This document shows, in pieces, positions 1 to 63,261 of a stretch of 63,261 bases of DNA. Below the pieces are notes generated by a model. It ran no database searches. It saw only the letters and a program-made list of their open reading frames with translations, and was not told the DNA's origin. Location of the stretch: positions 1 through 63,261 of the forward strand of contig JAJPIR010000363.1 in NCBI GenBank assembly GCA_021324675.1. The letters run 5' to 3'. Made by a program: the position numbers and the translations under genes. The stretch is from Actinomycetota bacterium (GTDB taxonomy: Bacteria > Actinomycetota > Actinomycetes > Mycobacteriales > Pseudonocardiaceae). The number at the start of each line of letters is the position of its first letter. The first letter of the stretch is position 1.

Positions 1-39
1 GACAAAAAGTGACGGGTTCGGAAACCCTCGCTGTGAACC

Positions 40-618
40 GTGAAGTGGAGCGTGCTTGTGGCGATGGCCGCTAATTCGTCCGTATCGCCCGGCTTGTGGC
101 AACCGACTGCGCGCGTTCTTGCGGCAATATTTGCCGGCTCAGCCGTCACCCTGTCCGCCACGGTGATGCACGGAGGTCCGCTGCTGCTACGCGGGCACGA
201 GACGGCGTCTATGACCGGGCCCCCGGCCAGCCCCTCTACTGGCTCCGCTCAGCAGCTGCCAGAACCCAGCTTGCCGGCTCCGGACCAGGCGGCCACCTGG
301 ACACCACCCACAGCTCCCCCGCTGGGATTGCCACCCAATGGTCAAACGTTACCTCCGCCACCGCTGTTAGATCCCCGGTACAACGTCCCGGTCTTCGCGC
401 CTCCTATTGTGGCTTACCCAGAACCACCGATGAGCCCTGCGCAGCCGGCGCCGGCACCGGTGTCCGCGCCAGCTCCGGCAGCGCCGCGGCAGGCGGGCAA
501 TGGGGCACATCCCGGTGCTCCCGCAGCTCCCCAGCCGGTCCCCGACCCGCGACGCAGCGAACCGGTCCATGGCGTGCTGGGCAGCGTCTTCCACGCCGCT
601 GACGGTCAACCGCGCTAA
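40..618 (+). CDS. Proline/alanine-rich exported or membrane-anchored hypothetical protein
   Basis: The protein has 192 residues from a GTG start; an ATG eight codons later is also possible. Residues about 22-45 form a hydrophobic segment, either a signal peptide or a single anchor. The rest is a low-complexity Pro/Ala/Gln-rich chain with PPPPLL and PAPAPVSAPAPAAP runs and no catalytic motif. Such chains usually span the actinobacterial cell wall; that role is inference. It converges on comEC, with 58 bases between the two stops. No family was recognised. The strong Pro bias on this strand supports real coding over the overlapping frames. Confidence 0.55.
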   Translation: MKWSVLVAMAANSSVSPGLWQPTARVLAAIFAGSAVTLSATVMHGGPLLLRGHETASMTGPPASPSTGSAQQLPEPSLPAPDQAATWTPPTAPPLGLPPNGQTLPPPPLLDPRYNVPVFAPPIVAYPEPPMSPAQPAPAPVSAPAPAAPRQAGNGAHPGAPAAPQPVPDPRRSEPVHGVLGSVFHAADGQPR

Positions 619-676
619 GGTGCCGTCCTTTTCACCGGGTAGGCACTCCGACCCGGTCCGGCCCGAGGCATACGCC

Positions 677-3127
677 TCAGCGCCCACTGCGGTGATCGGT
701 CGGCTTGAGTCCCGCCGTCGAGCTTGACGCCTCCGTCTCCCCGTCACTTCCACGGGCGATCACTTGGAGGCTGGGCCCACCCACGACTGCGACGTCACCG
801 CTCAGGTCCGTGCGCATGACGCGTGTACCAGCCCCTGTCAACGCGTCGATCACATGTCGGCTGGGATGGCCATACCGGTTATGTGCACCGACGCTGACGA
901 TCGCGACCCGGGGCCGCACGGCAGCGAGAAACTCCTCAGCACTGTACCGAGAGCCATGATGTGGCACCTTGAGCACGTCAGCCCGTAGATCCATCCCGCT
1001 TGCGAGCAAATCCATCTGCGCGTCGAGCTCCACGTCCCCGGTGAGCAGTAACCGACCGGCTGTGGTGGTTGCCCGGAGCACGACCGAGGTGTTGTTCACC
1101 GAGGTGCCCTCGACTTCAGCTTCGTGATCGTCCGCGGGAGGCGGATCGCGTAATGGAGCCAGCACATCGAGCGTCAGACCGGGCCAGGACAGCCGCTGCC
1201 CGGCGGTGAGCGCCACCAGAGGCACGTTGGCCGTGGTTGCGATCCGAACAATCTGCGTAAACGCCCACGGGGGGCTACGGCCGGGCCCGACCGCAACCGC
1301 ACCGACGGCTCGTCCCCGCAGTGCACCGGCCAGCCCGCCGATGTGATCTGCATGCAGATGAGTGATCACGATCAGGGCGAGCCGCCGCACGCCAAGGCGG
1401 TCCAGGCAGGCTGACACCGTCCCCGGATCGGGCCCAGCATCGACCAGCACCGCTCGTCCAGGATCCGCGGTGGTCAGCACCGCCGCATCACCTTGACCGA
1501 CGTCGCAGCTGACCATCGCCCATCCAACCGCCGGCCAACCGGGGATGACGAACCTCGTCGGCACGAAGATCAGCAGGGCGCCGACCAATCCAGCCACAGC
1601 AAGCACCCGCAGCCGCTGTGCCCGCATGGCGAGCAGCAGGGCAATAACGATCAAGGCCAGCAGGAGCCCACCGAGGGTCCCTGCTGGCCACCGCACCACT
1701 CCACCGGGGACGGCGGCTCCCTGCTGGCCTACACCCACCAGCCAGCTCACCGCCGGCCCGGTCAGCTGCACCAGGACAACGGCAGCGCCCGGGTGCAGCG
1801 CCCCCAGTGCCGCGGCGAGCACGCCGAGCACCGTTGCTAGCGCAACCGCTGGAGCGGCCAGCAGGTTGGTCACGATGGCCACCAAACTCACCTGGCCGGA
1901 CAGGCCAGCGACTACCGGGGCGGTCACCACGTGAGCGGCAGCGGGCACCGTGAGTGCCTCCGCAATGCCCGGCGGAATCCCGCGGCGGCGCAACGACTCC
2001 ACCCAAGCCGGGGCCAGCAACACCAGCGCGCCAGTGGCTAGCACCGATAACGCGAATCCAGGGTCCGCGCCGAGCGCCGGGTCGACTACGAGCAGGGCAA
2101 GCACGGCTGTGCACAACGCCGGCACTGCCGACCGGCGGCGGCCAAGTACCAGGGCCAGCAAGGCGACGGCGCCCATTACGGCCGCTCGTAGCACGCTGGG
2201 TGACGGACGGCACAAGACGACGAATCCGATCAGCACCACTCCGGCCAGCACAACCGCGGACCGCGGTCCTAACCGGGCGAGCCGGGCCAGCCCCAGGACG
2301 GCTCCGCAGATGATGGCGACGTTCGTGCCCGACACCGCAACCAGGTGGGAAAGCCCGGCGGTGCGAAGGTCTGCCTCGACATCCGGCACCATCGCGGATG
2401 TATCACCGACAACGAGCGCGGGTAACAGCCCGGCCGGCTCGGGGTCGAGGCTCCTGGCAGCCAGCCGTAGCCCGGCCCGCAGTTTCTCGGCCACCTGCTG
2501 TGTTGCGGTGGGCGCCGACAGCACTTCCGGTCCACCCCGCACCCGCAGCACCGCCACCGTGAGATCGGGCCGATCAGGTATGGCGAGCAATCCTGTGGCA
2601 CGCACGCGCTGGCCGGGGAGCAGGCTGATCCAGCTTCGTGCTGGTGCGAGTAGAACCACCCGACCACCGGTACGCCACTGCTGCCCGGCGATCTGCGCGA
2701 ACTCGAGTTCCGCTTTGATCACCACGTGCTGTGGCTCAGGTTGCCGTCCACCGTAGCCGGCCGAGGCCACCGCGCGCGGGTCGTCACGTAGGTGCACCAC
2801 CACAGTCGCCGGCGAACCGCGCTCGGCGTACGCGCGCACTGGATGACCCTCGACCTGCCACATCTGGGTCCCGACCACGAGTGCCAGCGCGGCGACAACC
2901 CCACCCATAGCGACCAGCGCCGCGCAACGACCACGCAACGCGGCTGCTCCGGCAACGACCAGACCCAGGATTCCCAGCGCAGCAGCCACGCGTGGCCCGA
3001 CATACAGACCGCACAGCACCACAGCCCAGCCGCTGAGGGTGCCAGGTACCAGGCGCATGTCGTGACGCCGGGAATCGGAAGCAACGGGGCTTACGCCAAC
3101 GGATGGGTGCGGTGCCGCGGCAGTCAC
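677..3127 (-). CDS. comEC: ComEC/Rec2-type DNA uptake channel with metallo-beta-lactamase-like domain
   Basis: The 816-residue protein has the full ComEC layout. N-terminal membrane helices (about 25-95) are followed by a DUF4131-like OB region (about 100-200), a multi-helix Competence domain (about 230-510) and a C-terminal metallo-beta-lactamase-like domain (about 535-790) with the metal motif THLHADHIGG and a later HHGS. In known systems ComEC forms the membrane channel for single-stranded DNA, and the MBL domain is the presumed nuclease. Its GTG start overlaps the TGA of comEA (GTGA), so the two are probably translationally coupled. Family length is normal and nothing looks broken. Confidence 0.94.
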   Translation of the reverse strand: MTAAAPHPSVGVSPVASDSRRHDMRLVPGTLSGWAVVLCGLYVGPRVAAALGILGLVVAGAAALRGRCAALVAMGGVVAALALVVGTQMWQVEGHPVRAYAERGSPATVVVHLRDDPRAVASAGYGGRQPEPQHVVIKAELEFAQIAGQQWRTGGRVVLLAPARSWISLLPGQRVRATGLLAIPDRPDLTVAVLRVRGGPEVLSAPTATQQVAEKLRAGLRLAARSLDPEPAGLLPALVVGDTSAMVPDVEADLRTAGLSHLVAVSGTNVAIICGAVLGLARLARLGPRSAVVLAGVVLIGFVVLCRPSPSVLRAAVMGAVALLALVLGRRRSAVPALCTAVLALLVVDPALGADPGFALSVLATGALVLLAPAWVESLRRRGIPPGIAEALTVPAAAHVVTAPVVAGLSGQVSLVAIVTNLLAAPAVALATVLGVLAAALGALHPGAAVVLVQLTGPAVSWLVGVGQQGAAVPGGVVRWPAGTLGGLLLALIVIALLLAMRAQRLRVLAVAGLVGALLIFVPTRFVIPGWPAVGWAMVSCDVGQGDAAVLTTADPGRAVLVDAGPDPGTVSACLDRLGVRRLALIVITHLHADHIGGLAGALRGRAVGAVAVGPGRSPPWAFTQIVRIATTANVPLVALTAGQRLSWPGLTLDVLAPLRDPPPADDHEAEVEGTSVNNTSVVLRATTTAGRLLLTGDVELDAQMDLLASGMDLRADVLKVPHHGSRYSAEEFLAAVRPRVAIVSVGAHNRYGHPSRHVIDALTGAGTRVMRTDLSGDVAVVGGPSLQVIARGSDGETEASSSTAGLKPTDHRSGR

Positions 3128-3984
3128 ACCCGCACCAGATGCTTCAGCTGAGCGAAACGCGCCTGCCCGATACCACTGACCTGGCGAAGCTGATCGACGG
3201 ACGTGAAACGACCGTGCGCGACACGCCAGTCGAGAATCCGCTGGGCGGTCACCGTTCCCACACCGGGTAACGCGTCAAGCTGCTCGAGCGTCGCGGTGTT
3301 GAGATTTACTACCTGAGACGTCCCGGCGGCGCTCGATACCGGATTGGTGACCGGTGGCGGCCCCGGCGGCGGTACTACACCTACCAGCAGCTGCTCGCCA
3401 TCGGACAGCCGCCGGGCGACGTTGAGCCCCATCAGGTCGGTGCCGGGCAGCACACCGCCAGCTGCGGCCAGCGCGTCAGCTACCCGGGTACCGTCCGGCA
3501 GATGGACCAGCCCAGGATGTGGCACCCGACCCACCACGCTGACGACTACCTCTGGAGCTGGGCCAGGCGGAGGCGCCGACGGGTCCTTCGCCGCTGAGGG
3601 GCTGACCAGGGGCAGCACTGGAGCCGGCTCGGGTACTGGACGCTCCCGCCACACACCGATCGCTGCAATCACCGCAGCCAGTGCCGCGACAAACGATAGT
3701 ACGAGCGCTCCTTGCCTCCCAGGGTCCCACCGAGCATCCCGCAGCGACGCGGGCACCCACCGCTGGACCAACAGACCCGCCCGCGATGGTGCGCCTACCG
3801 CGTCGTCACCGTCCAGACTGGTTCGGTCCCGCACGCCGGTATCGCCTTCAACCATCCCGTCGCCCGCGTCTGGATTGACGGGGTTCAGGTCTGAACAGCG
3901 AGCACGACGCAGCGCCGCCAAGCGCGCTTGAACGGGCTCGGCGCCATCGGCATTGCTGGAGGGAAAGCCGGACATCAAGGGCAC
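3124..3984 (-). CDS. comEA: ComEA-type helix-hairpin-helix DNA-binding protein
   Basis: The 286-residue protein has a charged N-terminus of about 90 residues, one membrane helix (about 93-113), a Pro-rich linker, an SLBB-type domain (about 146-205, GRVPHPGLVHLPDG) and a C-terminal helix-hairpin-helix pair (about 225-286, NLNTATLEQLDALPGVG). ComEA anchors incoming double-stranded DNA at the membrane and hands it to ComEC. The long cytoplasmic N-terminal extension is usual in actinobacteria. It is the first gene of a comEA-comEC pair with a 4-base overlap. A later internal start is possible. Confidence 0.93.
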   Translation of the reverse strand: MPLMSGFPSSNADGAEPVQARLAALRRARCSDLNPVNPDAGDGMVEGDTGVRDRTSLDGDDAVGAPSRAGLLVQRWVPASLRDARWDPGRQGALVLSFVAALAAVIAAIGVWRERPVPEPAPVLPLVSPSAAKDPSAPPPGPAPEVVVSVVGRVPHPGLVHLPDGTRVADALAAAGGVLPGTDLMGLNVARRLSDGEQLLVGVVPPPGPPPVTNPVSSAAGTSQVVNLNTATLEQLDALPGVGTVTAQRILDWRVAHGRFTSVDQLRQVSGIGQARFAQLKHLVRV

Positions 3985-4305
3985 GGGCCGACGCTAAGAG
4001 GATCCCGCTCCCGGCTCGACCGCCGTCATCGGCAGCTGTGGACAGCGAGGGTAGGTGGGATAAGTCGCCGGTAGTCACGCATTGCCCGCGGTCGTCGTCA
4101 GGGCGTCATGCGACACTGGACGGTTTGCCGTGGCGATCAGTCAAGCTGGTGGCCTTCTGATTTCACGCCAAGATATTTCTCTAACGAACGGCAGTTCTCC
4201 TTCCGGCTGTAAACCCACCGGCTCGCTGGCATAGGCGTGCGCAGCGAGAACTTGCCGTGTCGGGATGAGCGAGAAATCGACAGCATGAGGTCACTCGGAG
4301 CGTCA
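3985..4305. other. Intergenic stretch between degV and comEA
   Basis: About 320 bases with no credible gene on either strand. It must hold the comEA promoter and the end of the degV transcript. I see no clear hairpin or consensus promoter. Confidence 0.5.
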
Positions 4306-5166
4306 TCACTCAGCGCGCGGTCCCGGTAAGACAACGACACCGAGCATTCCGGGCCCGGCGTGGGCACCGATCGCCGCTCCGACCTCGGAGACGAAGCATT
4401 CAGAGAGCATCGAAAGGCGGGATCGCAGTTGCGTGACAAGGTCAGCGGCGCGTTCGGCTGCCGCGAGATGATGCACCGCCAGCTGGCATGGCATCGACCC
4501 AGCGGCTTCGACCGCCAAGTCAACCAGCCGGGCCCGGGCGCGGGAGCCGGTCCTCACCTTCTCCAGGGGCACGACCCGTCCGGACTCAACGTGCAACAAC
4601 GGTTTGGCCGCGAGAGCGGAGCCCAGCCAGGCAGCCGTCTGGCCGATGCGCCCACCGCGGCGCAGGTACTCGAGGCTATCCACCGAGAAAAATGCCCGGG
4701 TGCGAGCAGCGACTCGCGCAGCAGCTTCCGCTACAGCGTTCACGTCGCCGCCCTCGGCGGCTACGGCGGCGGCGGCGAGTACTGCAAAGCCCAAGCCCAT
4801 ACCCGTGGAGCGGGAATCAACCACCCTTACCCGCTCTGCCCCGAACTGTTCAGCAGCCAGTCTGGCGGACTCCCAGGTGCCGGACAGCGCGCGGGACAGA
4901 TGCACCGAGACAATGGTGTCGGCACCGGCACGGATGGCGTCCGCGTACACAGCCTCGAATTCCTCGGGTGCCGGCCGTGAGGTCGTCACTGAGGCCCGCC
5001 GCGCCAGTGCGCTGACCAGCTCAGCAGACCCGAACTGCACCCCGTCCAGCCAGTGGCGGTCGTCCACCAGGACATGCAGGGGAACTTGCCGGATACCACT
5101 GCGCTCGGCCAGACCGCGGGGAAAGTACGCCGTCGAATCTGTGACGACAGCAACAGACACGGTCAT
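4306..5166 (-). CDS. DegV family fatty-acid-binding protein
   Basis: The 286-residue protein is a typical DegV/FakB protein. The N-terminus VAVVTDSTAYFPRG is the family's first lipid-binding loop, TTSRPAPEEF the second, and HLSRALSGTWESA follows. Known relatives bind a fatty acid and present it to a fatty-acid kinase; no FakA-type kinase is visible here. I chose the ATG at 5166 over an in-frame GTG 33 bases upstream because family members begin at this point and the longer form would overlap the phosphatase. The gene follows the phosphatase by 16 bases and probably shares its transcript. Confidence 0.9.
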   Translation of the reverse strand: MTVSVAVVTDSTAYFPRGLAERSGIRQVPLHVLVDDRHWLDGVQFGSAELVSALARRASVTTSRPAPEEFEAVYADAIRAGADTIVSVHLSRALSGTWESARLAAEQFGAERVRVVDSRSTGMGLGFAVLAAAAVAAEGGDVNAVAEAAARVAARTRAFFSVDSLEYLRRGGRIGQTAAWLGSALAAKPLLHVESGRVVPLEKVRTGSRARARLVDLAVEAAGSMPCQLAVHHLAAAERAADLVTQLRSRLSMLSECFVSEVGAAIGAHAGPGMLGVVVLPGPRAE

Positions 5167-5182
5167 CAGGTAACAACGACGG

Positions 5183-5788
5183 CTATACCGGAGCAGCACT
5201 GTTATAAGAGAACAAACGCCAGTCAGAACCGCGGCGCGTCAGCACCGTCCAGTGGCAGTTTCTGATTCCTCCGAAGGCCATCCAGCCTGACACTGGTACG
5301 CCAAGCAGCAGGGGAGTCAAACCGGCGATCAGCCCACCGTGGGTGCACAGCACCGCGCTGCCTGATATGTCCGCATCGAGTTCGGCGACTACGTGCGCAG
5401 CACGAGTGGCCACCTCCACCCGGCTCTCGCCACCCGGCGGCGCCCATTGTGGATTGCCCCGCCATGTCTGCAAACCCCCCGGGTAGAGGGCCTCTACCTC
5501 AGCGTCGGTCAGGCCCTGCCACTCCCCGCAATTGGTTTCCCGTAACCGCTTGTCGACTCGTAACGGAATGCCGGTCTCGGCAGCCAGCACGGCAGCGGTA
5601 TCCCCCGCCCGCGACAGATCGGAGGTCATCAAAACCGCCGGTTCCAGCTCTGCAAGCCAACGGGCCGCCCGGTGGGCCTGGCTGAGTCCGTTGGCGGTCA
5701 ACTTCGAGTCGAGCTGGCCTTGAATGCGCCGCTCTGCGTTGAAATCAGTCTCACCATGCCGCCAGAGCACGAGCTGCCGCAGGGTCAC
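5183..5788 (-). CDS. Histidine phosphatase (phosphoglycerate mutase-like) family protein
   Basis: The 201-residue branch-1 histidine phosphatase carries the phospho-histidine motif LWRHGETDFN near its N-terminus and the second catalytic histidine in LCTHGG near residue 150. Actinobacterial relatives next to rsfS are often glucosyl-3-phosphoglycerate phosphatases (GpgP), but sequence alone does not settle the substrate. The GTG start at 5788 overlaps the rsfS stop (GTGA) and begins just before the catalytic motif; an upstream ATG would overlap rsfS by 64 bases. It sits in an rsfS-phosphatase-degV operon. Confidence 0.88.
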   Translation of the reverse strand: MTLRQLVLWRHGETDFNAERRIQGQLDSKLTANGLSQAHRAARWLAELEPAVLMTSDLSRAGDTAAVLAAETGIPLRVDKRLRETNCGEWQGLTDAEVEALYPGGLQTWRGNPQWAPPGGESRVEVATRAAHVVAELDADISGSAVLCTHGGLIAGLTPLLLGVPVSGWMAFGGIRNCHWTVLTRRGSDWRLFSYNSAAPV

Positions 5789-6168
5789 TCCGACTCGTCC
5801 ACCTCGTCGGCGCTGACATCGAACGGAATGGTCGGGCAATCTCTCCATAGCCGTTCCAGACCATAAAAGGAACGTTCGTCGGTGTGCTGCACGTGCACGA
5901 CAACGTCAACGAAATCCAGCAACACCCAGCGCCCCTCACGGGCCCCTTCACGGCGCACCGGCTTGCTGCCCGCAGCCGCCATCCGCTCCTCCACCGCATC
6001 CACAATGGCCTGAACCTGGCGCTCGTTGGGTGCTGAGGCGATCACGAAACAGTCCGTGATCACCAGCTGCTCCGATACGTCCAGCAAGGTGATGTCGTGC
6101 GCCTTCTTACCTGCCGCAGCATTGGCCGCGGTCAGTGCAAGAGCTCGCGCATGTTCAGAGGCTGACAC
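5785..6168 (-). CDS. rsfS: Ribosome silencing factor RsfS
   Basis: The 127-residue RsfS/Iojap protein carries the family core KKAHDITLLDVSEQLVITD and ends with the conserved W-LLDFVDVVVHVQH and FYGLERLW blocks. RsfS binds ribosomal protein L14 on the 50S subunit and blocks subunit joining when nutrients are scarce. The GTG at 6168 is preceded by AAGGAG at good spacing. In most actinobacteria rsfS directly follows nadD; here about 1.5 kb separates them. It overlaps the phosphatase start by four bases. Confidence 0.93.
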   Translation of the reverse strand: MSASEHARALALTAANAAAGKKAHDITLLDVSEQLVITDCFVIASAPNERQVQAIVDAVEERMAAAGSKPVRREGAREGRWVLLDFVDVVVHVQHTDERSFYGLERLWRDCPTIPFDVSADEVDESE

Positions 6169-6878
6169 ATCACTCCTTCTTCCCGGCATCCGCAACAGGC
6201 GCCGCCTAGCGCGCCGTCCCAGCGCTGCGCACCGGCCACAGATGAGGGTACGGGTTACCAGCGGGTCGATGGCACTTAGTCGCGGATGGCGCTTAGTCGC
6301 AGGGAAACACCTCGTGAAGCGCCTGGCATCAGGAGGCCCAGGCCGTCACCGCTTCAGCGTAAGTTCTGGATCTTGGGGATGAGCATGCTGGTCTCGGATA
6401 CCCGAGGTGACGACCGGGAGATGCTTCCTGCTCGCCAACCCCGGCACTCCTGGAGCACCGACACCCTTGATGTGGTTCACCTCTGCGCCGTCGATTGCCG
6501 CGTATGGTCCAGTGGTCCGCGCTCACACGTCGAAGGCACCAACTTCGCGGGCAAACAAAGACGTTGACCAACTAGGGAAAGATACGGCCAACTGGACGCT
6601 AAAAAATCCGGAGCGAACAGTCCTAGGACGTCCCCAAGTCTGTGATGAAACGCGACAATACTGGTCGCCATCCAGCGCGGCCGCGGGCCATCCCCGAACC
6701 TGGCTGAAGGCTGGGTCATCATGTTGGACCTGATTCCTCGCCCGAGGACTACCGGACTTCTTCGATCAGCCGTTTAATAAAATCGAGGTGCTCAACATCC
6801 CCTACCCCGATAACGTCGAGGTTATCTGCGGCGATAAGTAGCAAGCACCAATCCGCAACCCCCGTAAAGAGGTTCCCC
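6169..6878. other. Gene-free stretch between rsfS and a small secreted gene
   Basis: About 710 bases. Short open frames exist on both strands, but none has a ribosome site, a family signature or clear codon bias. The rsfS promoter must lie at its left edge. It looks like degenerate inserted DNA. Confidence 0.5.
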
Positions 6879-7094
6879 ATGGTCCGGATGCTGTCCGCCA
6901 CCGCAATCGTCGCCAGCCTCATGATCACACCTGCGGCACCAACGCTGGCCGCGGCACCAAGCTCCCAGTGTCTGCATGCGCAGAATGCCATCAAACAGTT
7001 GCTGGCAGCAGCCACCCATTCTCAAGGAGCGCTGAGGCAAGCCTACCTCAGGATGGCTCGAAGCGAACAGGACGCGCTGAAGTACTACTGCTAG
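6879..7094 (+). CDS. Small secreted protein of unknown function
   Basis: The 71-residue protein has a textbook signal peptide: MVRML, a hydrophobic core, then a probable cut after PTLAAA near residue 26. The mature part is about 45 residues, helical and polar, with one Cys near residue 31 and one as the last residue, so an intrachain disulfide is possible. AAAGAGG lies about 8 bases before the ATG. No family was recognised. It stands alone between rsfS and nadD, which are normally neighbours. Confidence 0.5.
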   Translation: MVRMLSATAIVASLMITPAAPTLAAAPSSQCLHAQNAIKQLLAAATHSQGALRQAYLRMARSEQDALKYYC

Positions 7095-7705
7095 GGCGTT
7101 GGATGTCCGGATACACCCGGGAAGCGCCAGGTTTGGCATTGATCGGCACGGCATCGCTGATCGAGCTGTGACGGCGATAGCCGAGCCATTCGATCAGCAT
7201 GTTTCTCGCATCGCGGCAGCAAACCTCCCCTTTTGAGTTCGCCGACACATACCCCGACGGCGCGAATATCGAGCACAACGGAGCCGCGGCGCTGGCCGCA
7301 GGACAGCGCCCAACAGCCGTCACTCACTACCCTTTGTACGGCAGGTTGTCGTCGTAGGGATCATCGACCTGGGCCCACGCGGCTGCCAAGTCGCTGGTGG
7401 GATCGACGCGGTCGGCCGATCAGGGCAAAGACTCCGCAGGGGTCGGTAACCGGCACGATGCGCGCCTGAACTCGGCGTTGCAGAGATCGATATCCACCCG
7501 ATGCCAGGACCCGATCAGCGGCAGCGTCGGTACCAAACCGGCGGTCATCGCAAACCGTGCAATTCACAATTGACCCTGCAAACCTCGGGCCGGAGTACCC
7601 GTCGTGGCGGGCATCGCCGTGGGACCCGTCACCATCCGCACCCCGGGCTCGCAGTGAGGGCGCACCTTTTTCCGCCTGGGGCGCCGACGACGCCTTTATA
7701 GTTCG
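7095..7705. other. Gene-free stretch downstream of nadD
   Basis: About 610 bases without a convincing gene. On the minus strand near 7335-7420 a short frame would read SADRVDPTSDLAAAWAQVDD and end in a natural-looking tail (NLPYKG, stop), closed upstream by a stop. It resembles the last 30 residues of a decayed gene. Confidence 0.4.
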
Positions 7706-8302
7706 TCAGAAGCATATTTCTCGATAGAGACCGCGTTTGTTGATGTACTGGACCACGCCGTCTGGTACCAGGTACCAGACAGGCTGGCCGCGCTTGACCC
7801 GTTGCCGGCAATCAGTTGAGGAAATCGCCATTGCAGGAACCTCAACCAGGCTTACAACCCGGTCAGGCAGGTGCGTATCGTCGAGATGAAATCCAGGGCG
7901 CGTCACACCCACCAGGTGCGCGAGCTCGAACAACTCATCGACCCGCTTCCAGGACAGAATCTGCGCCAACGCATCAGCACCTGTGATGAAGTACATCTCC
8001 TGGTGTGGAAATTGGGCACGCAGATCGGTCAGGGTATCGACAGTGAACGTCGGACCGCGACGGTCGATATCCACCCGGCTGGTGGAGAACCGCGGGTTGG
8101 AAGCAGTGGCGATAACCGTCATGAGATAACGGTCTTCGGCCGGGCTGACCTCGCGCTCATCTTTCTGCCACGGGATTCCGGTCGGCACAAACACGACCTG
8201 ATCTAGCCCGAAACGTGCCTGCACCTCGCTGGCGGCTACCAGATGACCATGATGGATCGGGTCAAAGGTGCCTCCCATGACCCCGAGTCGCCGGCCGGAC
8301 AT
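7706..8302 (-). CDS. nadD: Nicotinate-nucleotide adenylyltransferase
   Basis: The 198-residue protein begins [20 protein letters not shown], the nucleotidyltransferase GTFDPIHxGH signature. The C-terminal [13 protein letters not shown] matches the ISSTxIR motif with a slight change. NadD transfers AMP from ATP to nicotinate mononucleotide to form deamido-NAD in cytoplasmic NAD synthesis. It is normally followed directly by rsfS; here a 1.5 kb insert separates them. Length is normal. Confidence 0.95.
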
Positions 8303-8423
8303 GGGCGCAGCCTAGGCGAGTCGTTCGCGCGCGGCTCCAGCGGAGATAAGCTGAAGGCCCAGTGGGTTGAAGTGAACCGGCGACTTCAGCGCTGGGTGTG
8401 GGCAACCAACGGCGGGGAGGGTC

Positions 8424-10463
8424 GTGGCGAGCAGAAGTCTCAGCGAGACCTCGTCCAGAGAGCTTGCGCTTATTGATGCTTTGGGATCTGGCTGCGTGGT
8501 CGAGTGCAGCAAGCTCACCGTCGAGCAGCTGGCTGCTGCGGACGACCCGAGATACAACGTCCGGGCCGAGCTACTGCGAGAGCTAGTGCTGGGCCGAAGC
8601 GGCGAGCCTCTTGATCCATTAGGTGTGCGGTTGCACGGTGCTCGGATCACCGGAACGCTGAATCTTACCCACGTTCCGGCGACCGTAGGAATCGAACTAC
8701 GGAATTGTTATTTCGAGCACACCGTGCTTCTGGTCAGTGCCCGCTTGCCGTGGTTAACGTTGGCGGGTTCGTACCTGCCAGTTCTAGACGGCGACGGTCT
8801 CCAAGTCGACGGCGACGTACTGCTTGGCGACGGATTCACCGCTGTCGGGGAGGACGGCTACGGAGCAGTACGCCTGCTCGGTGCCCACATCAAAGGCCAG
8901 CTCAATCTCAATGGGGCACGGCTGAATAACGAGTCGGGCCCCGCTCTTATTGGCGATGGGCTACACGTCGATGGTGACATCTTCGGCGGGGGATTCATTG
9001 CTACCGGAGCGGGCGAGCTTGGTGCGGTGCGGTTGCCGGGCGCACGCATTGCGGGCCAGCTTAATTTCAATGGGGCCGAACTGACTAACCAGGCTGGACC
9101 CGCACTTATCGCTGATGGGCTGCACGTGGCGGGCGGCCTGGTGCTTGCCGAAGGGTTCACTGCGACTGGGCATTACGAGCGCGGCGCGGTGCGGCTGCCC
9201 GGTGCCCACATCAGCGGCCAGCTCAACCTGGACGGCGCAACATTGATCAACCCTGCAGGTCCAGCACTGATCGGAGATCACCTGGACGTGTCCGGTGGAG
9301 TCTTTCTCGACGGCTTCACCGGCAACGGACACGGCGAAGACAGTGTGCTGCGGCTGCCGGACGCACACATCAGCGGCCAGCTCAATCTCGACGGCGCCGA
9401 ACTGACCAATCCCTCCGGACCAGCACTTATCGGCGACCATCTCCGGGTCGACAGCGACATGTTCGCCGAGGGATTCCTTGCCACCGGGCACTGCCCAGAC
9501 GCTGCTGTACGGCTGGCAGACGCCCACGTTGGCGGCCAGCTCAACCTCAGCAACGCCAAGCTGACCAATCAAGCCGGGCGTGCCCTTATCGGCGACCATC
9601 TCCGGGTCGACAGCGACATGTTCGCCGAGGATCTCATCGCTACCGGGCATTGTCCTGATGCCGCTGTGCGGCTTGCTGATGCTCGGGTAAGCGGCCAGCT
9701 CAACTTCAGCCACGCCACACTGACCAATCCGGCCGGCCCCACCCTTGACTTAGAGGACGCCGCGGCCAAGCACCTATTCTTGCCAGCCCACGTAATCTGC
9801 CCGCACGGCAGCGCCAAGAGCTGTGACGTGGTGACGCATCGGCTGACGATGTCCGGGCTGACCTACACATCGCTTCATGGCGTCGACTGGCAGGAGTGGC
9901 TGCACCTGATCACGCACCACACGCGTGATTACCAGCCCCAGCCCTACCAGCAACTGGTTACCGCGCTGCGAGCCAGTGGCCAGGAATCCACCGCGCGGGA
10001 AGTGCTGATCGCACAGCAGAAGGATCGCTACCACCGAGGCGAACTTGGTGGCCTGCTGCGCAAGATCGCCCACCGGCTGTGGGGCGCGCTTGCGGGATAC
10101 GGTTACCGCAGTAGCCGTGCGGTTCTTGCTTTGCTGCTGGTACTGCTGATCGCAGCAGGGCTAGGTGTTGGCGCTGGACATACCCCGATCGGTCCGGACC
10201 GCTTCGTCACCGCGCACACCAGCCTGGCCCGAGATCCGAACACCCCGTGCTCCACGGTGGAACAGATCGGGGTAGGCATCGACCGCAGCCTGCCGTTGGC
10301 GCCAGTGGCTATCGGCGACCGTTGCGACTTTGACACCACCAGTCCCGTCGGCCAAACCTTCACCGTCGTCACCTGGTTGCTACAGGCTGTGGTCTGGACA
10401 CTGGCTGCGCTGGCCATCGCCGGTTATGTCGATCTCATCCGGAAGACCAGTCCTGTGGGATGA
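8424..10463 (+). CDS. Membrane protein with 53-residue beta-helix-like repeats
   Basis: The 679-residue protein starts at a GTG behind GGGAGGG. From about residue 146 to 445 it is built of repeats with an exact 53-residue period, each with a core like AVRLPGAHISGQLNLDGA and PALIGDHL. Five are full length and a sixth is partial; an imperfect earlier copy covers about 70-145. The GQLNL pattern resembles pentapeptide-type right-handed beta-helices. Helices near 565-590 and 645-670 anchor the C-terminus, with an outside loop between them containing two Cys. Similar proteins are common in actinobacteria, but their job is unknown. It lies between nadD and proA on the opposite strand and overlaps the proA 3' end by 29 bases. 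Confidence 0.85.
   Translation: MASRSLSETSSRELALIDALGSGCVVECSKLTVEQLAAADDPRYNVRAELLRELVLGRSGEPLDPLGVRLHGARITGTLNLTHVPATVGIELRNCYFEHTVLLVSARLPWLTLAGSYLPVLDGDGLQVDGDVLLGDGFTAVGEDGYGAVRLLGAHIKGQLNLNGARLNNESGPALIGDGLHVDGDIFGGGFIATGAGELGAVRLPGARIAGQLNFNGAELTNQAGPALIADGLHVAGGLVLAEGFTATGHYERGAVRLPGAHISGQLNLDGATLINPAGPALIGDHLDVSGGVFLDGFTGNGHGEDSVLRLPDAHISGQLNLDGAELTNPSGPALIGDHLRVDSDMFAEGFLATGHCPDAAVRLADAHVGGQLNLSNAKLTNQAGRALIGDHLRVDSDMFAEDLIATGHCPDAAVRLADARVSGQLNFSHATLTNPAGPTLDLEDAAAKHLFLPAHVICPHGSAKSCDVVTHRLTMSGLTYTSLHGVDWQEWLHLITHHTRDYQPQPYQQLVTALRASGQESTAREVLIAQQKDRYHRGELGGLLRKIAHRLWGALAGYGYRSSRAVLALLLVLLIAAGLGVGAGHTPIGPDRFVTAHTSLARDPNTPCSTVEQIGVGIDRSLPLAPVAIGDRCDFDTTSPVGQTFTVVTWLLQAVVWTLAALAIAGYVDLIRKTSPVG
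9426..9630 (+). repeat. Two identical 46-bp segments inside the 53-residue repeat array
   Basis: The bases at 9426-9471 recur exactly at 9585-9630, 159 bases (one 53-codon unit) apart. Complete identity, including third positions, points to a recent duplication or gene conversion between neighbouring units. Confidence 0.85.
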
Positions 10464-11715
10464 CGACGAACTGCCGCAGGTACAAATCGTCGAATGTCAC
10501 TGGCCCGCGCGGCCCAGGCACGCGGTCAACGTTGATTCCCGTCTCGGGAACGCGCCGTAGTTTGAAGCCGTCGAGCAGCCGCGTGCTGGCATTCCAGAAC
10601 GCTCCGGTGCCGGTGTAGTTGTCCAGGAACTGGCGAGCAGCCGACTCATCTGTGGTGACGATCGTCGCAGCCAGTCCAGACGTCTCCTGGTTGGCCAAGT
10701 GGGCTGCGTGCTGCGCGCCGGTCACCCGGCTCACGGTCAGCGTCGCCTCCCGCCCCGTATCCAGCGCCCATTCGTGCCCGAGTGGGTGGTGGTGGGGTGG
10801 CAATGACAGCTCGATCCCCCGCTGCCGGACAGCCGCAACCAGCGTGTCATATAACTCATCTGGCGTGTTGTCGGCGACTAACAAGAGGTTGACCCGGTTG
10901 CAGACACCCAGCCGGTCCAAACCGGCTATCAGCAGCTCAACCGCGAGTTCAGGCTCTGCGGCCGAGTCGATGTACAGCACTCCCCCGCCGTCGGCATGGG
11001 CTAGTACACGCACTCCGTGACGGGCTCCCTCGGCGGTGAGCATCCGGGTGGTCTGCCCACTACCTCTCACGATCACCAGCGGGATCAGCTCAGGTTGCTG
11101 GACCAGAGCAACGGCGCTGTCCCGGCGGGGATCCGGAATCAGTTGGATGGCCGCGGGGTCCAACCCTGCCTCGGCGAGTGCCGGCCCGATCACGTGCTCG
11201 GCAAGCGCGAGCGCGGATCGCAATGCCGCTGATCCGGTGCGCAGCACCCCGGCATTGCGAGATTTCACCAGTTGCGAGGCAACATCTACGGTGACATTCG
11301 GGCGGGCCTCGAAGGTAGCGCCTATCACGCCGACGGGTCGGCGGCGCTCGATGAGCCGCAACCCGTCTGGCCGGTCTTCGAGCACCCGATCCCGCGGTGG
11401 GAACGGTACTCGCGCGAGGAGAGTGAGCTGGCCAGCCATGTCGATCAGCCGTGGCTCGCCCAGGCGCAGCCGATCGATCAGCGCTTGAGTCATCCCGGAC
11501 TGCTCGGCGGCCGCGATGTCCGCGGCGTTGGCGGCAAGCACCTCGGCAGCCGAGGCGGTCAGGCGCTGCGCCATGGCGCCTAACGCTGCGTTGATTGCCC
11601 CGTCAGAGGCTGTCGCCAAGGTGGGCGCCGCACGCTGGGCCCGCCTTGCGCATTCAGCGACAACATCGACCTCAACATCAGGTGCTCTTGCGTCGGAATC
11701 CACTCGCGATTGCAC
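10435..11715 (-). CDS. proA: Gamma-glutamyl phosphate reductase
   Basis: The 426-residue aldehyde-dehydrogenase-fold enzyme carries the family blocks RRPVGVIGATFEARPNVT and LDRLGVCNRVNLLL, the latter with the catalytic Cys. It reduces gamma-glutamyl phosphate to glutamate semialdehyde, the second step of proline synthesis. It follows proB by 80 bases on the same strand. Its 3' end overlaps the converging repeat protein. Length is normal. Confidence 0.95.
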   Translation of the reverse strand: MQSRVDSDARAPDVEVDVVAECARRAQRAAPTLATASDGAINAALGAMAQRLTASAAEVLAANAADIAAAEQSGMTQALIDRLRLGEPRLIDMAGQLTLLARVPFPPRDRVLEDRPDGLRLIERRRPVGVIGATFEARPNVTVDVASQLVKSRNAGVLRTGSAALRSALALAEHVIGPALAEAGLDPAAIQLIPDPRRDSAVALVQQPELIPLVIVRGSGQTTRMLTAEGARHGVRVLAHADGGGVLYIDSAAEPELAVELLIAGLDRLGVCNRVNLLLVADNTPDELYDTLVAAVRQRGIELSLPPHHHPLGHEWALDTGREATLTVSRVTGAQHAAHLANQETSGLAATIVTTDESAARQFLDNYTGTGAFWNASTRLLDGFKLRRVPETGINVDRVPGPRGPVTFDDLYLRQFVVIPQDWSSG

Positions 11716-11751
11716 GATGCCTCAGCCTACCTCCCGCATATCCCTCCTCAT

Positions 11752-11787
11752 GCCTGGTGTGTCGCGGTGTAGCGCCTGGTGTGTCGC
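11752..11787. repeat. 14-bp direct repeat between proB and proA
   Basis: GCCTGGTGTGTCGC occurs at 11752-11765 and 11774-11787, with starts 22 bases apart. It fills much of the short proB-proA gap. No function is evident. Confidence 0.6.
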
Positions 11788-11795
11788 ACAAGGGG

Positions 11796-12896
11796 TTAGA
11801 CCGGGACCAGGTCGTCGGCGTGGACGACTTCGCGACGCAGCTCTGGGGGCAGATCGCGGGTAGAGCGACCAATCAGCTCGGGCAGCTCAACAGCGTCGAA
11901 GCCGACCATCCCGCGCGCGACCACAACCCCGTGCCCGTCGATCAGTTCGACCACGTCACCGGCCTCGAAGTCGCCCTCAACGCCGGTGATACCAGCGGCG
12001 AGCAGGGAGCGTCGGCGATGCACCACCGCGCTCACCGCACCGTCGTCAAGCCGGAGCCGGCCAGCCGCACCTGCTGCGTGACGCAACCAGAAACGGCGCG
12101 CCGATAGTCGCGGACCCGTGGGTGCGAAAGCCGTACCGACATCGGCTTGTCCCAGCGCTCGCCCGACCTGAGCCGCTGCGGCCAGTAGCACCGGCACCCC
12201 AGCATGCGAGGCCAGCGTCGCAGCATCGAGCTTGGACACCATTCCCCCGGTGCCCAGTGTCCCGCCGGTGCCGACCTGCACACCGCACAGATCAGCCGGT
12301 CCGGCCACCTCTGTGATCAGGCGCGCCCCGCCAAGCCGAGGATCGCTGTCGTAGAGCCCGTCAACATCCGACAGCAACACCAACGCATCGGCCCCGACCA
12401 GGTGCGCCACCAGGGCGGCCAGCCGATCGTTGTCGCCGAACCGGATCTCGTCGGTGACCACCGTGTCGTTCTCATTGACCACCGGCACAACCCCGAGGCC
12501 ACGTAACCGCGAAAACGTGCGCTGCGCGTTGCGGTAGTGCGCGCGGCGCACCAGATCGTCCGAGGTGAGCAACACCTGCCCGACGGTGCGCTCATACCGC
12601 GCCCAGGACTCGGTATAGGCATGGCCCAGCACCAGCTGCCCGACGCTGGCGGCGGCCTGTTGGGTGGCCAGATCCCGGGGCCGGCCGCGCAGGCCCAACG
12701 GTGCAAGCCCGGCGGCGATAGCGCCCGAGGACACCACAACCAGGTGGGTCCCAGCCGCGACCCGGGCGGCGAATGCGTCCACTAGTGCATCGAGCCTGGC
12801 CCGGTCCAGTCCGCCAGCTGCGGTGGTGAGCGACGATGAGCCGATTTTGGCCACCAGGTACCGGGCCTGCACTACGGCCTGCCGGGTCGGGCTCAC
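11796..12896 (-). CDS. proB: Glutamate 5-kinase
   Basis: The 366-residue protein combines an amino-acid-kinase domain (about 10-260; [32 protein letters not shown]) with a C-terminal PUA domain (about 280-360). It phosphorylates glutamate in the first, feedback-inhibited step of proline synthesis. The GTG start overlaps the obgE stop as GTGA, so it is probably translated by coupling. Gene order obgE-proB-proA is usual in actinobacteria. Confidence 0.95.
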
Positions 12897-14344
12897 ATCG
12901 GCTCGACCTCATCATCGCTGGCGGGCTCCCGCCGAGCCCGCCGCGCTGCTTTACGTTGCGCCGCGCTGGTGCGCTCGTCGCGATCCAACCGCCAGTCCGT
13001 GCCCCGCCCACCCAACCGAACGGCCGCCGCTCCAGCTGGCGTGGCAGGTTCCCAGTCGAAGGTGACCCCCCCGATAGTGACCGGGCAACCCGGCCGGGCA
13101 CCCGCATCAGCCAGCGCATCCTCGACACCCAGCCGGGCTAGCCGGTCGGCCAGGTAACCCACGGCCTCGGCGTTGTCGAAGTTGGTCTGCCGCACCCACC
13201 GCTGCGGTCGCGCACCACTGACAAGAAACCCGCCGGGGCGGTCGGGGTCAACGGTGACGTCGAAACTGGATTCGTCGACTGCTGCGGGCCTCACCAGCAC
13301 TCGGGGCGGTTCGGCGGGGGGCAGCGAGTCCCGGTGCCGACGCACCGCTGCGCCGAGCGCGAAGCGCAGCTCCCGCAGCCCCTCGGTGGTCACCGTGGAC
13401 ACGCAATACACAGGCAATCCTCGAGCGACGAATTCAGGGCGAACCATCTCGGCCAGGTCCCGGGCATCCGGGACGTCGATCTTGTTGAGCACGACCAACC
13501 GCGGGCGGGACGCCAGCTCGCCGCCCAGCGTGGGGGTATAGGCGGCGAGTTCCCTTTCCACGGCGTCCACATCGGATAGTGGATCCCGTCCGGGCTCGAC
13601 CGTTGCGCAATCCACCACGTGCGCCAGCACAGCGCAGCGTTCGATGTGCCGCAAGAACTCCAGCCCGAGCCCCTTGCCCTGGCTGGCACCTGGAATCAGG
13701 CCGGGGACGTCGGCCACGGTGAACACTGTGTCCCCAGCCGTCACCACGCCAAGATTGGGCACCAAGGTCGTGAACGGGTAGTCAGCAATCTTGGGACGGG
13801 CTGCGGAGAGCACCGACACCAGAGACGACTTACCCGCCGACGGAAAACCGATAAGCGCCACATCGGCTACCGACTTCAACTCCAGCACCAACTCGCGGCG
13901 CTCGCCGGGCTCGCCGAGCAAAGCGAAGCCTGGCGCCTTGCGGGCCCTGGACACCAGCGCCGCATTACCCAACCCGCCCCTGCCGCCCGCCGCAGCGACG
14001 AACCGGGTCCCCTCGCCGACCAGGTCAGCCAGTACCTCACCGTCCGAGGTGAGCACCACGGTGCCGTCGGGCACCCGCAGTAGCCGGTCCTCACCCTCGG
14101 CGCCATTGCGATTGCCGCCCTGGCCGGGCTTTCCACTGGAGGCTTTTGCTACCGGGCGGTAGTGGAAGTCAAGCAAGGTATGCACGCCGGGATCCACGAC
14201 CAGGACCACATCACCGCCGCGCCCCCCATTACCGCCATCCGGGCCGCCGAGCGGCATGAACTTCTCCCGGTGCACCGACGTGCAGCCGTGACCGCCGTCG
14301 CCGGCCGCGACGCATATCTGCACCCGATCCACAAAGCGGGACAC
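12893..14344 (-). CDS. obgE: GTPase ObgE/CgtA
   Basis: The 483-residue protein has a Gly-rich Obg fold (about 1-158; [26 protein letters not shown]), a GTPase domain with the P-loop GFPSAGKSS and NKID, and an OCT domain (about 350-430). An Arg-rich tail typical of actinobacteria follows. Obg proteins assist late 50S assembly and respond to ppGpp. It lies downstream of rplU-rpmA beyond a strong hairpin and leads proB. Confidence 0.96.
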
Positions 14345-14386
14345 GTCTGCATTCTCTCAATTCACTATCGATTGCCCGCTGCAACG

Positions 14387-14430
14387 CCGACGAGGGGCGG
14401 GCCGGTTTGGCCGGCCTCGCCCCTCGTCGG
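14387..14430 (-). terminator. Long hairpin between rpmA and obgE
   Basis: The arms starting CCGACGAGGGGCG and ending CGCCCCTCGTCGG pair over about 19 bases with one bulge and a TTTGG loop. It lies 22 bases past the rpmA stop and 43 before the obgE start. There is no T-run, which is common for actinobacterial terminators. It may terminate or attenuate ribosomal-protein transcription into obgE-proB. Confidence 0.75.
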
Positions 14431-14452
14431 GCTGCGTGATGTCGGGCCGGGA

Positions 14453-14710
14453 TCAGGCCTCGGCTGGAACGATGTTGACCATCTTGCGCCCGCGCTTGGT
14501 AGTGAACTGCACTGAACCCGTCTCGAGAGCGAACAGGGTGTCATCGCCCCCACGACCGACATGCAAGCCGGGGTGGAATTTGGTGCCACGCTGCCGGATG
14601 AGGATCTCTCCTGCGTTGACCGTCTGTCCGCCGAAACGTTTCACGCCAAGCCGTTGAGCGTTGGAGTCGCGTCCATTGCGGGAGCTGGATGCTCCCTTCT
14701 TGTGTGCCAT
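14453..14710 (-). CDS. rpmA: 50S ribosomal protein L27
   Basis: The 85-residue L27 begins [20 protein letters not shown] and contains the [10 protein letters not shown] core. L27 lies at the peptidyl transferase centre and its N-terminal tail reaches the P-site tRNA. There is no processed N-terminal extension of the kind seen in Firmicutes. It directly follows rplU. Confidence 0.97.
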
Positions 14711-14762
14711 TGCCGCTCACACCCTCGTCAGTGATTTATTCAACTCTTCCAACGGCCAACCG

Positions 14763-15071
14763 TCAGCGATCGATACCGGTGACCTCAACACGCGTCAGCT
14801 GCTGGCGGTGGCCCTGACGTTTGTGGTAACCGGTCTTGTTCTTGAACTTGTGGATACGGATCTTGGGTCCCTTAACCTGAGCAACGACCCTGCCCCGGAT
14901 CGAGGCCGCGCCGAGGGCAGCCGCGTCGGCGGTGACCGTGGAACCGTCGACCAGCAGCACGGCAGGCAAGCTGACCTCAGTCCCGGGCTCGCCAGGAAGC
15001 CTTTCCACCTCGACGACATCACCGACGGCCACCTTGTACTGCTTGCCGCCGGTCTTCATGATCGCGTACAT
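14763..15071 (-). CDS. rplU: 50S ribosomal protein L21
   Basis: The 102-residue L21 begins [14 protein letters not shown] and ends with the [14 protein letters not shown] block that contacts 23S rRNA. It is the first gene of the rplU-rpmA pair and lies 147 bases downstream of the ribonuclease gene. Confidence 0.97.
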
Positions 15072-15218
15072 CGGGTGGTACTCCTGGCTGTTCGACTGGC
15101 AGTGGACTGATCAAGGCTGAGACTGCTGGCGCGCAACGGGATGAGTTGTGCTCACAGACCTCGGCCCGCCGAGCTGGCGGGCCGCGCCCACGAGGGTACG
15201 ACCCACCATCCGGCCGGG

Positions 15219-17873
15219 TCAAACTGGGGTGCTCACCTCGCGTGTGGTCCCGTGGATCGCTGGTGAGGATCCATCGACATTGTCACCCAATTCAGGGGCG
15301 GGCGGCCCGGCGGGCCGGGAAGCGGTCCGCCGGCGGCGCGTCACCGTGCGCGGTGCCAGCTGTGCAGGCACGCTCGGTGCGTCGCTAGACGGTGGCGCTG
15401 GAGGCTCCGGAGCCGGGGATGCTGCCGGGCCGGCACCGTCCTGCTCTGCGCCGGAGTGGGAAGCTCCGGTCAATGCCGGGGCGGACGAGACCTCCCCCGC
15501 ACCCGGATCTGGCGCCATCACGTGGTCCGATGCCGCGGAGGCTCCGGACGACCCGCGTCCGCGAGACCGGGACCGGCGACCGTTGACGTTGCCAGGCTCT
15601 CTGGAGCCCGACGGTGCCGGGCCAGCAGGAACTGGCTGGCTCCGGGCGCTCACCGGCTCGGCAGACACCAGCACGCCGCGCCCCTTGCAGTGCTCACAGA
15701 TACTGGAATACGCCTCCAGCAACCCTGTTCCGACCTTCTTGCGGGTCATCTGCACCAAACCCAGCGAGGTCACTTCGGCGACCTGATGGCGAGTGCGGTC
15801 CCGGCCCAGGCATTCGGTCAACCGGCGTAGCACCAGGTCCCGGTTCGACTCGAGCACCATGTCGATGAAGTCGATGACGATGATCCCGCCGATGTCCCGG
15901 AGCCGGAGCTGCCGGATGATCTCCTCGGCAGCTTCGAGGTTGTTCCGGGTGACGGTCTCTTCCAGGTTGCCGCCAGAACCAGTGAACTTGCCGGTGTTGA
16001 CGTCGATGACGGTCATCGCCTCGGTACGGTCGATGATCAGGTAACCGCCGGAGGGCAGCCACACCTTGCGATCGAGCGCCTTGGTGATCTGCTCGTCGAT
16101 CCGGTACTCGGAGAACACATCTTCGACACCGGTGTGCTTGCGCACTCTCGGCATGAGATCAGGGGCAACGTGGCGGACGTAACCCTCAACGGTGTCCCAC
16201 GCGTCCTCACCTTGAACCACCAGCTCACGGAAGTCCTCGGTGAACAGGTCGCGAACCACCTTGACCAGCAGATCGGGTTCTTCGTAGAGCAGTTCGGGTG
16301 CCGTGGCTCTACTTCCAGAGTTGCCACTTGCCGATCCGGCGGAACCGTCCGGGGAAGCCCCTGCCTTGCTGAGGATGACGTCCCACTGAGCCTGCAGCCT
16401 GCGGACGTCTCGGGCTAACTCCTCCTCGCTGACCCCCTCGGACGCAGTCCGGATGATCACGCCCGCATCCTCGGGAACGATGCGCTTGAGCACTTCCTTG
16501 AGGCGCTTGCGTTCCGTGTCGGGTAATTTGCGGCTGATTCCGGTGGCTCGGCCACCTGGGACATACACCAGGAACCGGCCGGGCAGGCTGACCTGAGTGG
16601 TGAGCCGAGCTCCCTTGTGGCCCACCGGATCTTTCGTGACCTGCACCACAACACAGTCGCCGCTGGACAGCGCTTGCTCGATGCGCCTCGCCTTGCCTTC
16701 CAGCCCCGCGGCGTCCCAGTCCACCTCACCCGCGTAGAGCACCGCGTTTCGGCCGCGGCCGATGTCGACAAATGCGGCCTCCATGGATGGCAACACGTTC
16801 TGCACTCTGCCGAGGTAGACGTTGCCGACCAGTGAGCCGGAGCCGGATGTGGTAACGAAGTGCTCCACGAGGATGTCGTCCTCAAGCACCGCGATCTGGG
16901 TGCGGTCGGGGCGCTCGCGCACCACCATGGTTCGCTCGACGGCTTCGCGCCGGGCCAGGAACTCTGATTCGGACAGGATGGCGACGCGGCGCCTGCCTGC
17001 TTCCCTACCGTCACGCCGACGCTGCCGCTTGGCTTCCAACCGGGTGGAACCACGGATGGACTGCACTTCGTCATCGACCAGCGGGGCAGTCCTGCTGTCC
17101 CGCACGTGCACGACGGTGTCGGGTGGATCGTCCTCACTGATGAGGGGGTCCTCATCAGTGCCATCCCGCCGGCGCCTGCGACGGCGACGCCGCCGCGCAG
17201 TGCCCTCCCCGGATGCCTCACCCGCGCCCTCCGCGGTCACATCATCGTCATCGTGCTCATCGGTGGTGTCGCCGTCGTCCTCTTCGCTGCTCGGACGCTG
17301 CTCGCTGGAGCCGTCGTCAACGTCCCCACCGGCCGCCTTACCTCGGCCACGTCCGCGCCGTCCGCGCCGCCGGCGCCGCCGGGTACTGCCATCGGTTTCT
17401 GCATCATCGGCCACGGTTTCGTCGGGGCCGGAGTCCTCCTCGGCATCGCCGTCGAGGTCAAATTCCTTGACCGCCGCCGGCTGGGGAGATGGTGGGAGGA
17501 AAACCGGCGCCGCCGCATTGAAGATCGGTGGCCGAACCGGATGCAAGGTCGGCGGTACGGGCGTCTCCGGTGCACCCTGCTGGCCCACCTCGTCGATCTC
17601 CGTGGGCTCCGGCTCAGGCTCCGGTAGCAACATCTGCATCGCCCGCACGGCTGTTTCCCGGTCGATGCTGGACTGCGCACTGCGGACAGCGACACCGAGT
17701 TCGCCCAAGGCCGCCATGACGTCTTTGCTACTTACCGCCAGAAGCTTCGCCAGCGCATGCACCCGCAACTTCTCAGGCAATGTGGCCGCAAGATCAGCCC
17801 CGTCGGACATGGTGGTTGCGGGTGCGCCTGTCCGCCCGCCGATGTCTCCGGCGGGCGCTGTCGTGTTCGCCAT
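15219..17873 (-). CDS. rne: Ribonuclease E/G family protein with N-terminal IF2N-like domain
   Basis: The 884-residue protein has an IF2N-like helical domain (about 33-85; LRVHALAKLLAVSSKDVM), a long acidic/basic low-complexity stretch (about 90-300), an S1 domain (about 345-430), a catalytic DNase-I-like domain (ending about 725) with IDVNTGKF and IIVIDFIDM, and a Zn-link Cys pair in CEHCKGRG. RNase E cuts AU-rich single-stranded RNA and nucleates the actinobacterial degradosome. A ribosome site GGAGGAG precedes the ATG. It heads the rne-rplU-rpmA group, as in other actinobacteria. Confidence 0.95.
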   Translation of the reverse strand: MANTTAPAGDIGGRTGAPATTMSDGADLAATLPEKLRVHALAKLLAVSSKDVMAALGELGVAVRSAQSSIDRETAVRAMQMLLPEPEPEPTEIDEVGQQGAPETPVPPTLHPVRPPIFNAAAPVFLPPSPQPAAVKEFDLDGDAEEDSGPDETVADDAETDGSTRRRRRRGRRGRGRGKAAGGDVDDGSSEQRPSSEEDDGDTTDEHDDDDVTAEGAGEASGEGTARRRRRRRRRRDGTDEDPLISEDDPPDTVVHVRDSRTAPLVDDEVQSIRGSTRLEAKRQRRRDGREAGRRRVAILSESEFLARREAVERTMVVRERPDRTQIAVLEDDILVEHFVTTSGSGSLVGNVYLGRVQNVLPSMEAAFVDIGRGRNAVLYAGEVDWDAAGLEGKARRIEQALSSGDCVVVQVTKDPVGHKGARLTTQVSLPGRFLVYVPGGRATGISRKLPDTERKRLKEVLKRIVPEDAGVIIRTASEGVSEEELARDVRRLQAQWDVILSKAGASPDGSAGSASGNSGSRATAPELLYEEPDLLVKVVRDLFTEDFRELVVQGEDAWDTVEGYVRHVAPDLMPRVRKHTGVEDVFSEYRIDEQITKALDRKVWLPSGGYLIIDRTEAMTVIDVNTGKFTGSGGNLEETVTRNNLEAAEEIIRQLRLRDIGGIIVIDFIDMVLESNRDLVLRRLTECLGRDRTRHQVAEVTSLGLVQMTRKKVGTGLLEAYSSICEHCKGRGVLVSAEPVSARSQPVPAGPAPSGSREPGNVNGRRSRSRGRGSSGASAASDHVMAPDPGAGEVSSAPALTGASHSGAEQDGAGPAASPAPEPPAPPSSDAPSVPAQLAPRTVTRRRRTASRPAGPPAPELGDNVDGSSPAIHGTTREVSTPV

Positions 17874-17999
17874 TCAACTCCTCCAGCCCCCGGGCGCGTC
17901 CCGTATACCGGGACGCGGCCGCGCAGGGGCCCTGTGCGTCATCCGCCCCCGAGTTCGGCGGCGGCAAATCCTGTCTGTCACCGGCAGCTCCGCGGTCTT

Positions 18000-18788
18000 T
18001 CAGCGGTCCACCGGTATGTCTGCGACGTCGTGCCGATCCGGCTCATCACCAGACTCCATCAAGGCTGTCCGGGCGGCTACCCGGTCCGCCATGAGCGGAT
18101 CGACGAGACCCCCGTCGTCGTCAAGCCAGCCTTGCCTAGTCCGGATCGCTTTCGCGAGCACCGACGACGGAAGTCCGGCGACGGCACCGAGCGCGCTCAG
18201 CACATCGTCGGGTCGTACCGCAGGGCTGACCTGTCGTACGACCGCAATGAGTATCCCACACTGGTTGAGCTGATCGGGCACAGGCGGGACGGTCGGACAA
18301 TCTTCGACGTTCAAGGACACGATGGCGGCCCGTGCGTCGATCGACCGCCGACCGTCCTTGGTGACGCGCTCAACGAGCACTTCCGGTGCCGCGAGCAGCA
18401 CTTGCGCCGCCTGCCGTAGCTGCTGCGCGGTTACCCCACGGATCTCGATGCGCCAAGCGCTGGCCGTCATCCGCTCGGCAAGGCCACCGGGACCGGCTGG
18501 CACGCCCTCGATGATTGCCAACCCCTCTGGCAAGGCCGCATTGAGCTTCGCGCAAACCACCGCAGGATCAACCTGTTCAACGAGTTGGATCTCGAGGTAT
18601 TCCGCCTCGCTGGCCGCCCCGGTGGGCGCTGCACCAGCCCACGACACCCTGGGGTGTGGGCTGTACCCCTGCGAGTACGCCATCGGCAGCCCGGCTCGCC
18701 GCAGCGCCCGCTCGAAAGTTCTCGCGACATCACGATGCGACGCGAATCGCAGCTTACCCCGCTTGGCGTAACGCAATCGGATCTTCAT
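18000..18788 (-). CDS. TIGR03936 (DUF2344) radical-SAM-linked protein
   Basis: The 262-residue protein begins MKIRLRYAKRGKLRFASHRD and contains YSQGYSPHPRVSWAGA, both family signatures. TIGR03936 proteins are encoded beside, or fused to, the TIGR03960 radical SAM protein and next to rne in many bacteria; their biochemistry is unsettled. I chose the ATG at 18788, behind GGGGAG, over an upstream GTG that would extend into the tandem repeats. Here it is parted from its usual partner by a subtilisin gene on the other strand. Confidence 0.9.
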   Translation of the reverse strand: MKIRLRYAKRGKLRFASHRDVARTFERALRRAGLPMAYSQGYSPHPRVSWAGAAPTGAASEAEYLEIQLVEQVDPAVVCAKLNAALPEGLAIIEGVPAGPGGLAERMTASAWRIEIRGVTAQQLRQAAQVLLAAPEVLVERVTKDGRRSIDARAAIVSLNVEDCPTVPPVPDQLNQCGILIAVVRQVSPAVRPDDVLSALGAVAGLPSSVLAKAIRTRQGWLDDDGGLVDPLMADRVAARTALMESGDEPDRHDVADIPVDR

Positions 18789-18817
18789 CAAGCTCCCCGT
18801 GACTGAGTAACAGTGTT

Positions 18818-18892
18818 CTAGCACTTCGGATGGGCTAGCACATCGGATGGGTTAGCACTTCGGATGGGCAAGCACTTCGGATGGGCTAGCAA
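18818..18892. repeat. Four tandem 17-bp repeats
   Basis: The unit CTAGCACTTCGGATGGG (18818-18834) is followed by three copies with one or two changes each (18835-18851, 18852-18868, 18869-18885) and a 7-base start of a fifth. The array lies just upstream of both divergent genes, TIGR03936 and the subtilisin. It could be a multi-site protein-binding element or a slipped-strand minisatellite. Confidence 0.9.
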
Positions 18893-18998
18893 CCCCCAGA
18901 TGCCACTCACGACCCCCACGCGTGCCGGGCGGCGGGACTCATTAAGGTCCACGGCGACCTTTTCGCGGGCGAACGCCCCGTCCACCCGGAGGTTACGG

Positions 18999-20444
18999 GT
19001 GTTGTTCCGCCTCTCGCGGGTTGCCGCGCTCGTCGCAACCGTGTTTGTGCTGGTGGTTCTGCCTTCGTCGGCAGTTGGCCATGCGTCGCAGTGCGCGTCG
19101 ACTGGCCGGCTGCTGCGGTATGTGGTGCTGTTCGATGCCGGGACGTCCGAGCAGTTCGCGCAGCAAGCGGTCGGCTCCGCGTGCGGCACCAGCATCGCCT
19201 ACTACCCCCAGATCGCAGTGGGCATCGCGATCTCCGCCGAGCCACGATTCGCCGCCCGGTTCGGAATGGCTCGCGCTTACAGCGCGCAAGCCGAGACCGT
19301 CGGCAACCCTGGGCGTGCCGAACTGAGCAGCCCGGCAGTGCCGTCCACGGCCGCCCGCCTACCGGCGGCGGCGCAACAGCTGGCTGCCGACCGGTCAGGC
19401 GAGCAGTGGGATATGGACATGATCCACGCACCACAAGCCAGGTCGATCAATCCCGGGCGCCGGGAAGTGCTAGTCGGGGTGCTGGACTCAGGAGTGGACT
19501 CGACCCATCCCGATCTCGCCGCCGCGGTTGATCCGGCTCGGTCTGCTGGCTGCCTGTCCGGCAAACCGGATCAATCCCCAGCAGCATGGAGTCCGAGTAC
19601 GTCCCCGCACGGCACCCATGTGGCCGGCATCATCGCAGCAGCTGACGACGGCCACGGCATCACCGGAGTAGCGCCCGGAGTCCGGTTGGCCTCGGTGAAA
19701 GTGGTGGATGACGACGGCTTCATCTATCCCGAGTACGCCGTCTGTGGCTTCATGTGGGCAGCGCGGGAACACATGCGCATCGCCAATAACAGTTATTCGC
19801 TGGACCCGTGGCTGTTGACCTGCTCCAACGTGCCTGGCCAGGCGGTGGCGTACGCGGCTGTGCAACGAGCGGTGGACTACGCCACTGCCCACGGAGTGCT
19901 CAGCGTCGCCGCTGCCGGTAACGAGGGGATGAACCTGGCCAACCCACGGCAAGACGTTCGCAGCCCCGACAATGTCCCCAACCCCCGACCCCGACCGGTG
20001 GATGGTCATTGCAGCGTGCTGCCCGCGGAGCTGCCCGGTGTAGTTGCTGTCTCAGCGGTAGGAGCACGGAGCATCAAGTCCGAGTACAGCTCCTACGGGC
20101 GGAACGTGATTGCCGTGACGGCTCCTGGTGGGGACCGCGCACAGCTCGCGGCACCAAATGCCGGCGGGTGCGTGCTGTCTGCGGTTCCCGGTGGGTATGG
20201 CTATGCGTGCGGTACCTCGATGGCCACACCGCATGTGTCCGGGGTGGCTGCCCTGCTCGCCTCCGCCCAGCCCGAGGCCAGCCCCCAAGAACTAGCAAGG
20301 TTGCTGCGCCAGCAAGCCGACCCCCTACCATGCCCGGGTCACCACGACGATCCGTCGGCGGCGTGCACCGGCGGCATCGACAACGGGTTCTACGGTGCCG
20401 GCCTGGTGGATGCGCTCAAAGCAGTCAACGCCCGGCAGGACTGA
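18999..20444 (+). CDS. Secreted S8 family serine peptidase (subtilisin-like)
   Basis: The 481-residue subtilase has its triad visible: Asp in GVLDSGVDSTHPDL, His in SPHGTHVAGI and Ser in ACGTSMATPHVSG. I chose the GTG at 18999 because GGAGG lies 6 bases before it and the product then opens with a clear signal peptide (hydrophobic core to PSSAVGHA). A longer reading from an ATG inside the tandem repeats would bury that signal. A prodomain of about 100 residues precedes the catalytic domain. Two insertions near the active site carry Cys pairs. No C-terminal anchor is seen, so it is probably released, unlike mycosins. It overlaps the converging TIGR03960 gene by 20 bases. Confidence 0.92.
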   Translation: MLFRLSRVAALVATVFVLVVLPSSAVGHASQCASTGRLLRYVVLFDAGTSEQFAQQAVGSACGTSIAYYPQIAVGIAISAEPRFAARFGMARAYSAQAETVGNPGRAELSSPAVPSTAARLPAAAQQLAADRSGEQWDMDMIHAPQARSINPGRREVLVGVLDSGVDSTHPDLAAAVDPARSAGCLSGKPDQSPAAWSPSTSPHGTHVAGIIAAADDGHGITGVAPGVRLASVKVVDDDGFIYPEYAVCGFMWAAREHMRIANNSYSLDPWLLTCSNVPGQAVAYAAVQRAVDYATAHGVLSVAAAGNEGMNLANPRQDVRSPDNVPNPRPRPVDGHCSVLPAELPGVVAVSAVGARSIKSEYSSYGRNVIAVTAPGGDRAQLAAPNAGGCVLSAVPGGYGYACGTSMATPHVSGVAALLASAQPEASPQELARLLRQQADPLPCPGHHDDPSAACTGGIDNGFYGAGLVDALKAVNARQD

Positions 20445-22353
20445 TCGGTAACAGTTGTCGGCCACTAGGTCCGACCTGGATGTCGGTGCCCATCGATGGG
20501 CAGACACCGCAGTCAAAGCACGGGGTCCACCGGCAGTCGTCCTGCTCACGGCCGCTGAGCGCGTCCTGCCAGTCGTCCCACAGCCAATCTTTGTCCAGCC
20601 CAGAGTCCAGGTGATCCCAGGGCAACACCTCGTCCCGGTCGCGTTCCCGGGTGGTGAACCACTCCAACGACACGCCTAGGGCGGCGAGTTCAGCGGCACA
20701 CGCCGTCACCCAGCGGTCGTAACTGAAGTGTTCGCTCCAGCCGTCGAACCGGCCCCCGTCGCGCCACACCCGCTCGATGACCCGACCGACCCGCCGGTCC
20801 CCGCGAGACAGCAGCCCCTCGATCAGCGCCGGTTTGCCGTCGTGGTAGCGCATACCCACGTTCCGGCCGATCCGGCGATCGCTGTTGATCTCTACGCGAA
20901 GCTTCCGCAGCCGGCTGTCTACGATATCGGGATCTTCTTGACCAGCCCATTGGAACGGCGTGTGCGGCTTGGGCACGAAAGCGCCGATCGAGATCGTGCA
21001 CCGGATGTCCTTGCTCCCGGTCACTTCCCGCCCGGCCCGGATCACCCGATGCGCCATGTGGGCGATCTGCAACACGTCGTCGTCGGTTTCGGTGGGCAGC
21101 CCGCACATGAAGTACAGCTTCACCTGCCGCCAGCCCGCGCCGAATGCGGTGGCGACGGTGCGGATGAGGTCCTCTTCGGACACCATCTTGTTGATCACGC
21201 GGCGGATCCGTTCGGAGCCGCCCTCAGGCGCGAACGTCAGCCCGGATCGACGACCGTTACGGGAGATTTCATTGGCGAGGTCGATGTTGAAGGCATCCAC
21301 CCGGGTTGACGGCAGGCTCAGCCCAGTCCCGGTGCCCTCGTAACGGTCAGCCAATCCCTTGGTGATCTCCCGGATCTCCGAGTGGTCCGCGCTGGACAGC
21401 GAAAGCAACCCTACTTCGCTGAACCCGCTGGCCTTGAGGCCTTGCTCCACCATCTCGCCGATGCCCTCGATCGACCGTTCCCGCACTGGACGGGTGATCA
21501 TCCCGGCCTGGCAGAACCGGCAACCGCGCGTGCAGCCCCGGAAGATCTCCACGCTCATCCGTTCGTGCACGATTTCGGCGATCGGCACCAGCGGCTGCTT
21601 GGGGTAAGGCCACTCGTCAAGGTCCATGGTCGTGCGTTTGGCCACCCGGTGGGCAACTCGCTCGGTATTACGCACGATCCCGGCGATCCGGCCGTCGGGC
21701 AGGTAACTGACGTCGTAGGCGCCCGGCAGGTAGACACCGTCAATTTCACCCAACCTGGTTAGCAGTTCGGTGCGCCCGCCCGGCTGTCCCTGCGCCTTCC
21801 ACTCGCGGACGGCGTCAGTGATCTCTAGCACGGCTTCTTCGCCATCGCCCAGTACTGCGGCGTCGATGAAGTCCGCGATCGGCTCGGGATTGAAGGCGGC
21901 ATGGCCCCCGGCGATGACGATCGGATGGCCATTGGTGCGCTGCGCCGCGTGCAGCGGGATCCCAGCTAGGTCCAATGCGGTGAGCAGGTTGGTGTAACCA
22001 AGTTCGGTGGCGAAGGACACCCCGAGTAAGTCGAACTCGCCCACTGGCCGGTGGGAATCCACGGTGAATTGCGGCACCCGATGTTCACGCATCAGCTTCT
22101 CGAGATCCGGCCACACCGCGTAGGTCCGTTCGGCCAGCACGTCGTGCTGCTCGTTGAGCACCTCGTACAGGATCATGATGCCCTGGTTGGGAAGCCCCAC
22201 CTCATAGGCATCCGGGTACATCAGCGCCCAGCGGATCGCTGCGGTGTCCCAGTCCTTCACCGTGGCATTGAGCTCGCCTCCGATGTACTGCACCGGCTTG
22301 GAGACCCGGGGCAGCAAGAGCTCAAGCTGCTCGAACACCGACGTGCCTGACAT
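20425..22353 (-). CDS. TIGR03960 B12-binding radical SAM protein
   Basis: The 642-residue protein has a B12-binding-like N-terminal region and a radical SAM core with FRGCTRGCRFCQAGM, the CxxxCxxC cluster motif. The C-terminus has FDCGVCPSMGTDIQVG with further Cys. The family co-occurs with TIGR03936 and rne; an RNA- or ribosome-linked modification is suspected but unproven. I prefer the ATG at 22353 (MSGTSVFEQLELLLPRV) to one 13 codons upstream because relatives begin there. Confidence 0.92.
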   Translation of the reverse strand: MSGTSVFEQLELLLPRVSKPVQYIGGELNATVKDWDTAAIRWALMYPDAYEVGLPNQGIMILYEVLNEQHDVLAERTYAVWPDLEKLMREHRVPQFTVDSHRPVGEFDLLGVSFATELGYTNLLTALDLAGIPLHAAQRTNGHPIVIAGGHAAFNPEPIADFIDAAVLGDGEEAVLEITDAVREWKAQGQPGGRTELLTRLGEIDGVYLPGAYDVSYLPDGRIAGIVRNTERVAHRVAKRTTMDLDEWPYPKQPLVPIAEIVHERMSVEIFRGCTRGCRFCQAGMITRPVRERSIEGIGEMVEQGLKASGFSEVGLLSLSSADHSEIREITKGLADRYEGTGTGLSLPSTRVDAFNIDLANEISRNGRRSGLTFAPEGGSERIRRVINKMVSEEDLIRTVATAFGAGWRQVKLYFMCGLPTETDDDVLQIAHMAHRVIRAGREVTGSKDIRCTISIGAFVPKPHTPFQWAGQEDPDIVDSRLRKLRVEINSDRRIGRNVGMRYHDGKPALIEGLLSRGDRRVGRVIERVWRDGGRFDGWSEHFSYDRWVTACAAELAALGVSLEWFTTRERDRDEVLPWDHLDSGLDKDWLWDDWQDALSGREQDDCRWTPCFDCGVCPSMGTDIQVGPSGRQLLPISPAGR

Positions 22354-22441
22354 ACCGCCCAGCGTAGTTGGCCGCTCTTCAAGTACCGCCAACCCGGCCC
22401 GGCAGCGCCTCTAACAGCTACCAACCTCGCCGATGCAGTGG

Positions 22442-23425
22442 TCAGGACGCTCGCCGGCGCAAGGTGCGTTGCACAATGGCAGCGACCTGGTCGGGGTCGC
22501 GCATCACGTCCCACCAGGTGAAGCGAAGCACCGTCCAACCCAGTTCCGGCAAACCATTCTGGCGCCAACGGTCGCGGAAGACGGCTTCGGGAAGTCCATG
22601 CGAGTCCATTCCATCGAACTCCAAGGCCACCTTCTCGCGTATATAAGCCCCATCGAGCCGAGCCACCAGGGTGCCATCTGGCGCCCGCAGTTCATGTTGC
22701 GGGATGGGTAACGGCACTCCCCGGTCCCGCAAGACCAAGCGGCCGGCCGTCTCCAAGATCGATTCCGCCATCCCGTCGGCCTCGTCCAGCCGGTCGCGGG
22801 CTGATACGCAGCCGGATCCGCCGCGCCAACGCTCGATCACGGCAAGGATGTCTGCCTTCGCGCAGAACCGTCGGCGTAGGGCGTCATCCAGCGCCCATAC
22901 CGCGCGCGTCCGTTCTAGGCTTGTCGCCAGATCGGCTAGCGTGCGCGCAACGGTCGTCACGGGTACACCATCGTGTGTCTCGACCTCCCCGCACCTGATC
23001 GATCGCGTATAGAAGCGCAGGTCAGGGCGATTGCGGCGGCGTTCGTCCCGCGTCACCGTCACATGCGCTATGCAGTGGTCCTCCGGTACCGCGATCTGAT
23101 GCACCCGTGCTGCCGTCTGGTGGCTGGGCACTGCATCAGGCACTCCTGAACTGATCAGCGCTGCCCTTGCGAGCACGAGCGGTACTGCCTCGATCCGTCG
23201 AGGCAAGTAGATTCCGCGCTGGATCCGCCGCAGTCGGCCGGACCGCAATGCCGTCAACACGTCATCAGGGTCGACTGCGGTGAGTGCCTTCTCACGCAGC
23301 AATAGGCCGTCGGGTTCCAGCAAGGACGTCCACCACTCATGCATGAGCGCCACCCTGGGCGCTCGGGGTCTCCGCGGCAACCGCGCATCGCCAAATCTGT
23401 GGATAGTCCCTACCCGTGTGGACAA
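22442..23425 (-). CDS. AbiEi-type antitoxin-domain / DUF559 (Vsr-like fold) protein
   Basis: The 327-residue protein has an N-terminal winged-helix AbiEi_4-like part (about 30-200; LRSGRLRRIQRGIYLPRR, THDGVPVTTVARTLADLA). It joins a C-terminal DUF559 region (about 255-325) with ARLDGAYIREKVALEFDG and RDRWRQNGLPELGWTVLRFT, resembling the very-short-patch-repair nuclease fold. The pattern is widespread in actinobacteria and is often annotated as a type IV toxin-antitoxin antitoxin. No AbiEii toxin gene is adjacent, so it is an orphan. Whether the C-terminus cuts DNA is not known. Confidence 0.75.
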   Translation of the reverse strand: MSTRVGTIHRFGDARLPRRPRAPRVALMHEWWTSLLEPDGLLLREKALTAVDPDDVLTALRSGRLRRIQRGIYLPRRIEAVPLVLARAALISSGVPDAVPSHQTAARVHQIAVPEDHCIAHVTVTRDERRRNRPDLRFYTRSIRCGEVETHDGVPVTTVARTLADLATSLERTRAVWALDDALRRRFCAKADILAVIERWRGGSGCVSARDRLDEADGMAESILETAGRLVLRDRGVPLPIPQHELRAPDGTLVARLDGAYIREKVALEFDGMDSHGLPEAVFRDRWRQNGLPELGWTVLRFTWWDVMRDPDQVAAIVQRTLRRRAS

Positions 23426-23501
23426 CAGGGCACAGTAAGCGTCCAGGTTGGCGGCAGTGAGGAGCGCCGCAACGCCGGGTTGGTGGTACTTGAAGAGCGA
23501 C

Positions 23502-24347
23502 CTACCGGAGAAGGAGGGTCGTCAGGCGGCGGGAAGCCACCATGAAGCCCACCGTGGCCATGACCACGAAGTAGGTCACGTGCCCAAGCGCGGACCAGCC
23601 GGCGACTCCGGTGGTGAGACTGCGTATCAGGGATACCGCGTGGTAGAGCGGGAACGCTTGTACCAGCCACTGCACCGCCGACGGATACACCGACAAAGGA
23701 AAGAAGGTCGCGGAGAACAAGAACATCGGCACGACGGCGAGCTGCACCAGGTCGAAGTCCTGCCAGGAGCGCATGAACGAGGTCGCCGCGATCCCGATCG
23801 AAGCGAATGCGGACGCCACGAAAAGCGCTGCGGGTAATGCCAGCAATGCCCACGGCGACGAGATCAGCCCAATGGTGAGCATGACACCGAGAAAGCCTGC
23901 CGAGTACATGCCGCCGCGAAGCAACGCCCAGCCGATCTCGCCGAGTGCGATATCCACCGGTCCTAGTGGAGTTGCCAGCATCGCGTCATAAAGTTTGGCG
24001 TACTTCAGCTTGATGAAGAAACTGAATGTCGAGTCGTATATCGCGCCGTTCATCGCTGACGTGGCCAGCAGCCCCGGCGCGATGAACGCCGCATAGCTCA
24101 GTTGTTGCCCAGATGGTCCAGAGACGGTACCGACGAGGCTGCCCAGCCCCTGTCCCATCGCTATGAGATAGAACAACGGCTCGAAAAATCCCGACACGAT
24201 GGCCAACCAGACGCTTCGGGACGCCAGTGCCGAACGCATGACCAGCATCCGGGCGCGGCCAGCGTACAGACCTGGCGGTAACACTCGCACCAGCAGCCCT
24301 GCCCGGCGGGCGTCGAACTCCCGGGACAGTTCCCGCAGTGCACTCAC
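23502..24347 (-). CDS. ABC-2 type transporter permease (second subunit)
   Basis: The 281-residue membrane protein has six predicted helices and the ABC-2 permease pattern (FSATFFPLSVYPSAVQWLVQ). It is of the drug/NodJ type. It overlaps the upstream permease by four bases and ends a three-gene operon (ATPase, permease, permease), so a heterodimeric exporter is likely. The substrate is not indicated; DrrAB-like drug or lipid export is the usual annotation. Confidence 0.88.
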   Translation of the reverse strand: MSALRELSREFDARRAGLLVRVLPPGLYAGRARMLVMRSALASRSVWLAIVSGFFEPLFYLIAMGQGLGSLVGTVSGPSGQQLSYAAFIAPGLLATSAMNGAIYDSTFSFFIKLKYAKLYDAMLATPLGPVDIALGEIGWALLRGGMYSAGFLGVMLTIGLISSPWALLALPAALFVASAFASIGIAATSFMRSWQDFDLVQLAVVPMFLFSATFFPLSVYPSAVQWLVQAFPLYHAVSLIRSLTTGVAGWSALGHVTYFVVMATVGFMVASRRLTTLLLR

Positions 24348-25174
24348 CGCGTCAACCTGACGCCAAATTGCCAGCGGGTCAGCTGCACGCCGACCATCAG
24401 CAACACCACCAGGTAGCCGAGATGGCTCGCTGCCGCCACTGGCTGCAACGTACCTAGCACGGCGCCACGAGCCAGCTCAGTGCCATGCCACAACGGGCTA
24501 ATCCAGGCCAGTGGCTGGACCACCCTGGGTAGCTGGGAGATCGGAAAGAAGGTCCCGGAGAACAGCGTCATGGGCAGCACAACAAACCGGAAGATGGCTG
24601 TGAATGCACCGCCTTCCTGCTCTTGAGCCGCGGAGAAAGCCACCAGCGGAGCACTGAACGCCATGCCGCACAACACGGCGAACCCCCATGCGGCAAGCAC
24701 ACCAGGCCCGCGAACCACACCGAACAACATGATCACCAGCAGGTAGGCGCCACCAGACATGATCAGCCGCAGCGCGATCCACGTCAGCTGCCCAACGGCT
24801 AACTGCCCGGGGGTAATCGGAGTCGCCGTGATGCCCTCGTAGGTACGCCGCCACTTAAACGACGACAGGATCGGGTAGCTCGACTCGAATGCCGCCGTCT
24901 GGACCGCGCTGACCGCAAGCAGCGCAGGTGCGAGGTACACGAGGTAAGGCACACCGCCGGTCGCTTGTGCCGCCCGAGTGCTGGTGGCGATCAGGCTACC
25001 GAAGCCGATGCCGAAAGCCACCAACATCAGCAGCGGCTGCAACACACTGGAGACGACCGTGGCCCGCCAGTTGCGGCTATACCAGGTCCACAGCCCCTCC
25101 ACGACTCGGAACACGGCTGCCCACCCAGCCAGCACGGGCTTTCGGTCAGGAAGCATCATCGATTCGCCAGTCAT
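24344..25174 (-). CDS. ABC-2 type transporter permease (first subunit)
   Basis: The 276-residue protein has six helices and the ABC-2 signature FSGTFFPISQLPRVVQPLAW, close to the other permease (FSATFFPLSVYP), so the two are ancient paralogues. Its ATG overlaps the ATPase stop (ATGA) and its stop overlaps the next permease, which keeps subunit ratios coupled. The N-terminus resembles NodJ-like exporters. Confidence 0.88.
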   Translation of the reverse strand: MTGESMMLPDRKPVLAGWAAVFRVVEGLWTWYSRNWRATVVSSVLQPLLMLVAFGIGFGSLIATSTRAAQATGGVPYLVYLAPALLAVSAVQTAAFESSYPILSSFKWRRTYEGITATPITPGQLAVGQLTWIALRLIMSGGAYLLVIMLFGVVRGPGVLAAWGFAVLCGMAFSAPLVAFSAAQEQEGGAFTAIFRFVVLPMTLFSGTFFPISQLPRVVQPLAWISPLWHGTELARGAVLGTLQPVAAASHLGYLVVLLMVGVQLTRWQFGVRLTR

Positions 25175-26100
25175 CAGTGCACCAGTGATCGGCCAGTGAG
25201 CCGCAGGAATACATCCTCCAGAGTGGATCGCCGGACCAGAGTGGATGTTGGCTGGACTCCGCGCCGGTGTGCTGCGGCCAGCACTGCCTCACCATCAGCC
25301 GCGTACAGCAGCAGCCGATCAGGAAGCTGCTCCACCCGGTCGGCCAGGTCCCTCAACGTCTCCGGCCAGCTTGCCTCAGCACCTGGCGGAAACCGCAACT
25401 CAAGCACCTCACGCGTGGAATAACGGGTGATCAGCTCCTGCGGCGAGCCCTCCGCGACGATCAGCCCACCGTCCATCACGACCAGTCGGTCGCAAAGCTG
25501 CTCGGCCTCATCCATGTAGTGGGTAGTGATGATCAGTGTGGCGCCGTGTTGCTTGAGCCGGAACAGCCGGTCCCAAAGCAGATGACGAGCTTGCGGATCC
25601 AGCCCTGTGGTCGGCTCGTCGAGCAGCATCAGCTCTGGATCGTTGACCAGCGACCGGGCGATGGTAAGCCGTCGTTTCATGCCACCGGACAACTGCTCAA
25701 CCGGGTCGTCAGCCCGGTCGGTGAGTTGCACAAAGTCGAGTAGTTCGGTGGCTTTGACCCGGACCGCAGCCCGGGACATGCCGAAGTAGCGGCCGTAGAC
25801 ATGCAGGTTGTCCCGTACCGAAAGCTCGACGTCAAGGTTGTCTTGCTGGGGCACCACCCCCAGGCGAGCCCGGATCTGCGGACCGTCAACATCCGGGTCC
25901 ATTCCCAGGACCTGCAGCTCACCGTCACTACGCGGGGACACGCAGGCGATCATGCGCATGGTGGAGGACTTGCCCGCGCCGTTAGGCCCAAGGAAGCCGA
26001 ACACCTCGCCCGCCCGGACATCGATGTCGATGCCTCGGACCGCCTCGAACTCGCCGAAGCGCTTGCGGAGCCCGCGGGCTTGCACGAGGGAGTCGGACAC
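25174..26100 (-). CDS. ABC transporter ATP-binding protein (DrrA/NodI-like)
   Basis: The 308-residue ATPase has Walker A GPNGAGKSS, signature LSGGMKRR, Walker B ELMLLDEPT, an H-loop TTHYMDEAE and a roughly 80-residue C-terminal domain typical of drug exporters. I start it at GTG 26100 (VSDSLVQARGLRKRF), just before the core; the frame stays open 85 codons further but that stretch looks non-coding. It powers the two permeases downstream. Confidence 0.92.
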   Translation of the reverse strand: MSDSLVQARGLRKRFGEFEAVRGIDIDVRAGEVFGFLGPNGAGKSSTMRMIACVSPRSDGELQVLGMDPDVDGPQIRARLGVVPQQDNLDVELSVRDNLHVYGRYFGMSRAAVRVKATELLDFVQLTDRADDPVEQLSGGMKRRLTIARSLVNDPELMLLDEPTTGLDPQARHLLWDRLFRLKQHGATLIITTHYMDEAEQLCDRLVVMDGGLIVAEGSPQELITRYSTREVLELRFPPGAEASWPETLRDLADRVEQLPDRLLLYAADGEAVLAAAHRRGVQPTSTLVRRSTLEDVFLRLTGRSLVH

Positions 26101-26176
26101 GATTTCCGACGCTACCTGGCGCCTCCGACAATCCCTGCGCGTTTTACGAACGGTTGCCGGTGCTACAGCATCGCTA

Positions 26177-26587
26177 CTACAGCTCAGGGAACCACAGCGC
26201 GATTTCCCGCTTGGCGGAGTCGACCGAATCTGATCCGTGCACCAGGTTCGACTGGGTCTCCAGCGCGAAGTCACCCCGTATTGAACCCGGGACAGCTTTG
26301 TCCACCGGATCCGTTCCACCGGCCAGCTGCCGGAACGCTGCCACCGCCCGCTCACCCTCCACCACAGCGGCCACCACCGGAGCAGAGGTGATGAACTCCA
26401 GCAGTGAGCCGAAGAAAGGCTTGTCAGCGTGCTCGGCGTAATGCTGCTCGGCCAGCTCGCGGCCGACCATGCGCAGTTCCAAGGCGACCAGCGTGAGGCC
26501 CTTGCGTTCGATCCTGGAGATCACTTCACCGACCAGACCACGGCTGACACCGTCGGGCTTGACCAGGACCAGCGTGCGCTCACTCAC
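26177..26587 (-). CDS. ndk: Nucleoside diphosphate kinase
   Basis: The 136-residue enzyme begins [20 protein letters not shown] and has the active-site histidine in NLVHGSDS. It passes a gamma-phosphate between nucleoside di- and triphosphates through phosphohistidine. It lies downstream of folC and the DUF4233 gene, the usual actinobacterial order. Confidence 0.97.
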
Positions 26588-26699
26588 GGCGGCTCGTTTC
26601 TCCTCAGGGCGACAGCAGGGATTGCGACGCCGAGGAGCTTAGCGACCGGGGACCGACGCGGGCCCGCTGGTGGCCAGGCGCGCGGTTTTACTGCCCCTG

Positions 26700-27062
26700 C
26701 TAGTGCGTGCTCGAAACCCGTCGGGACACTGCCGAGCGGACATAGAGCAGGTAGCCCCACACCATGACGAACAGCAACCCCAGGCCACCCAGTGCGGGGT
26801 GAGCAAACCAGCCAGCAACCATGGCCAACTGCAGCGCGAGGGCCAGTCCCAGGCCCCACGGGCGCCGTTGCACACATGCCGCAACGACCATCGCGAGCGC
26901 CAGTCCGGCGGTGTACCAGCCAGCTGGCCCGCCTAGCCCGCTGCCGAGCCGGCCGACGACAAGGAGGGCGAGCCCGACCACGATCGCCTCCATCACCAGC
27001 ACGCCAGCGAAGATGCCGCGCAACCCGCGCCATGGATCACGCTGAACCGGCTGGTCAGTCAC
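26700..27062 (-). CDS. DUF4233 family small membrane protein
   Basis: The 120-residue protein has four predicted helices and the DUF4233 opening (DPWRGLRGIFAGVLVMEAIV). It is found almost only between folC and ndk in actinobacteria, and its function is unknown. It overlaps the folC stop by four bases. Confidence 0.85.
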   Translation of the reverse strand: MTDQPVQRDPWRGLRGIFAGVLVMEAIVVGLALLVVGRLGSGLGGPAGWYTAGLALAMVVAACVQRRPWGLGLALALQLAMVAGWFAHPALGGLGLLFVMVWGYLLYVRSAVSRRVSSTH

Positions 27063-28441
27063 TGCGGATCAAGACCGAACAGCGTGCGCGCCCGGCCGAC
27101 CATCGCCACCGAGCCGGTAATGACGACACCGGCTCCAGATACCTGATCGGAATCCGCATCGGCGTCCGTAGCCAACGCGATGGCCTCGTCGATCGCGTCC
27201 GGCAACTTGGGCTGGGTCACCACCCGCGAGTCATCGAATACTTCGCGGGCAGCCGCAGCGAGGTCACCGACGTCCATCGCGCGCGGCGAGCCAACGCTGG
27301 TTAGCACGACGTCGTCCACTACTGGTTCCAGTTCAGCCAGAATGCCGCCCGCGTCCTTGTCATGCATCACTCCCATCACCGCGACCAATCTGCGAAAGGC
27401 GAACTCTTCGCGCAACGCGAGCGCCAACGCGCGAGCGCCGTGTGGGTTGTGCGCAGCGTCGAGGAACACCGAGGGCGCGGTACGGACCCGCTCGAGCCGC
27501 CCGGGGACAGACACCGTGGCGAAGGCGTCACGTACCACCTCAACGTCCAGACTGCGGTGGCCACCCGCGCCGAAGAATGCCTCGGCAGCGGCCAACGCCA
27601 GCGCCGCGTTGCGAGCTTGGTGCACGCCGTGCAGAGAAAGGAAGATCTCGCTGTACACACCGCCGAAGCCTTGCAGCTTCAGCTGCTGTCCGCCCACGGC
27701 GATGTCGCGCTGCAGTACACCGAACTCGACGCCGTCCCGTGCCAGGGTCGCCTCAACCTCGGCGCTGCGGGCAGCGATTATCTCGGCAACTTCCGGTAGC
27801 TGAGGTGCAAGCACCGCGACCGAACCGGGCTTGATAATCCCTGCTTTCTCTGCCGCGATTCCCGCGATGTCGCTACCTAGGTAGTTGACGTGGTCCACCG
27901 CGATAGGCGTGATCGCGGCTACGGCCGCGTCGGCGACATTGGTGGCATCCCAGCTGCCGCCCATACCGACCTCGACAACCGCGACATCCACCGGTGCGTC
28001 GGCAAAGGCAGCGAACGCCATCCCGGTCATTACCTCGAATTTGCTCATGGGCACCGTGGAGCGAGCATCGACCATCCCCACGTACGGCTTGATGTCGTGA
28101 TAGGCCTCGACGTAGCGCTCTGGGCTGATCGGCGCCCCATCCACGGCGATCCGCTCAGTGGGCTGCTGCAGGTGCGGGCTGGTGTAACGGCCGACCCGAA
28201 GACCCACCCGGGATAGCAGGGCATCGAGCATCCGAGCGACCGAGGTCTTGCCGTTCGTGCCGGCGATATGCAGCACCGGGTAACCGCTCTGCGGCGAGCC
28301 AAGCAGATCGACGAGCGCTGCGATCCGGGTCAGTGACGGCTCGATCTGGCTTTCGGGCCAACGCCGGTTCAGGTCAGCCTCTACTGCCCGAAGTCCGGCC
28401 AGCGCGGCATTCTCGTGACGAACCGACGGCTGAGTCATCAC
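27059..28441 (-). CDS. folC: Folylpolyglutamate synthase / dihydrofolate synthase
   Basis: The 460-residue Mur-ligase-type enzyme has the P-loop HIAGTNGKTSVARML, VGMGGSWDATN and DAAHNPHGA. It adds glutamate to folates and may also make dihydrofolate from dihydropteroate. The gene order folC-DUF4233-ndk is conserved. Confidence 0.94.
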   Translation of the reverse strand: MMTQPSVRHENAALAGLRAVEADLNRRWPESQIEPSLTRIAALVDLLGSPQSGYPVLHIAGTNGKTSVARMLDALLSRVGLRVGRYTSPHLQQPTERIAVDGAPISPERYVEAYHDIKPYVGMVDARSTVPMSKFEVMTGMAFAAFADAPVDVAVVEVGMGGSWDATNVADAAVAAITPIAVDHVNYLGSDIAGIAAEKAGIIKPGSVAVLAPQLPEVAEIIAARSAEVEATLARDGVEFGVLQRDIAVGGQQLKLQGFGGVYSEIFLSLHGVHQARNAALALAAAEAFFGAGGHRSLDVEVVRDAFATVSVPGRLERVRTAPSVFLDAAHNPHGARALALALREEFAFRRLVAVMGVMHDKDAGGILAELEPVVDDVVLTSVGSPRAMDVGDLAAAAREVFDDSRVVTQPKLPDAIDEAIALATDADADSDQVSGAGVVITGSVAMVGRARTLFGLDPQ

Positions 28442-28576
28442 CTACCACACTAGAGGGCCTGCTCGCCCTGCTTCCGTCGGACAACCCGGATCCCGGCGGG
28501 CGCGCGCAGGTTGGTAGCGGTTAGCAGCGGCGACGCATGGGGTTGGCCGTAGTTGAAGAGCTCCCAACCGAGGCGA

Positions 28577-29848
28577 TTAGGCGGACTTCTCGCGGCGTTC
28601 GCGGCGGGTGGGTTGGCGGGTCACGATGGTGGGGTTGACGTTTTCCCGCACGGTTTGCTCGGTGATGACCACCTTCGCCACGTCAGTGCGGCTGGGGATG
28701 TCATACATCACGGGCAGCAGCACCTCTTCCATGATGGCGCGTAGACCGCGCGCGCCGGTGCCGCGCAGGATCGCCTGATCAGCGATCGCTTCAAGAGCAG
28801 TACTGGTAAATTCCAGCTCGACGCCATCCATCTCGAACAACTTGCAATACTGCTTTGACAGTGCATTGCGCGGCTCGGTGAGGATCTGCACCAGCGAGTT
28901 TTTGTCCAGGTTCGTAACGCTGGCGATCACCGGAAGCCGCCCGATGAATTCCGGGATCAGCCCAAACTTGATCAGATCCTCCGGCATTACGTCGGCGAAC
29001 ACGTCTGAAGTATCGATCTCGGTTTTGGACCGCAGCTCAGCACCGAAGCCCAGCCCTCGCTTCCCGACTCTGTCCTCGATGATCTTGTCTAGCCCAGCGA
29101 ATGCGCCAGCCACAATAAACAGGACATTCGTCGTATCGATCTGAATGAACTCCTGATGCGGGTGCTTACGGCCACCCTGCGGCGGGACGCTTGCGGTAGT
29201 GCCCTCGAGGATCTTCAGGAGTGCCTGCTGGACACCCTCCCCGGAGACATCCCGGGTGATCGACGGGTTCTCAGATTTCCGGGCGATCTTGTCAACCTCA
29301 TCGATGTAGATGATGCCGGTCTCGGCCCGCTTGACATCGTAGTCGGCTGCCTGGATCAGTTTGAGCAGGATGTTCTCGACGTCCTCGCCAACATAGCCGG
29401 CCTCGGTGAGCGCAGTAGCATCCGCGATGGCAAAAGGAACGTTGAGCAACTTAGCCAAGGTCTGCGCCAGGTACGTCTTGCCGCACCCGGTTGGACCCAA
29501 CATCAAAATGTTGGACTTGGCCAGCTCGATGTCGTCGTCGCGCCCCTTCTCACCGGCCTGAATACGTTTGTAATGGTTATAAACCGCAACTGAAAGCGTG
29601 CGTTTCGCATCGTCTTGGCCGATGACGTACGCATCGAGAAAGTCGTGGATCTCGCTGGGCTTGGGCAGTTCGTCGAGCTTGACATCACCGGTGTCGACGA
29701 GCTCTTCTTCGATGATCTCGTTGCACAGATCGATGCACTCGTCACAGATGTACACGCCGGGCCCAGCGATCAGCTTCTTGACCTGCTTCTGACTCTTCCC
29801 GCAGAAGGAACACTTCAACAGGTCGCCGCCGTCACCGATCCGTGCCAT
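28577..29848 (-). CDS. clpX: ATP-dependent Clp protease ATP-binding subunit ClpX
   Basis: The 423-residue protein has an N-terminal zinc-binding domain (CSFCGKSQ and CDECIDLC), an AAA+ module with Walker A GPTGCGKT and Walker [12 protein letters not shown], and the RPT-like and pore motifs expected of ClpX. It unfolds substrates and feeds them to ClpP1P2. It lies downstream of clpP2, separated by 166 bases, so it may have its own promoter. Confidence 0.97.
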
Positions 29849-30014
29849 GGGCGCTGGCCTCTCGTCCTTCCCGGCGCGTGATGTGCAGCGCGCCTGGCTG
29901 CGTGTGCTCGACGTTACCCGTCCGACCCCGTCGTGTGGGAGGACTAGCTTCTCGGATATTGACCGCGCGGCGCGGCTGCGCTGCTCGTTCGGCGTGTCGC
30001 GGTACGCACGGTCA

Positions 30015-30644
30015 TCATCGCGCTGCGGTGAGCTTCCGAACCTGGGTGATCTCGTCGATGATCCCGTATTCCTTGGCCTCGGTAGAGGTCAAAATCTTGT
30101 CCCGGTCGATGTCGGAACGGATGCGCTCCACAGTTTGACCGGTGTGCTTGGCCAGAGTGGATTCCAGCAGGCGGCGCATCCGCTGGATCTCGGCAGCCTG
30201 GATCTCCAAGTCCGACACTTGCCCGTACACACCTTCGGTAGCCGGCTGGTGGATGATGATCTGCGCGTTGGGAACGGCCAGCCGCTTGCCGGGAGTGCCC
30301 GCCGCGAGCAGGACTGCAGCCGCAGAGGCTGCTTGGCCCAGGCAGACGGTCTGGATCTCCGGCCGGACGAACTGCATCGTGTCGTAGATGGCCGTCATCG
30401 CGGTGAACGACCCGCCCGGCGAGTTGATGTACATCGTGATGAGGCGGTCAGGGTCGCTCGATTCCAGCACCAGCAACTGCGCCATGGTGTCGTTGGCGGA
30501 GGTGTTGTTGATCTGCTCACCGAGGAAGATGATGCGTTCTTCGAACAGCTTGTTATACGGGTTGGATTCCTTGATCCCGTAGCTGGTGCGCTCGATGAAT
30601 GAGGGCAGGACGTACCTGGACTGCGGCATGTGATCGTAGTTCAT
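30015..30644 (-). CDS. clpP2: ATP-dependent Clp protease proteolytic subunit 2
   Basis: The 209-residue ClpP has the catalytic Ser in [14 protein letters not shown], His in IIIHQPA and the ClpP2-type ending. In actinobacteria ClpP1 and ClpP2 form a mixed tetradecamer in which each ring is one type. It follows clpP1 by 15 bases. Confidence 0.96.
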
Positions 30645-30659
30645 CGGGGCTCCTCGGGC

Positions 30660-31298
30660 TCAGCGGTCCGCGTCCGGCAGCGAGTTAGGGCGGGTCAGGA
30701 CTCGGTCGACAAAGCCGTACTCGCGGGCCTCTTCCGCGGTGAACCAACGATCCCGATCCGAATCGGCGATGATCCGTTCTACGGATTGGCCAGTCTGCTC
30801 GGCGATAAGCTCTGCCATCTCTCGCTTGTGTTTGGTCAGCATGTCGGCCTGGATAGCGATGTCGGCCGCGGTGCCGGACACGCCTGCCGACGGCTGGTGC
30901 ATGAGGATCCGGGCGTGCGGCAGGGCGTAGCGCTTACCGCGCGTACCGGCAGAGAGCAGGAATTGCCCCATGGACGCGGCCAATCCCATCGCGTAAGTCG
31001 CCACATCCGGTTCGATCAGCTGCATGGTGTCGTAGATCGCCATGCCCGCGGTCACCGAGCCGCCCGGCGAGTTGATGTAGAGCCGGATGTCCTGGTCGGG
31101 ATCTTCGGCCGACAGCAGCAACAGCTGGGCGCAGATCTGGTTCGCGATGTTCTCCTCGACCTGAGAACCGAGCACGATGATGCGCTCGCGCAGCAGTCGC
31201 TCGTAGACGGAATCGGTCAGGTTGAGGCCGGCCGTGGCGGCCCGCATCGCGGGGGCGTCCCGCATCGGCACCGCCGCGGCGATGAGGTGGGAAGTCAC
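30660..31298 (-). CDS. clpP1: ATP-dependent Clp protease proteolytic subunit 1
   Basis: The 212-residue ClpP has the catalytic Ser in [14 protein letters not shown] and His in [10 protein letters not shown] start it at GTG 31298, behind an AGG-rich stretch; an ATG 11 codons later (MRDAPAM) would also fit, and an upstream extension looks non-coding. It is the first gene of clpP1-clpP2 and lies downstream of tig. Confidence 0.95.
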
Positions 31299-31492
31299 GT
31301 TTGCCTGCCTTCTGTCATCAGGTCCACCGGTTGCGGTGAGGTCCGGCTCGCCCGCTCGATCCGAACTCCAAGACGCTGGGAACACTGCCGACCCTAACGA
31401 AAAGTGGGTACCGACTACTTCCTGGCGCGCCCGAGGTTCGCTCAGAGCGTTACGCCGGCGTCCGATCTGGCGTCTTGGCGGCGCCGTACCGT

Positions 31493-32824
31493 CTAACGCT
31501 GGGTCGCCGCGTCGAGCAGGGCCTCAACGTCGAGAGCGTTGCCGGAGGCGTCTGTGACGGTGGCCTGGTGCACCACGGTGGCCAGCGCCTTGCCACGGCG
31601 GACGTCGGCATACATGGCGCCCAGCTCGCCGGACTGGTGAGCCTGCTGGGCGTAATCATTGGGACTAAGGCCCCGGCGATGCGCTTGATACACGATGCGC
31701 TCGCTGAGCTCACTGTCAGTGACGGAGAGCTCTTCAGCATCGGCGATCGCGTCGAGTAACAATTGCGCCTTGACCGTCTCCTGAGCGCTCTTGCGCAGGT
31801 CGGCGTCGAACTCCTCCGGGGTGTGGCCTTGTTGCTCTAGCCAGCGACCAAGGCGCTGCTCATCGTGGTCGAAGGTATGTAGGGCGTCGTGCCTACGTGA
31901 CTCGTACTCGGCATCGACGATCGCCTCCGGCAGGGCCACCTCGGTGGCGTCCAGCAACGCCTTGAGCACCTTGTCTCTGGCTTGCGCACCCTGCTGGATC
32001 GATTTGACCCGCTCAAGCCGGGTGCGCAGGTCCCCCCGAAGTTCGTCGATGGTGTCGAACTCGCTCGCGAGCTGGGCGAACTCGTCGTCCGCCGCGGGCA
32101 ATTCTCGCTCTTTGATTGATCTGATTGTTGCCGTCACCTCAGCCGGCTGCCCGGCGTGTTCACCGGTGGCCAAGGTGGTGGTGACGGTGCGCTGCTCGCC
32201 CTCCGTGGCGCCGATTAGCGCGTCATCGATGCCTTCGAAAAGTTCCCCAGAGCCGATCTGGTAGGACAAATCGGTGGTCGCCAGCTCGGGTATCTCCTCG
32301 CCGCCGACGGTGGCGCTAAGGTCGAGCAGCACGAAGTCGTTCTGCTGCGCGGGACGCTCTACCGTGCGTAGCGTGCCGAAGCGGGACCGTAGACCATCGA
32401 GCTGCTCGTCCACCTCGGCGTCGGTGACTTGGACATCGTCAACGGAGACCGCCAGCTCGGTGAAGGCCGGCATCTCAATGTGCGGCCGGACATCAACCTC
32501 AGCGGTGAATGCGAGCCGGTCGCCGTCCTCGATCTTCGTAACCTCAATCTCCGGACGGCCGAGAGGGTGGACGTCGCCCGAGGAGACGATCTCCGCGTAC
32601 TTCGCCGGTACTGCTCCGCTGATGACCTCTTCGAGTACCGCACCGCGGCCCAAACGCTGCTCTAGAATCCGCGCCGGTGCCTTGCCCCGCCGGAATCCAG
32701 GGATGTTCACCTGCTGGGCAATCTTCTTGTAGGCACGATCGAAGTCGGGCTTCAGCTCGTCGAACGGCACCTCGACGTTGATCTTCACCCGCGTCGGGCT
32801 GAGCTGTTCGACAGTGCTCTTCAC
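31493..32824 (-). CDS. tig: Trigger factor
   Basis: The 443-residue chaperone has an N-terminal ribosome-binding domain with the signature [15 protein letters not shown], an FKBP-like domain (about 160-245) and a helical C-terminal domain. It binds L23 at the ribosomal exit tunnel. The GTG at 32824 follows GAGGAG with good spacing; a 32-codon upstream extension is rejected as non-coding. In related genomes tig sits close to tRNA-Pro and tRNA-Gly; here about 30 kb separates them. Confidence 0.95.
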
Positions 32825-33140
32825 GGAGTACTCCTCGGCCGAAGAATTGGGTACACGCCGGCTGAGCCACGGCCGCCGGACAGAAGGTGTGACCGAGTCT
32901 AGGCGAGCCCTGCCCTGCACTGCTGCGGGCGTCCTGTTAATGAGGCAACGACTGTCGTTAATGACGCACCCGAGGTCGCTGGAAGCTGGGGATCGGGTAG
33001 CTCTCCTGCATCCAGCTCATCTGGCAGGGGCGCCGTCAGCCGCCAGTGTGCATGGAGTAGCGAACCGGTTCCGCAACGCTTATGCACCCAGTAATATGGC
33101 GGAGTTTGAAGGTCCATCACCATCGTGTCGGAGATGGGAA
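32825..33140. other. Divergent promoter region between tig and a stress-protein gene
   Basis: About 315 bases that must hold the promoters for both divergent genes. I see no confident consensus boxes and no gene. Confidence 0.5.
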
Positions 33141-33608
33141 ATGCACGAGCCAATCCCTGCTGCGCGCTCGTCCGACCCGGTTGCCACTGAAGGGACCACT
33201 CGTCCAATTCTCGTGGGGTATGACGGATCCGCACCCAGCCGACATGCGCTTGCCTACGCCGCCGGCATGGCCCGCCGGATGGATCGGGTATTGCTGCTGG
33301 CCCATGTCCGCCCAACCCCTGCCTGTTATGCACTCGACTATGGATGGCCGTTGCCCGCTGAGGACCCCGCCGAACTGCTGGCCTGGCTGCGCGCCGAACT
33401 TGTCGAGACCATCGATCCCGCGGGCTTAGCCGTGCAATTTGTCCACCGTATGGGCGATGCCGCGCGGCAGCTCGCTGCGCTGGCCGGTGAAACGCAAGCC
33501 GATGCGATCGTTCTCGGTGCGCCAAGGCACTGGCTGCACCGCATGACCGGATCGGTGCCCGCGTGGTTAGCTCGCCACGCATGCTGCCCCGTGATCACGG
33601 TGCCTTGA
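33141..33608 (+). CDS. Universal stress protein (UspA) family protein
   Basis: The 155-residue single-domain Usp protein opens ILVGYDGSAPSRHALAYA and has the nucleotide-binding end AIVLGAPRHWLHRMTGSVPAWL plus CCPVITVP, the usual G-2x-G-9x-G(S/T) type loop in altered form. The ATG at 33141 follows GGAG at 8 bases. Usp proteins of this type often bind ATP and respond to dormancy or stress. It stands alone, divergent from tig. Confidence 0.85.
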   Translation: MHEPIPAARSSDPVATEGTTRPILVGYDGSAPSRHALAYAAGMARRMDRVLLLAHVRPTPACYALDYGWPLPAEDPAELLAWLRAELVETIDPAGLAVQFVHRMGDAARQLAALAGETQADAIVLGAPRHWLHRMTGSVPAWLARHACCPVITVP

Positions 33609-34109
33609 ATAGGACCCCGGCGGCGGTCGGATCGCCCGCGCCATAAGAAAATGAACCGATGTCTGCTAATTTCGGTACTGTCGCCCGGGCTATCGCAGCA
33701 CTGCTGCATACCACTATTCTACAGCAATTGTTGATACTCGCACCTTTCCGGCCGGTCGGCACCGGCTGCCACAAATGGCAGTGATGGTGGTATTGGTGCA
33801 CGTCTCGAAGCGTCGCCTGATGATTGTATCGCCCAGCCCCGACGTCTTGACCGCAATTTTCTTCGGGAGCCGCACCAGCCACGAGAGACACCTCGTCCAC
33901 GGAGACGCTGGACGGATAACCGGGTAGGTGCGGCGACCACGCCCGGCTCCATCATCGGCACCGGGCGTGACCTTAACGGGAACGGGACGCGCCTTAAATG
34001 GCGATCCATTCGCACCGGATTGTCAAGAACGAATAATTTGACGGCCTGTTCGTGCTGCTGGTTGCCGAGACGTGGACCGATCAAATCCACCAGCTTTACC
34101 GGCGAAATG
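33609..34109. other. Gene-free stretch
   Basis: About 500 bases. Open frames on the minus strand overlap one another and lack ribosome sites or family features. Nothing supportable is seen. Confidence 0.45.
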
Positions 34110-34298
34110 TCACCCTCCGCCCCCGGTAGGCATGCAGGTGTGAAGCATTGGCAGCTCTACGTACCCCAGCGGGCAGCCCTGCATGTGTATTGGGGTCGTC
34201 GTGGTTGTTGTGTTGGCGGCGGCCACTGCGGTGCCGCCAAGAAGCACCCCGCCGAGTACGGCCGTAGCGGTAAGACAACCAATGATTGCTTCTCGCAT
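34110..34298 (-). CDS. Small secreted Gly/Thr-rich protein
   Basis: The 62-residue protein opens MREAIIGCLTATAVLGGV, continues as a signal peptide cut near TAVAAA, then has a Thr run and a short tail with two Cys (MQGCPLGYVELPMLHTCMP) ending in Gly. A GGGG-type ribosome site precedes the ATG. The two Cys 14 residues apart could form one disulfide loop. No family was recognised. Confidence 0.55.
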   Translation of the reverse strand: MREAIIGCLTATAVLGGVLLGGTAVAAANTTTTTTPIHMQGCPLGYVELPMLHTCMPTGGGG

Positions 34299-35005
34299 GA
34301 TATACCCCAGCCCTAGTGGTACCCACCGATTATCACGGTAGGTTACCTCTATCAATACCATGAACGCCCGTTTGCGATAACACCAGACACCGCCCACCAC
34401 ACGGCCGCATCACCGGGACCGGCGAATGGCGGAGTCGCTATGCATTGCAGGCACGGTCGGTAACGAGCCGCTGGGCGTTTCGGGTGAGGTGTTGTTAGGC
34501 CGACTGGGTCTGCTTTCCCAACGTTACACGAAGGGCTTAGACGCTCTGTATCTCGCCGATGAACCTAGCGTGTTTTAAGCATGAGCCACGCCCCAAGAAC
34601 GTCATATCAGAATCACCGTTACCGCTTGCGACGATCAGGCAAGCCAGTGATATGAACGAGTTGTTGCCGAACGCAGTAACCGTGGGTATCACGCACCTAA
34701 ACCGGCTGCGATCAAAACAAATTCAAGATCGACGATTGAAGTGAGAGAGCGGTGGGTTAGCGATGGGATCCCTCACTCCCGGCAGCGGTGCGCGGACGTC
34801 CGGCCATGTCCACACCTGCACGCGTACGTCTGGAGGCACCGAAGTACGAGCGGTCTACGTACCGTGCTGCCGGCAAGCCGCCAGATCATCGTGGGGAGGG
34901 CAGAAGCCACGGCTTCGGCCCGAACCATGCCGGTCCGGCTTGAACCGGAAAACTTACCCGAACGACCGGTTTGCCGGTTGCGCTTCGTGGTAACCGCGGC
35001 GGCTT
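34299..35005. other. Gene-free stretch upstream of the partner-switching operon
   Basis: About 700 bases with no supportable gene; a 61-codon plus-strand frame at 34559 has no ribosome site. The operon promoter must lie at the right edge, but I see no clear boxes. Confidence 0.45.
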
Positions 35006-36724
35006 ATGCCAGGCGAGTCTGCTGTCCTTAATTCTAAGACCGTGACCTTGGAGACCGGGAGGTCTAGAGGCTCGACTATCTGCGTGTCGTACCCTATGCC
35101 GATCATGTCTACGCCGGATGAGCTGGCCAATATGCCGGGTGCTGACGAACGATTGCGTCGGATCGAGTCGGTGACCGATGCAGCGCTGGCGCACCTCAGC
35201 GTTGATGATCTTTTGGCTGAGTTGCTGGAGCGAGTGCAGGGACTGCTCAAGGTCGACACGGTCGCCGTATTGCTGCTGGATACCTCTTCGGAGCACCTGG
35301 TGGCAACCGCGGCGAAAGGAATCGAGGCAGAGGTCCGCCAAGGGGTTCGGATTCCCTTGGGCAGAGGCTTTGCTGGTCGTGTCGCAGCGGAGAAGAAAGC
35401 GGTGATACTTCCGCAGGTTGATCACACCACGGTCCTCAATCCAATTCTTTGGGAGCATGGGATTCGTTCGCTGCTCGGAGTACCGCTGCTGACCAGCGGG
35501 AGGATCATAGGTGTGCTGCATGTTGGCACACTCGGTACCCGTCGGTTCACCGATGATGACGTTCAGTTGCTCCAGATTGTGGCTGATCGAGTCGCGTCGG
35601 CGATCCAAGTTCGACAGGCTGAAGCCGAGCGAACCGCATCCAGAATGCTGCAACGCAGCTTGCTGCCCGGGCGGCTGCCGGTGGTGGCTGGCCTTGAAAT
35701 GGCCGCTCGCTACGTTCCCGCCGAGCGTGGCGGCGTCGGTGGCGACTGGTATGACGTGTTCGTCCTTCCCTCCGGCGGGCTGTGTGTCGTGATGGGAGAC
35801 GTGGTGGGGCGCGGATTTGTTGCTGCAGAGGAGATGGGTCGGCTGCGCAGCGCGCTACGCGCGCATGTACTTTTCAGCAACGATCCCGCAGAGGCCTTAA
35901 GCAGACTGGACCAGCAAGTGCGGCACTTTGATCGGCCAAGGATGACGGCTACGGTCCAGTTGGCGATTTTTGAGCCATCGTTTGAGCAGTTGCGCCTGTC
36001 CTCGGCCGGCCACCTGCCGCCAGTGCTTGCCCTTCCTGAGAGGCCTGCGGACATCATTGATGTGCCGGGTGATCCTCCGATCGGTGTTTCCGCTGCACTA
36101 CGACGCAGATCAACGACGATCAACGTGCCGGCAGGTGCATTGTTGTGCTTCTACACTGATGGATTGATTGAGCGGCGCGATACCTCGCTGGATATCGGCC
36201 TCAAGCGCTTGTGTGATACGGTTGTGGCTGGACCAGTAGAGTTGGTCAGTGCAAGCATCATGGGCAAACTTATTGGCGACGATCCACCCGCTGATGACAT
36301 TGCGATGCTGGTGTTGCGCCGTCAACGCATCACTGAGATTGGACCATTGCAATTAGCGTTGCCAGCGCAGCCACGGTCACTGAAGGGTATTCGTGATGCC
36401 ATCCGCTGCTGGCTGTCCGCAGTCGGCGCAGGACCCCGCGCGACCGCCGATTTGCTTATTGCTGTCGGTGAGGCGTGCACGAATGTGGTGCAACACGCCT
36501 ACGGACCTGAGGTTGGCATTGTAACGGTGCATGTGGAGCTTCAGTTGCCAGACGTAGTCGCCACTATCGGGGATGCCGGTCGGTGGCGACTGCCGCGCGG
36601 CGACAATCGAGGACGGGGAATGCTGGTTATGCGTTATTGCTCAGATGACGTACGTATTGATTATGGCCCTGCCGGCACCACGGTGGTCATTCGTCGTCGC
36701 CTGGCGGAGGAGGCAACTCGATGA
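35006..36724 (+). CDS. GAF-PP2C (SpoIIE/RsbU) phosphatase fused to RsbW-like kinase
   Basis: The 572-residue protein has a GAF sensor domain (about 55-195), a PP2C-type SpoIIE phosphatase (about 225-430; GGVGGDWYDVF, GDVVGRG, STDG-like CFYTDGLIER, DDPPADDIAML) and a C-terminal HATPase/anti-sigma kinase (about 450-572; GEACTNVVQHAY, GDAGRWRLPRGD, NRGRGMLVMRY). Such proteins dephosphorylate STAS antagonists and can also act as anti-sigma kinases. The start is uncertain; ATG 35105 is an alternative. Its stop overlaps the next start (ATGA), so the three genes are one unit. No sigma factor is adjacent. Confidence 0.9.
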   Translation: MPGESAVLNSKTVTLETGRSRGSTICVSYPMPIMSTPDELANMPGADERLRRIESVTDAALAHLSVDDLLAELLERVQGLLKVDTVAVLLLDTSSEHLVATAAKGIEAEVRQGVRIPLGRGFAGRVAAEKKAVILPQVDHTTVLNPILWEHGIRSLLGVPLLTSGRIIGVLHVGTLGTRRFTDDDVQLLQIVADRVASAIQVRQAEAERTASRMLQRSLLPGRLPVVAGLEMAARYVPAERGGVGGDWYDVFVLPSGGLCVVMGDVVGRGFVAAEEMGRLRSALRAHVLFSNDPAEALSRLDQQVRHFDRPRMTATVQLAIFEPSFEQLRLSSAGHLPPVLALPERPADIIDVPGDPPIGVSAALRRRSTTINVPAGALLCFYTDGLIERRDTSLDIGLKRLCDTVVAGPVELVSASIMGKLIGDDPPADDIAMLVLRRQRITEIGPLQLALPAQPRSLKGIRDAIRCWLSAVGAGPRATADLLIAVGEACTNVVQHAYGPEVGIVTVHVELQLPDVVATIGDAGRWRLPRGDNRGRGMLVMRYCSDDVRIDYGPAGTTVVIRRRLAEEATR

Positions 36725-37446
36725 GCGTGACGATGGCAGACGCCAGCGCCGAAAACGGACCAGTTCGCCTCAGCCTTAGTGGTGATATCGACCGGGCAAA
36801 TGTTGCCGCCATCGAAGAAGAGATTCGCGCGGCGGTTTCCGGTCAGCCCACCGGAGTTTCGGTGGATCTTACCAATGTCACCTATATCGACAGTGCCGGA
36901 AAAAGATTACTCTTCGACTTGGCGTCCGCCCTGCAGGAATCGCACGTTACACTCGAAGTAATTGTGCCCTTTGATTCACCCACGCGCAGGTTGATTGAGC
37001 TGTCAGGACTCCAGTCGCTTGCTGCATTACTGCTTATGCGCCGACAGGACAGCAGTGAGGCCAGCCCGCTGGAGTTGGTGGTGCCTGCGCAGCCGTGGTC
37101 ACTAAAGAATATTCGTGATGCCATGCGGCGCTGGTTGTCAGCAGTCAGCGCGGAGCCGCGCGCCGTCGCTGATCTGCTGATTGCTGTAGGCGAGGCCTGC
37201 ACCAACGTCGTGGACCATGCTTACGGAACTGATGGTGGGATTGTGACGGTACATCTAGAGCTACAGCTTTCGGATGTGGTCGCTACCATCGCGGACACCG
37301 GTCAATGGGGGTTACCGCCCGGCAGGAATCGAGGACGGGGAACGATGTTCATGCGAAACTGCTCCGATGATCTGCGGATCGATCACGGTCCTGCCGGCAC
37401 GACGGTGGTCATCCGTCGCCACCTGATCGAGGAGACAAGCCGATGA
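36721..37446 (+). CDS. STAS antagonist fused to RsbW-like anti-sigma kinase
   Basis: The 241-residue protein has an N-terminal STAS domain (about 1-105) with the phosphorylatable Ser in YIDSAGKRLLF and a C-terminal HATPase kinase (about 118-241; GEACTNVVDHAY, ADTGQWGLPPGRN, NRGRGTMFMRN). Normally these two are separate, opposing proteins. The kinase half is very like the kinase half of the gene before it, and the STAS half like the gene after it, so a tandem duplication created the fusion. ATGA overlaps on both sides imply translational coupling. Cis or trans phosphorylation of its own STAS serine is an open question. Confidence 0.9.
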   Translation: MSVTMADASAENGPVRLSLSGDIDRANVAAIEEEIRAAVSGQPTGVSVDLTNVTYIDSAGKRLLFDLASALQESHVTLEVIVPFDSPTRRLIELSGLQSLAALLLMRRQDSSEASPLELVVPAQPWSLKNIRDAMRRWLSAVSAEPRAVADLLIAVGEACTNVVDHAYGTDGGIVTVHLELQLSDVVATIADTGQWGLPPGRNRGRGTMFMRNCSDDLRIDHGPAGTTVVIRRHLIEETSR

Positions 37447-37769
37447 CCGTCGCAACGGTGGATGCCAGCACTGACAATGGGTCGGTTCACATCAGCCTTA
37501 GCGGTGAAATCGATCTAGCGAACGCCTCAACCGTCGACGAGCAAATCCACGCGGCGGTTTCCGGTCAGCCTACGGCGGTGTCGGTGGACCTCACCAACCT
37601 CACCTACATGGATAGCGTTGGAATAAAATTGCTTTTCGATTTGGTCTCCCTTTTACAGGAGTCAGACATTCCACTTGAGATCATCGCACCTTTTGGGGCG
37701 CCGACCCGCCGCTTAATTGAGTTTTCAGGACTGGACTCGCTCGTCACCCTTAACCCCGCATGCAACTAG
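37443..37769 (+). CDS. STAS-domain anti-sigma factor antagonist
   Basis: The 108-residue single STAS domain has the conserved serine in YMDSVGIKLLFDL. It is closely similar to the STAS half of the preceding fusion (SVDLTN, TRRLIE, FSGLDSL against LSGLQSL). When unphosphorylated such proteins bind the kinase and free its sigma factor. It ends the operon, with its ATG overlapping the previous stop. Confidence 0.92.
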   Translation: MTVATVDASTDNGSVHISLSGEIDLANASTVDEQIHAAVSGQPTAVSVDLTNLTYMDSVGIKLLFDLVSLLQESDIPLEIIAPFGAPTRRLIEFSGLDSLVTLNPACN

Positions 37770-37852
37770 CTTTTTAAGTACCGTTTCCATGGCGCGAGCC
37801 AACAGCGACACCACATACTTTTCACAACGGCCACGCGGTGGTCTGAACGGTC

Positions 37853-38230
37853 TTAGGTCGACAGGTCAAGGCGTGCTCCGGTCTGAGTGATCCAGTCATG
37901 CAGGGTAAGGACGAGTTCGGCGTTGCGCCGTTGCGTGGCAAGACTGACCGCGCCAATCAGGCTATCCAGCAGGGCGTATACCCGGTGGGCGTCAAGGAGC
38001 TCCAGCACTGGGGAAGTGCCGTCAGCGACGAGCTTGTCCAGCTGCTCGTGCAGCGCCTGCCCGTAGGCGGGGTCCTGGATGGAGGGGTACGGGCTTTTCC
38101 TCCGCCCGACGATCGAGGCCGGCAGCAGGTCGCTCACGGCGGCGCGCAGGAGGCTTTTTCGCGACGATCGAAAGTCTTGAATGACCAGGGAGTATTGAAT
38201 ACGTACTGCACCAGCCGATGATCCCGGGCT
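37853..38230 (-). pseudogene. Remnant of an asparagine synthase C-terminus
   Basis: On the minus strand DHRLVQYVFNTPWSFKTFD is followed, after a one-base frameshift in the CTTTTTC run near 38155, by LLPASIVGRRKSPYPSIQDP, both typical of AsnB-type glutamine-hydrolysing asparagine synthases. About 125 residues of the C-terminus survive. The glutaminase domain and most of the synthetase domain are missing, and similarity stops abruptly near 38230. It is a decayed gene, perhaps from a natural-product cluster. Confidence 0.75.
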
Positions 38231-38388
38231 GGACGGGCTTGAACGGCATGGAGATTGTCACTCCCTGATCCCCCTTGGCCAGGGACGGCGCGGGACTGGG
38301 CGGTACGCGACTACCGCACCCCGTGCTCGCTGTCGCCAAACGGATCCCAACAACATCAACAACTGACCACTAGATCAGCGGTAGTTTT

Positions 38389-39054
38389 TCAATCGCCTAC
38401 TCCTCCGCGCTGATGCCGTTTAGGATACCAGACACCATTTATAATATTCGGCCCTTGGAAACCACCGCCCCAATTGTTGATGGGCCGGGGGCACACGCCC
38501 ATCTTGGACGAGTTGTCCATGGTTCCCCATATAAGGTTCAGATCTATCGCTGGCGCGAAAATTAGGCCCCCGCACGATGTTAGTGTCAGGGTCCAGCACT
38601 GACTGAGGGGGGTTAGCGTACCGTTTTCTTTATATTGATAATCACCGGAAAGCTGATCCAGACAGCCAACATGAATCCCATTTCCAGTTGGATTACTCAC
38701 GTGGTAGCTGATGCGCCTGCGCTTGCTAGTGTCAGGGCCGTCAACTTCCTCGCTGGCGGCAGATTCGATATAGTAAGTCATTTTTTTCAGGTAGTCGATA
38801 AAAATCGCGGGTGTAAGATACCACAGATGGCCCTTTTTCTCTATTGTATCCTTGCCAAGGTCTTTGGTGGCCCGCGCTTCCCCTCCGTGGTTATTGTGGT
38901 TTAGATTGTCCGGTTTAAGGTATCCACCATTGACGGCGTGAACAAGCATCACTTCGAGTTTGCCACTGATAGCATCAATAACATTGAAGTCACCGATCGA
39001 GATCACCGTCACTGAACTACAAGTTGTCAAGGTTTCGACGCCGAGTGTTGTCAT
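38389..39054 (-). CDS. Hypothetical protein in AT-richer DNA
   Basis: The 221-residue protein matches no family I know. It has no signal peptide or membrane helix, is rich in Gly, Asn and Thr, and contains scattered Cys (SSVTV-, LDQLSG-, SQCWTLTLTSCGG, GVCPRP). AAGGTG lies before the ATG. Its base composition is clearly more AT-rich than its neighbours, so it was probably acquired recently. The late region WGTMDNSSK...INNWGGGFQGP looks like a compact beta-rich fold, which is inference only. Confidence 0.5.
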   Translation of the reverse strand: MTTLGVETLTTCSSVTVISIGDFNVIDAISGKLEVMLVHAVNGGYLKPDNLNHNNHGGEARATKDLGKDTIEKKGHLWYLTPAIFIDYLKKMTYYIESAASEEVDGPDTSKRRRISYHVSNPTGNGIHVGCLDQLSGDYQYKENGTLTPLSQCWTLTLTSCGGLIFAPAIDLNLIWGTMDNSSKMGVCPRPINNWGGGFQGPNIINGVWYPKRHQRGGVGD

Positions 39055-39783
39055 TGTGCACCTTATCTTCCCTTATTTGTGTCAGATTGCTAATTGTAGT
39101 GCTCGCGGGCTGTCGGATGGGTCCGTACAAACTACGGATGTCTTCGATGGTTACCCAGCCGTTAGGGGGCCGTAGAAACTACGTACTCCGAAGGAGTGAT
39201 AGATATCTTCCGAGGCGAGATGATTACAGTACAAGAAGCAATCTTGGAAACGATTACACGCGGCTGGCTCAAGCGCCCGCGTATCTATACGACATCGATT
39301 CGCGGTGTGCTCTGAAAGAGGGAGAGGGAGGCGCGCGCCACTTGCGGCAGGCCCCTGGCCTGCCGGCGATAGCCGGCCGAGGAGACGTAGGGGCCCCAGG
39401 GTCAAGCCGTTTACTCCCGATCCCCCGGCCCCTCCAGACGTAACCACACGACACCGCAAAATGATCAATGCTCAACGGTAAACCTGCGCAGGGGCCGGGG
39501 GATCGGGACGCGGAGCGGGCTGGACGCTGGGGGGCGGCTCCGCACAATCCGCGCCTCCCTGTCCCGGACGCAACCACAACAGCATCAACAACCGGATTAC
39601 CGTGTCGCGCGCCAGCCGCCCGGCGCGCTCGCGGAGCGAAGCGGGAGCGAGCGCTGGCCGGAGCAAGCGGCGGCGCGTCCGGGCCGTCCGGCCCGGCTTG
39701 ATCTGCTTAGCAATCAGCTGAGCACCGATGAAGGTCAGGGATGATGCGCGTTGCTGTCGCGGCCCGCTGTCAGCAGGATCCAA
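39055..39783. other. Gene-free stretch with inverted repeats
   Basis: About 730 bases without a supportable gene. A 103-codon minus-strand frame (39472-39783) is Arg/Pro-rich and looks spurious. It holds a perfect 19-bp inverted repeat and abuts the displaced tRNA terminator. Confidence 0.5.
39415..39508. repeat. Perfect 19-bp inverted repeat with 56-bp loop
   Basis: TCCCGATCCCCCGGCCCCT (39415-39433) is the exact reverse complement of 39490-39508. It could be a very stable RNA hairpin or the ends of a tiny degenerate mobile element. There is no transposase nearby. Confidence 0.85.
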
Positions 39784-39803
39784 AGAGCAGTGAGTACTGC
39801 TCT
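39784..39803 (-). terminator. Displaced original terminator of tRNA-Pro
   Basis: AGAGCAG-TGAGTA-CTGCTCT is a perfect 7-bp stem with a 6-base loop, followed on the minus strand by TT. It begins four bases beyond the tRNA-Pro CCA remnant at 39808-39810, as expected for a tRNA terminator, although the tRNA body now lies 23 kb away. Confidence 0.75.
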
Positions 39804-39806
39804 GAC

Positions 39807-39818
39807 CTGGTCGGGGTG
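39807..39818. repeat. attL copy of the 12-bp tRNA-Pro 3' end
   Basis: CTGGTCGGGGTG matches 62990-63001 exactly. After it, ACGAGATTCAGCTTGAACCCC keeps looser likeness to the tRNA T-arm (GCGGGATTTGAACCC). The displaced terminator lies directly outside. A similar 11-of-12 match inside the gene at 22442-23425 shows that the 12-mer alone would be weak evidence. Confidence 0.8.
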
Positions 39819-39884
39819 ACGAGATTCAGCTTGAACCCCTCGCTCGCCAGCTACGTCCGCGACAAGTTAGCTGATCTTGACTGA
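39819..39884 (+). other. Candidate displaced 3' end of the integrase gene
   Basis: If the element ends were joined at the 12-bp core, the integrase frame (LLVGV) would continue here as TRFSLNPSLASYVRDKLADL, then D and a TGA at 39882-39884, giving a natural stop after 21 added codons. In the integrated state this tail is cut off from the gene. The frame match is visible; its meaning is inference. Confidence 0.65.
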
Positions 39885-40091
39885 CGACCAAGATCATTAT
39901 ACCACCCTCGACAGGCCAACGTCGCTTGAATGTTCGGTCCTGGCAGCCTTGCTCCGCGCCCATAAGCCGACTCAGACTTTTCACTATTCACATACTCGAA
40001 CTAGGCCACCATTTCCGCGAAGCATTGAGTGATCGCTACTAAAGGGATAATCGAGCGCACAAATGGAGCAAATAGGTCACAATAATTCTCA

Positions 40092-43000
40092 TTAGCTCCC
40101 TCGTTCTACACTTTCGACTAGCTTATCTACCCCGTAAGCGCCAAAGAGGAGTAGCCCGTCAATAAGATCAAGCACCGCCGCCCGGTCGGGCTTGGTTCGC
40201 GCCTGCGCATATGCTCGAAGCACAAGTCTTGCTACCTCGTCCGCATTTCCCGCCGCACTGGTTGACAAGTTTCCCATGTCAACCCCAAAAACATCTATGA
40301 AACGTTCAGCGCAAGCTATAACGAGACCGTCGATCCGATCAGTTGCCTGTTCAAGCGTTATCAATAATTGGTCGATCGCCACCGTAAATGACGGTGAACC
40401 GATCAGCGAGCCCAAGACGCCGTTAAATGACCTAAGTTTTTTACCACGGAGCGCGCCTGCCACCTCTGCCGCGTTCTTGCGGACCTCTTCACTTGGGTCT
40501 TCGACTAGCTGTTGTAACGTGGTACCGGCTAACGTGTTATTGCTGGTATGCGGTAGTCGATGCGCGCAAACGAACGCCACGCCTGCTCTTGTGGCATCGT
40601 CCTCAGTCGTGCGCGCCGCTTCAAAGAGGTCAATGAAGCCCCACTCAAGACCGGCAAAAGCGGCGAGTTCGCCGCCCGCCTTGCGGACTTCTACGAAATT
40701 CGAGGCTAACATCCGCCTAATAACCGGCTCAACGATCGCGGGATCAGTATGTCCAATATAGAGGACTAAGTCAGTGACGTGAGTGGTTGCCAGTAGACGG
40801 TCATCAGCTTGCACCAGGGAGCTAAACGCTCCGATGGCCGATGCAGGCGCATGTCTGAGGCACGCTGCAACCAAGTGCGCTACACACGAACGCACCGGAA
40901 CTGACGAGTCACGCGCGAATGAATCAAGCCACGGTACTACTCGACTAGTTCTATGACCGTCGATATCATGCACTAGCACGTCGCCAAGAAACTGAGCGCA
41001 CGCACCGCGCCCGGAATTGATACCGCAAGATACAATCCTTTCAACGACATTTCGACTGTATACATTACTCTGCTGCCAGTCATCCTCTACTGGCGATGTG
41101 CTATGCAGCGCTCTGTCAATAAGCAGGTCAATGATATCGTCAGGTATGCTAGATTCTAGATCGTTGCGCAACGGCCAAGCAAGCCATTGATCATTCTCGC
41201 CGTGACCAAGTGACCCAATATGACGGATAGCGTCAAATTTTGCATCCGGTAAACCAGAACCTTCAGCATTTCCCAGACCCATCAAGATTGCCCTTGCGTA
41301 CGCTGGATTATGGTCGGGAGTTAGCCGCATTGCAAAGCGAGCGAAGCGATCTGGGTCTGCGACAGTGGCGCTCTGAAGCACGCTCGATAGCTGATGAGCA
41401 CCTCCTCGCATCGTCGTCCAATTGCTTCGATCAGTGTCATACTTAACTATTGCTTGTAGCCAATTATCGTCTGTCATCTTTTGTGCCGACTCGGGTGAAA
41501 TTGGCGGCCCCATAGCACCGCCTCGAAGGGTTGGCCGAACTGGTGGTCGCTCAGCGTTGAACGCCCTTCGTAGCTCACTGAGGCGGCGTTGGGCCAACTC
41601 CGACAGGCGCGACTCTGGTAGGGCAGCGAGCAGAGTGAACATACACCGCCCCTTTGGCGGCGATTCCCAAGGGACCCGAAGCGCCAGGATTGCTCCCTCC
41701 AACCGGGCGAATGTTTCCGACCTTAGATGGGGGCCGATGGTTGCAAGCAGCTTTCCAGTAGCCTCTAGGTTATCAACTAGACGATAATCACCTTCAAGTA
41801 ACAATTCTGCGGCCCATTGAGCATAGTGGTGACCAGCCTCGGACAAGCCCTCGTAAAGTAGCCATTGAGCCGTCTGATGGTGATCCACAGCTAAAGAGTC
41901 CAAAAACGGCTTTGCTGCGTTATGATCTTCGACTACTCCTTTACGTAGTGCATTCTTGGCACCGCTCAGCAGCCCATCCCCAAGGTCTCCCAAGGTATTT
42001 TGACCGTTTACACTCACGTGATAAGCAAACTGGCGATCTGGAAGCGGACATCGTTCCCCTTCATATTCGGTAAGCTGCATCACTCTCTGCAAGTAAGGTA
42101 ACAGCAAGTTGCAGAACACTTGCGGCGCTTTCTCGGCCGCTTTCGTGGCCAACTGAACAGCCGCATGTTCGGTCGATTGAAGAAGCGTTACTTGCCCTGC
42201 GCTGTCAAGGTTAAAAGCGCCAGGTTGGTCCTGGAGATACGCTGACAGTAAATCAATCGCCCAGATTGGCTCATAGTCAGCCAGGTTGTACGCTGACATC
42301 CATAAGTTGTGCTCATGTCCGGCATACTCCCCTCGGCGCATGGCATCAATCACCAAGTTCACCAAAGAACGGCTCGTGTGGAGATCAGCAAGCTGGACAA
42401 CCCACCGCAACCAGATTGGATAATTGGAAGATCTACTTGCATGAGGGCTGATAAGTTCTACTATCCGGTCGGTCCGCTCTTTAATACTGCCGATGATCAC
42501 CTCCATCGCACGATTCTGCCTAGCTTCGTTAACGTTGAGCCAGTGCGCGATTTTCCCTTCCGCGTCAAGACGATCAAACCATGGCACCGTTCTTAATATC
42601 AACCATAACCGTTCGACAAAGTCAGGCTCCGTCTCGATGACCCGCTCCACCATTGCCCATTCTGCATCAGTCGGCGCATTTAGCGCCCGCAGGACAGCCA
42701 AAACCACATCTTTGATATGGAACCGGATTTCAGTATTAAGCAGAAGTTCCTCCGCCTCCTGGATAAACCTCTCCGGCTCGTCGTCATGTAGGTGGCTTAG
42801 CACTTGCCGAACCTGGCCCCTGCGAAAAAGCTCCTGCTCGCCCCCTAATAAAAACTCAACCAATGTTTGCCGTTGGTTGACCCACCCCCGAGCGAAGGCG
42901 TAGTCGAAGAACTCTTCATGGAAAAAAGTGTACTTGCGCTCATAGCACACAAGAACGTGCTCCGACGCCAATATTCGGGCGTCATTTGCTAAATCGTCTT

Positions 43001-44543
43001 GATCGAGGACCGTTATAGGCGCGTAGAGCTGTTGTCGTTCGCTCATGGCGTTGACAATTACCTTGATCACTTCATTGAATCTTGGGACCGGTGATCGGCC
43101 TCGGCAGCAGTCCCGTAATTTGCGGTCCCAGTAGGCATCCAACAAATCCCTTGACGTCCTGAAGGTCAGCGCATTGCCCTGGTCAGCGATACTTCGCAGG
43201 AGGACGAGATTAAACGGTGACCGCAACAAGTTCCGCTGTCCTCTAGTTAATTCAGTGGCATCTAGGCCCATTGCCTGCACCGCCGCGTCAACCTGCTCAT
43301 CTGATAATGGCCCGACTTCAACCTGCGACACGCCATCCGTCTTCGCCAACGCGCGGATACGTTCGTCGTTATCCAAATCGAACTTGCGGCAGGCTAGGAG
43401 CACCCGAATATCAGGAAAGCCAGACGCTTCACGCAGCAAGTTAGCAACCACATCAAAGGATGTCGGCATTCGTCCAGACGCTAAGCTGACCGCGTCCAAC
43501 TGATCAATCACCAGTAAGCAGGGCGTGTCTAGGCTGACTCCAGCAAGAGCGGAGACCGGTGAGATACTTAGGTCCAGTTGTTTGCCGAGCCCAACTGGCG
43601 ATGTGAATGGCTCAAGACGATCCAAGCGCAAGGCAAGAACAGACCAACCTGCCGACTCGGCTTGCTGTACGGTCGCATGTAAAACCGCGCTTTTGCCGCC
43701 GCCAGCCGCACCAATTACAAATAATGTCCGGCTGTCGCCACGAAGCCGATCCCATACATCCGTCGTTTCATGTCGCGTAATAACGGGCTGTAGGAGCAGA
43801 TATTCTACGCTCTGCTTCCACCGCTCAGACACCGCTCGAACGTCCTCGACAAGTGTGGGGCTGCCAATGATTTTCTTGCGTCGCAGACCGTAGTTGCTCA
43901 AAAGCCTTTCAATAGTTCCAGCATCAAGCAGCACATTGAGGTTGTCATCAATCAATTCCCCCAAACTAGCGACTGCTGATTGTGGCGATGCACCGTCGAT
44001 AAGGAGGCCCGCGAATGCGTTATTTACGTTCCGGATGTCCCGTTCGTCGGGCCACTGAACATGCATGTACTGCAGGGTCTTCCAGGCGCTCTCGGCAGAA
44101 CCGAAGACGGTATCTTTGCTCAAGTATTCAAACTCGGACAGCAACTCCTTATTAGTGAGCATGTGATTAAGAAGAATTTGCACACTAGAGGATCGGCGCG
44201 CCCTGTCGCTAAGTTCATTTAGCTTCGGTGCGGGAGTAATCGAAATGAAATAAAATTCGCGTCCTTCTGCTGCGTGCTTGTGTGCTGCGCGAAGAAGACC
44301 TGCCCTCTCAAGGGCCCGCAGCGACCACTCGCTAGCATTTCCGAGTTGACGTTTAACTTGGTGAACTTGGACGATATTGTTTCGCCGAAGCGTGAACTCA
44401 ACTCCCTCACCAATCGGGCCTGCCTCTTCAACCGTTACCGAGTAGGCCCAGCCCAACAACACATACAGAAGCTGTCTGACCGTCCATCTACCTTCGTAGC
44501 GATTACCGAACTTGTCAGCCTCACCACCCGGACGCGGGCTCAC
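40092..44543 (-). CDS. Giant STAND-type NTPase with N-terminal PD-(D/E)xK nuclease-like domain
   Basis: The 1,483-residue protein has an N-terminal nuclease-like domain (about 8-105; EGVEFTLRR then VHQVKRQ, an E...QxK core like Cap4/DUF4297 nucleases). A P-loop NTPase follows with Walker A GAAGGGKS at 278-285 and Walker B LLVIDQLD at 343-350. The C-terminal region from about 560 to 1,480 is a long helical, HEAT-like repeat array. This nuclease-NTPase-sensor order is that of anti-phage STAND (Avs-like) proteins, where the C-terminus senses a phage protein and the nuclease degrades DNA. That function is inferred. It is divergent from an Mrr-type nuclease gene and sits next to attL. Confidence 0.8.
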   Translation of the reverse strand: MSPRPGGEADKFGNRYEGRWTVRQLLYVLLGWAYSVTVEEAGPIGEGVEFTLRRNNIVQVHQVKRQLGNASEWSLRALERAGLLRAAHKHAAEGREFYFISITPAPKLNELSDRARRSSSVQILLNHMLTNKELLSEFEYLSKDTVFGSAESAWKTLQYMHVQWPDERDIRNVNNAFAGLLIDGASPQSAVASLGELIDDNLNVLLDAGTIERLLSNYGLRRKKIIGSPTLVEDVRAVSERWKQSVEYLLLQPVITRHETTDVWDRLRGDSRTLFVIGAAGGGKSAVLHATVQQAESAGWSVLALRLDRLEPFTSPVGLGKQLDLSISPVSALAGVSLDTPCLLVIDQLDAVSLASGRMPTSFDVVANLLREASGFPDIRVLLACRKFDLDNDERIRALAKTDGVSQVEVGPLSDEQVDAAVQAMGLDATELTRGQRNLLRSPFNLVLLRSIADQGNALTFRTSRDLLDAYWDRKLRDCCRGRSPVPRFNEVIKVIVNAMSERQQLYAPITVLDQDDLANDARILASEHVLVCYERKYTFFHEEFFDYAFARGWVNQRQTLVEFLLGGEQELFRRGQVRQVLSHLHDDEPERFIQEAEELLLNTEIRFHIKDVVLAVLRALNAPTDAEWAMVERVIETEPDFVERLWLILRTVPWFDRLDAEGKIAHWLNVNEARQNRAMEVIIGSIKERTDRIVELISPHASRSSNYPIWLRWVVQLADLHTSRSLVNLVIDAMRRGEYAGHEHNLWMSAYNLADYEPIWAIDLLSAYLQDQPGAFNLDSAGQVTLLQSTEHAAVQLATKAAEKAPQVFCNLLLPYLQRVMQLTEYEGERCPLPDRQFAYHVSVNGQNTLGDLGDGLLSGAKNALRKGVVEDHNAAKPFLDSLAVDHHQTAQWLLYEGLSEAGHHYAQWAAELLLEGDYRLVDNLEATGKLLATIGPHLRSETFARLEGAILALRVPWESPPKGRCMFTLLAALPESRLSELAQRRLSELRRAFNAERPPVRPTLRGGAMGPPISPESAQKMTDDNWLQAIVKYDTDRSNWTTMRGGAHQLSSVLQSATVADPDRFARFAMRLTPDHNPAYARAILMGLGNAEGSGLPDAKFDAIRHIGSLGHGENDQWLAWPLRNDLESSIPDDIIDLLIDRALHSTSPVEDDWQQSNVYSRNVVERIVSCGINSGRGACAQFLGDVLVHDIDGHRTSRVVPWLDSFARDSSVPVRSCVAHLVAACLRHAPASAIGAFSSLVQADDRLLATTHVTDLVLYIGHTDPAIVEPVIRRMLASNFVEVRKAGGELAAFAGLEWGFIDLFEAARTTEDDATRAGVAFVCAHRLPHTSNNTLAGTTLQQLVEDPSEEVRKNAAEVAGALRGKKLRSFNGVLGSLIGSPSFTVAIDQLLITLEQATDRIDGLVIACAERFIDVFGVDMGNLSTSAAGNADEVARLVLRAYAQARTKPDRAAVLDLIDGLLLFGAYGVDKLVESVERGS

Positions 44544-44596
44544 GCAAACCTCACTCGGTCAGCACCAATTTTTTACCAGCCTCTACCATGCATATG

Positions 44597-44605
44597 ATTA
44601 TATCA
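44597..44605 (-). promoter_or_regulatory. Extended -10 promoter of the STAND gene
   Basis: On the minus strand TGATATAAT is a perfect extended -10, about 47 bases of leader before the ATG at 44543. No good -35 is seen, which extended -10 promoters can tolerate. Confidence 0.6.
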
Positions 44606-44654
44606 GTTGCCTGTGACTAGATCCGATCGCAAGTCCTGGAATTAACCGATCACT

Positions 44655-44742
44655 TTGACGGTTGTCAACTCACTGCATGTGATCTGCCAGCGGCGGTTCC
44701 ATAGATGCCAGCCGGTTGGAATGCACGTCAACCATTGTTGAC
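44655..44742. promoter_or_regulatory. Two TTGAC/GTCAA inverted repeats in the divergent promoter region
   Basis: TTGAC-GGTT-GTCAA (44655-44668) and GTCAAC-CATT-GTTGAC (44727-44742) are perfect inverted repeats built from the same half-site in opposite orders, each with a 4-base spacer. They lie between the STAND and Mrr-type genes and could be operators controlling both. Confidence 0.45.
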
Positions 44743-44891
44743 TGAAACCTAGACATTGACATAAACAAGCTAAGAGGTGTCGCCAAGCTTCCGCTTGTCG
44801 TCGTGACCCTAAGACATGTCTGACCTTGGCGATCCTTCGATGATCGCGTACGCTCGTGTCCAAACCTGCCTGCAACCTCGGGAGATGTGCG

Positions 44892-46367
44892 GTGCCAACG
44901 GCGTGGGAACGAGAGCAAGAGCGTGAGCGCAAGGCGCGCTACCTGGCAGAGCGCGAGGCCGAGACCAATCGGCGTAACGAGTTAATTAGTCGGAGGCTCG
45001 CCGAACTCGATAACATTCTAGCTACGGGAGTATCCCGAGCCATTGCTCTAGATTTCAATGCCCGAAAGCTGCCTCCGCCGAAGTTCGATGCGGGAGAACT
45101 TGATATTCCTCACCCGGAGCCAAACTTAGAAGAATTCCTCCCTTTTGAACCTGGCGCGCTTGCGCGGATGGTCCCGGGGTGGCGAGGTCGCTACGAGGCA
45201 CAACGAGCACGAGCAGAGGAGCAGTTTAGCGCCGCACACGCAGAGTGGCGGCATCTTGAAAAAGAGCGCGAAGGGCAGAAACGGCAGCTTGCGGACCGTG
45301 ATGAAAGGCATCAACAGGCCATCAGGGAAGTACAAAAACAACATCTCCGCATGGATGAGCTTGCAGCAGACGCGCGGACGGGCAAGCAGTACGCGGTAGA
45401 AGACTACGTTCGCCACGTGCTAGCGACAAGCACCTATCCCCGAGGCTTTTCGGTCAAGTTTAAGCTGAGGTACCTTCCGAGCCGCAAAGACCTGCTCATG
45501 GAGTGTGAATTTCCAGTAGCGCGCGACATTATCCCCGCCGAAGTCTCCTGGAAGTACGTCAAGACTCGGGACGCCATCGATCCAAAGTTGATAACCACGG
45601 CCGAGACAAACCGGATTTATAAATCGGTGCTTGCTCAGGTGACGCTGCGGACGCTCTACGAAATATTCACCGTTGATGCTTTCAGGCATATTGAAACAAT
45701 TTTCTTCAACGGCTTCGTGAATGATGATGATCCCACGACGGGGCGGCCGATCCAGCCTCGACTAGTCTCCCTCCGGGCTGATCGCGACGAGTTCCTTGAT
45801 CGGGACTTCTCGCGGCTAAATCCGGTCAAGGCCTTGCAAAGCCTTCGAGCGAACTTCTCGCCTGCTCCAACTGAGTTAGTGCCCATACCGGCGGTCGTGG
45901 AGTTCGATGTCAATGATCCCCGGTTCATCGAAGAGCAAGACATTATCTCTGCTCTTAACGAAGACACCAACCTTGTTGACTTAACCCCAGATGCTTTTGA
46001 ACAGCTGATTACCAATTTATTCAATGCGATGGGTTTCGAGGCGTATCCCACGCAGCGATCCAAGGATGGTGGCGTTGACTGCATTGCCTACTACAAGAAA
46101 CATGTCGTCGGCGGAAAATATGTGATTCAGGCAAAGCGCTGGACGAATACGGTGCAGGTCGATGCCGTCCGAGACCTATTCGGTGCGATGGATCACGAAC
46201 GCGCGAATAAGGGCATTCTTATCACAACCTCAAAGTTCGCTCCAGCCTGCCACAAGTTTGCTGATGACAAGCCGCTCCAACTCATCGATGGCAGCAACCT
46301 GCTTGCCTTGATTCAAGAATACACGAGTCTGAAAGTGAAGATCGTGATACCGCCACGTAAGTCTTAA
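44892..46367 (+). CDS. Coiled-coil protein with C-terminal Mrr-type restriction endonuclease domain
   Basis: The 491-residue protein begins with a strongly charged coiled coil (about 5-35) and has a second Gln/Glu/Arg-rich coiled coil (about 110-165). An unrecognised middle part (about 180-340) precedes an Mrr_cat domain (about 362-470) with LTPDAFEQLITNLFNAMGF, DGGVDCIAYY and VIQAKRW, the D...QxK core. Mrr enzymes cut modified DNA; here a DNA-targeting defence role with the divergent STAND gene is likely but unproven. GTG 44892 follows GGGAG; a GTG 36 bases upstream is also possible. Confidence 0.85.
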   Translation: MPTAWEREQERERKARYLAEREAETNRRNELISRRLAELDNILATGVSRAIALDFNARKLPPPKFDAGELDIPHPEPNLEEFLPFEPGALARMVPGWRGRYEAQRARAEEQFSAAHAEWRHLEKEREGQKRQLADRDERHQQAIREVQKQHLRMDELAADARTGKQYAVEDYVRHVLATSTYPRGFSVKFKLRYLPSRKDLLMECEFPVARDIIPAEVSWKYVKTRDAIDPKLITTAETNRIYKSVLAQVTLRTLYEIFTVDAFRHIETIFFNGFVNDDDPTTGRPIQPRLVSLRADRDEFLDRDFSRLNPVKALQSLRANFSPAPTELVPIPAVVEFDVNDPRFIEEQDIISALNEDTNLVDLTPDAFEQLITNLFNAMGFEAYPTQRSKDGGVDCIAYYKKHVVGGKYVIQAKRWTNTVQVDAVRDLFGAMDHERANKGILITTSKFAPACHKFADDKPLQLIDGSNLLALIQEYTSLKVKIVIPPRKS

Positions 46368-46404
46368 GTATTGCTAGACAATTGATCGAACCCAACCACG
46401 CAAG

Positions 46405-46953
46405 CTACGCCCGACTGACCTCCACGGCTGCTAAAACGGCGTGCCAAGGGTATCTGTAGAGATACTTCGATCCCTGATGGGGCACGTGCGGTTCGTAGCC
46501 TTCCGGTCCAAGTAGCACCTTCACCCCGGCCTCGCGCAGCTCCTTGACACTACGGCCAAAAGCTGGATGCGCCGCCTGCGCAGCGTTGAGGAACGGCAGG
46601 GCCGCAAGAGGCAGCCCCAGCCCAATGCCCTCGGTTAGGAGCCCCAGCGCCAGCGTGTCGGAGATCCCTGCTGCCCACTTGTTGATGGTGTTGAAGCTCG
46701 CACCGCCGACAACTATGGCGTCGGCTGGTGGCAATACATCCGGCGAGCCCGGCTCCTTGTACTCAGATCGCACCGGAGCGCCGGTTTGAGCTTCGAGGGC
46801 GGGTTGGTCAATGAACCGCAATGCCGATGGTGTAGCGATCACGAATGGCCGCCAGCCCGAGTCCTGGGCCAAAGTCACCAGTTTTCCAATGTCCCGTGCT
46901 GCCGGGGTCGCACAGGTGACAATGTAGAGCACCCGGTCGGATGGCTCACTCAC
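46405..46953 (-). CDS. Flavoprotein (HFCD / phosphopantothenoylcysteine decarboxylase-like)
   Basis: The 182-residue protein has the HFCD fold: LYIVTCATPAARDIGKLV near the N-terminus, then ADAIVVGGASFNTINKWAAGISD, the substrate-clamp-like Asn motif, and ALPFLNAAQAAHPAFG. Relatives bind FMN and decarboxylate Cys-derived thiols. In actinobacterial mobile elements such a gene often follows an XRE-TPR regulator; here the two overlap by four bases. What it does for the element is unknown. Confidence 0.85.
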   Translation of the reverse strand: MSEPSDRVLYIVTCATPAARDIGKLVTLAQDSGWRPFVIATPSALRFIDQPALEAQTGAPVRSEYKEPGSPDVLPPADAIVVGGASFNTINKWAAGISDTLALGLLTEGIGLGLPLAALPFLNAAQAAHPAFGRSVKELREAGVKVLLGPEGYEPHVPHQGSKYLYRYPWHAVLAAVEVSRA

Positions 46954-48200
46954 ACCGCTATCCCCACTGTTCGCGCCAGCTTCGTGATGCCAACCATCGG
47001 GGATAAGCCACGCGGGTAGCTGCGCACCAAATCGGTAATGATCTGCCTAGTCAAGTCACGGCAGCGCACTTCTTCGGGAGCAAGCTGGTCAGCCTCTAAA
47101 AGCGTGGCTGAGGCCTGGTCACGGTGCCCGGCTTGGAGGTGTCCGCGTGTGACATCGAGGAGATGACTGGCCCGGCGCTCACGGGGCAGGTGCATGAGAT
47201 CACCGTAAGAGATATCAGCAGCAGCCTCGATGACCCGGCCGCCACTTTGCATGTCTGCGAGCGCCGACACGCGGTGCACCAAGACGTTGGTGGTTCCAAA
47301 GGCCGACCAATGCTCGTTGCGGTCGGTCTCCAAACGGGCGGCCACCGTCAGCGCCTCGTCCTGGAGGTCGCGCACGTCGGCGGCTTGGCCGAGCCGCGCA
47401 GCCGCGATACTGCCCTTAAGAAGCAGCATGCCGTAGGCCGAGAGGAATGCAGCATCCGCATCGTGCAGGTCAGGTTCAAGTCGATTGGCAGCCGACTTGA
47501 CGAGTTGCACTGCATCATTGCTTTGGTGCGTCGCGCTGAGCGCGTGCGCGACCCGCCGCGCGGCTGAGCCGATGAGCGTTAGATCACCGGTTTGTTCGGC
47601 CACCTGGATACCGCGGTCAGCGGCCACCCAGCCAAGCTGAGCGTCACCGAGCTTGAACGCCGTCGCGGCCGTCAGCTGGTATGTCCAGGCCAGCCAGGTT
47701 TGCGCCTGCCTGCGCTCATCATCACCAAGCTGCCAGACTGCGGCCTGAGCGTCGCGGATGAGGTCGGCTAGAAGCTGGCCGATGACTTGGTAATTGGCAG
47801 CCTGAAAGGCCATCCAGCCGAAGCGCACGGTCTGTTCGAGCTTGGCCAGGTTCGGTTCTGGCAGTTCGTCCCCGTTGGGCCGGAAGACATTGGTAATCGC
47901 GTCATAGCGACGCAAGGCCTGCCGAACGGCATCAATCTCCCGGTCATCAGGACAAGTCTGTCGGCGTTCGGCTTCCTCGGCGTCGATGAGCACGGCCAGC
48001 GGAATGTCCAGCACGCTGGCGATCTGCCGTAACACCGACAGGCGATCAAGCTGCCGATCACCGGCCCGAATCTTGTCCACCCAGCTCAGGGACTTACCCA
48101 TGCGGTCGGCGAACACCTGACGGGTCAAGCCGCGTCGCTGCATCCAGTACAGCACCACGGCGGCCGTCTCCTGACGCTGCGCGTGGTCAGGGTCGGTCAT
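46950..48200 (-). CDS. XRE-family regulator with TPR-like C-terminus
   Basis: The 416-residue protein has an N-terminal helix-turn-helix (about 16-70; GLTRQVFADRMGKSLSWVDKIRAGDRQLD) followed by a long all-helical TPR-like region. Such regulators are common in Pseudonocardiales and Streptomyces elements and may sense a small molecule or peptide. It is co-transcribed with the flavoprotein. A perfect inverted repeat 69 bases upstream of its start is a candidate operator. Confidence 0.88.
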   Translation of the reverse strand: MTDPDHAQRQETAAVVLYWMQRRGLTRQVFADRMGKSLSWVDKIRAGDRQLDRLSVLRQIASVLDIPLAVLIDAEEAERRQTCPDDREIDAVRQALRRYDAITNVFRPNGDELPEPNLAKLEQTVRFGWMAFQAANYQVIGQLLADLIRDAQAAVWQLGDDERRQAQTWLAWTYQLTAATAFKLGDAQLGWVAADRGIQVAEQTGDLTLIGSAARRVAHALSATHQSNDAVQLVKSAANRLEPDLHDADAAFLSAYGMLLLKGSIAAARLGQAADVRDLQDEALTVAARLETDRNEHWSAFGTTNVLVHRVSALADMQSGGRVIEAAADISYGDLMHLPRERRASHLLDVTRGHLQAGHRDQASATLLEADQLAPEEVRCRDLTRQIITDLVRSYPRGLSPMVGITKLARTVGIAV

Positions 48201-48268
48201 ACCCCAACGCCTCTCAAGATTTGGTCGGTTCTCATCAGCAGCCTAATGGGGCTGCCAGCGCCAATCCG

Positions 48269-48301
48269 CCACAACGCTAGACAGTTTGTACAGCGTTGTG
48301 G
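48269..48301. promoter_or_regulatory. 10-bp inverted repeat in the XRE-TPR promoter region
   Basis: CCACAACGCT (48269-48278) and AGCGTTGTGG (48292-48301) are perfect complements around a 13-base spacer. The spacer and right arm contain GTTTGTACAG (48284-48293), a 10-mer found again in the operator at 54506-54515. The remaining bases of the 435-base gap (48201-48635) hold no gene. Confidence 0.55.
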
Positions 48302-48635
48302 CCTGCCCAGCGCGTAGCTTGCGCCAACGGCCCCAGGGCCGGGTTGAGCGCCGAGCTGGTGTTGGTCCCGCACGGGACATCCCCCGCTTCCGCCAGTCCG
48401 GTGCTCCCCGGTCTTGGGTGCCACCCAGGACGACACCACAGAGACGGGCGCAAGAGCACGTGGAGCACCTGAACGTCGCTACCGACGAACGGCCTGGTGG
48501 CGGCCTGGACCATCAGCAACTTGGTATCGGGCGCAGCGTTCGCCCGGGCACAGCCATGCCGCTCAAGCGGGCGTTGGCAGCGGCGTTCACGTGCCTTGAA
48601 CTACCTGGTGCAGGCGACGACGAAGGTGATGCGTC

Positions 48636-48893
48636 GTGATCCGGGAAGACCGCGAGCTGCTCGCTGAGTTGGCCCGGCTGGGCACCGACATGGCGCCGCT
48701 TGCCCTGCGCATCATGGACGACAGTGCCAGTGCAGATGAACAGCAGAACTACGCCCAGCGCCTGATTACAGTCGGTCAGCGGTTGCAGCGTCGAGCCAAT
48801 GCAGCGGCTGGCGTGGTTATTGAGGGTGAGGTTCTTGCCAGCAGACCGCTATTCCTCCCTGGACGTGCCGCAGAACCGTATCGGGAGCCGTGA
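48636..48893 (+). CDS. Small helical hypothetical protein
   Basis: The 85-residue protein is mostly helical, acidic at the start and Arg-rich in the middle (RLQRRANAAAG). It begins at GTG 48636 behind GAAGGTGA and its stop overlaps the next start (GTGA). No family was recognised; it resembles small proteins placed just before FtsK-like genes in actinobacterial elements. Confidence 0.6.
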   Translation: MIREDRELLAELARLGTDMAPLALRIMDDSASADEQQNYAQRLITVGQRLQRRANAAAGVVIEGEVLASRPLFLPGRAAEPYREP

Positions 48894-49222
48894 GCAACGT
48901 CTGGCAAACCCGGCATCGACTGCTCCGAGAACAACTGGATGAGCTCGCTGACCAACTCCGAAGCAAGCAGCAGGTCGCACCAGCGGTATTGGAAGAGCAG
49001 GCCGTGCGATTGCTGGCGGGCGTGGTCATGTTGCTTAAGACACATCAATTAAATAAGCGGGGTCAATGCCGGTTCTGTGCCGCGCCACGCCGCTGGAGGT
49101 TTTGGCAGCGGCGGCCGCAGTGCACGGTGTATCGAAGTCTCGACTTCGTGATGAGGCAATCGCTGGACGCGGTGTGGTGGCAACTGTCGGACGACCACCA
49201 ATCGCGGCCAAAGTTGAGGTGA
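48890..49222 (+). CDS. Small protein with a zinc-ribbon-like Cys pair
   Basis: The 110-residue protein has an N-terminal helix (about 5-55) then RGQCRFCAAPRRWRFWQRRPQC, which holds CxxC and a third Cys, suggestive of metal or nucleic-acid binding. The basic Trp-rich loop supports the latter. It is coupled to the gene before it by GTGA. Function unknown. Confidence 0.6.
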   Translation: MSNVWQTRHRLLREQLDELADQLRSKQQVAPAVLEEQAVRLLAGVVMLLKTHQLNKRGQCRFCAAPRRWRFWQRRPQCTVYRSLDFVMRQSLDAVWWQLSDDHQSRPKLR

Positions 49223-49375
49223 CACGCAGGAGGAATTCACAAAGAACCTAAAGGTGCGGCTCGGCGCTGGGGACCAGCCCGGGTCGCTGTGACGAGTGTA
49301 GCCGGACCAAAGTGGGCGTGGTGGCCGCTCTAACCGGTTCGGCATGGTCATGACGAAAATAAAGGACCACGAGCG

Positions 49376-51454
49376 ATGACCACCAACCAATTCCCATGCG
49401 ATGATGGCACGGGCGGCGACACCGCCGTACCCCGTACCCCGGAAGAGCCGGTCATCCCCACACAACGGGAAGCTCTGGACAACCAACCAGCCACATTCAA
49501 AGGTGGCGAGCACAAGCCGTTCCCGCCGCCGTGGATCAGGGATCGCGCCGAGTTCGCCAGCCAGGTGCGCGACGTCGGCAAGCGGGCCGCGCTTACCATC
49601 AGCTGGCACCTGTGGCACGCCCCGGAAAACCTAATCCGCGTGCTGGGCTTTGCCCTGCGCGGACTGGGGCTCGTCATCGCGGGACTTGCCAAATGGGTGT
49701 TCGACCTAGATGGCGGCCGTTTGCAGGAACTAAGCCATGAGGAGTACTTCAAGGAAAAGAAACTCCGCGACGAGCGGCGGACCAAGCGCGGCAAAATCGC
49801 CGCCTGGGGCTTAGGCGGCTTCCTCGTCGTAGTTGCCATGGTGCGCTTGGAGGCACCAACCTGGGTGTCCTGGCTGCTCATCGTAGCCGCCGTCATTACT
49901 CTAGCGCTCATCGGCCGGCCCCAGGACAAGCCGCTCATCATGCCGGCCACCATGCCGCCCGGTGAAGATACGCCGCTGACGGCTGACGTCGTGCGCGAAG
50001 CCTTGTGCAGTCTCGGCATTGCCAAGATGACCAAGCCAGAGGATATTCAGCTGTTGTATCCGGTGAGACCCACTCGGGCGGGATACGTCATCGACATCAC
50101 CTTGCCGCGTGGTGTCACCGCCACTGAGGTGATGACTCGGCGCGAAAAATTGTCATCCGGGCTCCAACGCGGGATTGGCACGGTCTGGCCGTCGGTCGGT
50201 GACCGGCATGAGGGTCATTTGGTGTTGTTTATCTCCCATGTCGATATGGGTCGCGCCAAGCAAAAGCCCTGGCCGCTACTCAAAGACGGCAGCGTGAACG
50301 TCTTTAAGCCCGTCCCTATGTTCACCGACCAACGTGGCGAATGGGTCGAGCTGACCATCGCCACCACCTCCGGTGTGGTGGGCGCCGTCCCGCGCATGGG
50401 TAAGACCTACTTTTTGCGCGAGCTGGCACTAGTGGCCGCGCTGGACCCGCGGACCGAGGAGTACATCTTCGAGCTCAAAGGCACCGGAGATCTCTCCTGC
50501 ACCAAGAAGTTTGCCCACTATTACAGCGACGAGGAAGAAGACATTGCTGACCATCTGGTGGTCATGCGCCATCTGCATAGGGAGCGACGGCGACGAGCCA
50601 AAGTTATCCGGTCACTCCCAGATGAACAGTGCCCGCGCAGCGAGGTCACCGATGAGCTTGCCTCCCGCCGCGAACTCGGCTTGCACCCCATTTTAGTCGA
50701 GGTAGATGAGTGCCAGGTTTGGTTCGAGCACCCTGTCAAGGACATCCGGGACGAACTTATCCGCATCGTGGAAGACCTCGTACGGCGCGGACCGGCTGTT
50801 GGCATCATGGTCTACCTTGCCACGCAAAAAGTGGATGTTAAAAGCATCCCGTCTGGCATCTCAGCCAATGCTTCCGTGCGGGTGTGCTTCAAGGTCAATG
50901 ACGCCACCTCGAACAACCAAATACTCGGACCGGGGTCGTACGCCAATGGGCTCCAAGCCACCATGTTTGACTTCGTGCGGGATAAGGGCATTGCCTACCT
51001 CAAGGCGGATGGTCCGGGCCAGATCGTTCGCACGGTGTTCGCGCTCGATAAGGTCGAGTCCGACAAAGTGGCGCTACGCGCCCGGGCTGCCAGGGAGCGA
51101 GCTGGACGACTGACCGGATTTGCAGTCGGCGAAGAGATCACGAAGGAAGAGGTCAATCTCGTTGATGAGATCCTGGAGGTCTTTGGTTCGGCCAGCACTA
51201 TGCATCTCGGCGACATCGCCCGCGCGCTGGCTGCCCGCCGCCAGTGCTACGCCGGGCTAGACGCCAAAGGTCTGGGAGCCCTGCTGCGGGGCCTGACGCC
51301 GCCCATTGAACCCGTGACGGTGTATGTGGCCGACGCCGAACCACGAAGCGCCAAGGGGCTCAAGCGCGCGCAATTAGATCCTGCACTCTCCAGCGGGGAC
51401 GACGCCGACCCGAGCGCCAACATCCGACGGCTCCGTCCGACCGTCGACCTCTGA
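49376..51454 (+). CDS. FtsK/SpoIIIE-like DNA translocase (TraB-type transfer protein)
   Basis: The 692-residue protein has two membrane helices in its first 190 residues, then an FtsK-type motor with Walker A AVPRMGKT (about 340-347) and Walker B ILVEVDECQ (about 440-448). LATQKVDVKSIPSGISANASVRVCFKV is the FtsK ATPase hallmark, and a winged-helix-like tail follows. In actinomycete integrative elements one such protein moves double-stranded DNA between mycelia. AAGGA precedes the ATG. It follows the two small genes upstream on the same strand. Confidence 0.88.
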   Translation: MTTNQFPCDDGTGGDTAVPRTPEEPVIPTQREALDNQPATFKGGEHKPFPPPWIRDRAEFASQVRDVGKRAALTISWHLWHAPENLIRVLGFALRGLGLVIAGLAKWVFDLDGGRLQELSHEEYFKEKKLRDERRTKRGKIAAWGLGGFLVVVAMVRLEAPTWVSWLLIVAAVITLALIGRPQDKPLIMPATMPPGEDTPLTADVVREALCSLGIAKMTKPEDIQLLYPVRPTRAGYVIDITLPRGVTATEVMTRREKLSSGLQRGIGTVWPSVGDRHEGHLVLFISHVDMGRAKQKPWPLLKDGSVNVFKPVPMFTDQRGEWVELTIATTSGVVGAVPRMGKTYFLRELALVAALDPRTEEYIFELKGTGDLSCTKKFAHYYSDEEEDIADHLVVMRHLHRERRRRAKVIRSLPDEQCPRSEVTDELASRRELGLHPILVEVDECQVWFEHPVKDIRDELIRIVEDLVRRGPAVGIMVYLATQKVDVKSIPSGISANASVRVCFKVNDATSNNQILGPGSYANGLQATMFDFVRDKGIAYLKADGPGQIVRTVFALDKVESDKVALRARAARERAGRLTGFAVGEEITKEEVNLVDEILEVFGSASTMHLGDIARALAARRQCYAGLDAKGLGALLRGLTPPIEPVTVYVADAEPRSAKGLKRAQLDPALSSGDDADPSANIRRLRPTVDL

Positions 51455-51470
51455 CCGGCCCCCAGTCAGA

Positions 51471-51592
51471 TCTAACCGCCCGGTTAGACCCTTGCAGCTA
51501 CGCTGACCTGCGGTCTAACCGAGATGCCCCTCCTGCAGCCGGAGGGCCAAAACAGCGGTTTTGGGGACCTCTGGCCCTTGCGGCTCGGTTAG
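51471..51592. repeat. Cluster of TCTAACCG inverted repeats and a hairpin after the FtsK-like gene
   Basis: TCTAACCG-CC-CGGTTAGA (51471-51488) is a perfect palindrome. The half-site recurs at 51514-51521 and as CTCGGTTAG at 51584-51592, so 51515-51523 pairs with 51584-51592. Between them CCAAAAC-AGCG-GTTTTGG (51547-51564) forms a 7-bp hairpin. It may be a convergent terminator, or a cis-acting transfer site of the kind found beside tra genes. Confidence 0.6.
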
Positions 51593-51593
51593 G

Positions 51594-51995
51594 TTAGAGA
51601 TCAACCTGCACTTCCGTTATTTTTGACCTCAGCCATTTCTGCCAGACTATGCCGATGAGGCCAATTGCCACACTGATTATTGCCATATCTAAAATTCGAA
51701 CAAGAGGCCAGGCCTGCGTTGCGGGCATGTACCATAGTGTCCAATTCATGAATATAGCCCAATACATTATGGCTTGAAACCCGGCGACAACTAGGATAGG
51801 CCACAACACCACGGCCAGCCATTTGGGCTTGTTGTAGCTCTTGACCAACTTATCTCCAATAAATGTTGCAGAGATCATCGCCACGGCTACATCAAACATG
51901 AGCTGCCCTTCGTAGAATACAAAAGACGCAGTGAGCCAAATAGCCATTTCAGTTATAAAGGCTATCAAGGTTACTCTTTTGAATGTTGCGCTCAT
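51594..51995 (-). CDS. Small four-helix membrane protein
   Basis: The 133-residue protein has four hydrophobic segments (about 8-25, 33-50, 60-82 and 98-120) and Trp-rich helix ends. I take the second Met (MSATFKRV) as the start. Codon use is AT-richer than its neighbours. No family was recognised; immunity or entry-exclusion roles are possible for such small element membrane proteins, but nothing shows this. Confidence 0.6.
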   Translation of the reverse strand: MSATFKRVTLIAFITEMAIWLTASFVFYEGQLMFDVAVAMISATFIGDKLVKSYNKPKWLAVVLWPILVVAGFQAIMYWAIFMNWTLWYMPATQAWPLVRILDMAIISVAIGLIGIVWQKWLRSKITEVQVDL

Positions 51996-52062
51996 AAGCT
52001 TGTCCAATAATTCTGATAAAAATAGTGAGAGTGGAGGGAATCGCCCCGTCCACTCTCAAGTA

Positions 52063-52510
52063 CTACAGACACCGCCAGTTAAACGCGTTCCACCAGGGAG
52101 CGTAGTCACTACTTACATAGGCGACACTACCAGGGTAGTACTTGCTACAGTACAGTTGCATATCCACGCCACCAATGACTTCAGTCGAACTACTCATGCT
52201 GGCGCTCATCTCTACGCCACTCTTTCCGGCAGAAAAACCTAATGCTTTGTCGTTTCCAACCTTGCGCTCACAGTACCAAGAGTAAGCATTTGCGTAGTTA
52301 TCGGTACTTGCGCCGATTGTCTGTCTTAGCCCACCGTACTTCAGGTAACAGGCTTCGTTGACGTCGATACCATAACCGTAGTTAATCGTGGCGTATGCCG
52401 GTGCAGCAGATACCCAGCACGCCGAGCAACAATGCCATAATTACGGCGGTATGAGTGAATAGCTTCCGTGCTGCGCTTAGCCCGGTCTTCCGGACGGATG
52501 CAACCGACAT
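52063..52510 (-). pseudogene. Frameshifted secreted protein with two Cys-Trp repeats
   Basis: The minus-strand frame opens MSVASVRKTGLSAARKLFTH and runs into a hydrophobic core, then stops after 42 codons. Skipping one G in the GGG at 52413-52415 restores VSAAPAYA (a signal cut site) and about 110 mature residues. These contain two tandem units, CYLKYGGLRQ...YSWYC and LYCSKYYPGS...FNWRC, four Cys in all. A near-consensus promoter lies upstream. Either one base was inserted recently, or the base is a sequencing error and the gene is intact. Confidence 0.7.
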
Positions 52511-52577
52511 TTTTATTCCCCTCGCCGGGATCGCGGATTGAAAAATACTCTATAGAACCTTTTTCTATAGTGGCGTC

Positions 52578-52607
52578 ATTATAAGAATTAGCTTAATAAT
52601 AAGTCAA
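52578..52607 (-). promoter_or_regulatory. Near-consensus promoter of the secreted protein gene
   Basis: On the minus strand TTGACT (52602-52607) and TATAAT (52578-52583) are 18 bases apart. CTATAG occurs at 52550-52555 and 52565-52570, each palindromic, around the expected transcription start, so repression there is possible. Confidence 0.75.
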
Positions 52608-52684
52608 GCATTGCCTTAATGAAAAGATATGAGGCGACACCCCTGGTAGGTGCCGCCTTTGCTTGCCTGTTGACTGGCTGGCCG

Positions 52685-52939
52685 TTACTTACTGTCTTGC
52701 CGGTTGCGGTATGCGGCTTGAGTAATCCGATCAGCTGAGATTTCCGGACCCTCGTGCAGCGCAGAATGGCCCGGCGCTTTCCAGCAGATACGTGGCTTCA
52801 ATTCCCAGCCGGTATCGGCCCAGTCTGAGTAAATGGCTCCGCAGATAGGACCAGTCCCACCAATGCTCCCCGCTTCCGAGTAGCGTTCCGTGCCGAACTG
52901 CTGGTCGGTGAGCGGCAGGTGACGTTCATCGGGTGCCAC
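52685..52939 (-). CDS. Small Cys/His protein of unknown function
   Basis: The 84-residue protein has ICGAIYSDWADTGWELKPRICW followed by PGHSALH, a C-x(n)-C-x(n)-H-x(n)-H arrangement seen in small actinophage and plasmid proteins and possibly metal-binding. The GTG start follows GGAG. A 60-codon frame ends just upstream (52942-53124), but I cannot support it as a gene. Confidence 0.55.
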   Translation of the reverse strand: MAPDERHLPLTDQQFGTERYSEAGSIGGTGPICGAIYSDWADTGWELKPRICWKAPGHSALHEGPEISADRITQAAYRNRQDSK

Positions 52940-53114
52940 AGCTACTCCACCGCCTGACCGTCTGGTACTTCCAGACGCGGCGATACACCAGCTCCCATTG
53001 CGCGGAGGAAGTGAGGGTATCGCCAGCCTGGAACGACCAATGAAAGCCGCGCATGACTATAATGAATGGTCAGAGCGGAATGAGGCAAGCATTGGCGTAC
53101 TATCGCGCTCACAC

Positions 53115-53143
53115 TTGACCGCATTTCCCATTTATTTTAATAT
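53115..53143 (+). promoter_or_regulatory. Promoter for the small HTH operon
   Basis: TTGACC (53115-53120) and TAATAT (53138-53143) are 17 bases apart on the plus strand. The predicted transcript begins near 53150, leaving about 75 bases before the leader frame. Confidence 0.7.
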
Positions 53144-53227
53144 CCTAGATCAGTTCTTCACGAGCTGCCTATGCCGTTCGCCTGCACTGGTGAACACTTA
53201 CCGAGTACTCCAATGGAGGTGAACGGC

Positions 53228-53275
53228 GTGGATAGTAAAACTCGCACGCGTTGCCAGAAAGCATCACAATGGTAG
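53228..53275 (+). CDS. Possible 15-codon leader peptide
   Basis: A GTG at 53228, eight bases after TGGAGG, opens MDSKTRTRCQKASQW and stops at TAG 53273-53275. That stop overlaps the ATG of the next gene (ATGGTAG), which itself has no good ribosome site. Translational coupling is the simplest reading. Confidence 0.4.
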   Translation: MDSKTRTRCQKASQW

Positions 53276-53487
53276 CTAACGAGCCCGTGGACGACCTCCA
53301 AAGGAGGCTTCAGCAATTAAAAGAAGGCAAACTCCGGGAGCGGCATGGCGCGCTCGTCATTGAGAAGGGTCAACAACTCCTAGCTCGGCTAGAGGAGACA
53401 GACAATGCGTACATCCGCCAGGCTCTTATTGAGGCATACTGGGATTGGCACCGCGAGGCGGACCGAACCGTAGGAGGTGCATCGTGA
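53269..53487 (+). CDS. Small charged helical protein
   Basis: The 72-residue protein consists of long amphipathic helices (LQRRLQQLKEGKLRERHGAL, then IRQALIEAYWDWHREAD), with no Cys and no known family. Its stop overlaps the next gene's GTG (GTGA). It is probably a partner of the HTH protein that follows. Confidence 0.55.
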   Translation: MVANEPVDDLQRRLQQLKEGKLRERHGALVIEKGQQLLARLEETDNAYIRQALIEAYWDWHREADRTVGGAS

Positions 53488-53807
53488 ATGATAGTGATCC
53501 TCCAAAAATGGCGGATGAGGCATGGATGCTCGAAATTCAAGCCGCTCTTGAAGAATTGGCTGTTGCACAGACATGTATCCAGCTTGTTCAGGAGGTGGGC
53601 AAACAGACTAGCCAACTTGAGCAATGGACAGTCCTCATGCTCCAGCAACTCCAGGTGGTACACTCAGGCTCTGGATGCATTATGCGCCGCATCATCATAG
53701 ACATGGTGCAAGCCAAAGTCATCAGTAAACACCTGGCAGCGGACGTGTCGGGCTTCAGCCGCACATCAATTTACAACTGGCTCAAAGAAGACGCGGACCA
53801 AGCCTAG
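53484..53807 (+). CDS. Small protein with C-terminal helix-turn-helix
   Basis: The 107-residue protein begins at GTG 53484 behind GGAGG. Helices (about 10-55) precede IIIDMVQAKVISKHLAADVS and GFSRTSIYNWLKE, a recognition-helix pattern like small resolvase or MerR-type HTHs. The same C-terminal block occurs in the converging gene at 53905-54471 (IIIEMINKNIITPHAAAKSS, GYSRTSVYNWLKE), so the two are paralogues across a shared terminator. Confidence 0.65.
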   Translation: MNDSDPPKMADEAWMLEIQAALEELAVAQTCIQLVQEVGKQTSQLEQWTVLMLQQLQVVHSGSGCIMRRIIIDMVQAKVISKHLAADVSGFSRTSIYNWLKEDADQA

Positions 53808-53843
53808 CCATCGCCATGCTAGGACACCCCGATTCACCATTGA

Positions 53844-53872
53844 AACACCCTTGGCATCTTGCCGGGGGTGTT
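53844..53872. terminator. Terminator between converging HTH genes
   Basis: AACACCC (53844-53850) pairs with GGGTGTT (53866-53872), followed by CTTTACTTTCT. It lies between two converging stops and may serve both strands. Confidence 0.65.
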
Positions 53873-53904
53873 CTTTACTTTCTAATGCTGGGATGTCCGG
53901 CTTG

Positions 53905-54471
53905 CTATTGTGGCGGTGGTTCAGACTCCTTGCTGCCAGCTTCTTTAAGCCAATTGTAGACAGACGTGCGACTATAACCGCTCGATTTTGCCGCCGCATG
54001 AGGCGTGATGATATTCTTGTTAATCATCTCGATAATGATCTGACGGGCGACCCGCTCGCTTGTCTCTCGCAATTCATGTAGCGCCTTGAGCGTTAAGTGA
54101 GCCCAAAGCTCGTCATAAACGTCAGGCGCAACGCCGTTAATATGTCTTAGTTTATCAGGGATTTTCGCAAGCGAGTCTAGCTCATGGTAAATGCAGTTTA
54201 TGAAGCGTGCGCGTTGCTGAGCGTCGGGCGACTGGGCGGCTTCCCACTGTTCCCGCCAGTCTGGCCGCCCCTCAAGGTAAGCAATGTGAGCCTGTTTTTC
54301 CGGGCTGTCGATCAGTTCGTCAGGGTCGTAATAGCGGTAGCGCCGGTCACTTCGGTCGTCTATGCCGCCACCGGTCCAGGTGTGCGCCACGTGCTCGGAC
54401 GCGTCATCGTCACGCTCGTTGCGTCGCTTCTTGATCCACGGCGGCTTGAGCGGCTCCGGGGCATCGTCCAC
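53905..54471 (-). CDS. HTH protein, paralogue of the facing small HTH gene
   Basis: The 188-residue protein has a Lys/Arg-rich N-terminus (KPPWIKKRRNERDDD), a middle helical region with WREQWEAAQSP, and the C-terminal HTH block ending GYSRTSVYNWLKE. I start at GTG 54471, behind AGAGAGG, rather than a longer frame that would cover the operator. The divergent promoter 16 bases upstream carries a palindrome, so self-repression is plausible. Function otherwise unknown. Confidence 0.65.
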   Translation of the reverse strand: MDDAPEPLKPPWIKKRRNERDDDASEHVAHTWTGGGIDDRSDRRYRYYDPDELIDSPEKQAHIAYLEGRPDWREQWEAAQSPDAQQRARFINCIYHELDSLAKIPDKLRHINGVAPDVYDELWAHLTLKALHELRETSERVARQIIIEMINKNIITPHAAAKSSGYSRTSVYNWLKEAGSKESEPPPQ

Positions 54472-54486
54472 TTCTTTACACCTCTC

Positions 54487-54516
54487 TTGACAGTCAAACG
54501 GACACGTTTGTACAGT
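54487..54516 (+). promoter_or_regulatory. Promoter with an operator palindrome in its spacer
   Basis: TTGACA (54487-54492) and TACAGT (54511-54516) are 18 bases apart. The spacer holds CAAACG-GACA-CGTTTG (54495-54510), a perfect inverted repeat that extends imperfectly into both boxes. It lies between the divergent HTH gene and the gene at 54577. GTTTGTACAG here also occurs near the XRE-TPR promoter. Confidence 0.65.
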
Positions 54517-54576
54517 CGGTCCCAGCACGACCGCTTACCTGTCTCACTGAGCAGCTTTTTGCCCAGGAAGGACGAT

Positions 54577-54906
54577 GTGACTGTACAGATATTTACAGAT
54601 GGGAGCAACACAGTGAGTGATCTTGTCCCACGCCTCAGAGATGCGCTTGACGCGCTCCAGGGTGATAGCAGGCGCGTCCAGCGTGAGGTTGTGCGAGCCA
54701 TCGAACGCGAGCGGGCGCGCGCCCTGGTCCAGGCTGTCCGTGATGACTGCCGTGCCACCAGGGCACGGAGATTGATGCGGAACGTCCTAGAGCTCAGCGC
54801 CGACCAAACTGCCTACACCAGGTGGGTACCGCTGGGTGCGGCCAGATACGAGCTCATCGCAGACGCATACGCGCTCGACGCAGCTAGCGAGGTGCGCCAG
54901 CCATGA
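54577..54906 (+). CDS. Hypothetical protein, Arg-rich and helical
   Basis: The 109-residue protein begins at GTG 54577 behind AGGAAGG; GTG 54612 behind GGGAG is an alternative. It is helical and very Arg-rich in its middle (RRVQREVVRAIERERARALV), which suggests nucleic-acid contact, and ends with YELIADAYALDAASEVRQP. Its stop overlaps the next ATG. It is the first of three coupled small genes. Confidence 0.6.
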   Translation: MTVQIFTDGSNTVSDLVPRLRDALDALQGDSRRVQREVVRAIERERARALVQAVRDDCRATRARRLMRNVLELSADQTAYTRWVPLGAARYELIADAYALDAASEVRQP

Positions 54907-55196
54907 CCGCGCTAGTGGTCATCGGGTCGCTCATCGCAGCGATCCTGATTCTGGGTGTCGGCGTACTTATCGGCCTGGTCATCGGCATTGTGCTCTGTAG
55001 CCGGACGACAGCAGACGAGTGGGCCGGGCTCATCGAGAACAGGCGTCAACTCCAAATCGAGTGGGATGCCTTGAAGGACACCGAACGGGACAACCAGCGG
55101 TTTTGGGCAGCCCGCACGGCTATGCGCGACGAAGCCTTGCGGCATCGCCAGCCTTCTCCGGACATCTCGAAGCTCTTCGACCGGCCATCACGATGA
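54903..55196 (+). CDS. Small membrane-anchored protein
   Basis: The 97-residue protein has one strong N-terminal helix (about 3-32, Val/Ile/Leu/Gly-rich) then a polar helical cytoplasmic part (ENRRQLQIEWDALKDTERDN). It is coupled to both neighbours by 4-base overlaps. It may belong to a membrane assembly with the next protein; this is inferred from order only. Confidence 0.6.
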   Translation: MTALVVIGSLIAAILILGVGVLIGLVIGIVLCSRTTADEWAGLIENRRQLQIEWDALKDTERDNQRFWAARTAMRDEALRHRQPSPDISKLFDRPSR

Positions 55197-55378
55197 CCAA
55201 TGACGGCGGCGGTAGCTGGCTAAAGAAAGTAGCCAGCGCCGTCGCCGTACTTTTGCTGATAGCAGCCGCCGCCAGATTGATCTATGAATTGCTCAAGCCT
55301 TTGATTCCCGGCCTAATCGTCTTCCTGGCGCTCATCCTGATATTCGGCGTCGCCTTCGGCTTCTTCCGACGGCAGTAA
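55193..55378 (+). CDS. Small two-helix membrane protein
   Basis: The 61-residue protein starts at ATG 55193, overlapping the previous stop. Two hydrophobic helices (about 13-31 and 37-57) are separated by a short Pro-containing turn (LLKPLIPG), and it ends FGFFRRQ. Holin-like or transfer-related roles fit its size, but there is no direct evidence. Confidence 0.6.
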   Translation: MTNDGGGSWLKKVASAVAVLLLIAAAARLIYELLKPLIPGLIVFLALILIFGVAFGFFRRQ

Positions 55379-55441
55379 CGCCCAGTTTCGTATCGCTATA
55401 GCCAATTTCCCACTTTCACAGAAGGGAGAGTTACCTGACCT

Positions 55442-55768
55442 ATGCCCAGAAATACCCGCAAGCAACTTGTCGGCAAGAGAACCGAAAATTGCGAAATTGA
55501 CCTCCGCGCAGAGGAGCTAGCCGACTTGGAGCGCTCACTGCATCGGGCGTGGCGGTGGTGCGGCAACAAGGTCACGCCCATTTGGAACGATCCAAACTAT
55601 TGCATCAGTAGGTCCAATGGCCGCACGAACCCCAAGGAGGCCGATTGGCATATCCGAACAAATCAAGTACCGGACCATTCTGGCCGATCCTCCGTGGGAT
55701 GTTCCGAATCAGCGTGGCGGCTACGGGGCCGTGCGGCACTATCGCCTCATGGCCCTCGACGACATTAA
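55442..55768 (+). CDS. Doubtful small basic protein overlapping the methyltransferase gene
   Basis: A 108-codon frame opens MPRNTRKQLVGKRTENCEID and looks protein-like for its first 60 residues (RAEELADLERSLHRAWRWCG). It then overlaps the methyltransferase gene by about 150 bases, where it reads like shadow sequence. It may be a real gene with an overlapping 3' end, or one whose stop was lost by an indel. Confidence 0.35.
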   Translation: MPRNTRKQLVGKRTENCEIDLRAEELADLERSLHRAWRWCGNKVTPIWNDPNYCISRSNGRTNPKEADWHIRTNQVPDHSGRSSVGCSESAWRLRGRAALSPHGPRRH

Positions 55769-56165
55769 AGCGCTCCGAGTCGATAAACTGGCGGATGATA
55801 ATTCTCACCTTTGGCTATGGGTTACAAATGCAGATTGGCCCCAGCAAATCACCGTCATGGAAGCCTGGGGCTTCACGTATAAGAGTTGTTTAACCTGGAT
55901 TAAGCCGTATTTTCGACTCGGCAACTACCTGCGTAACCAAACCGAACATCTACTGTTTGGCGTGCGCGGATACGCACCAATCCAGTTTCGCGGTCAGGCC
56001 ACCTGCTTCTACGCCCCGGTCCAAGAGCATTCTCACAAGCCCGAAGAACAATACGCTATTATCGAGCGCTGCTCACCCGGTCCGTATTTGGAGCTTTTTG
56101 CCCGGCGAAAACGACCGGGTTGGCATGTCTGGGGCAATGAGGTCTCCTGTGATGTCGCGTTGTAA
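55617..56165 (+). CDS. MT-A70 family DNA N6-adenine methyltransferase
   Basis: The 182-residue protein has the catalytic DPPW at 24-27 (YRTILADPPWDVP), GGYGAVRHY, LWLWVTN, WGFTYKSCLTWIKP, RNQTEHLLFGVRG and HSHKPEEQYAIIE, all MT-A70 blocks in order. Phage and element relatives methylate adenine in DNA, probably guarding it from host restriction. No restriction partner is adjacent, though the element carries two other nucleases. The start is uncertain; the ATG at 55617 lacks a clear ribosome site. Confidence 0.9.
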   Translation: MAARTPRRPIGISEQIKYRTILADPPWDVPNQRGGYGAVRHYRLMALDDIKALRVDKLADDNSHLWLWVTNADWPQQITVMEAWGFTYKSCLTWIKPYFRLGNYLRNQTEHLLFGVRGYAPIQFRGQATCFYAPVQEHSHKPEEQYAIIERCSPGPYLELFARRKRPGWHVWGNEVSCDVAL

Positions 56166-56175
56166 AAAATAGGGA

Positions 56176-56203
56176 TTGACGATTCATAGATGAATCATAT
56201 ACA
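56176..56203 (+). promoter_or_regulatory. Promoter with GATTCA-N4-TGAATC operator
   Basis: TTGACG (56176-56181) and TATACA (56198-56203) are 16 bases apart. The spacer is filled by GATTCATAGATGAATC (56181-56196), a perfect 7-2-7 palindrome. The same 6-4-6 motif lies before the ImmR-like gene, so that repressor probably controls the transfer gene VirD4-like operon from here. Confidence 0.7.
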
Positions 56204-56271
56204 AAGAAAATAAGGCCCCCTGTTGAGCGGCAGCTTCTGACCTAACGCGTCGTCGATCACCGCTCCCGTAG

Positions 56272-56314
56272 GTAATTCATGAATTACGTAATGCCGCATC
56301 GCTTTTGATGCGGC
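56272..56314 (+). promoter_or_regulatory. Perfect 16-bp palindrome and leader hairpin
   Basis: GTAATTCATGAATTAC (56272-56287) is a perfect palindrome. Five bases on, GCCGCATC-GCTTTT-GATGCGGC (56293-56314) is a perfect 8-bp hairpin ending two bases before the GGAGG ribosome site of the next gene. The pair may regulate transcription and translation of the transfer operon. Confidence 0.65.
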
Positions 56315-56327
56315 TGGAGGATTTGAT

Positions 56328-56516
56328 ATGCCAAGGAGGAAGCATCGGCTTATTGTAATTGGAAAAGTGCGCGAGTTCGATGAGGAGGCCTGGAAGCGCC
56401 TACTCATGGCGTACGCCTACTACTTGCACGAACAACGCATGCAGCAAGAGGAGGCTGCGGATTCCACCAACCCGGAGGACCCCGGCGCTGAGGTCTCCAC
56501 AGGAGAAGCCTTATGA
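56328..56516 (+). CDS. Small protein at the head of the VirD4-like operon
   Basis: The 62-residue protein has a basic start (MPRRKHRLIVIGKV), an amphipathic helix with a Tyr-rich face (RLLMAYAYYLHEQRM) and an acidic tail. GGAGG lies 7 bases before the ATG, and its stop overlaps the next ATG. It may be an accessory of the ATPase. No family was recognised. Confidence 0.65.
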   Translation: MPRRKHRLIVIGKVREFDEEAWKRLLMAYAYYLHEQRMQQEEAADSTNPEDPGAEVSTGEAL

Positions 56517-58780
56517 CGGCCGCCGTCATTGCCCTAGTAATCGGGCTGATCGGCATTGCGGTGCTCTGGGTTCTCCGCTGGCGCGACAGTGAGGCCTGGC
56601 GGCTATCGCTGGTGCGCTACCGGTTGACCTTACCCAGCGATTTGTCCGTCGCGGACATTGCGGGCTGGTTTAACCAGCTTGCCACCATCACCCGACCGCC
56701 CCGGTTTTCGTTGCTTCCGGCTCTGCCTGTCGGAGTCGAAATCGAGGCCACGGCCGAGGGCATCACCCATACCGTCTTAGTGCCCGCCGAACATGAGACA
56801 GCGGGCTTAGCCTCGTTGCGGTCTGGGCTGTCTCGGGCGCGCGTTACCGCGCTCACCGACTCGGAGCCGCAAATCACCTTTAAGTGGGCCGCTGAGTTGC
56901 GACTGACCAGCTTTTGGCGGCCCTTAGCCGAGGACCGGGCTGAAACCACCGCCCGCGCGTTGCTAGCGACGTTGCAGCCACTCCAAGCCGGAGAGCGGAT
57001 TCGGCTGGTCTACCTGCTAGCGGGGGCTCAGATTCATATCAGCCCGCCGAACACTGTGTCATTCTGGCAGCACCTCACCGGCAACACGATGCCCACGCCG
57101 GACGCAGAGAAAGATTACCAGCGCAAAACCCGCCATCCGTTACTGGTGGCGTCAATCGGAGTGGCCGTGGCCGCACCATCCGGGGATGGTGCACGGCTGC
57201 TGCACCGCATTACGTCCATCCTGCGGGGCATGGATAACTCCGGCGTCGCCGTCGTTCGTCGGTGGCTTCCGAGCCATGTTGCGGCGCGTCGCGTACCCCA
57301 ACGAACTATGCCGGTGGCGGCTTGGCCGCTCGTGCTCAATACCGTTGAGGCCGCCGGACTCGTGGCCCTCTCACCCAGTGGCGTCGTATTGCCGGGTCTG
57401 CCCATCGGCGCGTCCCGCACCATCCCGCCCGCCGTCGATATGCATACCGGTGGCGTCGTCATCGGCGAAAGCACCTATCCGACCGCCGAGCCGCAGCCGT
57501 TATCCCTCCTCCCCGACGACCGGACCCGACACGTTTACATTCTTGGCCCGACCGGGGTTGGAAAAAGTAACCTCATCACCGGGATGGCGCTGCAAGACCT
57601 CAAGCAGGGTGCGGGGATGCTCGTAGTCGATCCCAAAGCCGATTTGATCGAAGCCTTGATTGCCCGTCTGCCAGAACATCGCCGGACTGGTGTGGTCATT
57701 CTGGACCCCGCCAACTTGGCCAATCCTGCCGGTATCAATCCCTTGCGGGTGCGCGGTGGCGAGCAGCAGCGGGAACTAGCCGCCGAGACCACCGTCAATA
57801 TTTTACGAAACATTTTCCGCGCCTATTGGGGGCACAGAACGGATGATGTGGTGCGAGCCGCGGTGAACAGTTTAGTCCAAGTACCCGCACCAGACGGCAC
57901 CGCCTTCACCTTATGCGAGGTCGCCGAGCTGTTGACGTCCTCACGATTGCGGCATTACGTCGCCGGTCACCCGCGTCTGGATGAACGCTGGCGGGAGTAT
58001 TGGCAATGGTATAACAGCATGAGCGAAGGCGAGCGTTTGCAAACCATCGGCCCAGCCCTCAACAAATTGCGCGCCCTAACCACCCGTATCAGCTTAAAAC
58101 TTATGCTGGGTCAATCGCAGGGACTCGACCTGAACACTATATTTACTCAGCACAAAGTCGTCTTGGTGCCGCTCCGAAAAGGCGTCATCGGTACCGAGGC
58201 GGCCACCTTGCTGGGTGCATTCGTAGTCGGGGCGTTCTGGGCTGCCACCCTGGCCCAGGCAAACATTCCAGCTCATCGGCGGCGGTTTGTCCCCGTATAT
58301 CTCGATGAGTTCCAAAATGTCGTCCGCTTTACCGATGATGTGGCCGAGATGCTAGCCGAAGCCCGCGGGCTCAAGGTTGCACTCCACTTGGCCCACCAAT
58401 ATCAAAAGCAACTTCCTGAAGTAACCCGCGCCGCCGTTATGGGGACGGTGCGCACGCAAATCTTCTTTCAACTCGAACACGACGACGCGAGACCCACCGA
58501 GCGGCGCATTGCCCCGGTACTCACCTCCGCCGACCTCACCAACCTGCCCCAGTACGAGATCGTGGCCCGACTGTGTATCGCGGGACAGACCCGGTCGCCC
58601 GTCACCGGCCGCACCTTGCCGCTGCCCGAACCCAGCCAGGACCCTGAAGCGCTGTGGACCGAACTGGCGGGGGCCTCGGGCATGGCCCGCGCCGACATCG
58701 AGGCCGGACTGCGAGCCCGGCGACTAGCCACCAGTCAAGTCCGGCTTGGTGAACTACCGGTTGATGAGGCCCAGCAGTGA
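56513..58780 (+). CDS. VirD4/TraG-like conjugative ATPase
   Basis: The 755-residue protein has one N-terminal membrane helix (about 3-20), a region of about 320 residues with no clear motif, and a HerA/FtsK-class motor. The motor has Walker A GPTGVGKS (about 344-351), Walker B VPVYLDEFQNV (about 593-603) and HLAHQYQKQLPEVTRAAVMG, the TraG/TraD-type block. Type IV coupling proteins link relaxed DNA to a secretion channel; no channel genes are visible. It is followed by a replication-relaxation gene, a pairing common in actinobacterial elements. Confidence 0.88.
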   Translation: MTAAVIALVIGLIGIAVLWVLRWRDSEAWRLSLVRYRLTLPSDLSVADIAGWFNQLATITRPPRFSLLPALPVGVEIEATAEGITHTVLVPAEHETAGLASLRSGLSRARVTALTDSEPQITFKWAAELRLTSFWRPLAEDRAETTARALLATLQPLQAGERIRLVYLLAGAQIHISPPNTVSFWQHLTGNTMPTPDAEKDYQRKTRHPLLVASIGVAVAAPSGDGARLLHRITSILRGMDNSGVAVVRRWLPSHVAARRVPQRTMPVAAWPLVLNTVEAAGLVALSPSGVVLPGLPIGASRTIPPAVDMHTGGVVIGESTYPTAEPQPLSLLPDDRTRHVYILGPTGVGKSNLITGMALQDLKQGAGMLVVDPKADLIEALIARLPEHRRTGVVILDPANLANPAGINPLRVRGGEQQRELAAETTVNILRNIFRAYWGHRTDDVVRAAVNSLVQVPAPDGTAFTLCEVAELLTSSRLRHYVAGHPRLDERWREYWQWYNSMSEGERLQTIGPALNKLRALTTRISLKLMLGQSQGLDLNTIFTQHKVVLVPLRKGVIGTEAATLLGAFVVGAFWAATLAQANIPAHRRRFVPVYLDEFQNVVRFTDDVAEMLAEARGLKVALHLAHQYQKQLPEVTRAAVMGTVRTQIFFQLEHDDARPTERRIAPVLTSADLTNLPQYEIVARLCIAGQTRSPVTGRTLPLPEPSQDPEALWTELAGASGMARADIEAGLRARRLATSQVRLGELPVDEAQQ

Positions 58781-58895
58781 CAGCGGCCCGTGTTGATGTC
58801 GCTGTTGATATCGCCCGGCTTCTCATAGGCCCTCCTGCCGGGGAAAACGGCCAAATAACGCCGCCGAAATTCCTCACCTCGTTCCGAGGTTCGTC

Positions 58896-59759
58896 ATGAC
58901 GGCCGCCCCACCCGTCCGTGTCCGTTCCCGACACGTCCAGTGGGTCGAAGACCGTCTCAGTGCCCGCGATTGGGCCATCATCGAGACGGTCAACCGGCTG
59001 GGTCTGGTAAGCGGTGTGCAGCTCGAACGGTGCCACTTTGCCGACCTAGCCGAAGGCCGCAGCCGCACGGTGTCACGCTCGCGCACCTTGGCCCGGCTAG
59101 TGGCTTGGCGGGTCCTCCTGCCGCTGCCGCGCCGCGTCGGGGGTCCCCGGCAGGGCTCCAGCGTCACCGTGTTTGCCTTGGACACGGCTGGCGTCCGGCT
59201 CCTGCGCCAGCGCACCGGCATGGACAATGCCGGTCGTATCCGGCGGCCAGGTATTCCGGGTGAGCGGTTTGTTCGCCATGTCCTCGCCGTGGCCGAGCTG
59301 TATACCGGCTTGGTCGAAGCCGCCCGGTCTGGCAATTTCATCTTGCGACAGTTCCAAGCCGAGCCGCGCTGGCCGGATGGTCTGGGCGGCTCAGTCAATC
59401 CGGACGCCTATGTGGTCGTTTCGAACGGACGTGTGGACCATCTGTGGTGGATCGAGGTCGATATGGCAACCGAAAGTTTGCCCACCGTTCGACGCAAACT
59501 GCGCACTTACCTAGATTTCTTGGCGCGGGGTGGACACGGACCGCGCGGCGTCATGCCCCGCGTCCTCGTAGCGGTTCCGGATCAGCACCGGGCTGCGGCT
59601 GTCCGGGCCGAAGTATCACCTTGCCGACGCCCGCCACCGACCTTATGCACGTTATCCGTCAAAGCGAGCTGGCGACGTGGCTGGTGCAAAAACTCCCTCC
59701 ATAGCCGGACTGGACTATTTGGAGGATCTAACGATTCACAAATGAATCAAACGGCGTAA
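58896..59759 (+). CDS. Replication-relaxation family protein with frameshifted C-terminus
   Basis: The 287-residue frame has the PF13814-type order: winged-helix start (RDWAIIETVNRLGLVSGVQL), SRSRTLARLVAWRVLLPLPR, FVRHVLAVAELYTGL, and DHLWWIEVDMATESLPTVRRKL. From about residue 239 it becomes Cys/Arg-rich and unlike the family. In another frame, ITLPTPATDLMHVIRQSELA continues naturally to a stop at 59702-59704. So an indel near 59612-59616 probably changed the last 30 residues. The true end at 59704 also avoids running over the next promoter. It is likely the element's initiator or relaxase. Confidence 0.8.
   Translation: MTAAPPVRVRSRHVQWVEDRLSARDWAIIETVNRLGLVSGVQLERCHFADLAEGRSRTVSRSRTLARLVAWRVLLPLPRRVGGPRQGSSVTVFALDTAGVRLLRQRTGMDNAGRIRRPGIPGERFVRHVLAVAELYTGLVEAARSGNFILRQFQAEPRWPDGLGGSVNPDAYVVVSNGRVDHLWWIEVDMATESLPTVRRKLRTYLDFLARGGHGPRGVMPRVLVAVPDQHRAAAVRAEVSPCRRPPPTLCTLSVKASWRRGWCKNSLHSRTGLFGGSNDSQMNQTA
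59733..59748 (+). promoter_or_regulatory. GATTCA-N4-TGAATC operator before the ImmR-like gene
   Basis: GATTCA-CAAA-TGAATC lies 38 bases before the repressor start and overlaps the likely -35 region (a TAAAGT -10 is at 59757-59762). The same inverted motif sits in the promoter at 56176-56203. Autoregulation by the XRE protein is the simplest reading. Confidence 0.65.
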
Positions 59760-59786
59760 AGTGGGCAGCAAGTAATAGGAGGAGCT

Positions 59787-60167
59787 ATGACACCAACACC
59801 CAAGGCCAAAACTTTAGGCGCGTATCTGCGGGCCGCCCGCCTCAAGGCCGGTCTATCCACCCATCAACTAGCGGCCCGCGCCCATATCAATCAAAGCTAT
59901 CTAGTCAAACTCGAAACCGACCAAAATCACCCCTCGGCCGAGACCGTACAACGCTTAGCCGACGCGCTCAGGCTCGACGAGGCCAAACTACTCCAGTTTA
60001 TCGGCGTAAAGCCCGCCAGCCTTCTGCCCGCCCCACGCGTTTATTTCCGCCGCAAACTTGGCGTGGGCGCCCAAGAAGCCGCTGTGCTCGCCCGTTTGAT
60101 TGAAGATTATAGGCAACAACGAAAGGAGAACCCCGATCATGACGATACCAAAGACCGAGTTCCGTAA
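59787..60167 (+). CDS. XRE-family repressor (ImmR-like)
   Basis: The 126-residue protein has an HTH_3 domain (about 8-65; TLGAYLRAARLKAGLSTHQL, ARAHINQSYLVKLE, PSAETVQRLADALRL) and a short C-terminal linker ending in a polar tail. GGAGGAGC precedes the ATG. It overlaps the metallopeptidase gene by 29 bases. ImmR-type repressors hold integrative elements silent until a partner protease cleaves them; the operator pair nearby fits this. Confidence 0.88.
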   Translation: MTPTPKAKTLGAYLRAARLKAGLSTHQLAARAHINQSYLVKLETDQNHPSAETVQRLADALRLDEAKLLQFIGVKPASLLPAPRVYFRRKLGVGAQEAAVLARLIEDYRQQRKENPDHDDTKDRVP

Positions 60168-60759
60168 CCTGCTGGACCAATTACGCCAGCTCGCACCCAA
60201 GCGCCCGCTCACCTATGGCGAATCACTCCAGGTCGCCAGACTCCAAGCCGACCGGCTCCGGCAATGGGTCCAAACTGACAATCCCGATATTAATCTCATC
60301 TGGCTCACGGGCCAGCGCGTGATCCCGGTGCAGTTTGTTCCCAGCCACAAACTCGACACCGAAAGCGGCCTCACCACCGATCTCGTGAGTGGCCGCCTGG
60401 AAATCTACATTAACGACAATGAGCCGCATCTGCGCCAACGTTTTAGTTTGCTGCACGAGTTCAAACACGCCCTCGACTTCTACGACGCCGATGTTCTCCA
60501 CGCCAAACTTGGACGCGGCAATAGCCAGTTGCAAGGCCGCATGATCGAGTGGACCTGTGATGAGTTCGCTGGTAATGTTCTCATGCCAACCGTACTCGTC
60601 AAACGTTTGTGGTTTAAGGTTCAGGATGTGCCGACCATGGCTAATCTCTTTCATGTCTCAGTTGAAGCCATGGCCACTCGTCTGGAAAAACTCGGCCTTC
60701 TGGGTGAAACCAAACCCAAGTCGCGCCATTATTTCCGTCGCCCTCTTATCACCGCTTAA
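60139..60759 (+). CDS. ImmA/IrrE family metallopeptidase
   Basis: The 206-residue protein has the zinc motif HEFKH at 106-110 (SLLHEFKHALDF) and a third-ligand region WTCDEFAGNVLMP near 137. A C-terminal winged-helix-like part follows (MANLFHVSVEAMATRLEKLG). Relatives cleave XRE repressors after DNA damage or a quorum signal and so induce ICE excision. I start it at ATG 60139, behind AAGGAG, not an upstream ATG inside the repressor. It is the expected antagonist of the overlapping repressor. Confidence 0.9.
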   Translation: MTIPKTEFRNLLDQLRQLAPKRPLTYGESLQVARLQADRLRQWVQTDNPDINLIWLTGQRVIPVQFVPSHKLDTESGLTTDLVSGRLEIYINDNEPHLRQRFSLLHEFKHALDFYDADVLHAKLGRGNSQLQGRMIEWTCDEFAGNVLMPTVLVKRLWFKVQDVPTMANLFHVSVEAMATRLEKLGLLGETKPKSRHYFRRPLITA

Positions 60760-60781
60760 ACATGATGAAAGGAGCCAGCTA

Positions 60782-61183
60782 GTGACCAACCACCAAATCA
60801 ACGCACAGGCTATCCTCTTCCTGCGCATCCGCCGCCCTGGCTCATTCGGCTCCGACCTTCAGGCCGAACAGCGCCAGCTTGCCGCCCAGCGTGACGCCTG
60901 CCGTCAGATCGCGGATTATCTTGGTCTCACAGTCATCCGCGAATACGTCGAGGCTGGCGGCACCGGCTCAATCTGGCGGCGCCCCGCATTACGCCTCCTG
61001 CTCGAAGAATTACGCGCTCTCCGCGACGCCGCCTATGTCATAACCACTCACCTGGACCACCTAGCCCGTACCACGGCCAACCGTCAGGCGCTCGAATTAG
61101 AACTCGAAGCTGCCGGTGCCCAGCTTATCCTTGCCCACGAATTCCAGACCACCCGCGCCCATCAAGAGGAGGTAACAGTATGA
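60782..61183 (+). CDS. Catalytically dead serine-recombinase-like protein
   Basis: The 133-residue protein aligns with only the resolvase domain of the next gene (EQRQLAAQRDACRQIADYLG, YVEAGGTGSIWRRPALRLLL, LDHLARTTANRQALELELEA). Where the active integrase has YYRVSTSEQ, this has FLRIRRPGS, so the nucleophilic serine is replaced by arginine; LDRLAR has become LDHLAR. It therefore cannot cut DNA by the known mechanism. AAAGGAG precedes the GTG, and its stop overlaps the integrase start (ATGA). A structural or direction-controlling partner is the likely role (inference). Confidence 0.8.
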   Translation: MTNHQINAQAILFLRIRRPGSFGSDLQAEQRQLAAQRDACRQIADYLGLTVIREYVEAGGTGSIWRRPALRLLLEELRALRDAAYVITTHLDHLARTTANRQALELELEAAGAQLILAHEFQTTRAHQEEVTV

Positions 61184-62944
61184 CCCATAAAACTCCCGGC
61201 GAAAGCATCGGCGCGGCCGCCATCGTGCCCGCGGTCGTCAGCGACGAATTGTTAGCTGAGGCACTAGCCTACTACCGCGTCTCCACCAGCGAACAGGCCA
61301 ACACCAGCTACGACGAAGACGGCTTCTCCATCCAAGCCCAACGCGAATACTGTCAGCGCAAAGCCACCGACCTCGGCGCGCAAATTGTCGAAGAATATGT
61401 CGAGCGCGGCAAGAGCGCCCGCTCCGCCGACCGGCCCGAACTCCAAGCCATGCTCCGGCGCGTCGCGGATGACCCAGACATCAAGTACGTCATCGTCCAC
61501 AAGCTCGACCGCCTAGCCCGTAGCCGCGAAGATGATGTGCAAATTGGCATGCTACTCGCCAAACACGGCGTCAAGCTGGTCTCAGCCACCGAAAACATCG
61601 ACGAGACCCCAGGCGGCAAACTCGTTCACGGCATCATGGCCACCATCGCCGAATGGTACTCCGGCAACTTTAAGCCAAGAAGCCCGCAAGGGACTACGCA
61701 AAAAGGTGGAGATCGGTGGCACTCCCGGCAAAGCCCCCCTTGGCTATCGCAACATCCGCGACAAGCGCAAGGGTAAAGACATCGGCCTTGTGATTGTCGA
61801 TGAGATCATGGGACCCATCATCACCGAAGCTTTCAAGCTCTACGCCACCGGGCTCTACACCCTCGGCACCCTCACCGACGAACTAAACCATCTCGGCCTG
61901 CGCATGCCCGAAACCAAAAACCTGCCCGAGCGCCCGGTCCAAACTCAGCATGTCCACCGTATCTTACGCAATCCCTACTACACCGGCGTCGTCACCTACA
62001 ACGGGGTAGCCTACCCCGGCGAACATGACCCCCTCGTCGATGAACCCACCTTCGACATGGTGCAAGCCATCCTCACCGCCCGCAACCTCAACAAAGATAA
62101 AAGCAAAAAGCACCCCCATCCCCTCAAAGGCAACCTCTACTGCGCCCGCTGCGGCCGCCGTCTCGGCATTACCACTCCGACCAACCGCCACGGTGTCACC
62201 TACGGCTACTTCTACTGCCTCGGCCGCCAAAAAGACCGGATTAGTTGCGACCAGCCCTATGTCGCCATAGCCGAAGTCGAAGCCGCCGTCGCCGACTACT
62301 TCCGCTGCGTTCGGATGCCCCAAGGGCGACTAACCAAACTCCGCGACCAGATCATTGCCAGCTTTGCCGGTCGAGAGGCCGCCGGTGCTGCCGCTATTGC
62401 CGGAGCCAAGGCTCGCATTCATAAGGCTAACCAGCGCGCCCGCAAAAACAAAGAAGCCTACTACGCCGACGCCCTCAGCCTGGAGGACTTCAAGCTCGAA
62501 CAAGACAAAACCAAAGCCGACATCGCCGCTGCCGAAAAAATCATCGCCAAATGGTCCGTTGAACTCGACTCGATCACGACCAGCCTCGATGAAGCCCTCA
62601 GCCTCATGATCGACCCCTACCGGCTGTTCATCGAAGCCCCCGACCACCTCCGGCTCATGCTGACCCAAGCCGTCTTCGAAAAAATCTGGATCATGGGACC
62701 CGATATTGCCGGAGCCGAACTCACCAACACCTACCACGAGCTGCTCACCCTGGAGGCACGCCTGACCGAGCAGGCCAACCAGGAGGCTCAACGCGCCACG
62801 GACAGCCTGACCATCGCTCCTGCACCACGCACCTACCACCGCCGCCGCATGTCCGCCACAAGCCACACCAGCGGCCCGGACAGCGACAACGGGACGTGGC
62901 TTGAGATCGAGCGACCGAGCGGCCCTCTACCCATAGACAACCAA

Positions 62945-62975
62945 AGTCCCGCCTCAACAGGGGTGAGGCGGGACT
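62945..62975 (-). terminator. Element-supplied replacement terminator for tRNA-Pro
   Basis: AGTCCCGCCTCA and TGAGGCGGGACT form a perfect 12-bp stem with a 7-base loop, followed on the minus strand by TTTGG. It begins 15 bases past the tRNA-Pro CCA and lies inside the integrase coding frame. Confidence 0.8.
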
Positions 62976-62989
62976 CCGACGTCGATCTT

Positions 62990-63001
62990 CTGGTCGGGGT
63001 G
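62990..63001. repeat. attR copy of the 12-bp tRNA-Pro 3' end
   Basis: CTGGTCGGGGTG covers the encoded CCA (62991-62993), the discriminator (62994) and the 3' acceptor strand (62995-63001) of the intact tRNA. It matches 39807-39818. Confidence 0.8.
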
Positions 63002-63067
63002 GCGGGATTTGAACCCACGGCCCCTCGCTCCCAAAGCGAGTGCGCTACCAAGCTGCGCCACACCCCG
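62994..63067 (-). tRNA. tRNA-Pro (anticodon TGG)
   Basis: The minus strand folds as a full cloverleaf. Acceptor CGGGGTG pairs with CACCCCG, the anticodon stem is CTCGC/GCGAG around TTTGGGA (anticodon at 63031-63033), and the T-arm is GTGGG-TTCAAAT-CCCGC. A discriminator A and encoded CCA follow. The gene is intact despite the element at its 3' end. Confidence 0.97.
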
Positions 63068-63188
63068 GTACACCACTGGTGCCCAGCGCAGCCTACGCGA
63101 CGACAAGGATCGCGTGTCAGCCACCGCTCGCGTCCCACGACCAAGCGCATGCCGGTACGCTTAGGTCGCCGCCGCTTCGGCGGAGCGT

Positions 63189-63259
<71 letters not shown>

Positions 63260-63261
63260 CC

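What the first reader, a model, noticed from the sequence alone, without database searches (positions are those of the whole stretch)
35006..37769. Partner-switching cassette reshaped by internal tandem duplication
The kinase halves of genes one and two are near copies, and so are the STAS parts of genes two and three. A single duplication of a kinase-STAS unit, with a breakpoint in the phosphatase-kinase linker (RRQ...LPAQPRSLK against RRQ...VPAQPWSLK), explains the odd STAS-kinase fusion and both ATGA overlaps. The result places an antagonist and the kinase that inactivates it in one chain, with a phosphatase, a second kinase and a second antagonist beside it.
Basis: partly seen in the sequence, partly recalled or inferred. 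Interest (0 to 1): 0.8.

Follow-up and report, generated by a model that had tools for sequence, protein, structure and literature searches.

The report
Duplicated kinase-antagonist stress-switch cassette
An actinobacterium carries a signalling gene set in which one old tandem duplication copied a kinase-plus-target gene pair and so fused a target protein to a second kinase; the parts are of known kinds, but the origin of the fusion can be traced.

Summary
Observation confirmed; the duplication reading holds. Three overlapping genes encode GAF-SpoIIE phosphatase-kinase, STAS-kinase and STAS. The segments 36300-37020 and 37022-37742 (approximate) match at one fixed offset, 722 nt, at 71.6% identity, against 25.7% on average at other offsets. 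The undivided form (phosphatase-kinase + STAS, ATGA overlap) is the common one: 8 of 16 genus loci, one in this same genome, and 24 of 24 distinct places examined elsewhere. One other genome found, a Pseudonocardiales MAG, has the three-gene form. A DNA tree makes the two kinase-STAS units sisters (98/96) and rejects separate duplications in the two genomes (p 2.7e-5); the kinase alone supports this less firmly. All four domains show dN/dS 0.16-0.18 between the two genomes. The fused architecture itself is known: SipA of Actinoplanes (STAS + RsbW-like, 243 aa), and CapK/VapK also join STAS to a GHKL kinase. What is added is a visible birth of such a fusion by tandem duplication, and a lysine after the phospho-serine motif of the fused STAS where 34 of 34 other STAS rows are hydrophobic. 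Function is inferred; nothing was assayed.

The parts
35006..36724 (+). Gene 1: GAF sensor - SpoIIE-type phosphatase - RsbW-type kinase (572 aa as listed; probable true start 35132, 530 aa)
   Evidence: Pfam GAF, SpoIIE, HATPase_c_2; open frames of the two nearest relatives start at the residue equivalent to M43
36314..36724 (+). Kinase K1, first copy of the kinase half of the repeat
   Evidence: Offset-722 repeat; 71% aa to K2
36721..37446 (+). Gene 2: STAS-kinase fusion (241 aa)
   Evidence: Pfam STAS and HATPase_c_2 in one frame; same fusion in G004:C52, 74% identical
36721..37020 (+). STAS S2, fused antagonist domain; Ser58 in DSAG kept; lineage-specific Lys61 and Arg25
37023..37446 (+). 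Kinase K2, second copy; N-box and glycine motifs kept
37443..37769 (+). Gene 3: stand-alone STAS S3 (108 aa), DSVG site
   Evidence: 75% to the S3 of G004:C52
36300..37020 (+). Repeat unit 1 (K1 + S2), approximate ends
   Evidence: Identity profile at offset 722
37022..37742 (+). Repeat unit 2 (K2 + S3), approximate ends
   Evidence: Identity profile at offset 722
36721..36724 (+). ATGA overlap of genes 1 and 2
   Evidence: same overlap in 11 of 11 two-gene loci inspected
37443..37446 (+). ATGA overlap of genes 2 and 3

Best explanation
A partner-switching cassette changed by one old tandem duplication. Its ancestor was the two-gene operon still common in the genus: GAF-phosphatase-kinase followed by STAS, with an ATGA overlap. 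A segment of about 722 bp, from the end of the phosphatase domain to near the end of the STAS gene, was duplicated head to tail. Because 722 leaves remainder 2 on division by 3, the first STAS ran on in frame into the second kinase, which made gene 2, and the kinase/STAS overlap was copied to both junctions. Shown here: domains, repeat, relatives, trees, constraint. Inferred: the GAF domain sets the phosphatase; the phosphatase dephosphorylates the serines of the STAS domains; K1 and K2 phosphorylate them; unphosphorylated STAS holds a kinase or anti-sigma partner. For gene 2 the mode I think most likely (about 0.4) is that reported for SipA: K2 is bound in cis by its own STAS and binds a second STAS in trans (gene 3, or a STAS-bearing sigma factor elsewhere), so the fused STAS tunes K2 and is not a free antagonist. 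Whether the two STAS compete is open; for SipA the two-hybrid data suggested it and the predicted structures did not.
For: One fixed 722-nt offset over the whole unit. ATGA kinase/STAS overlap in 11 of 11 two-gene loci inspected. Two-gene form in 8 of 16 genus loci and 24 of 24 distinct places elsewhere in family and order. Same three-gene form in G004:C52, a separate MAG. Unit tree: unit-1 pair and unit-2 pair sisters, 98/96; separate duplications rejected, p-AU 2.7e-5; nearest two-gene relative G009:C125, 100/100. STAS DNA tree 95/93 and kinase DNA tree 96/87 (with C20 inside the clade) agree. dN/dS 0.16-0.18 for K1, K2, S2, S3 between the two genomes. C20 groups with the three-gene cassettes in the GAF-phosphatase and kinase trees, and its STAS remnant is nearest S2. 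Solved relatives: Rv1364c 3ke6, RsbW/RsbV 6m36/6m37, SpoIIAB. SipA: the kinase-like domain binds its own STAS and that of its sigma factor.
Against: dS is near saturation (0.8-2.1 between copies), so the date is uncertain, and partial gene conversion between K1 and K2 in G000 is not excluded (held as a pair: p-AU 0.068). K2 with the two-gene kinases is only marginally rejected (p-AU 0.055), and the kinase protein tree does not resolve it. The three-gene cassettes of G000 and G004 differ more (dS 0.8-1.2) than the two-gene pair C199/C98 of the same two genomes (dS 0.36-0.37), so they are not simple orthologues. No relative of the SigB/F-type sigma lies on the window contig at E 1e-30. The structure model leaves the linker loose (pLDDT under 50 at 107-112, pTM 0.60), so docking in cis is not shown. 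No SipA sequence was obtained, so kinship to it is untested.
Confidence: 0.8

Rival explanations
1. Two whole cassettes once stood in tandem, or a paralogous cassette recombined in, and the second GAF-phosphatase was deleted; the second unit then comes from a sister cassette and not from an internal copy.
For: The genome holds further such cassettes (C199, C20). K2 alone can be placed with the two-gene kinases at p-AU 0.055, and the kinase protein tree does not resolve it.
Against: One offset with no indel over about 720 nt in the window; STAS and joined-unit trees point to one duplication; the open frame from S2 to K2 leaves no room for GAF or phosphatase remains.
Confidence: 0.15
2. The fused STAS of gene 2 has lost the antagonist role and is a regulatory or structural domain of the kinase, as the STAS of CapK/VapK seems to be, with gene 3 as the only real substrate.
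For: Lys61 and Arg25 are fixed in both S2 sequences, against hydrophobic residues in 34 of 34 and Leu in 34 of 34 other rows (only two S2 sequences exist). CapK, which has its own STAS domain, phosphorylates a separate STAS protein, and VapK is modelled to do so.
Against: Ser58 and the DSAG motif are kept and S2 is under the same constraint as S3 (dN/dS 0.16 each).
Confidence: 0.35
3. Assembly artefact or decaying locus.
For: Both assemblies are in many contigs, and six of 16 genus loci are damaged or had no STAS in the stretch read.
Against: Same three-gene form in two separate assemblies at 74-75% identity for K1, gene 2 and S3, all frames open, low dN/dS.
Confidence: 0.02

Closest known systems
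SipA of Actinoplanes missouriensis (AMIS_54230; PMC10733313, passages and part 1 of 2 of the Discussion read)
   Same: STAS then RsbW-like domain, 243 aa against 241 aa; the RsbW-like domain was shown by two-hybrid to bind its own STAS and the STAS of its sigma factor
   Different: Next to a sigma factor with a C-terminal STAS (SsdA); no phosphatase cassette mentioned in what I read; homologues reported only from Micromonosporaceae and one Nonomuraea; sequence kinship to gene 2 not tested
CapK/CapS and VapK/VapS/VapC (PMC13373217, sections 11 and 13 and passages read)
   Same: STAS-GHKL kinase beside a separate STAS protein (phosphorylated by CapK; predicted for VapK)
   Different: CapK has an HTH, CapS a winged helix, VapKSC a PIN toxin; activation by single-stranded DNA (reported for CapK, predicted for VapK); no phosphatase gene mentioned in what I read
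Rv1364c of Mycobacterium tuberculosis (PDB 3ke6; PMC7693655, passages read)
   Same: Sensor, PP2C phosphatase, GHKL kinase and STAS-type antagonist working together; best solved relative of genes 1 and 2 by sequence
   Different: One chain in the order sensor-phosphatase-kinase-antagonist; one kinase and one antagonist
Two-gene GAF-phosphatase-kinase + STAS operon of the same bacterial family
   Same: The ancestor type, with the same ATGA overlap
   Different: No second kinase, no fused STAS

Membership tests
Partner-switching module (RsbU/RsbW/RsbV type) | SpoIIE-family phosphatase domain | tested here: met
   PF07228, 3.7e-39, in gene 1
Partner-switching module (RsbU/RsbW/RsbV type) | RsbW/SpoIIAB-type kinase domain with N-box and glycine motifs | tested here: met
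   PF13581 in genes 1 and 2; motifs kept in both (motif names recalled); the gene 2 model matches RsbW and SpoIIAB
Partner-switching module (RsbU/RsbW/RsbV type) | STAS with serine in DSxG | tested here: met
   DSAG in S2, DSVG in S3
Partner-switching module (RsbU/RsbW/RsbV type) | Kinase phosphorylates and phosphatase dephosphorylates the STAS | not testable with these tools
   Needs purified proteins
Partner-switching module (RsbU/RsbW/RsbV type) | Cognate sigma factor or other output linked | tested here: inconclusive
   No relative of the STAS-sigma protein at E 1e-30 on the window contig or on G004:C52; no sigma domain in the window ORFs scanned; a STAS-sigma gene lies beside the sister cassette C20
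SipA family | STAS + RsbW-like domain in one chain of about 240 aa | tested here: met
   SipA domain limits from the paper
SipA family | Sigma factor with STAS domain next to it or one gene away | tested here: not met
   In G000 and G004 no such sigma at E 1e-30 on the contigs that carry gene 2
SipA family | Sequence kinship to SipA | not tested
   No named Actinoplanes sequence was obtained; since gene 2 groups with K1 and S3 of its own cassette, a separate origin is likely (inference)
CapK/VapK | STAS-GHKL kinase with STAS-wHTH partner, or with STAS + VapC partners | tested here: not met
   Gene 3 has only STAS in 108 aa; the next ORFs downstream (37898-38221, 38389-39054) have no Pfam match
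Rv1364c type | Phosphatase, kinase and STAS in one chain in that order | tested here: not met
   Three genes; STAS precedes the kinase in gene 2

The most novel reading that the evidence does not exclude
SipA-like STAS-kinase fusions can arise repeatedly by tandem duplication of an overlapping kinase-STAS gene pair. Here the new chain is a self-bound kinase whose STAS changed its docking face (Lys61), so that one phosphatase input drives two unequal antagonists, with a STAS-bearing sigma factor of the kind found beside the sister cassette as the output.
Probability: 0.2. Interest if true: 0.6.

Novelty: new variant of a known kind. Interest (0 to 1): 0.4.

Why it matters
Fusions of a partner-switching kinase with a STAS domain are known, but I found no account of how one arose. 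Here the ancestral form (C199), the duplicated form (window) and a probable decayed form (C20) are all in one genome, on different contigs, so the order of events can be read. The locus also gives a natural test of what happens to a partner switch when kinase and antagonist are put in one chain, and points to residue 61 of the STAS as the place to look.

Tried and rejected
Other full-length STAS-kinase fusions: apart from G004:C52, no match across both domains in one frame among 390 family, 397 order, 394 class and 296 phylum genomes (the sets overlap, limits were E 1e-25, 1e-20, 1e-20 and 1e-15, and mostly only the best 7-9 candidates per genome were scored) nor in the printed part of the list for 121 order genomes at E 1e-8 (list cut). 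Kinase matches in open frames of roughly 210-245 aa were followed up in six cases (L008, L144-L147, L160): no STAS fused in any; L145 and L147 have a separate STAS match upstream, L160 is a phosphatase-kinase cut by the contig end and followed by STAS. One place spanning both domains (G420:C20) has a stop between them. Genome-contig scan: 2 loci, G004's and a weak match in a Lachnospiraceae MAG covering residues 9-77 only. Plasmids: 7 records, kinase part only, none covering 80% of the query; phages: none. Six genomes of two unnamed genera of the order, at E 0.1: no match across both domains in one frame. Paper searches for SpoIIAA L61A found nothing, and two papers looked into for residue 61 did not mention it (passages only); its role in docking is recalled. 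Searches listed no paper that I recognised as describing such a duplication origin. A sigma-70-type promoter scan of 34500-38400 found none. The first mixed alignment (A2) misplaced STAS tails and was replaced by A3, with stand-alone STAS rows cut to 77 residues, before the structure job. No SipA sequence could be compared.

Full report
What is there. Gene 1 has GAF, SpoIIE phosphatase and HATPase_c_2 kinase domains, gene 2 STAS and HATPase_c_2, gene 3 STAS. Gene 1 as listed has 572 aa, but the open frames of its nearest relatives start at the equivalent of M43, so 35132 is the likely start.

The repeat. At offset 722 the window matches itself at 71.6% over 723 nt; among other offsets of 700 to 3000 nt either way the best gives 31.5% and the mean is 25.7%, SD 1.8%. 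Identity starts in the end of the phosphatase domain (about 36300, opposite 37022) and ends near the STAS end (about 37020, opposite 37742). The starts of genes 2 and 3 are also 722 apart, and 722 leaves remainder 2 on division by 3, which is what puts the first STAS and the second kinase in one frame. In G004:C52 the offset is 719 in the kinase half and 722 in the STAS half, in line with a one-residue gap in its K1; its first overlap is TGATG, its second ATGA.

Relatives. In the genus (11 genomes with this one, 8 with a match at E 1e-15) I count 16 loci with a close kinase. Two have the three-gene form (window, G004:C52). Eight have kinase + overlapping STAS (C199, C98, C230, C203, C7, C394, C125, C303), one of them (G010:C203) with a shortened phosphatase match. 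Six are damaged or showed no intact STAS in the stretch read: C20, C323, C15, C353, C4, C293. In the family 76 of 390 genomes match at E 1e-25, and only G000 and G004 over nearly all of gene 2. Of 29 further loci 24 are distinct places (23 in the family, one in the order), and all 24 are phosphatase-kinase followed by STAS in another frame. The kinase/STAS overlap is ATGA in 11 of 11 two-gene loci inspected. G004:C52 equals contig JAFAWY010000145.1, titled Pseudonocardiales bacterium MAG (same length and coordinates).

Trees. DNA: K2 pair 99/96; both K1 with C20 92/86; these five together 96/87. S2 pair 99/97, S3 pair 89/84, together 95/93. Units joined: unit 1 pair 100/98, unit 2 pair 99/97, together 98/96, with G009:C125 as nearest two-gene relative (100/100); separate duplications in the two genomes rejected, p-AU 2.7e-5. 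Against or short of this: the kinase protein tree does not resolve K1, K2 and the two-gene kinases, and in the STAS protein tree G009:C125 falls inside the S3 group at 81/85. K2 with the two-gene kinases has p-AU 0.055, and the two G000 kinases as a pair 0.068. Holding K1 and K2 together without C20 is rejected (p-AU 0.016), because C20 falls inside the duplicated clade.

Later history. In the GAF-phosphatase tree C20 is sister to G004:C52 (98/98) with the window cassette outside (100/100 for the three). The STAS remnant of C20 matches S2 best (bit scores 81.5 and 80.6, against 64.4 and 62.6 for S3), changes frame after about 25 codons, and its homology ends near codon 38. So C20 is most likely a decayed three-gene copy, and the duplication is older than the split of these cassette lines; a two-gene copy with an S2-like STAS is not excluded. 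Between G000 and G004, dN/dS is 0.18, 0.17, 0.16 and 0.16 for K1, K2, S2 and S3 with dS 0.8-1.2; the two-gene pair C199/C98 of the same genomes has dS 0.36-0.37. Surroundings differ: clpX, clpP and trigger-factor-like genes (named by eye) and a Usp gene in the window; an ABC transporter pair and an IS21-type element at G004:C52.

Function. Relatives with solved structures are Rv1364c, RsbW, RsfB and SpoIIAB; the fold search adds RsbV/RsbW and SpoIIAA/SpoIIAB. The model of gene 2 has mean pLDDT 78.1, pTM 0.60 and a loose linker. N-box and glycine motifs of both kinases and the DSxG serines are kept (meanings recalled). Fixed in both S2 and absent from S3 and all other rows: Ala6 (31 rows), Arg25 (Leu in 34 of 34), Lys61 (Leu, Val, Ile or Met in 34 of 34; Ile and Leu in S3) and Gln98 (32 rows). 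K2 has Asp at fragment position 61 where 38 of 38 others have Glu. Only two S2 and two K2 sequences exist, so these are leads. STAS position 61 follows the phospho-serine motif and by recall faces the kinase.

Known counterparts. SipA of Actinoplanes missouriensis has the same two domains in 243 aa. Its RsbW-like domain binds its own STAS and the STAS of sigma SsdA in two-hybrid tests; the authors' predicted structures put the two STAS on opposite faces, and they doubt that they compete. They found homologues only in Micromonosporaceae and one Nonomuraea (PMC10733313). CapK and VapK join STAS to a GHKL kinase beside a STAS protein (PMC13373217). Rv1364c carries sensor, phosphatase, kinase and antagonist in one chain (PMC7693655). 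The fusion as such is therefore not new; its origin by duplication is what this locus adds.

Possible output. Beside C20, divergent from it, lies a 461-aa gene with STAS followed by sigma-70 regions 2, 3 and 4, the reverse order of SsdA. Close relatives covering the STAS part too are at G000:C143 and G004:C33; none lies on the window contig or on G004:C52 at E 1e-30. This suggests, but does not show, that such cassettes act on STAS-bearing sigma factors.

Verdict. The history is well supported, the general function is a fair inference, the mode of gene 2 is open. New variant of a known kind; interest 0.4.

Noticed in passing
L083:6284-7669 (G000:C20): STAS-sigma-70 fusion of 461 aa, divergent from the decayed sister cassette; relatives at G000:C143:49167-50402 and G004:C33:5957-7168.
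   Followed up: partly
L083, about 4250-4363 (G000:C20): Truncated, frame-broken STAS remnant after a full phosphatase-kinase gene: a probable decayed copy of the three-gene cassette.
   Followed up: yes
40092-46367: Large nSTAND-type NTPase gene and a type IV restriction enzyme-like (Mrr) gene side by side, with lower GC (about 0.52-0.55) than the left half of the window: a likely defence island.
   Followed up: partly
56513-60759: TraG/HerA-like, replication-relaxation and M78 peptidase genes: possibly part of an integrative element.
   Followed up: no
L074, L075, L079, L081: Several broken or incomplete cassettes of the same family in related genomes, which hints at quick turnover.
   Followed up: partly
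L080:1152-2081 (G009:C125): MEDS-domain gene just upstream of the nearest unduplicated relative of the cassette.
   Followed up: no
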